Below, piece after piece: positions 1-64,000 of a DNA stretch of 64,000 nt (within the stretch, counting starts at the first letter, position 1; each line of letters starts with the position of its first letter). Under the pieces are notes generated by a model, which worked only from the letters and a program-made list of their open reading frames with translations, searched no databases and was not told the DNA's origin. Origin of the DNA: Diphasiastrum complanatum. Taxonomy: Eukaryota; Streptophyta; Lycopodiopsida; Lycopodiales; Lycopodiaceae. The position numbers and the translations under genes are program-made. Location: positions 99,762,651-99,826,650 of the forward strand of contig CM055092.1 of NCBI GenBank assembly GCA_029204225.1, given 5' to 3'.

Positions 1-214
1 CCACCAGTAACTAATATTTTCCAATAAAACAATCTAGTGTTAACCCCACCAATCATTGGTTGTTCTTTGTAACCCTGTTAAACATGAAAAGATTTTTAAT
101 TGATGTTAGACTGCTATAAGGAGTGTTTAGAAAGAGCAAAGAACAACACTGAAAAAAATGAAATTATTGTAGGCGCTCTTCTGTGTGCCCTCCTTTGCAC
201 CAATCTGCAAAACA

Positions 215-1464
<1,250 letters not shown>

Positions 1465-1600
1465 CTAATTATAATTAGATCCAGCTAAGTTGTCCTCGTC
1501 CTTGACGTCGCAATCGGACTCATGTGACTACAATGCATGAGATTGAGACTGTAATACCTGCATCCAATGAAGATGGTTCAGTTATTAGAGAAATGTGATG
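1465..1600 (-). pseudogene. C-terminal remnant of CACTA accessory gene (copy C)
   Basis: On the minus strand this segment encodes a short serine/acidic tail (SHESD..VKDEDN) ending in TAG at 1465-1467. It matches the tail of copy A at 1990-2090 (SHESDDHGQDMDDS then a stop), including the flanking nucleotide sequence. I read it as the 3' end of a third copy of the gene described at 1990-3602 and 4025-5674. The rest of this copy is not clear; 1601-1989 shows no other confident homology. Confidence 0.4.
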
Positions 1601-1989
1601 AGAGTGAAAGTCAGACTACATGAATCTGGTGAAGTTAAAGTATATCTTGAAGCAATATATACCTAAGATCTAGAATATCCATCCGAATCAAGGCACAAGG
1701 AAGACTTGAAGTTTGTGAAGAAAGGATTCCCAGAAAATCTAGATCGTGTCAAACAACAGCAGGGAGACTACTAAGAAGCTACAAGCGACTTTAGAGACCT
1801 TCTCACCTTCGAAGTGGTGGCCAAGGTTCTCCCATAGACATCGTTATAACCCTGTCAAATGGCTCCATTCTATCCTAAAATTGGACTACATACAATTGAA
1901 TATCCATGTGGAGGACTTTATAAGTTAAACAAATTATATATATTGATACATGAATGTTTGAATTACAAATATATATCAGAATGAAATGA

Positions 1990-3602
1990 CTAATTATTAG
2001 ATCTAGTTGAATCATCCATGTCCTGGCCATGGTCATCAGACTCATGTGATTGCGATACATGTGACTGGGACTACAATACCTACATGCAACAAAGATGTGT
2101 AAATTTTGTAAGTGATGCTGTTAGAGTGTTGACCAAATGAATGTGGTGAAGTCAAAATATATGTTGAAACCATAATACATACCTCTAAATATTTATCCAA
2201 GTAAATTCTCACTCCTTGTCTTTGACCACTTTACGACAGATTTTTACATGAACCAACAAATCGGTGATTGTAATTTAATTTAAACAAATCCACAAATAAA
2301 ATATGAATTATGACAAAATCAATTTCAACTTATGGGTGAGGAGACTTACGAAATGGGCATGAAAAGAACCTTGGCCACCACTGTCCAGGTGCGAGGGCTC
2401 TACCGTCTCCATTCGCTTCTTAGCTGTCTCTCTTTGTTGCTTGAAACGATCTCGATCTTCTCAAAAAAAATTCTTTGCAAACTTCCAATCGTCTTTGTGC
2501 ACATTATATGGCTCTCACCACATCTCGGATCTCTGATTTGTAGTGGCTCATCATGCTTCCCATGCGTTTTCCCATTCATAATCGGTCACATTCCAAATTA
2601 GGGGAGGAGACTGGAAATTCTCTATACAACTACTCAATGACATAATTCTTTTCCTCATCACTTTGTTTGCAACAGTTCTTAAAAATTTATCTGTTGAAGA
2701 CCACATGCGTGAGTTGCCTCATGCGAGTGATGACGCAACCACCACGGTCATCCTCCACTATGTGCTTCTCCGCATCTATGTCATAGGATGGCAAGACATC
2801 AACTAATGGAGAGGTGGCAAAGGGAGTGTCGATAGGAGTGGGAGAGTTGACTACAATGGGAATGATTTGGGGAGGAGTTTGAAGGCGATCACGAGAGGAG
2901 TGGGGAGGGGTATGAAGAGGAGAAGGTTGGGGAGGAGTTTGAGCAGGAATGTAACCAACAAGGGTTTGAATGGGAGAAGAAGTGGGTGAAGTGGCCTGAC
3001 AAGAGGGATCACGGTGCCATGGAGACCCCATGGGGGGCATGGGTAGTGAAGAAGAAAAAATATGAGGAGAGTGTGTACAGGTGTCAGGATAATCAGGTGT
3101 GACAGATCAAAGTATCACATGCCATCCATGTTGCTTCTTGAGTTAGGGTTTTTCGAAGTAAGAAAGACCTACAACGAGGCCTGCTAGATGGATGTACTGG
3201 ACTCGAGGCTGCATGAAGCATGACATCATTGGCTTCACTGCCACAACAAGAGCCGCTGCTAAGGCGACTTCTCCTATGATCGCTCTTTTTCCGGCCAAAA
3301 TGTTAGGAAGAGGCACTGGAATTAGACTGCGCGGAGGAGGGACTCCCACCAGATAGACCCTCATGAAAGGGAAAAACACCTCGGTCGAAAGATAGTGGGG
3401 ATTGGATCTCCTCATAACGAGAAGATGTGGACAACCTACCTGAACATCGTTCATCCCAACGAGCACGTAGTTTCTCCATGATCCTGCCTGCACACGAGGG
3501 AGACATCCCATCTATATAACTAAGGACCTCATCGTCACTCATGGATGAAAAACGGGATGACCCGCGACTGCGGCTAGATCCATGACTTGTGTCGTGAGAC
3601 AT
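1990..3602 (-). pseudogene. CACTA accessory (TNP1/Ptta-like) gene, degenerate copy A
   Basis: Minus-strand pieces run from an N-terminal Ser/Arg-rich segment starting MSHDTSHGSSRS at 3602, through a Pro/Ser/Thr-rich linker (about 3040-2800), to a conserved block (SYDIDAEKHIVEDD..VITRMRQL, about 2790-2690) and an acidic tail with a stop at 1990-1992. The block resembles the Ptta/En/Spm plant transposase-like family, proteins encoded beside TNP2 in CACTA elements and thought to bind element ends. It is colinear with copy B at 4025-5674. Pieces lie in different frames, so introns, frameshifts or both are present. The family call is by resemblance only and could be wrong; that the two copies share a gene is firmer. 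Confidence 0.45.
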
Positions 3603-4024
3603 TGAGGATACAATTGGGATAATCTCTACAAGCAATAAAATATATTTTCAAAACGTACAACCATGTAGAATTAATTAGTGCAAGAAATAAATTCAAATAA
3701 ATGAGTTAAGGATTTAGAGTAGAACAAAAAAAGTGATTCTTGCATTCAACCATAGTTGAATATATTACAATACACCACAATAATCACACATTAACCACAA
3801 TAGTTACACTTTATAATAAATAAATTTATCATTTCTACATGGATTTAGGGCTAAATACATTTCAATTACATGACTAGTAAAGGTTCAATATTATATAATA
3901 ACTAGCTGCATCGAAAGATGGTTGGCAAATGTATGAATAAAAACAATAGATGTAAAAACATGTACACAAGTGTCTGTAACACGGAAAGGCTAGATATCGA
4001 GCCAAAATACTAGCTAGACCTATC
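3603..4024. other. spacer between the two accessory-gene copies
   Basis: AT-rich and without a supported gene. It separates the 5' end of copy A from the 3' end of copy B, as expected for a head-to-tail pair. Confidence 0.4.
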
Positions 4025-5674
4025 CTATTCCTCCTCATCATCTCCGCCACATGAATTAGTCTTTCGAACAATCGTATGGGAGTGGGAGAAAATAACAAGT
4101 TTAAAGAACATAAAATGCATTTGATGTCGTACCTGAGAAGCAGCATCCCAGTTTATACGCATGCCTTGCCTCTCCAATAACTCAAGTACTGCCTGCGTAC
4201 CGTGAGAATATGCATACATGTACTTGTCATGTGTAGGAGAATGCCCCACGGCGGCCGGCTGCACAAACATTCCAAATTTTGATCATATAAAGAGAGCATT
4301 TTATTCCAAGAGTAAAAAAAAAATCAATCAATAGTTAAACTACACAAATGGGTATAGGATAGACTTACAAGGTGGGCTTAAAAATATCCCTCACCGCACT
4401 GCCCAAGTGAGAAGGCCCCATGGTCTCTAGTCGGACTCTGGCTACCTCTCGTTACTGTCTGAAGTGTTTTGAATCATCTCGATATTCTTTCTTCGCATGC
4501 TTCCAGTCCTCTTTCTCCACGTGGGAAGGCCTGCCTCTTTCGGCTTTCACTGCACCTGGATCTCCGATTTGTGGTGGCTCATCACAGCTCCCATGTAGCT
4601 CCTCATCCATTTCCATGCGCATTCCATGCCTTAAGATGACACAAGGAACTCACTTCACAGCTGGTCAATGACATGATTTTTGCGGTCATTGCTGACATCG
4701 CACCAGTCATGAAAAATGTCTCTAAGAAAGTGGATATACATGAGCTCCCTCATGCGTGAGATGACCCTCTTACCATGGTTATTCTCAATGATGTGACCAT
4801 CCTTGTCTATGTCATATGATGACGGGATGGCAGCTGGTGGCGATGTGGCCATGGGAGTGTCTAAGGGGGTGGCCTCTGGTAGGGGAGATGTGGCCCTGGG
4901 AGTGTCTGCGGGGTGGCCCCAGGTGTGGGAGATACCCCGCCGATGGAAGAATACTGCTGTTGTGGGGTGTATGTAGTGTATGTGGGGGGGGGGGGTACCG
5001 AGGGGGGAATAGCCAACGAGGGGTGGGAGAATATGGAGGGGGGGACTGGAGGGAAGTGGGCTAAAAACCCCATGGTGAAATGTGACTCCATGGAGGATAG
5101 TTGGAAGGACAAAATTCAATGGTAGTGGGTCTAGAGGGAGGTAAAATGTAAGGGGTGAAAGTGGGCGTACCGAGAATCTGAGGTGTGACAAATGCAGGAG
5201 TCTTGGTATTGTGTGATGTACACTTCCTAGGTCAGTGTATCTCGAAGTAAGGACCCCCCATGACAAGATGTGCTACACGAACGTGCGTAGGACTCATACC
5301 ACATCAGGGATATCAGGGTCATTGCCACATCCTCCACAACAGGAGACACCGAGGTGGCTCCTCCTCCTCTCCTGAGAGTGTCAAGAGGAAGCACTGGCAA
5401 TAGCGCCATGGGTGGGGGTGCAACGCTCATCAGAGTGACCCTCACGGAAAGGGGAAACATGTGACTGGTCTACACGAAAAGTCGACTTAATCTCCTGAGT
5501 CAATGATGTGTACTCAACCAATCGAGAGGAGCTACGAGCCTCGTGTCGCCCTCAATTGTTATAAGACCCTATCTTACTGCGAGGAAGGCAACTGATCAAG
5601 GTAGCTAATGAGATCACTCTCACTCACCCGCGACTATGGCCTAACGTCTAACTAGGGGATCCATCATTTGACAT
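4025..5674 (-). pseudogene. CACTA accessory (TNP1/Ptta-like) gene, degenerate copy B
   Basis: Starts at MSNDGSPS (ATG complement at 5672-5674). The order matches copy A: a Ser-rich N terminus with early stops, an FREGHSDE segment matching FHEGLSGG of copy A, a Pro/His-rich linker, then the conserved block SYDIDKDGHIIENN..VISRMRELMYIHF..W.DV (about 4830-4660). Further on are EDWKHAKKEYRDDSKHF, a PTHDKYMYAYSHGTQAV segment (4260-4160) and, after a likely GT donor following CAG near 4135, an acidic tail ending EEE-stop at 4025. The PTHD..SHGTQAV piece resembles the Ptta/En/Spm pattern better than anything in copy A. Broken by stops and frame changes. Confidence 0.5.
4984..4995. repeat. G12 homopolymer
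   Basis: Twelve consecutive G within the Pro-rich linker of accessory-gene copy B. A likely site of slippage and of assembly error. Confidence 0.9.
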
Positions 5675-5762
5675 AATGGGTGCAATAGAATAAGAGGGAT
5701 AAATACTGCAGACAACCAAGAGGAGTCTCAAAAATAGTAAAAAAATAACATCATCATGTCCA

Positions 5763-5786
5763 TCTCTCTCTCTCTCTCTCTCTCTC
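5763..5786. repeat. (TC)n microsatellite
   Basis: About 24 bp of TC dinucleotide just upstream of accessory-gene copy B. Confidence 0.9.
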
Positions 5787-6037
5787 ATCCCGTGGGCTAA
5801 AAAAATTAGATTTTTGTGAAATGGATGCCAAAGCTTTTATGTATACTGACTCATAGCTACAACGTCAATACCAATACATATATTGTCCTTCACGACCATT
5901 TCACGTTCAAGGAACAATAATGATCCAAATTGAACCACATTGAGAAATAGACATCAATAAGAGACTCACTGGCCCCACAAATGACTCATATGTAACAAGG
6001 GGGTGTCTCTTAAATGAAGACATGAAGGAGGACAATG

Positions 6038-6268
6038 CTGTGTAGGCCCATGGCAGTCCATGAACCTTGTGGTTCGTAGCATCGAAGAGAGAAAATGATG
6101 CTGCTACTTCGAACTCAACACTTCAAAGTGGTTAAATGTGGACACTTGTTTGAATCCAAATGAACTCATGCAACCTTTTAGAGTTATTGAGTTTGAAGTA
6201 GCAGATACACTTTTCTCATTTCGATGTGGTGAACCATGAGGTTCAAGGACACCAATGACCTGCACACC
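6038..6268. repeat. fold-back inverted repeat, about 88-bp arms
   Basis: Arm 1 (6038-6124) and the reverse complement of arm 2 (6181-6268) align by eye over about 88 bp at roughly 75-80% identity with a single one-base gap. The loop is about 57 bp. Conserved stretches include CTGCTACTTC and ATCGAA. A transcript would form a long imperfect hairpin. It could be a MITE, a young inverted duplication, or a small-RNA precursor. No terminal target duplication was identified. Confidence 0.75.
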
Positions 6269-6502
6269 ATATGCCTCGTTGGTGTTGTCATTTTTAGGCA
6301 AGACACCCAATCGGCACAGAAAACTCGATTTTAGAGCCAATTAGCCCACTTTGCATCCTCAATGGATTCATGTCATCATTAATATTGTTAGGGTTATGGT
6401 TTGTGGTTAATTGGAGATGGAAAAATGATTTATATGTTGGTATTGCCCTCATAACTTTGACTCAATACCTATAAAAGCTCAAACTATGCTACAGGTTCCA
6501 CA

Positions 6503-6522
6503 CATGCACACACACACACACA
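6503..6522. repeat. (CA)n microsatellite
   Basis: A short ACACAC run in non-coding sequence. Confidence 0.7.
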
Positions 6523-6529
6523 TGAATAA

Positions 6530-7617
6530 ATTAAGATCCGACAAATCAGGGTAGCATGAACTGGTAAACATGAAACATAAACGAATGACATCACACATGC
6601 ACACACGCCCTAAAATCTAAAATATAAACACACATGAGGAGAAAAAAAAGAAAGATCATAGGAGAGTGCTAATCAAAACTCCCAAACTATACGATTATAT
6701 CCTATTCTAGAATGTCACCACATGCTCCCTCCCTATGGAGTTTGGGCTTTCTTGTGAAACTTATCGTCCAACAAGAAACATTTGAACCACGTCTTTAATG
6801 GAAGAAAACAAGAGCTACACACCTTCCTAGAATTGGGAGTATTGGTTACCTTTAACTCTTTCGTGATCTCTCTCTCTCTGTGTCTCTCTCTACAAAACGT
6901 GCATCTACAACAAAAGATGGGAGATAAATATTTATGTAAAAGTTTATGAGCAGAGGTATATAATCTTGCATCTATGAGCTGGTAACAATCTAGCATATAA
7001 TCTATTTATGATATGAAAAAAATGTATGAGTAGAGGTCAAAATGGACATCAGAATAATAGATGGTATATTGCCTTAAACAGATCCACATATTCTGAGGTT
7101 TGTTCCACCCTCCATTGATTCCCACCCAACTTACCAACAAATTTATAAATAGAAGTACAGATTTCTTTCCAGGATGTGCAGATCTGTTTCCATAAATCCT
7201 AATGTAAATTAAATTGAATGTAGTCATACACTACAGAATGTGCATCTACAACAAAATATGGGAGATAAACATTTCTGTAAAAATTTATGAGCAGAGGTAT
7301 ATAATCTAGCATTTAAGAGCTGGTAACAATCTAGCATATAATATGGCTATGAATTGTAACAAATGTATGAGAAGAGGTATGAGAAAAAAAAAAGATTATA
7401 GAAGAGTGCTTACCTAAACTCTTGAACCGTACCATTATATCCTATTCCAGAATGTCACCACATGCTCCCTCCCTACGCCGTTTGGACTTTCTTGTGGAAC
7501 TAATCATCCAACAACAAATATTTGAACCATGTCTTTAACGAAAGAAAACAAGGGCTACACACCTTCCTAGAATTGAGAGTGTTGATTATCTTTAACTCTC
7601 TCTCTCTCTCTCTCTCT

Positions 7618-7662
<45 letters not shown>

Positions 7663-8040
7663 ATCTCCCTGTCCCTCGCTCTCTATTTCTAAGCATGAAA
7701 CATAACCAATACACAACACATAAATTATGATCATGCCTGTTAAGATAACATGAATAAATTAAGATCCTACAAATCAGAGTAGCATGAACTAGTAAGCATG
7801 AAACATAAATCAAGATACTACGAATTAGCTTACCATGGAATATTAATCATGAAACATGAATGAATGGGATCACACACGCACACGGACACACACACCCTAA
7901 ACCCTAAAACCTAAACACACATAAGGAGAAAAAAAAAAAGATCATAGTAGAGTGCTAACCTAAACTCCCGAACTGTACAGTTATATCCTATTCTAGAATG
8001 TCACCACATGCCCCCTCCCTATGGCGTTTGGGCTTTCTAT
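6530..8040. repeat. local family of shuffled duplicated blocks
   Basis: Three block types recur. Block Y contains GAATGTCACCACATGC and occurs near 6710, 7450 and 7998. Block Z contains GTGCATCTACAACAAAA and occurs near 6899 and 7241. Block X contains AGCATGAACT and AAACATAAA and occurs near 6550 and 7780. Copies differ by scattered substitutions and by CT tracts of different length. No coding sequence is supported. Near 7896 two CCCTAAA telomere-type units sit inside block X. Confidence 0.7.
7596..7658. repeat. compound (TC)n-(C)n-(TC)n microsatellite
   Basis: Two TC runs separated by a run of about ten C, placed at the end of one local repeat block where the sister block carries only a short TC tract. 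Confidence 0.9.
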
Positions 8041-8700
8041 TGGCGAGAACTTTGACTGTAATGAAGGTCACGTACAAAGATCTAAAAGCAAAGAAGAATT
8101 GATCAAAAACACCTTGAACTCCTCAATGACGTACTCTTTTGCAATTGATTGTACAAAATTGAATTAGAATCTTATCCTACAGATCCCTATTGTTCTCATT
8201 AGTTTAGAAGAATTTAATGTTGAACTCTTTAACACCCCCCCCCCCTTCGTGCAACCCCTCAATTGGACACAGGGAAGTACAGCAATATGCAAATCTCAGT
8301 TTTCATTGGTTTGGAATAATTGAAGAGTGAAGCTAGCCATGTAATGATGCACGTAGGCATGCTTCGTATATTTGGGCGTAATCTGATCCATGCCTATTTG
8401 CATCAGTTACAAGCCTGGCCTCGCTCTTCACAAGATTGCAGTTGGCCTTGTCACAAACCAATGAGCATGGATCACAAAATTGCAGTTGGCCTTGTGACAA
8501 ATTTATCTAAATGAGTAGGGATTTTATTAGAATGATCTTAAATTTGGTTTAATTTATCTTGTAACTGTATTGCTAATTTCGAGAGACTAGTTATTATATA
8601 CATGTCTTTTATTCGTCTCAATGCATTTATGTAGTTTGTTTTATGTATTGCTAATCATTTCTAATTTTGTGTTCCATCCACTGTCAACTACCAAGGTGCA
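8041..8700. other. no gene seen; poly-C tract
   Basis: Contains a run of about 13 C at 8234-8246 and two copies of a TTGCAGTTGGCCTTGT motif near 8435 and 8480. No recognisable coding sequence. Confidence 0.5.
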
Positions 8701-8965
8701 CCAATGCAAATGGCAAGTTCACATTCCTCATCTTCAAATGATGAGGCAGGACCATCACATATAGGATCAGAGGCCTGGTTACACTAGAGAATATCATGCC
8801 CATGTGCATGATGTAAGTATGCACTGCGACGAGAATGACGTACCACTATATCACATGTTCGCATGTATGGTTAGATTGAGAGGAAGTCATTATTTGTGTG
8901 GACAGAGGTCGGTTCTTTGGTGAGCTCTACTTTGCAAAGCTCTTTGTATTTCGAAAAAAACATGA

Positions 8966-11900
8966 TTGCACGTTCCTTTTCCATGTATGTTGTTTGGCAC
9001 CCATTCTGATTGGAAGAATATTTTGTTATTCTTGATTGTTTTTGCACTTGTATTGTGTAGGATGATGACTCACACTCACATGACTATCGAAGAATTCAGC
9101 CTGATGTTGCCAGGCAATCCGCAAGATTCCGACGAGCAAACGCACGAGAGCCACTACTTTCCTCGCATACACCACCGTGGACTTGCACGAAGATATGTCC
9201 CGAGGAGACACAACACACGAGGATGTGCCATTCACTTCGCATGATCACGAGGGGGACATGGATGACATGATGAATGCATTCTTCACAAGCCCACCCAAGG
9301 CCACATTGACAAGGGAAGAAGAGATGATGGGTGGCTTGGCATCTACTCCTTTGTACAAGGGTGCAGAAATGTCAAAGTTGCAAGCTTGTTTGCTACTTTT
9401 GAACTTGCAAACTAAGTATGAATGGTCGGATGCAAGCGTCATGGAGTTGTTTGGATAAGTTTGTTTCCTTCATGTGTGTTATAGAAAAATTGCTCTAATC
9501 TCATTTAATTTTTAGTTCATGCATTGCACGAAACTATATATAACTAATTACATAAATATATATTTTGTCGTAGTTTGCTCAGGGAAATGTTGCCCCCAAA
9601 TAACACCATGGCGGCGTCTTGACAAGAAGCCAAGAAAATGTTATCTGTGGTCGACATGGATTACGATGAGTTTGAGGAGGCAAACACGTGTCCACGTTGT
9701 GGGGAACACCGCTATAGGCAAGATTTACAAGGAGCGACCATACCCGCCAAGGTGGTAAGACATTTTCCAATCATACCCAAGATACACCACATGTTTAACT
9801 ATAATTCCATCGTGGAGCTAATGACATGGCATTCAAGCAATGTTCATCTGACGATACTATGAGGATCCCTGCTGATTCTCCAACATGGAAGCACATGGAT
9901 GCTACCTGGCATGAGTTTAGGGATGACCCTCGCCATTTGCATTTTGAGTTGGCCATGGATGGTCAGAATCCATTCGGTTTGCACTCCACATCATGGTCCA
10001 CTTGGCCGGTTGTCCTTGTAAACTACAACATCCCCCCTTGGCTAAGTATAAAGAAGGTGTGAAAATTTGCAAAATAGGACCAAGAATGGATCCTAATCTG
10101 ATCCACAAGAGGGATTGGATGTTAGATATACTTGATCTATCAATCCACACAAGATTTAGATCAATCTAGATCAATTCTAGGCATCAAAATCTAACAAGAA
10201 CAATCATTAATGAAGGTAAATGTACTTGCTGGTTTCACACGTGTGAAAACCTGTCAGAGTATAGACTCCAACCTGAAAACAAAGTACACTATGATAGAAA
10301 CTCAAAACATTCAAAACAAACGAAGACGAATGGAGAGATTGACACAAAATTGCTTCCAAAATCAAGATTGATGTTTCATATTGATTATGGCCAAATATGC
10401 CTCTATATATACACTTCTTGGAGCTCGAGGTACTGATCATGCATCAAATCTCACATGTGTGAGGATGCTTTGTCATATGGTGAATCATCATGCAACATTG
10501 ACAGTTGGATCAAACTTTCTATTTTTGAGCATTTTTGGTCCAATTTCTTACTATATAGAGATCTACTTGGAAATCTTCTAGAAGTCAAAACTCGCCTACT
10601 TCAGCTTATTCCACACATGTGAGCTGTCCTCTACACATGGGATGTGACAACTGACCTAAGGATGTGGCTCATGCAATCAATAGATTGATGCCATGTGTCA
10701 TATGTCTAGAAAACTAGTTTTTGGCCTTTTTAGCCACTAGAACTTGAATTAAATCATATGTACAACCTATATGATTATGGTACAGGGCCTTGACCAAGCA
10801 TTATTTTTGCATTTTTCACAAGGGGCACCTAATGCTAACCCTTATTATCCCAAAAAAATTCAAGGTAAAAAATATGGACGTGTATATGGCTCCCTTGATT
10901 GATGAGCTAAAGACTCTATGGCAAGGAGTTCAAGTGAGCGATATATCAAGACCATTGAGACAAAGAGATTTTGTGGTAAAGGACATCTTGATGTGGATGA
11001 TGCACGACTTTCTTGGATATGGGGAATGTTCAAGTGAAATGTCCTTGCTATTGGTTTGATTCATGCTATTATATAAAATTTTATGTGCATCCACAAATTT
11101 ACTTTCAATTCGAATATTTGAGCCATGATTAACTAGGTTGTTTTGTCTCAATGTAGGGCTCCAAACTAGTGGTTACAGTGTGTGCCCCGTTGGTGGCGAG
11201 TATTTGCAAGCACGTCACTCACAACATCTACAAAAGATGGTTTATGAGGGCCACACTCGACACCTTCCACCCGATCACCCTATGCATGATGGGCTTGTTG
11301 GTCAACGTCCTCATTCCATACAATACATATTTGGGCCAATTAATGGTACATGTCATTTATTTATTTTATGATTACTCTCTTTATATTTCTTCTAACGATA
11401 TATAATCTGCATTAAATGTGTGTGCTTGTTTGTTAATATTGTAGGCAAGTGATTGGTTTCATATTTGGAGATCCAATCAACATCTAGGGTGACTCCCTCT
11501 CGGCATGAAGAGGCTATCGATATTTCATGAACTCCCATATTAGGAAGAATTGTTGATAAACCATCTTTTGGACCCGATGCACATATGTAAGAATGTCGGG
11601 AGCACGATTTGGGAGAACTTGACCGGGTCAAAAGATAAAAAAGATGCACGAAATGACTTGAAAGAAGTGGGAAAGATGGCCAATTTATGGCCACAAACGG
11701 TAGGGACTTCGATTATCCTACCAAAGGCCCAATGGATCTTCTTGAGGAGAGAAGAGACGATTGTAAAGAGGGCAATAGCCTCTTTTCAAACTCCGACAAG
11801 ATACATGCGATGCCTAAAGGGTGCCTTCACAAGGGACAACAAGCTAAGTGGACTAAAGTCTCATGACTGGCATAAATTTTTACAGGTTGGCATGGCATGT

Positions 11901-12370
11901 TTTTTGACTTTTCTTCCACCTCAACATTGTCGATTACATTTTATAGCATGTCTTGTGATTTCATGATGATCCCATTGCACATACATGTATCTCAATGATC
12001 ATGACCAAATTGTTTTTGTGCATGCAGTTTGTGCTTCCCTTGGTGTTGAGTGAGTTCTTGACAGAGGAGTTAAGGAGTGCAACCTACAAAATCAGTGGTT
12101 TGGTGAGGTACGATGAATGCACTTGCGATTCACGTCATTTTTTCTTGGGGTGATTCAAGATGATGATCTTACTAACGCGCATATCATTGTTGTTTCTCTT
12201 TCTTATGAAAATACATTTCATCCAAAGAGATACCGTTGGCATCCATTGAGACAACAAGACAAAGCTCCATCGAGGCAGTGTGTTTGATTGAGAAGCACTT
12301 TCTCACATCCATTCTCACCATTCAAATGCATCTCATTCTGCAAGTGGTAGATAAAGTGGCCATTGTAGCC
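8966..12370 (+). pseudogene. CACTA (En/Spm) TNP2-type transposase, broken, multi-exon
   Basis: Successive segments match the TNP2 transposase family (Transposase_21 type), which cuts and rejoins CACTA element ends. 9177-9458: acidic start and TPLYKGAEMSKLQACLLLLN. 9574-9860: a CPRCGEHRY zinc motif, then IPAKVVRHFPIIPKIHHMF. After a frame change, 9826-10060: IPADSPTWKHMD, MDGQNPFG, WPVVLVNYNIPPW. 10790-11058: NMDVYMAPLIDELKTLW and DILMWMMHDFLGYGE. 11155-11330: YSVCPVGGEYL, YEGHTRHLPPDHPM. 11470-11890: LLINHLLDPMHICKNV, ARNDLKEV, LSGLKSHDWHKFLQ. 12030-12360: LPLVLSEFLTEELR, then IEAVCLIEKHFLTSIL. Several exon boundaries look like GT-AG introns. Stops (for example TGA near 9620), frameshifts and an insertion at about 10058 inactivate it. 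The C-terminal DUF4218/DUF4216-like end is missing after 12370. 8700-8965 may hold decayed upstream sequence. Confidence 0.85.
10058..10785. mobile_element. insertion inside the TNP2 transposase
   Basis: Transposase homology stops at PPWLSIKK (about 10057) and resumes at YFCIFHKGHLMLTLIIP (about 10799). The approximately 730 bp between is non-coding. It starts TGTGAAAAT and carries the perfect palindrome TTTCACACGTGTGAAA at 10233-10248 and further CACATGTG sites. TG at the start suggests an LTR-like element, but no convincing target duplication or CA end was found. Alternatively it is intron, with donor GTGTGA and acceptor TACAG near 10784. Its right part (about 10330-10795) resembles 12400-12775. 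Confidence 0.4.
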
Positions 12371-13085
12371 TCTACAGATCCGTCAAAATGCATGCAAAGA
12401 GAGAGATTGATGCAAAATCCTCAAAATGTCCTGAAATTGTTTCTACCAAATGAAATTCAAAAGGGAGTATATACAAAAAGCTTAAGGCTTGGACTGAGCT
12501 TACCTGTTTTACACATGTGGGTCAGTACATTTACTAGTCCCTTGGCTCCTCCTAAAGTCTCATAGAAATCTATTGCCATCCAATCAAATTTAGCCTCTGA
12601 AAAATAGCTAGAGTCTAGGAAAATGCATTCTAACATAAAAACCTTTACTATTTGCCTTAATGGCTATTGAGATTGTGCACAAGCTACTTTATGCCTATGA
12701 TTCACACATGTGAATAGGCCCCACATGTTTGGAATGAAATTATGTACATAAATTTTGGCCTTAATCAAGCTATATTTCTCACAAGAACACATAATCTATA
12801 TCGAAATCATCTTCAATATTCTCAAACAAGAAAAGTTATATGTTAATGCCATTATTTGAAATACAATTTTTTTTAAAAAAATCAAAACTTTCAAGTCACA
12901 AGCTAATTTTTATAGCCATTTCAAAGGCTCTGTGAATATAGACAACATACCTTTCTGGTAGGACAACTTGTTGGTATTCACCTAAAGGAAAAACAATTCG
13001 TGGTCAAATGAGCACAACTTGATAGGTTTTTGTTGACAGATTTTCTCTACTCACCTCTTCTTGCTTATAGGTTGAGTTTGTGCTC
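12371..13085. other. non-coding sequence related to the 10.3-10.8 kb insertion
   Basis: After the transposase ends, the sequence resembles the right part of the 10058-10785 insertion in order and motifs: GATTGA near 12403, ACACATGTG near 12515, TTCACACATGTGAA near 12704 and GGCCTTAATCAAGC near 12758. No gene seen. Confidence 0.35.
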
Positions 13086-13089
13086 TGTC

Positions 13090-13640
13090 TGTCAGCAAAA
13101 ACTGTGGGCACTTGTTTAGATTATCTTCTTGTTTTAGAGCCCAAGCTCAAACAGAGGAGACTGGCTATCATTGTAGTATTTTGTCCTGCATGTCGGAGGA
13201 CACTCAGGGTCGTTCTCTCTTGAAAGCACTCACACTCAAATAGAGATGCAAGCCATGAACATTAATTTATAGATCAGCATGCAGCCCAAATGAACGTTCA
13301 ACAGTTTCTACAACTACCTATTCTAAAAACGAGTTACACATCCTAAACATTCTACAACCAAGCACACCTGCATTAGTCCCCAGATGCTAAACAAGAAACT
13401 AACCTACAACATCTTGGAAGTCCAAGAATAAAGAAACCAACCAGTCTTTTGATTCTTGGACATCCCAAGATCATAAAGAACAAGGTTGTAAGAAGATATG
13501 CAAGAACTACACCACAAACCCAACCTATTTAGTTTACCTGAATGTCGATTCCTACATTAATCCACAAACAAGAAATGAAAACTAATCCACTCTAGCAAAG
13601 CAAAAAATCTAATCCACTCTAGGATCCACAACCACGCACA
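13090..13640 (-). mobile_element. LTR-like repeat, minus orientation
   Basis: The reverse complement matches 57390-57830 and, in part, 54340-54560. Shared stretches include TAGAGTGGATTAG, TTGTTTGTGGATTAATGTAGGAA, AGTAAACTAAATAGG and GTTCATTTGGGCTACATGC. In the plus-strand copies it directly follows Copia pol sequence, which is where a 3' LTR would lie. Here it stands apart from any pol, so it may be a solo or truncated LTR. Clean TG...CA ends were not found. Confidence 0.55.
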
Positions 13641-14150
13641 AAGGAAGGAAGGGCAAGATCATGAATGCATCACTCAAGAAACAAGCATGATCAAGGAGCT
13701 CAATGGATGCACCTAACTCATGGAGGCTCTTCTCATTTCAGCATGGAGTTGATACAATACACAAAAAGCTCCTCTTCACAAAGAGGGAGTATCTTAAATC
13801 AGCAAGAGAGCTCCTTAGGTGACATCCTAGTGGCATTTCCACATTTCACAAATTACAAGTGGAATAATGCTCTCCACTAGAGGTCATCATCAAAAGATGG
13901 CTCACTCTACTTTCTTTAGGGATCTACGTGCATTTATTACTTTAGCCTAAAAATACTAGTTCCTACATGGTCATTCCATCTTCCGGTATTCACCATGAGG
14001 CTTACACAATTTCCACTTGACAGTATTAACTAGTATTTCTCGACTCTTATACTCGGCTCTCAGTCTCAGACACCTCCTCGGTCTAAGGTGAGAGGTGCTC
14101 TTGGGTAGCTCTGGCCGTGCATCTTGGGGATTCATCAGAATCAGCCAACA
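13641..14150. other. no gene seen
   Basis: No protein similarity noticed. May be a continuation of LTR or leader sequence from the neighbouring retroelement pieces. Confidence 0.35.
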
Positions 14151-14906
14151 ATTTTTTTTTGAAAAATTTGTCAGTAAGTGAGAGACTTTTATTACTCCAA
14201 TACCAATTTTGCAACTAAAACCAAATCTTAACTTTTAGAACTTGACAAAATTGTCATACATAAATAATTTGTGAATGACAATCATGTCAAGAGTTGTAAA
14301 AGTCATCTATGTTGAGTCTAGGGGTTTGATAAACTTTTTTGTATCCATTTATGTGTGAGTAGGTAATAGGGCCAATTTTGGAATAGGAGGCAACTCGAGT
14401 AAGTACACTTGTAATTCCATGATTAGGACAAAGGTGGAATATGATGTGGCTCAAGCTAGTTAGGCTTGCTACAAGTGTCATAATTAGGTTGGATGTGTGA
14501 CTCATTCTTATGTGGTGGCATGAGATCTACTAATCAATCAAAAGTGAGAGTAACTTTACAATTACAAGATCATTAACAGTTGTTTAACTGGTCAATTAGA
14601 TTAGTTATTATTGGAACACAAAGACATAATAGTCTATACTTGAAATCCTATGTAAATTTGCAGAGTATCACATTTTTTCCATTCTTCGAAAAAATGTCAC
14701 ATTTATTTAAGTGCCCAAAAAAGCCCAAAATCTTGAGTAAACACTTTGTTGGGTGTTTTGCTTTTTTTGCCTGTTGAAATTTGCGACTAAAAATGAAAAC
14801 TATTCTGACAAACAGTTCAAAAATGCAGACTTCCTTGAGAGAGCGATTCACATAGAAAGAAAAGGAGGGCGGTTAGGATGAGTAGGAGTAAGATTAAACT
14901 CCAACA
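14151..14906 (-). mobile_element. probable 3' LTR of a minus-strand Copia relic
   Basis: On the minus strand the Copia RNase H piece at 14915-15480 is followed by a purine-rich tract (AGGGGAAG, complement of 14907-14914) and then by TGTTGGAG starting at 14906, the usual order of polypurine tract then LTR. The far end of the LTR is not resolved. Confidence 0.5.
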
Positions 14907-14914
14907 CTTCCCCT

Positions 14915-15480
14915 AAAGCTTACTACTATGAATCTGAATTAAGATTGAGATTTAACATGTCTACTAAAGTAGAATGTTTATCTAAAGACAATGGCTTTGT
15001 CAAAATATCAGCCAACATACTATTTGTATGACAGTAACTTGGTACAACATCTTTGTTCTAAACTTTCTCTCTAATAAAATGAAATTGAACTTTTATATGT
15101 TTAGTTCTAGTATGAGTACGTGGGTTCAGAGATAGAGCTATGCAACTTCAATTGTCGCACTAGAGTATTTTTGGACCAATTTGTAAAATTTGTAGATCCT
15201 GTAACAACCTTTTGAGCCAAATTATGTTTTTCACTACTGATGTAGCTGCAACATATTCTGATTTTGTAGAGGACAATGAAATGCATTTCTGCTTTATGCT
15301 ATTCCATGAAATGGGTCCTCCTACAAGGAAACAAATATAACCTAATTTGGATTTTCTAGTTTCCACGTCTCCTGCCCAGTCTGAATCTGAATAGGTGACT
15401 ATACTTAACCTAACAATCTATAACGGGGGATTTGATATGCCATGTCGAAATGTATCGAAATTCTGAATGCAAAATGGTGT
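14915..15480 (-). pseudogene. Copia RNase H / pol C terminus, minus strand
   Basis: The minus-strand reading contains SKLGYICFLVGGPISWNS, SLSSTKSEYVAATSVV and IIWLKRLLQDL, the RNase H pattern at the end of Ty1/Copia pol. Decayed sequence follows resembling a KHIKVQFHFIREKV..ADILTKPL motif. RNase H removes the RNA strand during reverse transcription. Only this 3' end remains, with stops after 15160; the rest of the element is absent. Confidence 0.75.
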
Positions 15481-15694
15481 TTTCAAGGAGTTAAAGATGA
15501 GGTCGTACTCACCATGTCCTTTTTGGATAGCAAAAGTCTTGTCAATATCTCAGGATGCTTTGTCAAATGCAGTAGTTGAGATCAACAAGCACTGGCTTAA
15601 AACATATCACATAGAAAATCAACTATTGACATTTTGAAACTAAAAATTACGACAATGAAAATTGATTGATTGACAACAAAAGAGCATAGACATC

Positions 15695-16358
15695 TTGAAG
15701 ACATCAAAGAAATGTACCTGCTCACATTGTTGTGAAAAACAAATGTGTCGCTTTGATCTGTCCAAACCTTGGTGGAGTCAATGGCAAAATACCCACTCTC
15801 ATCCCGACATCACATTGGAAAGTGTTGAAGGGGATCTTTCGATATCTTCAAAGAACAAGAAGTCATGGACTGGTTTTTCTTGCTTGTGAGGATGCATGTT
15901 TGGTTGGTTTTAGTGACTCGGATTGGGGTGGAGATCAAGACACTAGACGCTCTACAAGTGGACATTACTTTTTCTATGGAAATTCTGCAATTTCTTGGTC
16001 AAGTAAAAAGTAGCCTACTATTGCTACTTCTAGTGAGGTAGAATATAGAGCGATATTTTCAGCCACAACAGAGTGTTTATGGTCGAGAAGACTACTTGTT
16101 GACATGAAGTTTGGCGAGCCCTCAGCCACTCTTATCTTGAGTGATAGTCAAAGTGCTATTGCCATTGCATGGAATCTTGTTTAATGGTGACATTTTACTT
16201 GAGTATTGTCCTACAAAGGATAATATTGCGAACCTCTTCACTAACGCATTGCCTAGAGTCAGATTTGAAGCTTTATGCAAAGCTTTAAATTTAATACCAC
16301 GTGGTGGCTTTATTACATAGTGAAGATTTCACTTTTTTTGCATTGTCATTTAAACGGG
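15695..16358 (+). pseudogene. Copia RNase H / pol C terminus, plus strand
   Basis: The plus-strand reading contains SHWKVLKGIFRYLQRT, GFSDSDWGGDQDTRRS, GHYFFYGNSAISWSSKK, then after a stop TIATSSEVEYRAI, SDSQSAIAIA and CPTKDNIANLFTNALP. These are Copia RNase H motifs, with the catalytic-region SDSDW intact. It ends at GGF-I-T-stop and is followed by CGGGG and TGTTAGAAATA at 16360, a likely LTR start. The orientation is opposite to the RNase H piece just upstream, so these are two different elements. Confidence 0.75.
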
Positions 16359-16359
16359 G

Positions 16360-16960
16360 TGTTAGAAATAAATGACTATGCTAAAGTTAATCCATAGGTT
16401 ACTTTGACCCAAAAGGTCGAGATTTGTATAACCATGGGTATTAGCTATCTAGGCCATGTTAAGTTTGTCTTAATTTATGATGGACCCAATTTTGATCATG
16501 TACTGATTCATGGGTCCTTAGAGGTCTAATTTGGTTTAGGGGCCCTATCTTGACTTTTGGGGGTGCCCTGCATTCAGTAAGTAGGTGAATAGATAGACAT
16601 GTTCTGTATCTCTTGATTGTACCTAAAGATGAATGTTAGGTCATTGGAGACCAAGTGCAACAAAACTAAGGTCTGTTTGGTCGAAATTGATTGAGGCACT
16701 GAATCTTTGTTCTTGTTGATGGATTGTAGATAGGGTAAAACTCTGAAGGTTGCTATTCAGTTGTCAGACAAATGTGACAGGTGTAGATGTGGTGTGTGTT
16801 CCAGAGTTTTTGATGTCTTGAGGAAAATAGGGTATGAGCAATTTCAAAAAGATGTTTTCTTGGTATTTTGATGATGGTTCGTGTCAATAGCAGACTAGAA
16901 GCAAGTTTGATTGCAAGTTCCAATGCCACTACCCCTCAGCAGTCTTGCTTGAGCAAGAGT
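16360..16960 (+). mobile_element. probable truncated 3' LTR of the 15.7-16.4 kb Copia relic
   Basis: Begins TGTTAGAAATA immediately after a G-rich tract that follows the RNase H end. A matching terminus (TATTTCTAACA) was not seen, so the right border is arbitrary and the LTR is probably truncated. No other gene lies here. Confidence 0.35.
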
Positions 16961-16973
16961 TGATAATCTTTTT

Positions 16974-17290
16974 TTGTTGTCAAAACTTTTTCACATTACA
17001 AAGCCTTTTCAAGTTGTACATTCGGATATTCATGGTGTTATAACTATTAGAAATGGAGGAGCTAAGATGTATGTCACCTTTATTGATGATCTTAGTAGAT
17101 TTTGTTGGGTCTATATACTAAAGAGAAAGGATGAAGTGTATGATGTCTTTGTGAAATTCAAGAATGTAAGAAAGAACCAATTCACTACAAGGATCAAGTG
17201 CTTGAGGAGTGACAATGGTGGTGAGTACATCTCAACTCAGTTCAAAGCCTTTTGTGATGAGCATGGGATCAAGAGTGAGTACAGAACTCC
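16974..17290 (+). pseudogene. isolated Copia integrase fragment
   Basis: An open frame with VHSDIHG, YVTFIDDLSRFCWVY and CLRSDNGGEYIS, the first two acidic residues of the Copia integrase DDE core. It is nearly identical in protein to 25080-25370 of the nested Copia element, so it comes from the same family. The similarity stops at a run of about 17 T (17291-17307). No gag, protease or RT accompanies it. Confidence 0.85.
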
Positions 17291-17539
17291 TTTTTTTTTT
17301 TTTTGGTGAAATTGGTGTAGAACGGTGCACTTGATCTATGATGGATTTATGGAGTTGGTAGTCACTAATTATGACGAGTGAATGAGAGGGATTCTAATGA
17401 ACTAAAGAGCGCCAGAATGTCAGATGGATATAGAAACATTGCCAGTAACATTCGCCTGAAACATCAAAAGTTCGCACTTTGTTGAGGTAGGAATGACTTC
17501 GTTCTAGGTCTATTTATGCTTGGTGGGTAGTAGGCAGTC

Positions 17540-18140
17540 CGGTCCAGTCGAGATGTAATGTATTTGATATAGTCAAAATTTTAAACAACTGATCCGGTCG
17601 AAATTTGAGATGCTAATCTAGTCAAGATTTCGTCTTTGGATCCAATCGAGATGTGATGAATCTACTCCGGTCGAGATTTTAAACAGGTGATTCGGTTAAG
17701 ATGTGATGACTCTGATCCGGTCAAGATTTAAAATAGGTGATCGGGTCGAGATATGATGACTTTGATTTGGTCGAAATTTTGTCTTTGTTGGCATCCAGTC
17801 ATCCAGTCAAGATTGCCATCTGGTTGAGATTTAAGTTGTTGGTATTCGGTCGAGATTGCCATCCGGTTGAGATGTGAGCTGTTGGCATCCGGTGAAGATT
17901 GTCATCCGGTTGAGATTTGAGCTGTTGGTCTCCTGTTGAGATTGCCATTCGGTTGAGATGTGATCTGTTGGCATCCGGTGAGATGTGATCTGTTGGTATC
18001 TGGTTGAGATGTGAATCTGTTGGTATCCGGTCGAGATTGCCATCTGGTTGAGATGTGAACTGTTGGCATCCGGTTGAGATTGCCATCCGGTTAAGATTTG
18101 AGCTGTTGGCGTCCGGTCGAGATTGCCATCCTGTTGAGAA
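17540..18140. repeat. GGTCGAGATT-type minisatellite
   Basis: Degenerate repeats of CCGGT(C/T)GAGATT spaced 20-43 bp. From about 17790 to 18140 a compound unit of about 43 bp combines TTGCCATCCGGTTGAGAT with GAGCTGTTGGCATCCGGT, and repeats about eight times. The long minus-strand frames across it are repeat-encoded and not convincing genes. The motif is the reverse complement of the AATCTCGACCGG repeats at 18980-19510. Confidence 0.8.
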
Positions 18141-18979
18141 CTAAGGTCCTGAAGTGGAAATGACAAGTCTATCAATATGAGAAAGTTCTCAGTGGTTTTG
18201 TAGGTCTTAATTACCATATTTGTCTGTGCATGTACAAAAATGATGGTTCTAAACTACTGATAGAATATGGACACTTAAAGTGAGAAAACCTAACTTGTGA
18301 AACTTGACTACAGGATGTTGACCTTGAACATAAAAAATAAGTAAAAAATAATGAATAACAAGAAGGTAGACATCCAAAGGGACCATGAACAAGAATGGAA
18401 ATAGTGTGGAAGCAATAAAAGAGTAAAGACAAAAGGGGTGAGTATTTTTAGATGAATGCCATGACTTGCATATTCCAATGAGTTGGAGTGGCTTCAAGAA
18501 GTGAATGAAACTTGAGAATCCTCTGACAGGCATGATTAAAACCATTATATTGCATAACGATCTTGCTGCCTGGCTGCCCATTGAATCTAGACTTGTTTGG
18601 CAAAAACCATATGAAGTCTGGTAATAGACAATGAGAAACAAATAAGTAACTGCCAACTGGTATGAAACTGAGCAGAGAATCAAACTATCATTAATAAGAC
18701 TCTATAAACATTTGGCACCTTTGCTTCTTGAACATAGATAGACTCATTGAACATGTCTTCCAAATATGTTGACATCAAAACCAATTAGATCCCTACAACA
18801 ATTTTACCAATCATTCACAAATCTACTACCATTCAAAAGTTTTTGCAGTTGATCTGCACTTTCAAATCCATCCATATACACCACCTTGCTCCTCTCTTTG
18901 CATTCCTATCCCACATTGTCACCACCCTCTTTTCATGATCACACACATTCTTGCAAGTCACGCTACACTTTTATCAGAG
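18141..18979. other. no gene supported
   Basis: A 144-residue hydrophobic minus-strand frame (18249-18683) has no recognisable motif and is likely chance. This segment separates two minisatellite blocks of opposite orientation. Confidence 0.4.
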
Positions 18980-19510
18980 TCCGTCTACTTCTCGACCAGA
19001 CCTCGACCGGACTACTTCTCAACAGGACCTTGACCATTTGATCTCGACAGGATAAAAAATGATCCCATCTTGACCGGTGGACCTTGACCATTTGATCTCG
19101 GTCGACGGATCAAGAACGATCCCATCTCGACTGGACCCTGACCATTTGCTCACGACCGGATCTCTAATCTAGACTTCAAAAATCTTGACTGGATCAAGAA
19201 CGACGATCCCATCTCGACCAAACCCTGACCATTTGCTCTCAACATGATCTCTAATCTTGACCAAATCCAGACTTCAAAAACCTCGGTAGGATCCAGAATG
19301 AATCCATAATGATCTCATCTCGACTGGATCTAGACCACTCCAATCTCGACCGGATCTAGACTTCAAAAAAGTCTCGAATGGATCCAGAACGATCTCATCT
19401 CATACCACTCCAATCTCGACCGGATCTAGACTTCAATAAATCTCGACCGGATCCAAACTTCAAAATATCTAGATTGGATCCAGAATGATCTCATCTGAGA
19501 CCACTCCAAT
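18980..19510. repeat. AATCTCGACCGG-type minisatellite
   Basis: Irregular repeats combining (A)TCTCGACCGGATC, TAGACTTCAAAAA, AACGATCCCATC and GACCATTTG. Same core motif as the 17540-18140 block in the opposite orientation, and as the 54900-55830 and 58260-59220 blocks. Confidence 0.75.
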
Positions 19511-19874
19511 CTTGACCAGATATATAGGCCACTTCGTACCTACATATAGGTCAACACTAGTTTCCCCTCTCAATTCAAGTTGCCCTATTAGATGGGATCC
19601 CTCGAGAATCCTTAGGGTTCATATGACGGACGTAGGATATCAGATCCTAATCCTATCAGGTGACATATGCCAACTGTTTAGACGAGGAATTGTGAGATAT
19701 CATTTTTACACACCTGACTTTCACCACAATCTACAACCTGGGGACGTCTTATTTAGAATACAACACCACGAATTTAGGCTAGATCGGTCCTGGAAACTAA
19801 TCGACACTACGTGTATGCATTTCGCAGGATTGTCACAAGAAGTACCACAAACCCCCCCAAATACCCTTTACTAG
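19485..19874 (+). CDS. unrecognised open reading frame, 129 codons
   Basis: I do not recognise this protein. It is less repetitive than the minisatellite upstream. It contains the varied, protein-like stretch YHFYTPDFHHNLQPGDVLF and RIQHHEFRLDRSWKL. A second stretch continues in the same frame after the stop (to about 20047). It lies upstream of the decayed Copia pol at 20640-22362 on the same strand, so it might be part of that element's gag or leader. It may also be chance. No start context or promoter stands out. Confidence 0.2.
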   Translation: MISSETTPILTRYIGHFVPTYRSTLVSPLNSSCPIRWDPSRILRVHMTDVGYQILILSGDICQLFRRGIVRYHFYTPDFHHNLQPGDVLFRIQHHEFRLDRSWKLIDTTCMHFAGLSQEVPQTPPNTLY

Positions 19875-20639
19875 GATCCGTATGAACAATGTACAGAGTC
19901 GCCTGGAACCACTAATAGCGCCAACATAAATTTAGAAGATAGAGCCAGGAATAGAAATCAACGAACACTATACCAACAACCTGAGCTAGTAGTGAATATT
20001 TCCAATGACAGATTATCCGAGGATCCTACTAATGACCTCATCTATTAAGGGAGAACCATCTGATTCATTCGAGTTGGATCTAAGCTGAATCTCACAAGAT
20101 TCTTGGCTAGAAATTTCTTTTAAGATTCCTCAAATGATTTGTTTCTCATAATCTCTTTGATGCCATTAGATCCTACCTTGGGTTTAGAGGCAGATTTGGC
20201 CGAATTCTAGGTCAATAGTATTAATGGCAGCACCGCCCAATCCTACTCATAGAAGGATGGATGGCCATAAGGTCTGTTACCCTCGACATAGAGCATGAGA
20301 GCGTGAACACTAGAGATGTAGCCAGTGAAATAGTTAGGAAAGTACGACAGTTCCAAATCCGTATTTACTATCACATAGATCTTGTATGGGTACTATTGTC
20401 CACCACTTTGACTCGGCTACGCCAAGGATAGAAGAGAGTTAGCATACCAAATTCTGAGAGGGTAGAAGTGACAAAAACACCATCGTAACTCGATAATCAG
20501 TTTATCTCCCAAGCAGTCATACCTCTGAGAGCCTGGAAAACTCTCATTGATCCAAGGGTACAGGGTGATCGAGATGGCCCCTAGGATTGGAAACAACGTT
20601 ACCCTGATCACTCGTGTAACGACATTGTGGGTCATTCCC

Positions 20640-22362
20640 TCACTAGGGATCTTCCGATGGGACCAATCCCTCGACAGAAAATCTGCCCAACATACTCAGT
20701 GACAACACAATCAAGGATTGGATCATCAATCAATGCTACCTTTGAGAAGATCAAACCGAGTGTGCATACAGCCCACAAGGTATATTCAAAAGTATGTGTG
20801 TCTTTTTATCTAGGAACCGACTATTGTTGATGAGGCACTAAGCCAACTAGACTCTGATCTCTGAGAGAAGCGATGGACAAAGAGTATTTCTCTTTGATAA
20901 AAAACCAGACATGGTCATTGGTAAACCTACCTGCTGGCATCAATCTCGATTGCAAATGGGTGTTTAAGATCAAATACAATGCTAATGGAAGTATCGATCG
21001 AAAGAAAACCTGACAAGTGGCACGAGATTTTCTCAAATCCCAACCATTGAGTATAGTGAGTCTTTAGTCCATTAGACAAACACTCTTCGATCCGACTACT
21101 CCTGCTGTATGCTGTTGCAGCCGACCTCAAAGTACATCAACTCAATGTACAGATAGCCTATCTGAATGAGCTCATCGATGAATACATCTACATGGTACAG
21201 TCCAAGGGATAAGTTCTCGAAGATATTAAGAATCATGTCTGTAAATTCCATAAGGCACTTTATGACTTGAAACAATTGACAAGAGCTTGGTTTCAAAGGA
21301 TCAACACATTCGTCATCCAACACAGTTTTCAACCAAGCCCTGCCAATTATAATGTTTATTTCAAGTCAATGCAACATTCCTTCATTATCGTCACCTTGTA
21401 TGTCGACGACATGTTGTTTTTTGACAACATTATCGATCAGGGCCAGTGAAGGATGCTAAAACAGACGTTGCCTTCCAAATTTAACATGACCAATCTAGGT
21501 GAAGGTCAGGACTGTCTTGGCATCGAGACAAAGCAAGACGACTAACTTATATAGCTCAAAGGTAAGTTTATAATACCCTTATTAGATATAATCTGATCAA
21601 TTGTAAAGAAGCTCACTCACCGACGGATCCAGGTCTGCGATTGTCGAAGGACCAATGTCTTTAAACTAAACAGGAAAGGAGCAAATGAGAGAGTTCCATA
21701 CCAATCGATACTCATATCTATCATGTATGAAATGGTATGTACAAGACCTGACATCGCTTTTGCAGTTAGCTCACTAAGCCAATTCATGGCTAATCCTGGC
21801 ATCACCAATTGCTCTCATAAGATTCATGACATACATCTGAGCTACAAAGGACCTATGCATCTGCTATGGGAAAATCGACAACGACAATCTCCATTGCCTC
21901 AGTGGATATTCAAATGCGAGTTGGGGAGGAGATGCAGATACTCGTAAATGCACATCTAAGTTTACATTATTTTTCAACGATGGTCCTATCTCTTGGAACA
22001 GTCATAAACAAACATCTATTGGTCTTTCCTCCATAGAAGCAGAGTAGTATAATGTTGCTTCTAAAGCCATTAAAGAAGCAATTTGTTAGAGAAATTTATT
22101 ATCAAACATTAGTCTAAATTAGTACACTCCGCCAATCATGTTCTATGATAATCAGAGTGCCATTGCCTTATCAGCCAACCCTGGATTTCACTCTAGGAGT
22201 AAGCACATTGAGATTCGATATTACTATGTTAGGAGTAAGGTTCTCGTCACAGAGGTGAGCTTGACGTACTGTTGGATGCAAAACATGATCACATATGTGT
22301 TTACCAAAGCATTGAGTTCCATTCACACTGCTTCAGTTTTACATGGATTGTCGCATTGTCTA
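20640..22362 (+). pseudogene. old Copia RT-RNase H, interrupted by the nested element
   Basis: RT start: MDKEYFSLIKNQTWSL, DCKWVFKIKYNANGSIDR (20870-21010). Further RT: HKALYDLKQLTRAWFQR, then TLYVDDMLFFDN, which holds the YVDD catalytic motif (21250-21440). RNase H: MVCTRPDIAFAVSSLSQFM (21730-21800), FYDNQSAIALSANP..HSRSKHIEIRYYYVR (22140-22230) and VFTKAL (22300). Many stops and frameshifts. The last codons are SHCL and the insertion at 22363 lies just before the stop codon. The element resumes at 28203 with TAG at 28208-28210 and a purine tract near 28347. Clearly older than the element inside it. Confidence 0.8.
22358..22362. repeat. target-site duplication GTCTA, left copy
   Basis: GTCTA directly precedes the 5' LTR. 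An identical GTCTA at 28203-28207 directly follows the 3' LTR. Five bp is the usual Copia duplication. Confidence 0.95.
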
Positions 22363-23012
22363 TGTGAAAGATTCAACTAGTTTCATCACATTTTGCAATA
22401 TTTCCATATTTGGCATATTGAGGCCAAAACTTGTTTTAGATTTAGAGGTTGACTTTTCAAAGTTCATTAGTCTAAATTTCATTTGAATAAATACTTTTTG
22501 AAAGTGTGGGAAAGATAGAATGCGAGTTTGAGTAGATTCAATTTGAATAAGTTGGGTACATTGAATCTAGACCCAAAATTGGTAGGGTTAGCATTTTGGT
22601 GAGAAAGCCAAGTGGCCAAATAGGGTTTGGACCTGCTATAAAAGGATGTAACTCATGGAGAGAGTCATCTTCTCTCTTCTCTATCTCATTTCATGCTTAT
22701 ACATGGTTCTCTTGGATTCTACTATCCATTGGTGCACTATCTTGGTGATTGCTTGCAATTCTATGTGTAGAATGATCTATATTTGTTATTTTTGGATCCA
22801 CACGTGTGAAATATAGTAGCTTCCTGGTTTTTTATGGACAGCAATAGTACATAATCATTTCATTCAAGTTTGATCAAGTTCTATTAGTGTTTGCATCTCA
22901 AATTGTGTGTAGATGCTGATTTTTTTACATTGGTGAAATTGGTAGTATATTTCTCTTTCTAACCAAAGATCATTCAAGTACATTGGATCTTAAGGATCTG
23001 AAATCTTTCACA
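22363..23012 (+). repeat. 5' LTR of nested Copia element
   Basis: 650 bp, TGTGAAAG...CTTTCACA, an 8-bp terminal inverted repeat. A CTATAAAAGG box lies at 22636-22645, and a CACACGTGTG palindrome at 22799-22808, downstream of that box. Same length as the 3' LTR, with only substitutions between them. Confidence 0.95.
22636..22645 (+). promoter_or_regulatory. TATA box of the 5' LTR
   Basis: CTATAAAAGG, placed within the LTR as expected for the U3/R boundary. The same box is found in the sister LTR as TTATAAAAGG (from 27826) and in the related LTR near 45080. Confidence 0.7.
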
Positions 23013-23025
23013 TGGTATTAGAGCT
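23013..23025 (+). other. primer binding site, initiator tRNA-Met type
   Basis: TGGTATTAGAGCT follows the 5' LTR with no spacer. The usual plant Copia site is TGGTATCAGAGC, so one C-to-T change is present. Confidence 0.85.
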
Positions 23026-23612
23026 TGTGTTTCAGGTTATGAAGGAGAAAATCAGATCTATCAATGATTTGGTGAAGATATCAAGTCTAGAGCATGCTAG
23101 AGAGGATTCTACACCAAAATCGGATTTTTTGCTTTTGTAGATTGGATCTTTTGTAGATCAAAACACTAAATAGGTCAATATACTTGTTCAATTCCATTTT
23201 TTGAATTCACATGCTGGACTTGTCCAATTTTTTGATCATTGGTTCAGCCTAAGTGGTGGCTTATAGATTGCATATCAAATTTTCAGCATTTGCATGTAGA
23301 TTTGGAATAGTCAATTTTTTGTGATTTTGTCAAAACCCTAATTTTGATTGGATCTCTAGCTAGTGAAATTGCTGGACCTCATTTGAGTGTGTTTCAATCT
23401 TAGAAAGTGGCAAAAGTCATTATATTGAGGATAGATCATAGGGTGATCAAGATTCCATGATTCTATGTGTTGATTTGCTTGGATAAGTGCTAGAAGAGAA
23501 TTTGTGAGATAGTTTCAAATCTTGGTGATTTCTTTTGAAAGTATTTGTTGTTGTTCAAAGGAGTTCTTTGTGCATTGAAGCAGGTTGAAAGAGAAGATCA
23601 GGTCATTGCTAC

Positions 23613-24430
23613 ATGGCAATCTCAATTGGAGTCATGTTGGAAGCCAATGATAGGCTTACCTCAAGTAGCTATTCATTATAGAAAGTGAGGATGGAGTCAC
23701 TTCTTGAGATGAATGATGTTTTGAATATTGTTGTAGGTTTGGAGGAGTGACCAGCAACACAACAAGATCAATTGAGGATGACAAGAGGTCCAAGAAAGCT
23801 CTACACATGATAAAGATGAATGTTACCAATGAACTTCTCAAGGAAGTTGGTAAGTGCACATCATCTTTGAAAGCTTGGAATTCATTGAAGAAGCTTTATG
23901 AATCCAAGTCTACTTCTAGAGTGTTGACTCTAAGAAGGCATTTCTTGTTTTCAAAAGAATGAAGAAAGTCCAAGTACTTTTGTTTTGAGAATGAAAGCAT
24001 TGAATGATGAGTTAGCTTGCATAGATGAAAGCTTAAGGAAGGAGAGCTTATTCAAGTGATTCTTAATGGCTTGTTGGATGCTCATGCTAACATTGTTCAA
24101 AGTATTTCTATTCAAAAGACTTTGCCAAGTTTGATGGATCTTCAAGAGATCTTGATCAATGAGGAATATAGGCTTCAAGCAAGAGGTGGATCTACATCGA
24201 CACTTCAAGAGGATGCTATGTTTACAAAGGGCAAATTCAAGGGCAAAACCAAAAGCAAGTGGTCTAAAGGGCAAGATCAAGTGGATGCTTCTTCAAGTGG
24301 CAAAAAGAAGGATAGATCAAAGCTCAAGTGCTTCTATTGTGGCATCAAATGACACTTTGCAAGTGAGTGCTACAAGAAGAAGAGAGATCAAGGAGCCAAG
24401 CAAGGTAATCTTACTCTTGATGAGGATGGT
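23613..24430 (+). pseudogene. Copia gag (nucleocapsid), inactivated
   Basis: Homologous along its length to the open gag at 46022-46840. It starts MAISIGVMLEANDRLTSS and hits a TAG where the sister has a Thr-Trp codon pair. Later it keeps KKALHMIKMNVTNELLKEVG and SRVLTLRRHF in one frame. A frameshift follows near 23960. The zinc knuckle at about 24331-24372 reads CFYCGIK-stop-HFASEC: the glycine of the CCHC knuckle is replaced by TGA. Gag would package element RNA in cytoplasmic particles. Confidence 0.9.
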
Positions 24431-27400
24431 TTGGATGTGCAAGATGCAAATGATGATGCTTTTGTGATGTCTTCATGTATGCTTGCTATTGATGGAGATC
24501 TAGATCCTTGGTGGATTGATAGTGGAGCAAGTTCACACATGACCTTTCACAAAGAGTACTTCACTTCTTTGTTGGCATATGGAGATGACAAGAGGGTGAT
24601 CTACACGGCCAATGATGGTGAGTGTGCAATCAAAGGGATTGGCACAATTCCTATTTCTCTCTCTACAAATAGGAATGTTCATTTGGAGGATGTCTTGTTT
24701 ATTCCATCTATTACCAAGAATTTGCTTAGTGTGAGTCAAATGCTAAGTAAGGGCCTCAAGGTGGAGTTTGATGGAGATGCTTGTTTGATCAAAAGGAAGG
24801 ATGTCTTGATTGGAAAAGGTAAAAGGCAAGGGAAGTTGTTCAAACTTGATGCTGGTGTTATTGCTAACCAAGTTGGATGTGTTACAAGGGAGCAAATTTC
24901 TATTCAAGAGGTTTGGCACAAAAGGATGGTACACCTCAACTTCAAGTCATTGGAGGTAATGGCAAGGAAGAAGGTTGTAATTGGTCTTCCAAGTTCCTTA
25001 AGTAATGACAAGCATGTTTGTGAGTCTTGTGCTTTGTCTATGTCACATAGACTACCTTATACTAGATCTATTTCTAGATCTACAAAGCCTTTTCAACTTG
25101 TACATTCGGATATTCATGGATTTACTACAATTAGCAATAGTGGAGCTAAGATGTATGTAACATTCATTGATGATTTTAGTAGATTTTGTTGGATCTATCT
25201 ACTAAAGAGCAAGGATGAAGTGTATGATGTCTTTGTCAAGTTCAAGAATGCAAGGGAGAACCAATTTTCCACAAAGATCAAGTGTTTGAGAGGGGACAAT
25301 GGTGGTGAGTACATATCTAACAAGTTCAAGGCCTTTTGTGATGAGCATGGGATCAAGAGGGAGTATACAACATCAAGGACCCCACAACAAAATGGAGTGG
25401 CTGAAAGGAAGAATAGAACTTTATGTGAAAGTGCTAAAGCTATGAGGTTAAGTGCTAATCTTGACAAACCATTTTGGGATCGAGCTTTGTTGTGTGCCAA
25501 TTTCTTGTGCAATAGGTGGCCGAGTGCTATTTTGGATGGAAGGACACCTTTTGAGATGCTATTCAAGAGGAAGCCGAGTGTCAACTTTCTAATAACCTTT
25601 GGATGCACATGCTATGTCAACATTACTCTTTATGATAGGACCAAGGAGGATCCATCTTCAAGAAGAGGTATTTTTGTTGGATATAGTGAGGTGAGTAAAG
25701 CCTACAAGGTTTACATTCCTTCTACTAACAAAGTTTTTGTTGGTAGAGATGTCATTTTTTATGAGGGAAACATTCCAAAGGTGTCTTCAAGCATGATTGA
25801 TGGTAAAGTAGATGGATCTAACATTCTTGATGTTGATGAGAAGGATCCTACTTTGGATGGTGGTGATGATGGACCTTCATGAAGTCAAAAGCCAAGGAGA
25901 ACATCAAGAGAAAGACAAGTACCTTCAAGGCTCACATATGATCAAAAGGGTAAGCAAGTAGTTTCTGGAAATTATGTTGCTTTCCTAACCTCTTTGGATG
26001 ATCCTACAAGTGTAGATCAAGCAAGGAAAGAAGAGGAGTGGATCCAAGCAATGGATCTCGAGTATCAAGCTCTTATGAAGAATGGAACATGGAGATTGGT
26101 GGAGTTGCCTAAGGACACGAAAGCTATTGGATGCAAATGGATCTTCAAGGTGAAGACAAACCAAGATGGATCTATCAACAAGTACAAGGCCAGGTTAGTG
26201 GCAAAAGGATATGCTCAACAACAAGGAATTGACTATGATGAGACCTTTGCACCCGTTGCAAAGATGGTAAGCATTCGAGTCATCATTTCACTTGCTACAC
26301 TTTATGGATGGGATCTATGGCAAATGGACATTTCAAATTCATTCTTGAATGGTGATCTTGAGGAGGAAGTATACATGGAGCAACCCGAGAGCTACATTTC
26401 ATCAACAAAGCCAAATCATGTGTGTCTTCTACAAAAGAGTTTGTATGGCCTTAAGCAAGCACCAAGGAGTTGGTATGCTAAGCTTAACACTTTTTTACTC
26501 TCTCAAGGCTTTGTTATGAGTGAGTATGATCATTCACTTTATTATAGGTTTTCTGAAAATGATATTACCATCTTGCTAATCTATGTGGATGATATCATCT
26601 CGAGTGGTGGAGACAATCAAGATGTGGAGGATATCAAGATGCTCTTAAGAAGGAGTTTGAGGTGCATGATCTTGGTAATTTGCATTACATTTTAGGAATA
26701 GAAGTCATTAGATCTTCTCAATCTACTTTCATTTGTCAAGAGAAGTATGCTAATTCTATTCTAGAAAGATTTCATATGGTAGATGCAAAAGATATTGATA
26801 CACATATGGAGTCTCATGTAAAGCTTACTATAAGAGGTAATGAAAGATCCTTCAAGGACATTACTCTCTATAGAAAGCTAGTTGGTTCACTCATCTATCT
26901 AACCATTACTAGACCTGATCTAAGCTATTATATTGGAAGATTGAGTCAATTCATGCAAGATCCTAGTGAGGAGCATTGGAAGCTAGGAAAGCGAGTTTTG
27001 AGGTACATCATTGAAACTCGAGATTTTGGCATATTGTATGAGGGATCATCACCTAATCTTTTTGGATATTCAGATTCGGACTATGCTGGAGATGTAATAG
27101 ATAGGAAATCCATTAGTTCTTATTGTATTTTCATAGGTGATGGAGCTATATCATGGATGTCAAAGAAACAAGCCAAAATCTCATTGTCGTCTAGTGAGGC
27201 CGAATACAAAGCTCTTACACATTGCACAAAGGAGATAGTATGGATCAAAAGGATGATCAAGGATCTTCACTTGCTGGATTTTTCAGAGAGCCTAATCATC
27301 TTTTGTGACAATCAATCAGCCCAAAGATTGGCATCCAATCCTATCTTTCATGCTAGAGCAAGCATATTGAGATATAATATCATTTTGTGAGGGAGCGAGT

Positions 27401-27545
27401 CATTGCAAAGGAGGTGGAGCTTCAACATGTGTCTTCAAGGGAATGTGTAGCTGATATCTTCACCAAAGCATTGGGAAAAGACATGTTCATGAAGCATAAG
27501 ACTTCACTTGGAGTATTATCAAAGTCTATGCTAAAACTACTTGAA
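24431..27545 (+). pseudogene. Copia pol: protease, integrase, RT, RNase H
   Basis: Protease has DSGASSHM. The integrase zinc region has WHKRMVHLNF..CESC. The DDE core is complete: VHSDIHG, RGDNGGEYIS and QQNGVAERKNRTL. RT has WIFKVKTNQDGSINKYKARL, WQMDISNSFLNGDLEEEVYM and IYVDDII. RNase H has YSDSDYAGD and SLSSSEAEYKAL. The frame is open from 24431 to a TGA at 25880-25882, continues in the same frame to about 26640, then needs a one-base shift. It is open again to about 27357, where a second shift and a TAA lie in the ARSKHIEIQYH motif. It would end LLEEGV-stop just before the 3' LTR. So there are about four lesions in an otherwise well kept pol. Confidence 0.95.
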
Positions 27546-27552
27546 GAGGGAG
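27541..27552 (+). other. polypurine tract
   Basis: TTGAAGAGGGAG directly precedes the 3' LTR; the usual primer for plus-strand DNA synthesis. Confidence 0.8.
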
Positions 27553-28202
27553 TGTGAAAGATTCAACTAGTTTCATCACATTTTGCAATATTTCCATATT
27601 TGGCATATTGAGGCCAAAACTTGTTTTAGACTTAGAGGTTGACTTTTCAAAGTTCATTAGTCTAAATTTCATTTGAATAAACACTTTTTGAAAGTGTGGG
27701 AAAGATAGAATGCGAGTTTGAGTAGATTCAATTTGAATAAGTTGGGTACATTGAATCTAGACCCAAAATTGGTAGGGTTAGCATTTTGGTGGGAAAGCCA
27801 AGTAGCCAAATAGGGTTTGGACCTTTTATAAAAGGATGTAACTCGTGGAGAGAGTCATCTTCTCTCTTCTCTATCTCATTTCATGCTTATACATGGTTCT
27901 CTTGGGTTCTACTATCCATTGGTGCACTATCTTGGTGATTGCTTGCAATTCTATGTGTAGAATGATCTATATTTGCTATTTTTGGATCCACACGTGTGAA
28001 ATATAGTAGCTTGCTGGTTTTTTACGGACAGCAATAGTACATAATCATTTCATTCAAGTTTGATGAAGTTCTATTAGTGTTTGCATCCCAAATTGTGTGT
28101 AGATGCTGATTTTTCTACATTGGTGAAATTGGTAGTATATTTCTCTTTCTAACCAAAGATCATTCAAGTACATTGGATCTTAAGGATCTGAAATCTTTCA
28201 CA
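27553..28202 (+). repeat. 3' LTR of nested Copia element
   Basis: 650 bp, same ends as the 5' LTR and about 14 substitutions from it. Its TATA-like box starts near 27826 and its CACACGTGTG palindrome is at 27989-27998. Followed by the GTCTA duplication. Confidence 0.95.
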
Positions 28203-28724
28203 GTCTATAGAGATACTCTATTATTGAAGACATGCAGCAGAGTGGCAACCGACTTGTCGAGGAAGCCCGACTTGGCCGACTAGTCGAAGCCTAAAAAAGC
28301 TCTGATCAGAGTGTAATCCAAAATTGACTTTTGATCATGCAATGATAAGGGGAGGAGATACTCACTCTCTCACTCTCAATATATATTTGTTGTAAATAAA
28401 AAAGGTGGCTACAAAATGGTGTCACATGCCATTATATAGACAATGCTAGGGTCTACTATTTACTTTTGCTATTTGTTCGATTTGATGATTGGTACTATCT
28501 TTTTGAGAGAGAGAGAGAGAGAGAAGGAGAGAGAGTAGGCTTGATCATGGAACATTAGGTTCAATGGATGTTAGGGTTATCTTGTCATCATTTCATGCAT
28601 AACACTTTGATTGTAAGTATTGCTCTCATGTGATTGAAGTATCGCATGACATGAAAGAAGAATCCTTTGCACATCTTGTTCCTTTGCATGTGATCGAAAA
28701 GGGTTTGAAGGTGGGTGTAGAAAT
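28203..28724 (+). mobile_element. 3' end of the old Copia element resumed after the insertion
   Basis: Begins with the second GTCTA, completes the stop codon of the old RNase H frame (TAG 28208-28210) and reaches a purine tract AAGGGGAGGA at 28347-28356. Old 3' LTR sequence probably follows. A (GA)n tract lies at 28505-28536. No gene. Confidence 0.6.
28505..28536. repeat. (GA)n microsatellite
   Basis: GA dinucleotide run with one AAG interruption. Confidence 0.9.
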
Positions 28725-28998
28725 AGTTAGAATTAAAGTAGAATCATTGTGCTACTGTAGTGTGGGTCCTATCAATGGATAAGGATCAGTTGGCCTCACC
28801 ACGAGGCAAGTCGACAAGACATGCGTCCCGCCAACGACAACCTGGGTCATGCATGGGTTGCCTGAGTGAACAACTATATGTACAGTGTAATTTCGTTTTG
28901 AGAAATATAGTTGCTATGTGAGCTTGCTGTGGAGAGTGTTTTCTATCTGTGTTATTGTGTAGCATGATTTGTGTTCCTGTGCAAAGCAAATTCTAAGT
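28725..28998 (+). repeat. 5' LTR of third Copia element
   Basis: About 274 bp, with TTAGAATT near the start and AATTCTAA near the end as inverted terminal motifs. The expected outer TG and CA appear mutated (AG and GT). The primer site follows at once. Confidence 0.75.
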
Positions 28999-29010
28999 TG
29001 GTATTAGAGC
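28999..29010 (+). other. primer binding site of third Copia element
   Basis: TGGTATTAGAGC, one base from the common initiator-Met complement. Confidence 0.8.
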
Positions 29011-30284
29011 AGTACAGGGAGTGTACACAGTACAACATCGCCGTTGAAGAGAGCTTTGGGAGAACTGTCTTCTGAGAGTTTGGGGTTTTATGGCGGGTTG
29101 AAGGCGGAAGGAGAAACACTGGTGCAGAGAGTTTAGCACACAGAAGCTTGGTAAGCTTGAGACTGTGTGGGGATTTAGAGACAAGGGTTGTCGGCTGAAT
29201 TAGAATCTTGGCAAACGGAATTTTGAAATTTCGAAGCAGGCTATTCGGTGTTTGCAGTCAGTGTGCAATCAATCGGACACCATTTGACAAACGGATTGAA
29301 GCATCAGCTTTCTAGTGGTAGGCGATCTCAGAGCAATTGATTTGGCCAGCCAGAGAGCTGTGAAAAACAAGCCAAGATCAAAAGTTGCAAGCAAAACCCT
29401 GGTCAAGGGTTTGGAAGCCTAAATACTTGGTTTTCTCTCTATTCTGAATAGTTTTGGTTGCTGTGAAATCTCAGAGAAGGGCGTCCTAGCAGTACAAATC
29501 AAACTTGAAGTGGATGTGGACAGCCACAAGTAGTACAACGCGCTGGATCTACAAAAGCTGGGTGGCCAAAACTCTGCAGCCATAGCTTGAAGCTTGTGAA
29601 GGAGAAGGAGGTTGTCGTGCACGGTGAAGGGAGTGGAGTTGTAGCGCTCTGAAGTGTCTAGCGGCTGGAGTACCCTGTTTCAATGTTTTGGAGTGAGAGT
29701 AGATACCAATCGATGGTTGAGATCACGCTACTTAAGATGAATATCCACAGTTGGATCAAAATCGACCTTTAGATGGAGTCTGAAGGGTAGTTGAAGAAGG
29801 CAAAGAGGCTTTAAAGTAATTATAGCCATTCAACCTCAATAAAACTTCTCACATTGAAAGCTGAGTTGGGTCCCAAGTTCATGAAGTGTGAAGTTTCTTC
29901 ACTCTGAAGAAATAGTTCAAAAACGAAAAAAGTCCCTATTTTTGGGTCCTTTGTCCGTTTTGACCCAAACGAAAGGCTATAACCTCCAAACGAAGGGCAC
30001 CAGACTATACCTGCAAGTACGGTACAACAAAACAGAGTGATTGCAGTGGAGAAAGTGTTCGAAGTGCACCAATAATGATTTTTTCATTCCACTGGGCACG
30101 TAGTTGGGAGTTGACGACTGAGTGCATTTCGGAAGGCGACGCCGATTTGGCTTTCAAATTGGTGGAAAAGCGGTGAGTGGCCTAGAAAGGGAAAAAGTGC
30201 AGGTCATTATTTTCAACTTTTGACATCACTGTTGGCCTTGGCATACTGTTTTTAGCCTACGGCAGAATTTTCAAGCAGTTTTGC
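29011..30284 (+). other. untranslated leader of third Copia element
   Basis: About 1.27 kb between primer site and gag with no supported reading frame. Unusually long compared with the leader of the nested element (about 600 bp). Confidence 0.6.
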
Positions 30285-31063
30285 GATGGCAAACATGGGA
30301 GAGTCCATTTTGAGTGAGTAGCAAATTGGACGGGATTTTCAACTATGCAGTGTAGAAATTCAAAATGAAAAACCTACTGATGGAGAAAGACATGTGGGAA
30401 GTCGTCACATGTGATGAGAGAAGGCCGCCAAATGAAGCGGATATCAAAGTGTTCGACAAAAAGTTGAGGAAAGCTTTGACCTTCATTAACTTGTCAGTGA
30501 AGGATCACATCATTACCCACATTTGTGATGCTAGAACACCCAGACATGCATGGGATGTGCTAAAGGAGCAGTTCGAGACATCAAATCCGTCAAGAATCAT
30601 GTTTCTGAAGTCAAAGTTGAATAGTGCCTGCATGGAGCAAGGAGAGCACATTCAGACGTATATGACCAGAATCAAGACAATGAGGGATGAACTGCATTCT
30701 ATTAGTGAGCGCATACGTGATGTGGAGCTGGTGCACAATGCATTGTGTGGCATTGCAGAACCCTATTAGATGTTTGTGAGCAAAATAGCATCAAGAGAAA
30801 GATTGCCAACCTTTGACGAGGTCATAGGAATCTTGATGCAGGAAGAGTAATGACGAGAAATGGTGAAAGCTAGACGTCAAAATACTGACGGTTAGGCACT
30901 TGCGACATGCTGGAAACAAGACAAGGGAAAGGGCAAGAAGAAGTCTAAGCAGCAGTTTGCCAAGTCTCAAGAGGATGAGGGATCTTCCAGTAAGACCAAG
31001 AAGAAAGGCAAGTGCTTCCATTGTGGTAAAGAGGGCCATTGGAAGAGTGAATGTCGCAAATTC
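30285..31063 (+). pseudogene. Copia gag of third element
   Basis: Starts MANMGESILS, soon stops, then resumes in another frame as KFKMKNLLMEKDMWEVV and stays open from 30365 to a TAG after GIAEPY at 30767-30769. Characteristic gag motifs include RKALTFINLSVKDHII, AWDVLKEQFETS and LKSKLNSACMEQGEHI. A complete CCHC knuckle CFHCGKEGHWKSEC lies near 31013-31054. It needs at least two frame repairs to be whole. Confidence 0.85.
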
Positions 31064-34000
31064 TTGGCGGAACAAGGCAAGGGGAAACCAAAGCAAGCAG
31101 GCAACCTTGTCGATGAGGGTGAGATTGAAGACTCTAGCATCTTCATATCTGCATTGTCATCTAATCAAGATGATCAAGCGTGGTATATTGACTCGAGAGC
31201 CACAAGACACATGATTAGTAACAAGAATTGGTTCAGTAGCATGAAAGTGTTGGATAATGGAACGTCCATTTCACAAGCAAATGGTGAGGTGTGCAAGATC
31301 AAGGGGATAGTCACTGCTTCAATCCAACTACCTGATGGCAAAAGCAGGATGATCAGGGAGGTACTTTGCGTACTAGGTTTGAAAAAAAATCTACTTTCTA
31401 TTGGAGTCATTACTGATCAAAAGTTGAAAGTAAAACTTGCCCATGATCATTGCTTTGTGAAGGATGTGAACCAAAAGTTCAAAGTTATGAATGGAGTAAG
31501 GGAGCCCAATACAAAATTGTACAGGTTGAATGCTACAATCAAGGGGCAACATGGACTTGTATCATCCATTCCAACGCAAACTAAGTTGTGGCATAAGAGG
31601 CTTGGTCACTTGAACTTGGAAAGTCTCAGTTTGATAAGGAAATTGGAGATGGTAACATGATTGCCTACCATAGAAGACCACTTGGAATCGATGTGCGAAT
31701 CATGTGTATATGGGAAGTAGCATCGAGAGAAGTTCAATAAAGGTGGTATTGCAAGAGCAAAGAACATTCTGGATTCAATCCACACAGATTTATGCGGGCC
31801 TATGAGGACCATGTCCTTAGGTAAAGCCTTCTATTTCATGACCTTTATTGATGATATGTCACGTAAGATGTGGATCTACTTCTTGAAGAAGAAATCAGAT
31901 GCATTTGACAACTTTAAGAGCTTCATACAGGTAGGAAGATCAAAGTCCTAAGATCAGATAGTGGAGGTGAGTACAAGTCTAATGACTTCAATGATCTTTG
32001 TGATCAATGTGGGATTAAAAGACAATTTACGAAACTCATACTCCTGCTCTCAATGGTGTAGCTGAGTGAAGAATCGTACGATTGTGAAAAGTGCTAGATC
32101 TATGCTAGCTGAGATGAAACTACCAAAGGATTTTTGGTCAGAAGCATGCAGTATGGCAGTCTATCTTTAAAATAGAATTACTACCATTGCCATACCAAAG
32201 ATAACACTTGAGGAAGCATTCATGAAGAAGAAGCCAAAGGTGAACCACTTGTGAATCTTTGGATATAAGGCCTTTGTACACGTTCCTAAGGAAGAGAGAC
32301 GTAAACTTGATATAAAAGCTATCAAGTGTATATTCCTAGGATATGATGATTGTGTGAAGGGCTATAGATGTTTTGATCCAGTGGAAAACAAAGTCCATAT
32401 AGGCCATGATGTTATCTTTGATGAGTCCAAGATGTATGAAGATGAGGATGCTGAGAAGATAGAGACATCCAGTGAGAAAGATGGTATAGTAAGGATACCA
32501 CTTGATGATGATCCATTCATTGACCTTCTGAGTGATGAACATGCGGATACATCTCAAGATACTACTACTCAACCTCAAGAGACAGGTTGGAGAGGCAGGG
32601 ACAAACCTTTTGGTGCAAGAAGGATTGAAATTGCAGGTGACAAATGCAAGGAGAAGGATGTATCGTGGGATACATTTTTACCAGGAAGCCGATCACCTGA
32701 CAAGAAGCTCCCTAAGTGGTTTGAGAGATTGTTGGAGAGCCGCGACATGGATGACTTTCCAGGATCATCTAGCCAGGGAGAGCTACGAAGATCAACAAGA
32801 GAGAAGACACAACCTGAGAGGTACGAAGCAAATTATGCTCTCTTATCTAGCATTATTCAAAGCAAAGAACTTTCGACTTATGGGGAAGCAAAGGATGATG
32901 ACATTTGGGTCAAGGCCATGGGAGAGGAGATGGAGTCAATTGCTAAGCATAGCACATGGGACTTAGTAGAACCACCAGCTGGCAAGAAACCCATTGGTTG
33001 CAAATGGGTATACAGGACTAAGTACCATGCAGATGGAAGTATAGCAAAGCACAAGGCAAGATTGGTGATTAAAGGGTATGCACAAAGCAAAGGCATTGAC
33101 TATGAGGAGACCTTTGCGCCGGTATGTAATTGGAATACTCTACATCTACTTGTTGCTTTAGCTTCACATTTTGGTTGGCCTTTGGATCAGATGGATGTGA
33201 AATCTGCTTTTCTGAATAGTGAGTTAGAAGAAGAGGTGTTCATGAATCAACTTGAAGGCTTTGTAGCAAAGGGACAGGAAAATAAAGTATGTCTTTTGAA
33301 GAAAGCGCTTTATGTTCTTAAACAGGCACCACGTGTGTGGTATAGCATGACTGATGCCTACTTTCGTTCAAAGGGGATGGTGAGAACACACTCTGATCCA
33401 AATCTATATGTCTTATGCTTTGATGGTATGGTTGCTTTGATTGCTCTTTATGTCGATGACTTGACTATTACGGAAATAATCAAGAGATGATAGATATGAT
33501 CAAGAAAGACCTCATGGAACAATTCGAGATGACAGATCTCAGTCCGATGCATTATTGCCTTGGAATAGAGGTGTGGCAAAAAGGACATGAAGTGGGTTTA
33601 ACACAGGTGAAGTATGTCAAACAGTTGCTGCACAAGTTTAGGTTGCAAGATTGCAAACCAGTAAATACTCCTACTGAACCAGGTAAAAAGCTTTCTAAGC
33701 TTGATGAGTCATAGTCATTTGATGCTACGCTGTATAGGCAGTTAGTAGGGGCTTGATTTACCTTACCACGACTGGACCAGATATATGCTATGTTGTTGGC
33801 ATTGTAAGTCAGTTTATGGCAGCACCTATGGAAACGCATTGGAAGGCAGCTAAACGCATTTTGCGTTATGTAAAAGGCACTTCAGAGTATGGCTTGATTT
33901 ACAGGAAGCATGATGGTTTACCTGAGTTGTGTGGCTATGTGAATGCGGATTGGAGAGGTGACTATGATGATCGTAGATCTAGCACATGGTATGTATTCCA

Positions 34001-34340
34001 GTTTTGTGGTAGTTGTTTTTCTTGGTCTAGTAAGTAGCAAAGTACAATTGCTCTTTCCACCACAAAGGCAGAGGATAAGGCAATGTGTAGTGCAACACAT
34101 GAAGCTATATGACTGAGAAAAATCTAGGAAGAAGTTGGCATAAAGCAGAAAAATCCCATGACTTTACATAGCGACAGTCAGAGTGGCATTCAGCTAGCAA
34201 AGATTCCAGTGTTCCATGCGAGAACTAGACAAATTGATATTCAGTATCACTTTATATGTGAGAGGCTGCTGAGTCATGAAATTCATGTTGTTCATTGTTA
34301 CTTAAAGTTTGTTGACTTTAAAGCTATGTATATGACTATG
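31064..34340 (+). pseudogene. Copia pol of third element
   Basis: The protease site reads WYIDSRATRHM: the glycine of the catalytic DSGA is replaced by arginine, which should abolish activity. GAG-pre-integrase has LWHKRLGHLNLESL. The integrase part (31660-32300) is split by stops and frame changes, though IHTDLCGP and SDSGGEY remain. A long open part (32354-33490) holds the linker and RT with WVYRTKYHADGSIAKHKARL, MDVKSAFLNSELEEEVFM and LYVDDLTI. RNase H follows in pieces: MIYLTTTGPDICYVVGIVSQF, CGYVNADWRGDYDDRRS and SDSQSGIQLAKIPVFHAR. A purine-rich AAGGGAGAGG at 34361-34370 marks the boundary with the 3' LTR. Confidence 0.9.
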
Positions 34341-34370
34341 TATAAAGTAGACTCTACTTTAAGGGAGAGG

Positions 34371-34575
34371 TTAGAATTAAAGTAGAATCACTGTGCTACT
34401 ATACTGTGGGTCCTATCACTGGATAAGGATCAGTTGGCCTCGCCACGAGGCAAGTCGACGGGACACGCGTCCCGCCAATGGCAACCTGGGTCATGCATGG
34501 GTTGCCTGAGTGAACAACTATATGTATAGTGTAATTTTGTTTTGAGAAATACAGTTGCTTTGTGAGCTTGTTGTG
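34371..34575 (+). repeat. truncated 3' LTR of third Copia element
   Basis: Matches about 28727-28936 of the 5' LTR, up to GTGAGCTTG(T/C)TGTG, then diverges abruptly into unrelated sequence. About three quarters of the LTR is present. Confidence 0.85.
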
Positions 34576-34579
34576 AGCC

Positions 34580-35690
34580 TTACAAAGAGGATATGCCACA
34601 TAAAACCCAGTTGGACTAGGAGAAGGCATTATCTTGCACCAATTCCACTAAGGAAGACATCATGGGTATCAGGATATTTATCGTGTATCATTATTGGACC
34701 TCAACCCACAAACTGGATGCATTCAGAACTATATCTACAAGATTTCAATATTCATGATCGCCAAAAATGTAATTGTAAGTTCAAAAATTGTTGGGATCTA
34801 TATTTTAACATTCATGCTTTGAAAACTTGTAGAAATCATATCAGTTATCAGATATGTATTTCACTCTTGCAGATTTATATCCATCCAACATAAGTGAATG
34901 GGAGCCAACACAATCCCTAGCAGGTATTTTGGATGTGATTCATTTGGATATTGGAAAATTACAATACAGAGGAAGAACTTCTAAGGAGCTTTGCAGATAG
35001 TGGTATATTCTTCTATGAGTCCAAGTACATTCCAGATATGCGTGGAGGTTTTGAAAAGCTTGAAGATATCCCACTGCCACATTTTAGAAGTGATGAATGG
35101 CTTGCACCTGATAGTCTTGTATTAGATTTAAAAAACTCAATGAAAGCGAGCACTGGATCAAAAGTCAATAGATTAAGTTGGTTTCTGTCCTTATATGTAT
35201 TTGTTGATTTCTTTTCAAATGCAAATGTTCGTAGAACACCAACATTATTTGTTTGTAAGGATGTGCCAGATGACACTCTTTCAGATCTGATGGATGTGGG
35301 TTGGGAATACAAGGCAGTTGGAGATATTGAATGTAGAATTAAGATATCTTCTATGATATTTCGTTATTGCATTGCGAGACAAATGCTTAGTCTTACATTC
35401 AATTACCAGAGATGAAAACGAATAAGTGGGATCTGGATTCCACTACGTCAAGACCTTCAAATGGATGGTCACACAGATCGAAAAGAAGTCCACATTTTCA
35501 ACAATGAAGATATGATAACTACAATTGAAGTGGAGGATCATTGGACCTTAAGTTATATCAAACAAGAGTTGGTCTTAATGCACTATGAAATTCTACCTGA
35601 ACACTTCAGATTCAATATCAATGGAAAGCTAGTAGCATTTTTTTGTGATTTGCAAATCAATCAATCATTATATATGTAACTCTTCAGAAA
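34580..35690 (+). pseudogene. gene S of the unassigned element; ubiquitin-like C terminus
   Basis: I do not recognise the whole protein. A 154-residue frame from 34951 (ENYNTEEELLRSF to FNYQR) has mixed, protein-like composition. After a stop, a second frame from 35461 has VHIFNNEDMITTIEVE, DHWTLSYIKQELV and LPEHFRFNINGKLV. Its spacing resembles a ubiquitin-like fold: first strands, helix with IK, then a hydrophobic FxINGK strand. 34870-34950 follows an acceptor-like CTTGCAG and may be an upstream exon. The gene converges on R (minus strand), which has Ulp1-peptidase features; Ulp1 enzymes act on ubiquitin-like proteins. The ubiquitin-like call is by pattern only. Confidence 0.4.
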
Positions 35691-36200
35691 ATAACCAAAT
35701 TAATAGGCTATTTATCTTTCATGCAGAAAAAAGACAAAAAAAACACAACACTCTGCAAGGATCTTCCTACAGACATCAACATTGTACAAATTGATATCTG
35801 TATTCAATAAAATATCGTCCAAATCTGGGAATTTTGTACAACTCTGCAAATAATTCTATATTTACTATATGTCGATATTTCACCGTATGTGTATATTTCT
35901 ATATCAGTATGAAACTATGTCTATCTATTTAGCTTGGATATTTACAAATTCCCTAGTCTCATTTAGAATCTGAACATCATCTGGCTTAGATGGCCCAGCA
36001 AGAGTCTTTGGTCTAGCTGTTGACCTGGCCAATAGACTAAAGATGAGCTCATATCGAAACCTATACACTTCGCCAGCTGTGTAATCACTGAGGAAAAACT
36101 ACAATTAACAATATATTAGATGAATATTTATAATAAACAATATATCACATGAAGATTAAAGAGAAAGAAAACTAAATAGCTCATCTTTGAAATATCAACA
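35691..36200. other. 3' flanks of S and R, no gene
   Basis: AT-rich sequence between the 3' ends of S (plus) and R (minus). The last R-like coding trace (LQEDVDISKM) is near 36215-36180. Confidence 0.4.
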
Positions 36201-36204
36201 TCCT

Positions 36205-37109
36205 CCTGAAGAATGTATCACTCAAAAATAAATTTTGCATTATAAAGAGTACACCATGCACAACTAAATGAGTCATTTTCCTGGAGTGTATGCAGTACAT
36301 TCAACTGATTAACAATGGGAGGAAGAAACTGACACTAAACAAAGATGATAAACAAAAAAATGCAAGAAGTGTTCAATGATTACCTCAATGCTTACAATTT
36401 CACATATCCTTGCCACAACATTCTCTATGGGAAAATATTTACAAATAGTTGGCAGCAGCGAGTCAATATCTTTATGTGTGTTACGGGTGGAATTCATCTT
36501 CACACAAAAAAGATTTACTACATTATTTGCAGTTCTTTTTATAGAGACTATAGTCAAGCTCCAGTGATCACTGCAAAACCAAAGAAGCATTCTATTAGAT
36601 ATATGATACATTGATTACAAGTAAAGATATAGACATACTTGGTATGATAGCATCAACAAAATCTTCATAGCTGGTGCGTATGCACCAAGGAGACAATGTG
36701 ACAAAGTGTTGTTGTCGTCCTTGATGGCCTCCAAAAAAAAATGGCTGAGAAGAGACATTTCTTTCATTGAACCCCTCACAATATCAAATTGCAGTAGGGG
36801 GAAACCTGCCTCTATCATTGGATTGCTGATAGAAGCCCTTCTATCTTTCATCTGAATACAGTCAAGGATTCTAAAGTTAAGAGAAAAACCAATTTCTTTT
36901 ATTTGGAAGAGAATTGGCATGCTGATATTATCTATAGCATCCGATATATTTTTCTCAAATTTTAAATAATCGTAACAATCCAAATATAATATAGGAGTGA
37001 GATTAATGGGAAGAGGGGGGAGAGGAGCAGTATTCACAATAGAGGGGTTGTCCAAAATTTTTGTGGCTGAATCGACCATAGTATCTAAGGCAAGTAGGTT
37101 TACAATCAC
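36205..37109 (-). pseudogene. gene R, left copy: Ulp1/C48-like cysteine peptidase
   Basis: Exon 1 (37109-36639) carries ISNPMIEAGFPLL and ends ILLMLSYQ before a GTATGT donor. Intron 36571-36638. Exon 2 starts DHWSLTIVSIK, contains NSTRNTHKDIDSLLPTICKYF and ends ICEI before a GTAAGC donor. Intron 36305-36395. Exon 3 reads LNVLHTLQENDSFSCAWCTLYNAKFIFE-stop. The order His (DHW), Asp-position (here Asn-Ser), Gln (LQEND) and Cys (SCAW) follows the Ulp1/SUMO-protease family, which cleaves ubiquitin-like tags. Asn at the Asp position suggests loss of activity or a by-eye misalignment. Ulp1 domains are known passengers of plant transposons. The partial right copy at 44700-44934 has VFIIPYIQ, closer to the family's FIIP..HW lead-in. 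Confidence 0.55.
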
Positions 37110-37344
37110 AACATCTCCAAATGAGGAATGTTGGAGTTATCTCCAGATGAGGAATGTTGGAGTATCGGTTCTGTGTGTGGTTATATTAACAATGATCCAA
37201 GGAGAATAAACAAGCTCGCAAAGGTACGATATGTACGGATGTGTCAGTCTTGTGCGAGGGTCAACAAAGCATAGAAGCGATATATGACTAAAATCCAAAG
37301 AAAAAAAAGTGAAAATGACCTCCACATTCGCGAACTTGTGTCCT
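37110..37344 (-). other. probable 5' end of gene R, left copy
   Basis: A minus-strand 62-codon frame (37137-37325) is uncertain. A CTCCA(A/G)ATGAGGAATGTTGGAGT motif is directly repeated at about 37110-37160. No secure start codon for R could be chosen. Confidence 0.3.
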
Positions 37345-37917
37345 CAAATTTCGCACGTGTGGTCACACATGCGAGTTCCGTACAACTCAATCAATGATTG
37401 CCATGTGGCATTCACATGTGGGTATCTAGTGGCCCAATGATACCTCAATACGTTCCATGTATAGCCCAATTAGTTCTTGACACCTGGCAACTATATGGCT
37501 TCGCTCGTGTGATCGTTCTGAGCCAATTGGAGGATAACTTGTGGATAGTTGACCGTTTGACTTGCACGTGTGAAACAACTATAAAGGGCATGATCCCTAA
37601 AAGTTTTTTTGTCTTTCTTTCTCGGTTTTTGGTCATATCGGTTCTATGCACGCCTGACTTGTAGTCTCTATGAACTAGAACACGACATGTGCACAAGAGG
37701 GATATCTAACCCCTTATTCCATAAGAGGATTTTCACTTTTTTTTTTCTTAGGATTTTTATCACATATCACTTCTCTGCGCACCTCATTTTCTCCCTCATT
37801 GTCTCGTCTCTTTGTGTGCGCACAAGAGCGATACTACGACTGTACATATGCACGTCAGGCATAGTGTACTCCTTTTTTCACGGATAGTCCCCTCTCGCAC
37901 AGAACCGATACTAGGCA
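37345..37917. promoter_or_regulatory. divergent promoter region between R(-) and P(+), left copy
   Basis: Two CACGTG hexamers at 37354-37359 and 37565-37570, plus CACATGTG variants near 37411 and 37685. An ACTATAAAGGG box near 37578-37588 points toward P. The right copy has the same divergent arrangement with more G-boxes. Confidence 0.45.
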
Positions 37918-39454
37918 ATGGCTTCCTTGTCTATGATCCTAGTCGAGACTCCCTTGTTGTCTAGATTTCTCATTGGGTTTGGTATAGATGAGCGCATAGA
38001 GTACTTCAAGTCCCTCTTTCAGCCTTTCTTACATGTGTTCAGTATAGCACAACAGAGTCCGGATGTTTTTTATGACCAATATGTCAGATTTAGAGATATA
38101 ATCAGTATCCATCTAATCTCATTGGGTGATTTGTCATTTATGCATTTCACTAACCTTGTACATAGTTTTTCACATTATAAGCAGCAACTAGATAGGATGT
38201 ATACTAAATGTTTTGACCAATTTAAGAATTCCACTAAATGTAAGTTTTGTAAACGAAAATGTCGTTATCTTGACTGTCACACCAGATTTGTGTTTTTCCT
38301 GTTAGTACAGATCCCAAAAGAGTCAGATACATCAATTCCTAGAACTGAGATCCCTTCATCCTCCACTACTAAACATTCCATAAAGGATATCAATCATTTC
38401 TTGGTGGATACTCCTAATAAAGACACTAACTAGATGAGTATAGATACTAATAAGTTGAGAGATGCTTTCATTGGCTCTAATGCCAATATTGAGAAAAAAA
38501 ATTGTTGATGTACATTCTAAATGCTTTTTGGATTCACCAAAATAAAATATAACGAAGATGTGTATATCACAACTGCAGATCTATGTGTTTTTTTCGATTA
38601 TTGGGAGGATGAGGTGCTTTGTCTATTGTCAAGCACCATTTTTGAGCTCTTTGACATTGTTAATTTTGTAACCGAAGAGTTGGTGTCGAGCATTGACTAT
38701 GATGATGAAGAAGGTATTCTGACAAGTGAGGAATGTTTGTCCATGGCTTTGGCAAATGTTCATGATCACGGACAAAGTTTGCCATCTAAAGAGAAATTTA
38801 TTTCCTTTCAGGCCCAGCTGGGATTCCCTCGTCCATCGGTTATGAAATTTGCAGATGACTCTTCTTCAATAGGTGGTCACAATATGGATCATCCCGATCT
38901 AGTTGCGGCTAATGATGATGAATGCGTAAGTTTAGCAGTTTTACTGTAAGTTTATCAGATGTATGTGTTCTATATTAAATTTTATAAACTAAGAACTCCA
39001 ATTTTGTTATGCAGAATACATTTGTGATCGATGACTTTGCTACTCGTCGAGGGAGCTTCAGACAACATTCATCATCTTTCCATATGGATAGTGGTCTCGG
39101 CCACTACTTGAGGCACTTTCAGAAAAATAAAATTTGTGTTGTTCATTCCAAACTCAGTCCAGTTGGAGATACTCTCATAATGGCTGAAAAAGCCTTATCT
39201 TATTATCTAGGTGGACATAAATTTGCTAAAGCAAATAAAATAATCTCTGTGAAGAGCTCATATGTTTGAACATATTATGATTTGTAGATGGGAATGTACC
39301 ACTAAAGAGTTCCCATTATTCATTGTATGCAACAAATATAGAATTGAGTGGTAACAAGGACAATGCACATCTTCTGGATGCTTATGCAAGTAGAGAGTTA
39401 CTGCATGATAGCACAACAATTGGACAAGATGAAATATCAAATTTCACTGAATGA
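37918..39454 (+). pseudogene. gene P, left copy (unrecognised, spliced)
   Basis: Function unknown. Starts MASLSMILVETPLLSRFLIG at 37918 (right copy MASSSTSSIYYRALGSF at 43872). A Cys cluster KCKFCKRKCRYLDC near 38240-38280 could bind zinc. After a stop at 38431 the coding trace resumes at 38521, with acidic text and LPSKEKFISFQAQLG. A GTAAGT...TTATGCAG intron of 89 bp (38926-39014) follows, then GHYLRHFQKNKICVVHSK, TLIMAEKALSYYLGGHKF. After another stop it ends ISNFTE-stop at 39452-39454. The right copy matches at LPSEEEF, HYLKHFVNNKICILHK and TLIMAIKTLSYFAQGHK, with an intron at the same place. Two copies with a shared intron argue for a once-functional gene. Confidence 0.6.
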
Positions 39455-39512
39455 AACTTTGTATATATTGAATATTATGAATACAATTTACATTTGTAGC
39501 ATCTCTTTAGGT

Positions 39513-40310
39513 CTAAATTTTTAGCTTCTTTGTTGCAATGAATTTGCAAGCTTTTCTAAATTTGTCGTAATTTGAAGATCTGTCAAATTTGAACTTTGTG
39601 GTAGAACCACTGAAATAATTGACAAATATAGTTTTGTTTTTCATTGGTTCCTCCATGTTGTGTATTTCGATAAAATGTTGTCCGTGCTTGCCAATCTGAC
39701 TTCTCCATCTCTTGTGATGACCAGACACTTAGGCTTCCACATGTGTTTTCAAAAAATGATGTATGATCTCTTAGTATGTGGTGCTACACATGTCAAAATC
39801 GTAATGTTAGTCTTATGCTTGGATCAAAATATATAGTTGAATTGAAAGCTGTTTTGAGCATGCATACTAACCATGTAATGAGTGATGTGATCTTCTCCCC
39901 ATGCTTTTGACACTGCATCAAAAAAATCGACACAAGTCTTTTATAGAGCCCTCTTATCGATATCAGCAAATTTGTTTTTTCTTAATATTTTAATCATACT
40001 GTCAAACTTCCTCCATACATCAACTTTCAATAATCTAGATTTGCTGGTCACCCTAAGTCTTGAGTGGCAGCAACGATATCTTTCTAGACTAAGTGTTGAA
40101 TATTAGAAGCCTTACCAGTATGGTTTGATAGGAATCGACATGCCTTTGCTCCTCCTATGCTTAGCTTAGTAGGCATATTTCCTAACTTTCCTGAAAGCTT
40201 TTCATCTTTTTGTATTTTGACATGTCCTTTATGAAGTCCTGCTTTCAATAAAACATCTTCTAATCAACAAATATCTTCCTTCACTGATGATGTTGGCTTA
40301 CATTAGATGA
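39513..40310 (-). pseudogene. gene Q, left copy, 5' truncated (unrecognised, spliced)
   Basis: Read on the minus strand from about 40300: LLKAGLHKGHVKIQKDEKLS, then ITSLITW..M and a GTTAGT...GTGTAG intron of 88 bp (39784-39871). Then HHILRDHTSFFE, GSLSVWSSQEMEKSDWQAR and TTFYRNTQHGGTN. Nearly every block is repeated in the right copy at 41850-42480. Compared with that copy this one lacks the N-terminal 1.2 kb. Several stops. Function unknown; the pattern SQ..EKS.WQAR..F....HGG is a useful search string. Confidence 0.6.
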
Positions 40311-40586
40311 GCTACAAACATCAAAAGGGCCGTCTAAGAAATGCCATGTAGGACAAAAAAAAATGCCGGATTTTAAAACTCCGACAGACTTTTAGCTCCG
40401 GTTTAGCCTAACCTTACTAGTAATGTGTAGTTAACATGACACGATTATGACGCATGCAACTGCAACTTCAAGAACCTATGACGCTCATTAACTAACTTTT
40501 CCAAATTTGAAAATGAGATTGTGTCCCTCGTTTTAACTAGCGAGAGAATAAACATAGAATCTCGGGTATGCCATGGATGAAGAATA
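40311..40586. other. junction between the two inverted unit copies
   Basis: About 275 bp without coding signal between the truncated 5' end of Q(-) and the first Q(+) frame. Contains an A9 tract and a TCCGACAGA..TTAGCTCCGG stretch. No retroelement signal was recognised. Confidence 0.4.
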
Positions 40587-42590
40587 GTGTCTATTTTCTT
40601 TTTGGTCTGTCAACTGATGTCTGCAAAGATGTCTCAGTTTCATCTACACATTGTTCTCCCTACCGAGAATGCTCCGATAGCTAAAAGAGGAGTAGTGAAA
40701 GAATCCACAGTTTCTCCACTTGATATGATCGCTCACAGAATCAAAGAAAGAATTATGATTTGTGAAGTTTGTATCCATTGGATCCGAGCTCGATGCAAGC
40801 TCCACAATTCCAATCCATCACACAGTTAGTAAAGTTTTTGTGTGACAGAGAAAATGGTTTACTGGGTTATTGTGAAAGATTGGCGACTTATGGTGTTGCA
40901 AACTCGGTTCAGTAAATACAGAGTTTAGAATGTATGTTAAATGGTTTGCTTGCTGACTATAGAAAAAAAGAGACCGCATTATTACAACCAAAAGAAGATA
41001 ATGCCAGTATATTTAAGAGGCTTTTGGACAATTATATGTAAGAAAATTTTCCATTCCTCGTCCTTTTCAGATAAAATCGGAGAGAGATGTATTGAATAAG
41101 GGTATGCAAAATGTCATTGGAATCCCTTTTCACATCAATGAGATTTACAATTCAAAGTCTTGAAATTTGTCATATAATTCTACCAACAACTTATTTGTGG
41201 ATTTGAATCATTTATTGAGATTGATAGTGAAATTCTAGAATATTACAAGTGTTAGTATGATCAAACTTATTCTGGTGGTCAAGCTAGATGAATCGAAAGT
41301 TATAAAAGGACAAAAGTTGGAAAGAGTATGTATTACTCTCATGAATGGAGCATTGAGCAATGCAACAAACTCAAGGGATCTCAACTTCAATGTGCAATCA
41401 TAAACAACATATGGTGGCTAGCATGTTTTCAGGTAAAAAAATGGCTGTTATTCATGTGCAATTTCTTTTGGTAATTGTTTTGAATACATAAAAACTTGTT
41501 ATTCCATATGTTGAACAGGTTATCAAGGAGGATCACGATTTTCTTTCCTGGATTTTTAGCAGAACAAGTTATCTTGATATCATAAAGGATCATATGAATG
41601 ACAAAGTACTTATTGTTTCTGAAAGAGGTATGTATGAGATCATCAAATGACATTTCAAGGAACACAAGAGTTTCAAGAGATATTGAAGATCCCAACTAGA
41701 AACCAGTACTACCAATCCCTTTACAAAATGTGCATATTTGCACACTTCATGGAGAGGTGAGGATCATAGAGAAATTAATATATCTTCATATCTTGGTGCA
41801 TGGAATACTAAGCCAAAGTCAGCATCAAAACAAGCAATCGCTCGACTAGAGGAAGTGTTGTCAAAAGCAGGCCTTCATAAAGGCCATGTTAAAATACAAA
41901 AAGATGAAAAGCTTTCGGGAAAAACAGGAAACGTACCCAATAAACCTAGCATAAGAGGAGTCAAAGCTCGTCAATTTTTATCAAATCATTCTAAAGAGTC
42001 GTCTAAGATCCAGTGCTCGGTTTGGAAAGATGTTATTTCTGCAGCAGAAGACTTTGAAGATAAAGGAACAACAAGGGTAAAGAAGGTTGAAGTTTGGAAA
42101 AAGCTCCATAGTATGATTGAAGTGCTTAGAAAAGACACATTTTCATATGCAGATGCACTCCTATTGGAGAAAACAACAATAGAGTTTGTAGATGCAGTTC
42201 GGGTGGCTTGGGGCTCAGATCACATCACCCACTACATGGTAAGATACATTTGAACAATGTCTTACAATTTTATAATTTTAGTATAACTTGCTTGATAGAT
42301 TCTAAGCAATGCATAAATCTTTGATATTGCAGCACATACTAAGGCATCATGCATCATTTTTTGCAAAAAAGTATGGCAGTTTGAGTATATGGTCCTCACA
42401 AGGAATGGAGAAATCACATTGGCAGGCAAGAGTAGCATTTTCATCAAAATACACAACATGGTGGAACATCCTCAAAAAATAGTTACATCATTTAGCTATT
42501 CCAATGGTTTTATAGATGACCTCAAGTTCGATACACAACAAGATCAACTGAATATCACAGATTCAAAAAAGCATGTAAATTTATAAGCCA
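40587..42590 (+). pseudogene. gene Q, right copy (unrecognised, three or more exons)
   Basis: The first frame (40587-40829) includes MSQFHLHIVLPTENAPIAKR and HRIKERIMICEVCIHWIRAR. Next comes helix-rich GYCERLATYGVANSVQ and MLNGLLADYRKKETALL, with frame breaks. An exon ends IINNIWWLACFQ before GTAAAA (intron about 41434-41518, acceptor TTGAACAG). Then VIKEDHDFLSWIFSRTSYL, then 41738-42238 (KQAIARLEEVLSKAGLHKGH, KTGNVPNKPSIRGVKARQFL, WGSDHITHYM). Intron 42239-42332. Last exon: HILRHHASFFAKKYGSLSIW, SSQGMEKSHWQAR. The intron before HILRHH is at the same place in the left copy. No catalytic motif that I can name. Confidence 0.6.
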
Positions 42591-42619
42591 AAATTAGATT
42601 GATGGGATTCAATAAAGAT

Positions 42620-43872
42620 CAAATGTGTGTGATCAAAAATTCTCAAATTTTGCATACATTAAATGGAAAAGAGTACAATCATGTTTTTTCATTGTCTCTA
42701 AGAAAAATTTTTGCTGTGTGGTCATGAAGAGACTTTTTCCTATCATACGGGTCCAAAAATCAAACCTTTTGCTCAGATCTATATATCCTGATAGAATTGC
42801 TAGAGCATATAATCTCATAGGAACATTTTCTGGCACGTAATTGAACACTTTGAGAGCAACATCTCTTTTGACAAAAATGATTCTATATGTATTTTTTGGA
42901 TATTTATGCCCTTGGGCAAAATAAGATAGGGTTTTGATGGCCATGATCAAGGTCCCCACATTCACAAAAAAATCTTTTATGAAGAATACAAATTTTGTTA
43001 TTTACAAAATGTTTCAAATAATGAGCTAATGAGGCATTCTTTTGTCTCCAGCCTTCTCTCTCTCTCAATACTCCATGTTTGCTAGCTAAGGCATCAACGT
43101 CAACGATATCCTACAACACATAATCAAGTGTTAGTCAAACTAGCAGATCAATCATCAGTTACACGTTAAATAGTAAAGGATTTTTGTGAGAAGGTGTACT
43201 TACCAAATCCTCCTCATCAGCTTGGATCATACCAACAGCTTCTAAATTGCGACCAACAATAATGGTGGATTGCTGGTCAGGTGGAATAGTATATATGGGA
43301 GGTGGCGGATACTTTTTCTGAAAATCCAAAAACTCCTCCTCACTCGGCATATTAGCCTCATATGCCCTACTCTCAGATAGTATCATTTGAAGGGCATCTA
43401 TGCTACTTGCCCATTCTACCTGGTCCTCACAATCGATGCCATCTATGAGGTCGTCATCATCAAAGTCAATAAAATCATCCTTGACATAAGAGATAATATC
43501 TCATCTTCTTTGAGATCCATTACGTCTCCGATGTCGCTAATGGTCAAGAATGCAATGTCGTCCATATGGTACATAGGGAGGTCCATCAGGAATCTGCTCT
43601 GGTCAATCTTGCTCACGGTAGGTAAGGGAGAGATAGACAGAGAACGAGCCTTGGCAAGATCATATTGTTGTGCTTGCATAGCCTCCTCTACATCTCAAAA
43701 AACCTCATCAGTAATGGAAACTTCTAAAGATGTGCTCAATAACAAATCTCTCTATGTCAAACTGAAAATCAAAATAGGACAAAAAATGGGCCTGTCTATT
43801 GCTAACCTCAACATCAACAAGGAAAGAACCAAGAGCTCTATAATAGATCGAACTAGTAGAAGAAGAGGCCAT
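42620..43872 (-). pseudogene. gene P, right copy (unrecognised, spliced)
   Basis: Starts MASSSTSSIYYRALGSF at 43872, then frame breaks. MQAQQYDLAKARSLSIS (43679) leads to MDLKEDEILSLMS, then LPSEEEF-like MPSEEEFLDFQKKYPPPP. The exon ends ADEEDL at a GTAAGT donor; a 93-bp intron (43111-43203) ends TGTTGTAG; the next exon opens DIVDVDALASKHGV and reads HYLKHFVNNKICILHK. A frameshift leads to GTLIMAIKTLSYFAQGHKYP and NYVPENVPMRLYALAILSG. The order and intron match the left copy at 37918-39454, which lies in inverted orientation. Function unknown. Confidence 0.6.
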
Positions 43873-44099
43873 ATCGATATGAGGCACCGGTTATCAAGGG
43901 GACATAAACGGTGTAATCATGGGCGCGTGATGGAGATATGCAATGTACACAATTCCAAATATCAGAACCAGACACCGGGGAAGCAGTGCAACTATGGAAC
44001 TGTCTATTGGGTGCGTGGTAGCGATATTGTATGTATTGATTTTGGAGGAGGTCGGTTTTTTGGACTCAATATGCAAAACTGAATTCCAAAAATGACACT
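43873..44099. other. 5' flank of gene P, right copy
   Basis: Upstream of the P start on the minus strand. A TATATATATA run at 44099-44110 could serve as TATA element for P. Confidence 0.35.
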
Positions 44100-44460
44100 C
44101 ATATATATAGTCTAATACAGAGCATCTGAACCATACACGTGTTTCGGTAACGTGCGGTCAAAATTGCCACACGTGTGGAAACGATGGCCAAATCATTTGC
44201 ATGACACGTGTACACTTCGGATCCTGACATGTGTCCTCGCACATGCATGCCAACTGTATGATCGTATGAGCCGGTCATCCCGTGATGCGTGTGTGGCCTA
44301 GATCTTGACACGTGTATGCCAGTCGTATGATCGTACGAACCGCTGATGTCTTGACATGTGACAACTCTGTGTGATGACACGTGTGACCACACGTGCGGGG
44401 AGTGGAGGTGTCACATCACACGTGTGAATATGATGGGATGTTCTATAGGTATAAAAGGAC
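44100..44460. promoter_or_regulatory. divergent promoter region with seven G-boxes, right copy
   Basis: CACGTG hexamers at 44136, 44170, 44205, 44309, 44378, 44390 and 44419 (start positions). Two of them are extended palindromes (CACACGTGTG at 44168 and 44417). A direct repeat around GTATGATCGTA occurs near 44257 and 44327. GTATAAAAGG near 44450 points right toward R; the TATATATATA run near 44100 points left toward P. CACGTG is the classical binding site of plant bZIP/bHLH factors. Chance would give well under one such site in 300 bp. Confidence 0.65.
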
Positions 44461-44699
44461 ATTTTCGGCTCATATCGGATTTCTTCGTTCCCTAGCTCTC
44501 CTCAGTTTTCTTCGTTCACTTCCACTCCTCGCTATACGCATATCGCTATCACGCACCCAAAAACTCACATACCAGTACAGCTTCCCCCTCCGTGCGACGT
44601 GGCGATACGCCATCTGCCATATCGCCATCACGAGCCTCCCCTGTCGGATATGCACTTTTCATTTCTTTTTGTCTAAGTTCAATTAATTATGTAAATCAC
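44461..44699. other. leader of gene R, right copy
   Basis: Follows the TATA-like box. A pyrimidine-rich segment with two copies of a CCCTAGCTCTCC/CACTTCCACTCC type stretch. No secure start codon. Confidence 0.3.
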
Positions 44700-44934
44700 A
44701 TAAATAAAGACTTTTGTAATGCCCCAAAGGAGAAGACAACAGATATATCAGATCCAGTTGTGGAGGCTGGTTTGATGTATTTTGTAAATACATGTAAATG
44801 CGATGATACTAAGGACATTGGAGTTGTGCTATTCTTTTTTGCACACAACCTTCATAGTCCAACTAAGGTGACGAAGTATCTTCTCCATAAAACCTCGGAG
44901 ACCAAAGTCTTTATTATTCCATACATTCAGTAAA
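44700..44934 (+). pseudogene. gene R, right copy, 3' truncated
   Basis: Reads KEKTTDISDPVVEAGLMYFV, then DDTKDIGVVLFFF and KVFIIPYIQ, ending where Copia LTR sequence begins (about 44932). It aligns with ISNPMIEAGFPLLQF to ILLMLSYQ of the left copy. The catalytic exons are absent. FIIPYIQ fits the Ulp1 lead-in to the catalytic His better than the left copy does. Confidence 0.5.
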
Positions 44935-45457
44935 AACTTTTGGAAAGTGTGGGAAAGTTGGTAGTTGAGTTTGAGAGAGATTCAAATTTGAACTTTGGGT
45001 ACATTGAATCTAGACCTAAAAATAGTAGGGTTTACATTTTGGAGGGAAAGCCAAGTGGCCAAATAGGGTTTGGAAACTCTATAAAAGGATGTAACTCGTG
45101 GAAAGACACATCTTCTCTTTTCTCTCTCTCATTTCATCATTATACATGGTTCTCTTTGGGTTCTACTACTCATTGGTGCACTATCTGGGTGTTATTTTGC
45201 AATCTTGTGTGTAGAATGCTCATTTATTGCTATTTTCGGTTCCACACGTGTGAAATACAGTAGGGTACTGTAATTGTATGGACAGCAAACATATTTTATG
45301 TTTTGGTTCATGTTTGATCAATATCTCTTAGGGTTTGCATCTCATTTTGTATGTAGATGCTGATTTTTCTACATTGGCAGGATTGTTGGTTTGCTCCTTA
45401 TTGTAGCCAAAGATTTGGCACATGGATTAGATCTTGAATGATCTGAAATCCTTCACA
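44933..45457 (+). repeat. 5'-truncated LTR
   Basis: Aligns with 22490-23012: GTACATTGAATCTAGACC, CTATAAAAGGATGTAACTC (near 45079) and CACACGTGTG at 45243-45252, ending CTTCACA. More diverged from the 650-bp LTRs than they are from one another. Confidence 0.85.
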
Positions 45458-45470
45458 TGGTATCAGAGCT
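45458..45470 (+). other. primer binding site
   Basis: TGGTATCAGAGCT, a perfect match to the common plant Copia site, abutting the LTR end. Confidence 0.9.
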
Positions 45471-46021
45471 ATTGTGTTTCATGTTATGAAAGGATCAGCC
45501 ATCTTTAGCAGGGATTTTGGAGGAGTTACCAATGCTAGAGCATGCTAGATTGATCTCTACTAAAAAATCAGCATTTTTGCATGTATAGAATTGATCTTTT
45601 GTAGGTCAAAACTCAATATAGGGTTATATACTTGATCAATTCTGATTTCACACCTGGATTACTGGAATTAGATGATTTTTGGTGCATTAGAAAGGTCTCA
45701 TTAGAGTCTACGAGAAGATATATCAAGTTTCTAGAAATTGTATGTAGAATTTGAGATATTCAATTTTTTGTGATTTTGTCAAAACCCTAATTTTGACTGG
45801 ATCTCTAGTTTGTGAGATTACTGAACTTCATTAGATTGAAGATAGATCATAGGTTGATCAAGATTTCACTATTCTATGTGCTGATTTTCTAGCTAGAAGT
45901 GCTAGAAGATATTTGAGAGGTTCCATATGTTTGTGATTTCTTCTTGAGTTAATTTGTTGACATTCAAGAGAGTGCTTTGTGCATTGGAACAGGTTGAAAG
46001 AGAAGATCAGGTCACTTCAAC

Positions 46022-46993
46022 ATGGCTACAAGTGGTGGATTTATGTTGGAGAGCAATGATAGGCTTACCTCAATCAACTATTCTACTTGGAAGGTGAGGA
46101 TGGAGTCCTTATTGGAGATGAATGAGTTGATGGAGATTGTTGCAGGTGTGGAGGAGAGGCCTCAAGCAACTCAATATCAAATGAGGTATGACAAGAGAGC
46201 AAAGAAAGCTCTACACATGATTAAGATGAATGTTACCAATGAACTTCTCAAGGAAGTTGGTAAGTGCACATCATCTTTGGAGGCTTGGGAAGCTTTGAAA
46301 AAGCTTTATAGATCCAAGCCTACATCAAGAGTGCTTACTCTTAGGAGGCAAATCTTTCAAAGTTTGCAAAAGAAGGAAGAGAGTACTCATGATTTTGTTT
46401 TAAGGGTTAAAGCATTCAATGATGAGTTAGCATGTATTGATGAAATCATTAAGGAGGTAGAACTTGTTCAAGTTATACTTAATGGCTTGTTGGATGATCA
46501 TGCTAATCTTGTTCAAAGTTTTGCTATTCAAAAGACTTTGCCAAGTATTGTGGATTTGCAAGAGATCTTGGTGAATGAGGAGTATAGGCTTCAATCAAGA
46601 GGAGGTGGATCTACATCGACATCTCATTATGAAGAGGATGCTATGTTCATCAAAGGCAACTTCAAGGGCAAAGACAAAGGCAAGTGGTCTAAAGGGCAAG
46701 ATCAAGGTGAGACTTCTTCTTTTGGCAAAAAGAATGATAAGTCTAAGTTGAAATGCTTTTATTGTGGAATCAAAGGGCATTTTGCTAATGAATGTTTGAA
46801 GAAGCAAAGAGATAACAAAAAGGATGGAATGGAAAAGGAGATTGGTCTCAACTTTCCAAAGTTACCTTTTAGCATCAATAAGATTGGTGGATCTTATGAA
46901 AAGTCTAAAAAGCTTCCTTATGTTAGATCTAGGTCAAGATCTTCTTTGAAGCCCACACCGGCCTTTTTTTGTCATTTTAACATATCTTTGTAA
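46022..46993 (+). pseudogene. Copia gag, open, fused to an integrase remnant by deletion
   Basis: An open frame of 323 codons from ATG 46022. Gag part: SNDRLTSINYSTWKVRMESL, ALHMIKMNVTNELLKEVG, LKKLYRSKPTSRVLTLRRQ and an intact CCHC knuckle CFYCGIKGHFANEC (46753-46794). After KKQRDNKKDG the frame runs into IGLNFPKL..KKLPYVRSRSRSS, equivalent to the segment before VHSDIHG in the nested copy (about 24970-25090). So about 570 bp including the protease are missing. Open gag suggests fewer lesions here than in the sister copy, yet the element is useless without pol. The last residues (PTPAFFCHF) are unrelated. Confidence 0.9.
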
Positions 46994-47189
46994 TGATTGG
47001 TGCTTATGACGAATATGCATACACACATTCGTCAATGCCCACACCTCTCTAGACCTATTTGATTGAAGAAACTCACTATTCAAAATCGTAAGTATCTTAT
47101 TCTTGTCATATTGGTCTTGTTGCTCCCAAGGAGTGAATAAGACTGGTTCAAATATTCTAAATCTTTCACTCACTCTCGAGTTGTGCAAC
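46994..47189. other. no gene seen
   Basis: Sequence between two retroelement relics. No motif recognised. Confidence 0.35.
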
Positions 47190-47325
47190 TAGGAGACAAC
47201 TCATCACATTTGATCCATGGTGAAACAACAGTAAGGGTCAAATTTTAGATGGGTGATGTCAATTTGCTATCCAAATTTCTCCACGTACTAAATCTAACCA
47301 AGAACCTGCTCTCAATTAGCAGAAT
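47190..47325 (+). pseudogene. Copia protease-region fragment
   Basis: Reads SSHLIHGETTVRVKF and FLHVLNLTKNLLSISRIV with one stop. It matches GEGTVRIKF..LHIPNLTKNLLLVSKI at 56286-56410, the stretch just after the protease active site. It is cut by the TRIM-like element at 47326. Confidence 0.7.
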
Positions 47326-47600
47326 TGTGAAAATGTTTTATTCTTGGTGTTTGTGGTCGGTGGGCTAGGGATTGAACCTAGGACCTCCCCCATTCCAGTG
47401 GGGTGCTCTACCACTAACCTACCCGTCCATTTGTGTTCCAAGAGTGTTGTGCAAGGGCTATAGCCTTGACACTTTCGAACACTCCCCCTCAAGGCATAGC
47501 CCTTTATAGCTGCTGCCCACCTAAACCACACCCACAACCATGGCTCTGATACCATGTGAAAGTTTACACTTGGTGTGCATGGTCGGGCTTACAAGTTGAA
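47326..47600 (-). mobile_element. TRIM-like miniature LTR element, minus orientation
   Basis: Read on the minus strand: an LTR end GTAAACTTTCACA (plus 47555-47567), a perfect primer site TGGTATCAGAGC (47543-47554), about 50 bp, a purine tract CCTTGAGGGGGAG (47482-47494), then a complete second LTR of 156 bp starting TGTTCGAAAG and ending TTTTCACA (47326-47481). The two LTR ends align (GCCC..GACCA, CACACCAAG, TTTCACA), but the upstream LTR is cut short after about 40 bp (near 47600). The whole internal region is only about 73 bp and codes for nothing, as in TRIM elements. The complete LTR contains a tRNA-like sequence (separate entry). Confidence 0.7.
47354..47428 (-). ncRNA. tRNA-like sequence inside the TRIM LTR
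   Basis: On the minus strand, 75 nt with an A-box TAGGTTAGTGG (47411-47421), a B-box GGTTCAATCCC (47368-47378), a perfect 5-bp T-arm (CTAGG/CCTAG) with a 7-nt loop, and an anticodon-like arm CCCC/GGGG with GGA in the loop. The acceptor arm (GGACGGG against CCCACCG) and D-stem pair poorly, so it is not a working tRNA gene. It could still act as an internal RNA polymerase III promoter. Confidence 0.6.
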
Positions 47601-47639
47601 TATGAATTGCCTTTGATTTCTTTATAGGTTTTACAACTT

Positions 47640-50107
47640 CCATATATCACACGTGTCTCGTTTGTGGATCGAGTATTGATGCTCGACACTCACATTATCT
47701 AAGCAAAGATGTATATGAAAATCATCGCAAATACTTTCACGAGAATCATTCGTTTCGAAATACACAAAGAAAGGGATTAGGAGGAAAGCCGGAAACAAGG
47801 ACGCCTCCAAAGAGAATGTCCATGGCAGATTGGCACAAGCCCTAGATTGAATATGAGATCAAGCCAATCAATGGTATGAAAAGACTATCTATCTTTCATT
47901 GTCTACCATATTGGAATAAACTTTTGATCAATCACTTGCTTGATCATATGGATATATTCAAAAATGTGAGTGAATCATTATGGAAACACTTGGTGGGCAA
48001 AAAAGATAGTATTAATGCAAGACAAGACCTACAAGAATCAAAGACAAAAGAAGAGTATTGGCAAAAGTTGGGTATAGATGAAAATACTCATATCATTCAA
48101 AGAGCCCCTTGGATTCTTACCAAGGAAGAGAACAAGTATGTACGCATTTGCGAGATGAGAACGCCAATTGGTTTTGCTCATTCACTAGAACATCATTCAC
48201 AACAAAAGGAAAACTTCATGGTCTTAGATCTCATGATTGTCTGAAGATGCATGAGTAAATCTTTCCAATGTGTGTTCGTGGTTGTCTAATTGATCCACTT
48301 CACAATACCATTTACAAATAAGCATCCATTGTCAAGTACTTACATTTCTTTCATTTACGTTTTATGCTATTGCATATTTATTTTACATGCAAGTTTGATA
48401 AAGTCATATGATGATGATCATATACTACAAATATGATGTAGATGGACGTGTGACAAGGAGATTCGTGAGATAGATGTGGAAAAAAAACATGAAGATATAG
48501 TGGAGGCTATATGCAAGCCTGAGAGATATTTTCCAGCCTCCATCTTGGACATACAAGTGCATTTGGTTGTGCACTTGGTCCAAGAAACTGATATTGTTGG
48601 TCCTATGTGCACTCAAGGTACAAAATATACGATTTTGTTTTTTGTGGCCTCAATGTATTTAGCATCATTTTTTTACTATGTCATTGACCACTGCTCTCAT
48701 CATTGCAATAAATGTTTATAACTAGATGTTTTTTTGGGAGAGATTCATGAAAGTTTTGAAAGATTTTGTGCATCAAAAGACAAGACCAGAGGGAAGCATG
48801 GTCGATGGGTGGTTAGTGCAAGAATTTCTTATCTATGTCACTGAATTTTTGCTTCAAATACATCCATCTACTCCATGGTTATGGAATGATGAGGAGAACA
48901 ATGAGGTAAAAGGCAAAAAACCCCAAGGTATAGGTTCTCTTAAGAAAAGGACCCCTTTCTAAGAGAAAAAATTTCTACTTTCATGCTCTATAATTCTAAA
49001 GTGATGGATAAGTGGTTGGAATTATACGAGAGAAGAAAAAAAGAAAGTTGTCTAGAAATAAACACCGACATAATAGGCAAAGTAGGGGCCATGCTGCACC
49101 TTCACGTGATGTTGACCAATTCACCATAGACAGGCAAGATCAAAGAGACAAATCATATCTGACACGGAATGGGAATTTGCAAGAGGATGTGATTGGAAGG
49201 TTTGTTTATTGTTTTTTTTTTGTAGTAAAAATACAATGTACATGTATAATAATTGACTATTGTCCTAATTACAGTTAATATATGGCAGTATCAAAAGTAT
49301 AGTGCAATGTAGGCATATGGTCGTCATCATCTCATTGAACGAGTTGACATGAAATGAGAAACTTATGATTGTGTTGTGATGGCATCTTTCAATCAAGAAA
49401 GTCCGAGTAGTGCACGAGACCAAAGTCCAATCTCTAGAGAGCTTGAGTATGTAGGAATTATTCAAGATATATATGAAGTGTGTTTCGGTGAAAATGGTAA
49501 ATAGTTTTTGTTTGATGTCAAATGGTTCAAAATCAATTATCAAGGGTCAAATGCAACCGTGAAAAGAGATCGTAGTGGACTTTTTGCTATCCATTCAACC
49601 AAGACATTAAGCATGGATTTTTCAAACACATCGGTGTTGCCTTGTCATTGTGAACATGTGTGTCACATGAGTTTGACATCCATTTTTTCTCAATCATAAT
49701 CAATAATATACACTACTTCATTGCAATTCCATGACATTGTTTGAACAAACTTTTTAACTTAACATTGTTAAATGTGTAGGTATTTTTTCAACCAGATCGA
49801 CTAAACAACAAGTGGTGGTATGTTGTTCAAGTTAGCCACATGCAAGACATGTAGTTCAAAATGCATACATTGAGAATGAAATGGAGGACTTGAATACTGA
49901 CAACACAAACATAGACGTTGATGAGGATATAAAAATATCTCCAAGTTTTTTAAATATTATAGACAATACTATAAATGAATCGAATGATTTTGACACAAAC
50001 GACAATATTGAGAGAGTCCGATTACTATAGTACTGATAATGAAATTCATCTAAGCGGAGATGAGTTGCAAGATGTACTGGCTGATGAATTTGAATCTTGT
50101 TATGATG

Positions 50108-50112
<5 letters not shown>
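47640..50112 (+). pseudogene. second CACTA TNP2-type transposase, C-terminal half
   Basis: From about 47690: SKDVYENHRKYFHENHSFR, GKPETRTPPKRMS, then MKRLSIFHCLPYWNKLL, NHLLDHMDIFKNVSESLW and ARQDLQES (47876-48050). The DUF4218-like part: HEDIVEAICKPERYFPASIL and VHLVVHLVQE (48480-48600), then FMKVLKDFVHQKTRPEGSMV (48735-48800). The DUF4216-like part: ELEYVGIIQDIYEVCF (49440-49490), DVKWFKI and, after an intron-like gap, DRLNNKWWYVVQVS (49790-49850). It closes with an acidic tail and stops near 50030. Stops, frame changes and likely introns interrupt it. The N-terminal half is missing: homology starts after the TRIM-like element. It complements the first copy at 8966-12370, which lacks this end. 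Confidence 0.85.

Positions 50113-50149
<37 letters not shown>
50111..50149. repeat. (AT)n microsatellite
   Basis: An AT dinucleotide run of about 39 bp immediately after the transposase tail. Confidence 0.95.
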
Positions 50150-50152
<3 letters not shown>

Positions 50153-50885
50153 AACCATTGACGTGATAAATTAATAGTCTGTGTAATTATTGCATCTTTA
50201 TAATAGATTTTTGTATTTTTCAAGTTCATCTTGAGTTCTATCTAGCAATCACTTCTGATTCATTTTAAATCAAATGCTTTCACTGCAATCTATATCTTAC
50301 TAAAGATCTAGCAAAAATTGATTGACCATTAGTGAATATACGTTGATCATTTATATATGCTTAAAAAATAATTTTCTTTTGAAACATCCTTACTACTGAA
50401 AATCTATATATTAAAGCAATATCTTCAAATCTTCACTCTGGTTGAACTAACTTTTCTTTTCAAAGAAAAAAAAAAATTGTAGATATATACCTGTTGGTTT
50501 CAATATTCTTTCTTTGCTTGTTTGCTCAGTCCACAATGTTGACATTGCAATTCATCACAATCAAGTATGCACAATCATGCGAATTATATATTCACAGAGT
50601 CATGCACAATCATGCAAATTATATATTCACATAGTCATCATATATTCACATTATAATATGAGAGATAATAATACACTTTTTCATAGTGTTCGATTATTCA
50701 TTCATCTTTGCTACCACACAAATGTATATAACATTGCTTTTCTTTCATCAACAAATTTTTGGAACATAACGATTTCATCAGAGCATAATAATTTGACATC
50801 ATGATCATTTAATTTTTAGTTCAAAATCATGATCACATAATAATCATTTTATTATTAGTCAACACTTATTCAAAATCTCAAAAGA
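50150..50885. other. no gene seen
   Basis: Very AT-rich. A TCATGCACAATCATGC(A/G)AATTATATATTCACA type unit is duplicated in tandem near 50570-50640. Otherwise nothing recognised. Confidence 0.5.
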
Positions 50886-51406
50886 AGTCTTATTCAAATT
50901 AATCCAACTTTGGAATTCTCTGGAAATTTGCCATGCGTGGCAAGTCTCCAGAATTACACTTCTAGTGAAAGTTGGTTAAATAATAGTCATGCATGGCACT
51001 TCCACGCGTGGCTCAACCATGACAATCACTTAGGCGTTCATTTTTTAAAACTCTATTTAAAAAACAAATTGTGTGGTACTGCCATGCATGGCAGTGCCAT
51101 GCAAAACAAAACAATTTATTGTCGGACCCCACCTCCTTTGAGTTTCTCCCTCTAGTCGAGTTTTCTCACATGGATTTTCTCTCTACTTGAGAGAAGGGCA
51201 TTTCCAGACTTATATTTCAGTTGTACAAGTATTCACACTTGTGAATGTACTTGTCTTGATGATTTATGCATGGTAGAAAGTGCTCTTGCCTTAGATTTAT
51301 GCAATAGATCTTGATTTTCAATCTATGTGTGATCTATGTGCAATCACAAAGTCTCAGGAGATCAATAACACACTTTGTGGCACTCCCACATGTGTGAATT
51401 TCAACA
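50886..51406 (+). mobile_element. probable LTR of a fourth Copia element
   Basis: Ends TTTCAACA at 51406 directly before a primer site. The reverse complement of its last 120 bp resembles the start of the solo LTR at 62154 (TGTTGAA..CACA(C/T)GTG, GATCTCCT, ATTCAAGATCTAT). TTCACACTTGTGAA lies at 51231-51244 and CACATGTGTG near 51387. Its left end is not resolved; three copies of a CATGC(A/G)TGGCA palindrome-like motif lie at 50930-51105. Confidence 0.5.
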
Positions 51407-51419
51407 TGGTATCAGAGCT
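51407..51419 (+). other. primer binding site of the fourth Copia element
   Basis: TGGTATCAGAGCT abutting the LTR end; perfect match to the plant Copia consensus. Confidence 0.85.
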
Positions 51420-52031
51420 AGCCTAAGATATCCATGCATATGTCAATTGGATGTGAAAATTTGCCTTGAAATCAATAACTTTTGAGTGTACTTGCATCTA
51501 CCAAAATTTGAATGGTTGGTGTTTCTCCAAGGTAGATCCGAATCGAGTGCTTGATTGCTTGTTGGAAAGCAACTGGTAAATGTAGTTTCTAGTGCAATTG
51601 ATTTCAAGTCAATTGGATGTGCCTCGAAGTGATGTAGGTAGGGCACCTAACCTATGTAGACACATCAATTTAGGCTCACTTCTTGCTTTTTGATCCAAAA
51701 ACTCAAGCGAAAGCTTGCCAATCTTGTCTATTTGAGATCTAGACAATTTTTTGAGGTCATAGCCACATAGTTTCATGCAATCCAATTGTATTTGAGTCAT
51801 TTGTGAATGTTTTTGAGTGCTTTTGAGTGTTTGAGTCAAGTTGACCCAAACTTTGTCCATGCTCCATCTTGGGATGAGAGTTTGATCTAGTTTGAGAGAG
51901 ATTGGTAGAGCTAGTGAGATAGGTCTCACACCAAGTCTCATATTGGAGTTAGTAGTGCACCTTTTAATGATCCATTATTGAGAGAGAAGCAACACCTTCT
52001 GATCCATTACAAGACATCTTTTTCACTTTTC
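51420..52031 (+). other. leader of the fourth Copia element
   Basis: About 610 bp between primer site and gag start, similar in length to the leader of the nested element. No gene. Confidence 0.55.
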
Positions 52032-52742
52032 ATGGCTTCCATAGGTTCCTTCCTATTAATGTCAAGTGAGAGATTGAACACCTCCAATTATGACATTTGG
52101 AAGGTGAGGATGGACTCCATTTTGGTGCCCCAAGATGTGATGGAGATTGTGCTAGGACTTGTGGAGGAGTCTCAAGAGCTCCAAGAGGTCCAAAAGTACA
52201 AGAAAAGGGCTAGGATGTCCCTACATATCATAAAGATGAATGTTTCCAATGAAGTGTTGTGGGAGATTGGCTCATGCACCTCATCCAAGGAGGCTTGGGC
52301 CACATTGAAATCCATCTATGAAAAGAACACATTGAAGGATGATGGAGAGGTGAAAGCTCACTTCAAGAAGGACAAGCCAAGAGGAAAGGTCAAAGATCAA
52401 CATCAACATTTCAAGAAGGACAAATCAAAGGAGGAGAGTGACGAGGAGTCAAGTTGCAAATCCAACAAGAAGTGCTACTTTTGTGGTAAGAATGGGTATT
52501 TTGCTTCTAATTGTTTCAAGAAGAAAGAGTTTAAGAGAGATGGTGATGTGGTAGCAAGTGGGACTATATGTGCTAATACTTCAAGATTGATGTTAATCCT
52601 TGTGGATGTGTGGCCAAGAGGAGCTTGGATCATCTCAAGGAGGAGAAGGCAAGTAATCTACCTCAACCTATGTTCCAAGATGGTAAGGCTCATGAAGATG
52701 GTGCTTTGGCAAAAAGACATGGAGAGTTATTATTTCATGTGA
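52032..52742 (+). pseudogene. Copia gag with internal deletion
   Basis: Starts MASIGSFLLMSSERLNTSNY at 52032. Matches the other gag proteins (YDIWKVRMDSI, SLHIIKMNVSNEVLWEIG, CTSSKEAWATLKSIYEK), then jumps to the Lys-rich pre-knuckle part. The middle (RVLTLRR..DLQEIL, about 100 codons in the sister gag) is missing without breaking the frame. The knuckle reads CYFCGKNGYFASNC: the zinc-binding His is Tyr, so it should not bind zinc normally. After about 52560 the frame no longer looks like Copia. Confidence 0.85.
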
Positions 52743-52785
52743 CTTATTACTTAATGACTTCAATTGGAGGTATCTCCTATCAAAG

Positions 52786-53391
52786 GTGCTTGATATAAAG
52801 ATTGCAATAGTTGATAGTTTGGGGATCTCTAGAGCCATATGCTTTGTCAACATTCATTTGAAAGTAAGGAATAAGGAGGATCTAATCTCAATCAGGAGGA
52901 TGATGGTAGGATTTTCAAATCTACCAAAAATCCAAGTGTATGATGGAGATTTGCCAAAGCTTGAGGAGGAGGCTTCTCAACACATGGTTTTATGGAGATA
53001 TTCAAGAGTCAAGGCCGAGTCTATGTGGCTCACTTCTCATGGCAAAGAGGGGCAAGTTTCAGGTGGTATCTACTCCAACATTCTCACTTATGCTTCTCTT
53101 CAATTATTTGATATACCATCTTGGTTTATTGAGATTTTTACATCTCAAAGTTCAAGTAAGGCAATACTAGTTTTGTATGATGCCTATTATATGGACATAT
53201 TTCTTGTCATTGATGGCTTATATATGTTTCCAAATCATTTTGAAAGCAAGTGGTTGTCTCATCAAATGTATGCTCTTGGATCTAGTAAGAGCAAGAATGA
53301 GTTTGTTACTCATAGTGTGAAAAATCATGTTTTTACATGTTTTGAGGCAATTTGTAAACTTCTCTTGAGATTAAGTGAAACATCCTTGTAG
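52786..53391 (+). CDS. unrecognised open frame, 201 codons
   Basis: I do not recognise it. It lies downstream of the damaged gag, where protease and integrase would be expected, but shows no DSGA, HHCC or DNGGE motif. Composition is protein-like (LPKIQVYDGDLPKLEEEAS, FDIPSWFIEIFTSQSSS). A competing frame (52940-53170) overlaps. It may be highly diverged or rearranged pol, or captured sequence, or chance. Confidence 0.25.
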   Translation: MLDIKIAIVDSLGISRAICFVNIHLKVRNKEDLISIRRMMVGFSNLPKIQVYDGDLPKLEEEASQHMVLWRYSRVKAESMWLTSHGKEGQVSGGIYSNILTYASLQLFDIPSWFIEIFTSQSSSKAILVLYDAYYMDIFLVIDGLYMFPNHFESKWLSHQMYALGSSKSKNEFVTHSVKNHVFTCFEAICKLLLRLSETSL

Positions 53392-53429
53392 TCTAGGTCG
53401 AATTTCAACTCAGAATCAAATACTGGCTC

Positions 53430-54235
53430 AAGTGAAATTTGAATTCTTCTTCATCATTCCAGCCAAAGCAGAACCTGTTCTACAAATATTGTAAGAGGAT
53501 TGGCCATCTCATCAAGAATTGCAGAATACTCAAGTACAACAATGAAAAGAAGATGCAGTCCCAACAACAAGCAAATGTTGTCTCAACCAGTTACTCGATC
53601 TAGCATGAAGAGAAAGATGAGGCTACATTTTTGACCAAAGTCGAAGAACAACAGGATATCGATTCCTGGTATTTGGACTCAGGTGCAACACAACAGATGA
53701 CTCACTATCAAGACTGGAGCTGTCTATTTGTTGACTATTATTGATGACTTCTCTCAAATGACTGTAACATATTTCTTGAAGAACAAATCCAATACTCTCA
53801 AGTTCTTCATGCAATTCAAGGCATCATCTAAAAAATCGACACCCAAAGAATAATCAAATCTTTTACACTCAGATGCAGAGGGAGTATTTATCTCCAACAA
53901 ACTCAAAGACCTCTACAAGGCAACCAGAATCCAACAACATTTTACAACAAGCTCACCTCAGTTAAATGGTGTAGCTAAATGGAAGACTCAATCACTCATT
54001 GAAAGTGCAAGGAGCATGCTGTTACTACAACATCCTACCTTCAAAATCGATCCATTTCAGAGGCCCTGAATGGCAAGACACTTTATCAGGTGTGGACAAG
54101 ATCGAAGCCATTACTCAACCATATCATAGTGTTTGGATGTTTTGCTTTCAGTCAGATCACTACTTGTGAACCTCAAGGGAGGGTTACTTACAATCTTTAG
54201 GATCTTGAACTTACTAACATTACTTTTACATAAAA
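53430..54235 (+). pseudogene. Copia pol fragment A: knuckle, protease, integrase
   Basis: Knuckle trace YCKRIGHLIKNC, protease SWYLDSGATQQMTHY (intact DSGA), then at 53716 a jump to the integrase core DFSQMTVTYFLKNKSN and later ALNGKTLYQVWTRSKPLLNH and VFGCFAFSQI. The segment between protease and integrase present in fragment B (56290-56805) is deleted here. From 53716 it is nearly identical to 56806 onward, the start of the tandem duplication. Multiple stops. Confidence 0.8.
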
Positions 54236-54339
54236 CAAGTCTTGAAAAAACTTAAATGAAATAAAATTAAACTTGAAATAATGAATCCAAAAATTCATTC
54301 ACAAAATCATTCACATGCAACAAAAGCATTTAGATTTGT

Positions 54340-54560
54340 TGCTTTCCTAGAGTGGATTAGTTTTTTTTTTCTTGTTTGTGGATTAATGTAGGAACCAGCA
54401 TTCAAGTAAACTAAATAGGCTAGAAATGTGGTATAAATCTTGCATATCCTCCAACATTCTAGTTTTTGAAGTTCTTGGGATGTCCAAGAATCAAAACACT
54501 GGTTGGTTTCTTGATTCTTGTTTTAGCTTTGTGGATTAATGAGCATGGTAACAAACAAGA
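54340..54560 (+). mobile_element. LTR-like repeat, truncated (left unit)
   Basis: Matches 57370-57620 and the reverse complement of part of 13090-13640. Follows pol fragment A, so a 3' LTR position is likely. Its second half is deleted. Confidence 0.55.
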
Positions 54561-54567
54561 AACAGTT

Positions 54568-54759
54568 TTAAAGAAGAAGCAAGGAAATAACCAACAGATC
54601 CTCTGGAGTAGGGGATCTGTCATTTGAAACCGTTGCCACTTGAACTCCAATGCATTCTACATCCCGAAGAACTGCAACATTGTCCACGCTCAGATCCATG
54701 CAAACAAACTCCCAATCTCTCGCCACATATGAGTTTCTACGAACTGGATAGAGCCACAT
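54568..54759 (-). CDS. unrecognised minus-strand frame, left unit
   Basis: 63 codons starting MWLYPVRRNSYVARDWEF. The right unit has the same frame at 57849-58124 (91 codons), extended by a different C terminus. Conservation between recent duplicates does not prove coding. No family recognised. Confidence 0.15.
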   Translation of the reverse strand: MWLYPVRRNSYVARDWEFVCMDLSVDNVAVLRDVECIGVQVATVSNDRSPTPEDLLVISLLLL

Positions 54760-54899
54760 ATATGGCTACATCATTGCCCATATCCACTGACTGATACACT
54801 CACAAATCTGTTGGCTGTCTCATTGTTAGCAAACGCACTAACAGAGCTAGATTTTCTTCAACACAAGCTCATGCTCCTCCCATCCCCTCACGCTTCCAT

Positions 54900-55830
54900 T
54901 CTCAATTGGAGCCCCTCAGTGAAATCTCAACCGAAGCACCTATATCAAATCTCATCCCGAATGATCTATTAAATCTCAACTGACACACTCTGTCAAATAT
55001 CAACCAATGCACTCTGTTAAATCTCAACCGGAGCCCATTGTTCAGTTTTCAACCGGAGCGCTCGTACAAATCTCAACTAAAGAGATTCTATCACGTCTCA
55101 ACTGACGGGGTTCCTCACCATTGCCAAACCACCTTCCACGTCCATCTGCCATTGAACCACAACAGCCGCATTCCATCACAAACAGATCACCTTCCACCTC
55201 CATCCGTCATTGAATCGCATCAGACCGCATTCCATCGCAACCATCTGCATTCACTCGTTGTGACCGCATTCCATCCCAACCGACCATGTACACCCATTGC
55301 GACCGCATTCCATCCCAACCAACCCCATACACCTGTTGCGACTGCATTCCATCCCAATCGACCGCATTCAACTGTTACCCCGTATTTCTCCCAGATAGAC
55401 CTCCACGCTCAACCCTTAAAGCCCCACACTACTTCAGCTGCCCTTCATGCTCCATTTCCTTCAAATCTCAACCGATGTCCAGTGTTAAATCTCAACCGAC
55501 AGCCAGAGTTAAATCTCAACCGACGGCCGGTGTCAAATCTCAACCAACGGCTAGTGTCAAATCTCAACCGACGGCCAGTGTCAAATCTCAATCTACGGCC
55601 AGTGTTAAATCTTAGCCGATAGCCAGTGTCAAATCTCACGGCCATTGATAAATCTCAACTGACGGCCACTTTCAACCTCTTAACCGGAGCCCACTATTCA
55701 AATCTCAACCGAAGAGACTATATCAAATCTCAACCAAAGAGATTCTATCAAATCTCGACCAAAGGGGTCCCCCACCATCTCAACCGGACCAAATCTAGGC
55801 CAGATCACAAAACTTTCAAGCAACATCCTT
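54900..55830. repeat. AAATCTCAACCG-type repeat region, left unit
   Basis: Irregular copies of AAATCTCAACCGA(G/C) through the region, with CGCATTCCATCCCAACC repeats at about 55150-55370 and the regular 24-bp array inside it. Long frames across it are repeat-encoded. Confidence 0.8.
55463..55675. repeat. 24-bp minisatellite array, left unit
   Basis: About nine units built from AAATCTCAACCGACGG and CCAGTGTT. Being a multiple of three, it yields an octapeptide repeat (KSQPTASV) in one frame. One unit near 55635 is shortened to 19 bp. Confidence 0.9.
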
Positions 55831-56285
55831 GATTGCCATTTCGACCGAACTACTTGTCCCCCAAGCGACACCGCATTTTGTTTGCATCCGAGTCCCTCTA
55901 TCTCTAGTTGCATCTAATGCCCTCTGACTTTGTTGCATTTTGTTTGCATCTGATTCCCTCAATCTCCATTTGCATCTAATGCCCTCTGACTCTATTTGCC
56001 TCTGATGCCTCTACACCTGTTTTCATCCGACACCCATTTGCATCCCATTTATATTTTTTGAATCGATGGTACATCCAATAGCTTGAATCGATGATCTATA
56101 TCAGACGCTGTTTGGAGTCATATCTGATGATCCACACAAATCGCCAACTGCACCACCATAAATCATAGCAACTGCAACGAGCCTCCAACTATCGCATTCC
56201 ACCACAAATAGGCCACATCTACCCTTGAATTGAAACAGACCGCATTCATCCGCAGTCGCAAATAAACCGCATTCATCCACACACA
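55831..56285. repeat. GCATCTAATGCCC / GCATTCATCCGCA repeats
   Basis: Short repeats: TTTGCATCTAATGCCCTCTG three times near 55910-56000 and CGCATTCATCC(G/A)CA near 56230-56280. Same in the right unit. No gene. Confidence 0.6.
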
Positions 56286-57365
56286 ACTCATTCCATTGCG
56301 GGTGAAGGAACAGTCAGAATCAAATTCCCGAAAGGTGATGTAATGTTTTTGTCCAATGTTCTTCACATTCCAAATCTGACCAAAAACTTGCTCTTAGTTA
56401 GCAAAATCACAGATTCAGGTCAGAGGGTCGAATTCGATAGACAAGACTGCACTATTGTTGACGAATCTAGAAATTTTTTTGCTTTTAGTAGAAGATGTGG
56501 AAATTTGCACATACTCAGTCACTCCTATTCTACAAGTAGTCAAGCTCTTATTACTACTACTTCTAGTTCAAATGATATGTCATAGATTAGGCCATTTAAA
56601 TTCTAGTTGTAATCAACAAATGTTAAAACAAAACTTAGTACAGAATTTACCCTTCATTAGCAAATCCGATACTCCATATATAAGCTGTATTTCCAGCAAG
56701 CATGTTAGAAGTTCAATCGTTTCAGATCCAGAATGTATTTCTAAAAATTTGCTAGATCTTGTACACATGGACATTTGTGGTCCTATGTAGACTAGTTCCA
56801 CAAGAGGAGCTGTCTATTTGTTGACTATTATTGATGACTTCTCTCAAAGGACTGTAACATATTTCTTGAAGAACAAATCCAATACTCTCAAGTTCTTCAT
56901 GCAGTTCAAGACATCATCAAAAAAATCGACCCATAGAAGAATCAAAGCTTTTACACTTAGATGCAGAGGGAGTATTTATCTCCACCAAACTCAAAGACTT
57001 CTACAAGGCAACCGGAATACAACAACATTTTACAACAAGCTCACCTAGAGTTAAATGGTGTAACTAAATGGAAGACTCAGTCACTCATTGAAAGTGCAAG
57101 GAGCATGCTGGCCCATGCATCTCTTCCAAAGAAGTTCTAGGCAGAAGTTGTTACTACAATAGCCTACCTTCAAAATCGATCCATTTCAGAGGCCCTGAAT
57201 GGCAAGACACTTTATCAGGTGTGGACAAGATCGAAGCCATTACTCAACCATATCAGAGTGTTTGGATGTTTTGCTTTCAGTCAGATCACTACTTGTGAAC
57301 CTCAAGGGAGAGTTACTTACAATCTTTAGGATCTGGAACTTACTAACTTTACTTTTACATAAAAC
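56286..57365 (+). pseudogene. Copia pol fragment B: protease region to integrase
   Basis: GEGTVRIKF and LHIPNLTKNLLLVSKI (after the protease), RLGHLNSSCNQQML (GAG-pre-integrase), DLVHMDICGPM (first Asp of the DDE core), IIDDFSQRTVTYFL, then broken ERKTQS-like text and ALNGKTLYQVWTRSKP. Ends near 57365, followed by an LTR-like repeat. The second acidic motif is degraded and frames shift several times. Closest to fragment A and to 47190-47325. Confidence 0.85.
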
Positions 57366-57369
57366 AACA

Positions 57370-57840
57370 TGCAACAAAAGCATTTAGATTTGTTGCTTTC
57401 CTAGAGTGGATTAGTTTTTTTTTCTTGTTTGTGGATTAATGTAGGAACCGGCATTCAAGTAAACTAAATAGGCTAGAAATGTGGTAAAAAATTTGCATAT
57501 CCTCCAACATTCTAGTTTTTGATGTTCTTGGGATGTCCTTGAATCAAAAACACTGGTTGGTTTCTTGATTCTTGGACTTCTAAAATGCTATAGATTAGTT
57601 CTTGTTTCAGCTTTGTGGATTAATGCAAGTGTAGCTCAGTTCTAGTAAAGTGTAGGATCTGATTCAGTTCGTTTTTAGAGTAGGTAGCTGTAGAATCAAT
57701 TGAATGTTCATTTGGGCTACATGCTGATCTGTAAATGAATGCTCATGTCTTGCATCTCTGTTTGAATGTGAGTCTTTTCAAGAGAGAATGACCTTGAGTT
57801 GTACTCTGATAGGCAGAACATTATACTACAAAGATATTTA
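57370..57840 (+). mobile_element. LTR-like repeat (right unit)
   Basis: Fullest plus-strand copy: CTAGAGTGGATTAG, GGATTAATGTAGGAACC, CAATTGAATGTTCATTTGGGC, CAAGAGAGAATGACC. Matches the reverse complement of 13150-13640. No clean TG...CA ends and no primer site seen. Confidence 0.6.
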
Positions 57841-58259
57841 GTTAGTTTCTACCTGGCCTGGGCATTGTAACAAATAAGAAAATAGCCAAGTAATGCCCAA
57901 ATGAGCCTGGTAACAGACAAGAAATAGTTTTGAAGAAAAAGCAAAGAAATAACCAACAGGTCCTCTAGAGTAGGAGATCTGTCAACATTTGACACCGTTG
58001 CCACTTGAACTCCAATGCATTCTACATCCCAAAGAACTGCAACATTGTCCACGCTCAGATCCATGCAAACAAACTCCCAATCTCTCGCCACATATGAGTT
58101 TCTACGAACTGGATAGAGCCACATATATGGCTACATCATTGCCCATATCCACTGACTGATACACTCACAAATCTGTTGGTTGTCTCATTGTTAGCAAACG
58201 CACTAACAGAGCTAGATTTTCTTCAACACAAGCTCATGCTCCTCTCATCCCCTCACGCT

Positions 58260-59220
58260 TCCATTCTCAATTGGAGCCCCTCAGTGAAATCTCAACCTAA
58301 GCACCTATATCAAATCTCATCCCGAATGATCTATTAAATCTCAACTGACACACTCTGTCAAATCTCAACCAATGCACTCTGTTAAATCTCAACCAGAGCC
58401 CATTGCTCAGTTTTCAACCGGAGCGCTCGTACAAATCTCAACTAAAGAGATTCTATCACGTCTCAACTGACGGGGTTCCTCACCATCGCAACCAGACCAC
58501 CTTCCACCTCCATCCGCCATTGAACCGCAACAGCCGCATTACATCACAAACGGATCACCTTCCACCTCCATCCGTCATTGAATCGCATCAGACTGCATTC
58601 CATCGCAAGCGGAACACCTTCCACCTCCATCCATCGTGACCACATTCCATCGCAACCATCCGCATTCACCCGTTGCGACCGCATTCCATCCCAACCGGCC
58701 ACATACACCCATTGCGACTGCATTCCATCCCAGCCGATCCCATACACCCGTTGCGACTGCATTCCATCCCAACTGACCGCATTCAACTGTTACCCCGTAT
58801 TCCTCCCAGATAGACCTCCACGCTCACCCCTTAAAGCCCCACAAAGCCCCACATTGCTTTAGCTGCCCTTCGTGCTCCATTCCCTTTAAATCTCAACCGA
58901 TGGCCAATGTTAAATCTCAACCGACAGCCAGAGTTAAATCTCAACCGACGACCAGTGTCAAATGTCAACCGATGGCTAGTGTTAAATCTCAACCGACGGC
59001 CAGTGTCAAATCTCAATCGACGGCCAGTGTTAAATCTCAACTGACAGCAAGTGTCAAATCTCAACCGACGGCCAATGTTAAATCTCAACCGACGGCCACT
59101 GTCAACCTCTTAACCGGAGCCCACTGTTCAAATCTCAACTGAAGAGACTGTATCAAATCTCAACCAAAGAGAATCTATCAAATCTCGACCAAAGGGGTCC
59201 CCCACCATCTCAACCGGACC
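58260..59220. repeat. AAATCTCAACCG-type repeat region, right unit
   Basis: Counterpart of 54900-55830, with additional CGCATTCCATCCCAACC units at 58600-58780. Confidence 0.8.
58888..59103. repeat. 24-bp minisatellite array, right unit
   Basis: Nine regular 24-bp units without the shortened unit seen in the left copy. Confidence 0.92.
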
Positions 59221-59782
59221 AAATCTAGGCCAGATGATGAAACTTTCAAGCGACATCCCTAATTGCCATTTTGACCGAACTACCTTGTCCCCCAAGCGAC
59301 ACCGCATTTTGTTTGCATCCGACTCCTCTATCTCTATTTGCATCTAATGCCCTCTGACTTTGTTTGCATTTTGTTTGCATCCGACTCCCTCTATCTCCAT
59401 TTGCATCTAATGCCCTCTGACTCTGTTTGCCTCTGATTCCTCTACGCATGTTTTCATCCGACACCCATCTGCATCCCATTTATATTTTTTGAATCGATGG
59501 TACATCCAATAGCTTGAATCGAAGATCTATATCAGACGTTGTTCGGAGCCATATCTGCCAATCCACACAAACCGCCAACTGCACCACCATAAATCATAGC
59601 AACTGCAACGAGCCTCCAACTATCGCATTCCACCGCAAATAGGCCACATCTACCCTTGAATCGCAAATAGATCGCATTCATCCGCAGTCGCAAACAAACC
59701 ACATTCATCCACAGTCACATATAAACCACATTCATCCACACACAGACCACCTTCTCACTGCATCTGCCTTGAATCGCAACAT

Positions 59783-60870
59783 GCCGCATTCAACCGCAAA
59801 CGTCATGACCACACTCACACCACCTTACAACTGCACTCCCACCGCATCACACTGTAATAGACCGCACTCGCATAGCCTTACGATTGCACTCAGGCCACAT
59901 TCAACCACAAACATCATGACTGCACTCGCACAGCCTTAGGACTGCACTCAGGCCTCATTCAATCGCAAACATCACGACCGAACTCACACAGCCTTATGAC
60001 TGCACTCAGGCCGCATTCAACCGCAAACATCATGACCACACTCGCACAACCTTACGACTGCACTTAGGCCGCATTCAATCGCAAACATTACGACAATACT
60101 TGCATAGCCTTACAACTGCACTCAACTTGCATTCAACCGCAAACATCATGACCACACTCGTACCACCTTATGACTGCACTCCCACCGCATCACACTGCAA
60201 CAGGCTGCACTCGCATAGCCTTATGACTGCACTCAGGCCACATTCAACCGCAAACATCATGATCGCCCTCGCATAGCCTTACGACTGCACTCAGGCCGCA
60301 TTCAACCACAAACATCACGACCGTACTCGTACAGCCTTACGACTTCACTCAGGCCGCATTCAACCGCAAACATCACAACAACACTCCCATAGCCTTACGA
60401 CTGCACTCAGGCTGCATTCAACCGCAAACATCATGACCACACTCGCACAACCTTATGACTGCACTCAAGCTACATTCAACCACAAACATCATGACCACAC
60501 TCGCACCACCTCACACTTGCACTTAGGCCACATTCAATTGCAAACATCACGACCACTCGCACAGCCTTATGACTGCACTCAAGCCGCAATCAACCGCAAA
60601 CAACACGACCACACTCGCACAGCCTTGCAACTGCACTTAGGCCACATTCAACCGCAAACATCACGACCGCACTCACACCACCTTATGAATGCACTCAGGC
60701 TGCATTCAACCATAAACATCACGACCACACTCGCACCACCTTACGACTGCACTCAGGCCGCATTCAATAGCAAACATCACAACCGCACTCGCACCACCTT
60801 ACGACTACACTCAGGCCGCATTCAACCGCAAAAATCACATTACGACCACACTCGCCCCACATTATGATTG
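59783..60870. repeat. 58-bp satellite-like tandem array, about 18-19 units
   Basis: Units contain GACTGCACTCAGGCCGCATT, CAACCGCAAACATCACGACC and GCACTCGCACAGCCTTAC. Successive GACTGCACTC starts fall 58 bp apart through most of the array (for example 59998, 60056, 60114, 60172), with a few 53-57 bp steps. Some units replace AGGCCGCATTC with CCACCGCATCACA. C-rich and strand-asymmetric. The 144-codon frame across it is repeat-encoded. Confidence 0.93.
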
Positions 60871-61738
60871 CACTCCCACCGAATTACACCCGCAACAGAT
60901 CGCACCCCAACTACACCCGCCCTTGAACCGTAGCCACCGCATTCCGACCGCCCTAACACCGCTTTATGACTGCCCTTTCACAGCATCCCGACCTTGAACT
61001 ACATCCGACTGTCCTTGCACCGCATTCCGCCCTTACACTGCATCCCAATGGCATAGCATCACATTGCCACTGCACCTGCACTCCAATACCACCGCAATAG
61101 ACCACATCTACACTATAGTAAAGATGTAGCAGCGATGAACTTGCCTCTGACGATCTTAAACCTGATGTTCCTTCTGACGTTGCATTCCAACTACATCCAA
61201 CAACTTGAATTTGACATTGCATTCCATTTGCATCCCACATTTTTGCATCTGACGTTGCATTCAAATGCTACATCCAACAACTTGAATCCAACATTGCATT
61301 CCATTTGCATCCCACAATTTTGCATCTGACACCACACAAATTTCCAAAAAAATAAGACCCATACCATAAGGAAGCCCTTTTCATACCAAGTCTCCCCTTG
61401 CCTTACTTACAAACCCTTAACAAATCCCAAAAACACCAAAAACACCAAAAATCAAACCACACCAAAAAAGAAAAAAAACAAAACCCAAAAAAAAACAAAA
61501 ATCCAAAAACACCAAAAACATACACAACACAAAATAAACACACCAGTTTCCAATGGACCAACAAAAATATCCTAAAATCCCAGGAGATTATCCATATCCA
61601 AGAGCCATGCACAAACCCATTCGAGGAACAAGAACCTGATAGACCTGAGTCCTCATGCGCACGACCCCATTTTTATGCTGCTAAACCCTCATAGGACAGA
61701 ACCAACATTAATGGTGCTTCTGCTACCCACAGTGCTCA
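60871..61738. other. no gene; short repeats and A-rich tract
   Basis: A unit of about 75 bp containing CATCCAACAACTTGAAT and TTTGCATCCCACA is duplicated at 61178-61328. 61430-61540 is A-rich low-complexity sequence with repeated CCAAAAACACC. Confidence 0.6.
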
Positions 61739-62153
61739 TCTTGAGAAATGTACACCCAAGCTAGATCTACCAAAGTTTGACGGTAGTTTGGACCCTCAAC
61801 AATTTTTGCAAATCTTTGAGAATGCATGTGATGTGTATGGCGATACATCTCCCGTTGCTATGGTCCAACTATTTTTGATGACCATGATCGCTAAAGCATG
61901 TGATTGGCTTTTCAACCTTGATCGTGAAGATAAGATAGCCTGGTCAATTCTAAAAGAGTCCTTTATCACGCGCTTTAAGCCCTTTCTCCTAATAGAGAGC
62001 CCTTTTGTCAAATTGAGTAATAGCAAGATGGCAAAAGATGAACATGTACGAGACTATATCGAGCGTTTCAAATGCCTCAAAAGTCAAGTACAAGAACACC
62101 CCTCTGAACAAATGCTCATCATATGGTTCTTAGTCGGCCTTCCAAGTGGATTA
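61739..62153 (+). pseudogene. Ty3/Gypsy-type gag, 5' part
   Basis: Frame LPKFDGSLDPQQFLQIFENA, TMIAKACDWLFNL, WSILKESFITRFKPF, VRDYIERFKCLKSQ and WFLVGLPSG follow the retrotransposon gag pattern typical of Ty3/Gypsy (capsid). No ATG was chosen because the upstream frame is not clear. At 62154 it is split by a solo LTR and resumes at 63628. Confidence 0.75.
62149..62153. repeat. target-site duplication GATTA, left copy
   Basis: GATTA precedes TGTTGAAT at 62154; the same GATTA follows ...CTCACA at 63623-63627. Confidence 0.85.
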
Positions 62154-63622
62154 TGTTGAATATTACACGTGTGGATTGTCCACTACATGTACTTGTGATC
62201 TCCTAGGGTGTGTAGATGCACCAAGATCAAGACTAGATTGAGATTCAAGATCTATCTTTGATTCTATGGCAAAAACACACTACTACATGCATTCAATCAC
62301 TTCCAACTCTCACTCACACGTGTGGTGTGAAAAATACAGATCCTAAGTGGATCTAAACTCCAAGATCATTGGCTTGAATGCTTGCACTCCAAACTACATA
62401 AGCTAGGAATTGGCAACACATTCTATGCTACCTAGAATGCAAAGAACTTGATCAAAAAGCATTTACCACAAATGAAAACTTCCATAAACATCAAGTGCGG
62501 CCCAAAATAGCATTATACAGTCCATAATACATCAGCCTACCACTTTTGGAAAGCACCTAAGATCATACACAATAGCTTGAAGACAATACACACAACAATG
62601 CTCTCAATGGAGGAAGAAACAATGACAATGATCTATTGATCTCAATGAAGCATACAAAAGGTTTCTCCAACCTGTTCTCCACGACTTTCCTACTATTTAT
62701 GGATGAGGAAGATGACTCTCTCTCCTCTCTCTAGAAGGTACTTGACCCTAGATATTCCCTATATAGGAAAAATAGCTAAAAATGGCTTATATGACCAAAA
62801 TACAACAAAATGGTCTCATTTTGAAGGGTATGAAGTTTGACACTTCATCATACTGAAAAAATACAGTAAATAAAAACATTGTGGCCTGGTTCACACGTGC
62901 AAAACTCCAGAACCAAAACTATTTACAATTTTAGCCAATTTAGGCCTCAAACTAGCTAGGAAATGTTGACAATTTTCACATGTGGGAAGTGTTCCAAAAG
63001 TATTCTAAGTAAAAACAAGCTGCTCTCCTCGGGTAGAGAGAGAAAAACCATCAAGAGCTCTCGGGTAGAGAGAGAAAGCTAGAAATTCAATGACACTCAA
63101 AATCCACTCAATCTCAAAATCAATTAGATCCAAAAGGAGGAGTACAATGATACTAATAGATTCATGAGCTACCACTATGCTTAACTATGATTGGATCACA
63201 CTTTGCCACCTCTTAATCCTATTGGACCATTGATCCATGTACCTCTAAATTCTATTGGACTATATTCAAGCACACCTCAATTTTCTATTGGACCTCACAA
63301 GGTTCCACCTCTAAATCCTGTTGGACCTCTTAAGCTTCATCAAACAAAAGCATGACACTTGTCTACACTCTAATTGGCACAAGTTTGGCTCAATATTGGC
63401 ATTACAAGTGGAAATGGATAATGTGCCATCTATGCCAAATTTGACCCTATCAACATCCTACACCTAAATGCTTGACTATGAAATTCTATGAGACCCCTAT
63501 ATCAAACATTTTGATTTACTTTACAGTTCTCCACACGTGGGAACATCCTCCACACATGTGAGATTCACTTACAAACTTCTATCATAAAAAATACCAAGCT
63601 AAATTTTTGCCAATTTCTCACA
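62154..63622 (-). mobile_element. solo LTR, 1,469 bp, minus orientation
   Basis: Bounded by TG (62154) and CA (63622), flanked by GATTA duplications and without coding sequence. In the minus direction it would end ATATTCAACA, like the LTR ending at 51406, and the two share about 100 bp of similar sequence there. Contains CACACGTGTG at 62315-62324 and further CACGTG/CACATGTG sites near 62166, 62893, 63535 and 63552. Interrupts the Gypsy gag. Confidence 0.8.
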
Positions 63623-63627
63623 GATTA
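63623..63627. repeat. target-site duplication GATTA, right copy
   Basis: Second copy of the 5-bp duplication flanking the solo LTR. Confidence 0.85.
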
Positions 63628-64000
63628 GACTCGAGCTTAAATCCAGTGATGAATATACGAGTGTAAGGTTAGCTATGTCTAATGCCATCAAAGAAGAAGA
63701 TGAGGGATCAGATGTTGATGAATCCAGAGAAATGAGAACACCACGTGCTCTTGTCCATGAGTCAAAGCCGATCAAGGACACCCGAGATCAACTTTGGAAA
63801 TCCCAGTTGGAGTTGCTTGATAAGAAACACCAACTACAAATGGAGAAACTCACCAATGAGTTTCAAACTACCCTGAAGTTTATCCAAAGCAGTATGCCTG
63901 GTCAGCCAAACACTTCACAGGTACCTTATAGATGAAAACCAATATGGTGCCCACACTTCAGGGCTACGCATCCTGCTGATGCTTGTCCTTCATATCAGCC
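63628..64000 (+). pseudogene. Ty3/Gypsy-type gag, 3' part
   Basis: Continues the gag: RLELKSSDEYTSVRLAMSNA, then the charged helix DKKHQLQMEKLTNEF (probable coiled coil). After a stop following VPYR, it reaches the damaged zinc knuckle WCPHFRATHPADAC, where the second Cys appears to be Phe. One base of frame difference separates this part from the 5' part, so the gene also has an indel near the insertion. Runs off the window. Confidence 0.65.

Follow-up and report, generated by a model that had tools for sequence, protein, structure and literature searches.

A probable DNA transposon family of CACTA/Transib-like type carrying a histone H3-like gene in Diphasiastrum complanatum

Introduction

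Transposons often pick up pieces of host genes, and chromatin-modifying enzymes and anti-silencing factors are known transposon cargo. A literature search for a transposon carrying a core histone found no report. Among cut-and-paste elements, the CMCT clade groups EnSpm/CACTA, Mirage, Chapaev, Transib, Plavaka, ESTA and Lanisha with RAG1 (PMC12730594). The same account gives the signature of their transposases as D, D and E together with two cysteines and three histidines, C(2)C and H(3–4)H lying between the second D and the E (PMC12730594).

The window studied here is a stretch of 64,000 nucleotides of the D. complanatum genome (assembly GCA_029204225.1, contig CM055092.1, positions 99,762,651–99,826,650, forward strand). 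Taking all of the evidence jointly, we consider that it most probably contains members of a DNA transposon family whose elements are roughly 9 kb long, are distantly related in type to CACTA/Transib/RAG1 (CMCT) and carry a histone–protease gene, R.

Results

Two nested, broken copies in the window

Three protein blocks (P, Q and R) are present twice in the window in mirrored order, as a sequence-only reading had noticed and as tblastn and DNA matches confirm. The Q pair (40299–39601, −, and 40745–42513, +) shares, for example, 41 of 56 residues (E 5.6e-25) and, at the DNA level, matches of 139 bp at 79% and 127 bp at 81%. The P pair (37918–39442, +, and 43476–42759, −) has a best E of 1.7e-11, and the R pair joins 37106–36182 (−) to about 44740–44930 (+), the right-hand R being matched by eye only. 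The S gene was correctly placed by the same reading on the left side only (34714–35640), and the right element is interrupted at 44931 by the start of a Copia-like retrotransposon. An inverted duplication of a single unit, as which the locus had been presented, was dropped: the copies belong to different subfamilies and one is nested in the other.

Alignments to the left copy end at 40299–40304 in 11 of the 19 compared loci (the other eight end earlier), and the terminal repeat of the second element begins at 40301, with 46/59 identity to the right end of the family (the runner-up in the window reaches 31/59). The right element is of a different subfamily and interrupts Q of the left one, its insertion point being 40300/40301. 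Both elements are broken, and the inserted one is a diverged copy. The histone-carrying first exon of R was searched for and is absent from both. A Pfam search with the window's own ORFs gave nothing because the copies are too broken and lack this exon; the joined R exons of the left element, too degenerate alone, likewise had no Pfam match, and an Rfam search returned a tRNA match only. The nature of R, left unassigned by the sequence-only reading, is invisible from the window alone. The features of the window are as follows.

34714–35640, +: S gene fragment, left element, protein without family match (tblastn E 4.6e-123 with S1, 82–94% amino-acid identity; query joined from L020/L024 pieces)
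36182–37106, −: R gene, left element, Ulp1/C48-like part in three exons, 37106–36651, 36575–36381 and 36283–36182 (tblastn E 1.3e-41, 2.0e-20 and 2.8e-13 against R of L031/L010)
37136–37269, −: site of the H3-like first R exon of relatives (L016:2895–3571), absent here (alignment break 37136/37269 against L016 and L018, which have histone ORFs there)
37918–39442, +: P gene, left element, CxxC motif, with stops and a frameshift (tblastn E 3.4e-37, 9.5e-70 and 2.4e-52)
39601–39780, −: Q exon, left element, H(4)H and putative catalytic-E motif, HILRDH..SQEMEK (tblastn E 2.1e-33)
39869–40299, −: Q main exon, left element, split by the insertion of the second element (tblastn and alignments)
40301–40359, +: right-end terminal inverted repeat of the nested second element, CATTAGATGAGCTACAAACATCAAAAGGGCC... 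(46/59 identity to the family right terminus)
40745–41002, +: Q N-terminal exon, second element (tblastn E 2.4e-14)
41053–41400, +: Q exon, second element, putative first catalytic D, VVKLDESKVIKGQ (tblastn E 9e-39, 56%)
41516–42241, +: Q main exon, second element, stretch of the second D and C(2)C unrecognisable (tblastn E 3.7e-71, 47%)
42333–42513, +: Q exon, second element, H(4)H and putative catalytic E, HILRHH..SQGMEK, frame-shifted (tblastn E 1.8e-16 and 1.3e-10)
42759–43476, −: P gene, second element (tblastn E 7.8e-16 and 1.3e-9)
44740–44930, +: beginning of the protease-like part of R, second element, truncated by the Copia-like retrotransposon at 44931, no histone part seen (ORF 44496–44933; R match by eye)

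Copy number, ends and target sites

The family is abundant in the 1.745-Gb genome, with 13,280 candidate places for Q (141 scored), 7,435 for the histone part of R (150 scored) and 1,875 for P DNA (40 scored, all E < 1e-300). A genome search for further copies, suggested by the sequence-only reading as a way to the termini, yielded ends of the form CATTAG..CTAATG. The full-length copy C14 measures 9,384 bp, has perfect 35-bp inverted repeats and holds a Q match and a histone match between them. Terminal repeats recur at unrelated flanks: in the 19 oriented loci there are three left ends, and right ends are complete in six; none of five further copies probed yielded both ends (C12 and C1 the right only, C19 and C21 the left only, C9 neither). 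ORFs of LTR elements were seen by eye in the flanks of the unit only.

The joined flanks of C14 match 40/40 scored Gypsy copies, with equal span in 34 and differences of −1 or +1 in 6/40; those of L028 match 40/40 scored Copia copies, with equal span in 27 and differences of −2 to +4 in 13/40, these empty sites being compared by their spans. In these two testable copies, both located in retrotransposons, insertion occurred without target-site duplication (0 bp). The two target sites read ACTAAAA/GAAGGTC and TTACCTCT/TGTAGTTA. The target of L020 is single-copy and the left end of L016 is truncated, and neither is therefore informative on duplication.

The genes form one mobile unit

The order of the unit is S(+) R(−) P(+) Q(−), and the earlier description holds in that the element is large and mobile and has several genes in alternating orientation. 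Family copies are heavily rearranged. We may wonder whether R, S, P and Q are instead separate mobile families frequently inserted close to each other, as this rearrangement, the lack of any R found between the two ends of L028 and the mixed make-up of L010 (S/R of subfamily A, P of subfamily B) might suggest. This is very unlikely: within 10 kb, 13 Q–histone pairs occur among the 141 + 150 listed matches (0.24 expected by chance), with strand and side fixed in 13/13 (two of these pairs being almost identical copies); in L031 the left TIR is followed by S, R, P and Q in that order, the right end being cut off; and C14 combines both ends, Q and histone matches between them, and an empty site. 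The predicted histone lies inside the mobile unit. No histone exon was seen in 10 of the first 18 oriented loci, truncation of the loci being part of the cause.

Q is a putative transposase

The sequence-only reading saw no transposase motif in Q and set the element apart from the CACTA type; our alignments correct or extend it on both points. In the 18 Q sequences examined, D, D and E are found in 13/14, 9/11 and 14/16 of those covering each site, and the putative zinc ligands (motifs CLYC, LH and HILRDH) as C in 10/11 and 11/11 and as H in 10/10, 16/16 and 15/16. Mean column conservation is 0.87, so that the invariance of these motifs carries little weight in copies this close to one another. 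The diverged Q copy of the window keeps the first D, H..H and E, its second D and C(2)C being unrecognisable. On the basis of conserved motifs only, we take Q for a candidate DDE transposase whose C(2)C / H..H(4)H residues would bind zinc; its median dN/dS is 0.36–0.42. With this CMCT transposase signature in Q, the preferred reading of the element is a DNA transposon with a distant likeness to CACTA/Transib. Searches with Q, including a profile (A1), gave no match in Pfam or PDB, and P had none in Pfam. The earlier statement that the element is neither Copia nor Gypsy stands, no RT, RH, IN or gag domain being found by Pfam in the S, R, P and Q pieces. Maverick and Helitron were discarded, as no such domains were seen and TIRs are present.

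Neither P nor S has a family match in Pfam; S was recovered in other genome copies too, and median dN/dS is 0.25 for S and 0.52 for P. NCBIfam gave nothing meaningful. Some large viruses encode histones, and the multi-gene layout with alternating orientation, and P and S without known domain, could be imagined in a large DNA virus that had become part of the plant genome, an origin that the sequence-only reading had entertained. We regard this as highly improbable: a Q-only scan of a viral-contig collection found no relative, PHROGs, a library of prokaryote viruses, gave a single match (E 0.0045 over 25 residues of S), and the insertions are precise, with TIRs and empty sites.

R combines an H3-like histone and a Ulp1/C48-like part

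In better-preserved copies R is predicted to encode an H3-like histone (PF00125) whose reading frame continues toward a Ulp1/C48-like domain (PF02902). The L010 exons, joined by us, give E 3e-21 for the histone and, for C48, a modest match resting on this joining (E 6.7e-7, 29.8 bits against a cut-off of 20.7). Unaltered single ORFs of L048 and L031 match the histone at 2.7e-26 and 2.3e-20, and histone and C48 in one ORF were not seen in either of these two single ORFs tested. PF00125 scores range from 59.8 to 101 bits (cut-off 26.4), and in PDB searches the 60 best of 175, 172 and 176 sequences are all H3-type, with Cnp1 among them in one search. A MART..TAR tail is present in the L048 and L052 histones. 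Loop 1 is one residue longer in histone groups A/B, with no extra residue in C, D, E and F; a loop-1 insertion is a CENH3-like feature. In the protease-like part, the His (DHWSL), Gln (SPQQ) and Cys (SFSCGW) can be recognized by eye, and the place of the Asp reads Asn.

Is the histone merely a passenger, a piece of a gene that the transposon picked up a single time and has propagated without function? The capture of host fragments is common, the histone exon is missing in both window copies, and many genome copies contain stops. Against this, the median dN/dS of the histone over two subfamilies is 0.20 (with many synonymous distances near saturation), many other copies are stop-free over a long frame (up to 416 amino acids), several histone lineages exist at 41–54% identity to host H3, the R linker is common by eye to groups A/B and D, and group C adjoins an S homologue. 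We consider a passenger improbable, and the histone part of R appears to evolve under constraint.

Group C histones (L034–L037, L039–L042, L044, L045, L051 and L052) have polyproline runs. They could form a host H3-variant family, only the R-type histone belonging to the transposon, since their protein stops after the histone fold without C48 and their context was read at L052 alone, where no TIR was identified. We find this unlikely, though with a real share of the probability, given that the L052 histone is adjoined by an S homologue, at E 3e-16, and in a pairwise comparison by a P-like ORF, at E 8e-7, and that this kind is found in 11/20 loci of one set, spread over several contigs.

Discussion

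We favour a distantly CMCT-type transposon in which Q would cut and paste the element, P and S being presumed accessory factors. The histone part of R might pair with host H4 and enter nucleosomes, or dock on H3 chaperones, at element DNA, and the protease-like part might strip SUMO from chromatin silencers, a division of labour that we put forward tentatively, as possible rather than probable. As an outcome, the element would escape silencing or mark its own chromatin. It is slightly more doubtful that the element provides a nucleosome component of its own, a transposon-encoded H3 variant coupled to a deSUMOylating domain, whose deposition on element chromatin would block silencing or choose target chromatin (possibly centromeric). 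If R is produced and incorporated into chromatin, a parasitic element would be changing the nucleosome itself, with thousands of candidate transposon H3-like genes compared with about a dozen canonical H3 loci found in the genome. This would bear on how transposons escape silencing, on the origin of H3 variants and on the evolution of centromeric chromatin.

With the members of the CMCT clade as described in PMC12730594, Q has in common D, D and E, the C(2)C pair and three His, two of them spaced as H(4)H; the termini 5′-CA..TG-3′ are matched by CATTAG..CTAATG, and some members bear extra chromatin-acting genes, as may the element here. The same description gives a target-site duplication of 2–5 bp, in contrast to 0 bp in the two copies with empty sites; duplication-free insertion by a CMCT-type transposase would be mechanistically unusual. 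Further differences from the clade are that no Pfam or PDB entry recognisably matches Q in sequence and that the element bears a histone–C48 gene. Spy transposons (PHIS superfamily; PMC4482050) are DDE cut-and-paste elements that, as here, leave no target-site duplication. However, they are related to PIF/Harbinger and prefer AAATTT (PMC4482050), which neither of the two sites here is, and Q, unlike Spy, has the C(2)C and H(4)H motifs.

A chromatin-acting protein with a proposed or demonstrated role against silencing is carried by two other kinds of DNA transposon, TET/JBP-carrying fungal transposons (PMC12730594) and VANC-carrying VANDAL elements (PMC10398659 and PMC5735166). In those elements the cargo consists of an enzyme or anti-silencing protein, whereas here a core-histone fold, a component of nucleosomes, is predicted to be joined to a protease-like domain. 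With H3 and centromeric H3 (PF00125), the histones described here have in common the predicted H3 fold, at 41–54% identity to host H3; unlike them, they are transposon-borne, occur in thousands of candidate copies and continue into either a C48-like part or polyproline tails.

Nested copies of a DNA transposon in the window

Self-comparison of the window at the DNA and protein levels confirmed that the mirrored blocks noticed in the sequence-only reading are real. S, R, P and Q are the gene blocks of a large DNA transposon family with unit order S(+) R(-) P(+) Q(-).

Gene blocks in the window (P, Q and R from DNA and protein self-comparison, right-hand R by eye)
34714-35640 (+): S, sole copy, left side
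37106-36182 (-): R, left
37918-39442 (+): P, left
40299-39601 (-): Q, left
40745-42513 (+): Q, second element
43476-42759 (-): P, second element
~44740-44930 (+): R, second element

In 11 of 19 loci, the alignment of the left copy to other family members ends between 40299 and 40304 (earlier in the other eight); from 40301 the sequence matches the right terminus of the family at 46 of 59 bases, the runner-up elsewhere in the window reaching 31 of 59. These stops and this terminus rule out two arms of one palindrome. A diverged relative, the second element, has therefore inserted into the left element's Q gene; the repeated blocks stand, but nesting replaces the inverted copies of one unit first proposed. 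Against the Q query from locus L029, the Q of the second element agrees at 56% in the D1 exon, 47% in the main exon and 75% in the best-matching portion of the E exon. A Copia-like retrotransposon truncates the second element at 44931, a cut with which the missing right-hand S is consistent. The earlier suggestion of an undescribed system was partly right: the element is of an ordinary kind, a DNA transposon, but the variant is undescribed and its cargo very unusual.

Other features of the window
17639-18139 / 19017-19521: oppositely oriented arrays built of CCGGTCGAGAT / TCTCGACCGGAT units
22363-24388, 27553-28202 and 44931-46813: pieces of a single Copia-like family (by eye), 77-98% identical
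47357-47428 (-): tRNA-family match (37.1 bits) within a retrotransposon-rich stretch
53709-56281 / 56801-59713: direct duplication of 2.6-2.9 kb (90-97% identity) with abundant tandem repeats of 24, 39 and 62 bp
59783-60838: array of 18 58-bp units (GCCGCATTCAACCGCAAAC...), immediately after this duplication

Copy number, termini and insertion sites

Searches covered the 1.745-Gb assembly (5,176 contigs); the numbers of candidates reflect a loose initial pass and are certain only for scored places. The genome is that of a green plant, with 37 matches to the chlorophyll a/b-binding family, each above the cut-off (best E 2.8e-49). The P DNA query gave 1,875 candidates (40 scored, all matching), the Q main-exon query 13,280 (141 scored, every E below 1e-148, many stop-free) and the histone query 7,435 (150 scored), the listed histone matches all having E <= 5.7e-22 and open frames of up to 416 aa. 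One locus (L009) carries two tandem P copies that face the same way; in another (L010), S and R resemble subfamily A and P resembles subfamily B, as if modules had been swapped.

Right ends (...CTAATG) directly abut unrelated flanks in six of 19 oriented loci, and left ends (CATTAG...) are directly preceded by them in three. Both ends are present in one copy, on contig C14, at 27617941 and 27627324 (9,384 bp end to end), with perfect 35-bp terminal repeats, CATTAGAGGAGTTCTCAATATCAAAAAGACCCTTT. It follows from matches at 27619923 (Q, no stop) and 27623700 (histone, one stop) that this copy, read at its ends, should contain both genes. The gene it interrupts is a Gypsy pol gene; when the two flanks are joined without duplication, they give an uninterrupted frame and match 40/40 scored Gypsy copies (span equal in 34, off by one base in six). 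L028, a 4.5-kb deletion derivative in which R was not found despite both ends being present, lies within a Copia gene; once joined, its flanks leave one frame open through the junction and match 40/40 scored Copia copies (span equal in 27, the rest differing by -2 to +4). Since the joined flanks match uninterrupted Gypsy and Copia copies, target-site duplication is absent in both testable copies, as judged by spans rather than base-level alignments. The flanks of L020 are single-copy and uninformative on this point.

Q, a candidate transposase

In the better-preserved loci L029 and L031, the Q exons are, in order, an N-terminal exon, one containing KLDESEIVKG, the main exon (GDLKTLK..CLYC..TLHAE, with VDLKTLK in L029) and one containing HILRDH..GSLSVWSSQGMEKSHWQAR. 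Q has no match in Pfam or the PDB; it may resemble the end of RAG1. Across 18 sequences (17 loci plus the window; denominators are sequences covering each site), the motif residues are kept as D 13/14, D 9/11, C 10/11, C 11/11, H 10/10, H 16/16, H 15/16 and E 14/16. As evidence for a transposase of the CMCT type (the CACTA/Transib/RAG1 clade), this is supportive, not decisive, because within-family conservation is high throughout (mean 0.87).

R joins a histone H3 fold to a protease-like domain

Where copies are better preserved, the ORF lying to the left of P has a histone H3 fold (PF00125: 1.2e-16 in L020, 3.2e-20 in L030, 4.1e-16 in L029, 2.7e-26 in L048 and 2.3e-20 in L031), and its best PDB matches are H3 chains, Cnp1 included. 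Of the 18 loci oriented first, eight have the histone exon (L016 and L018 being near-identical), as does L031. Histone, linker and middle part share one open frame in L048 (R type, 332 aa, complete from MART, N-terminus MARTESTARATT, linker kept by eye) and L031 (283 aa, starting mid-histone); in L010 a single frame with two stops runs from the histone via a basic linker into part of the C48-like region. Peptidase_C48 has no match in the single ORFs of L048 and L031, later exons being needed: the L010 R joined to the next two exons gives 29.8 bits (cut-off 20.7; histone 3e-21), and joined L031 and L010 pieces give 23.6 bits. The joined window R exons have no Pfam match.

The histone travels with Q. 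Comparing the 141 Q matches with the 150 listed histone matches, we found 13 pairs less than 10 kb apart (chance expectation 0.24), in every one of which the two matches share a strand and the histone is on the same side at 2.35-3.81 kb; two pairs, on contig C2, are near-identical copies and not quite independent. Median pairwise dN/dS, for pairs with finite synonymous distance >0.03, is 0.20 for the histone (36 pairs), 0.27 for the rest of R exon 1 (10), 0.25 for S (28), 0.42 and 0.36 for Q exons (21 and 41) and 0.52 for P (120), values that are rough because many between-subfamily synonymous distances are near saturation.

A genome search with PF00125 gave 13 loci at 163.7-165 bits, the two read being canonical H3, then well over 100 at 95-110 bits (150 scored of 6,325 candidates). 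All 20 loci fetched hold a histone ORF: four canonical H3 (two of them forming the final exon of a gene with introns), two of R type, three more distant (L038, L046, L047) and 11 of a polyproline type:

L052:4329-5579 (-), with L034-L037, L039-L042, L044, L045 and L051: group C, multi-copy H3-like ORFs with polyproline runs (ORF reading)

L052, an enlarged view of one of these loci, has a 417-aa ORF (PF00125 6.8e-29) that opens with MARTKQTAR, just as H3 does; the protein stops after the histone fold, with no C48 in this ORF. The neighbours of this ORF are a homologue of S (E 3e-16) and an ORF resembling P. The non-canonical histones form several lineages with 41-54% identity to host H3, loop 1 being one residue longer in groups A and B only. 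They may derive from either H3 or centromeric H3.

Proposed mechanism and comparison with known systems

Many silencing factors are SUMO-marked. R combines a nucleosomal fold with a SUMO-protease-like domain, and for this reason an anti-silencing or self-marking role is our leading, if tentative, guess. Among the matches listed in our literature search (titles and abstract openings, with bioRxiv preprints and most subscription journals outside its scope), there was no transposon-borne histone. VANDAL elements are reportedly a precedent for chromatin-acting cargo; fungal TET/JBP transposons are another (PMC12730594). That 2025 paper gives the CMCT signature as D, D, E with C(2)C and three His, 5'-CA..TG-3' termini and a 2-5 bp target-site duplication. 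Our family is similar in the Q residues and the CATTAG..CTAATG ends; unlike the clade as described there, its two testable copies have no such duplication, so that CMCT membership, suggested by sequence features, is not proven. The element is most likely mobilised by Q through a cut-and-paste reaction, and the missing duplication suggests unstaggered joining, as we infer for Spy elements, which likewise insert without target-site duplication (PMC4482050).
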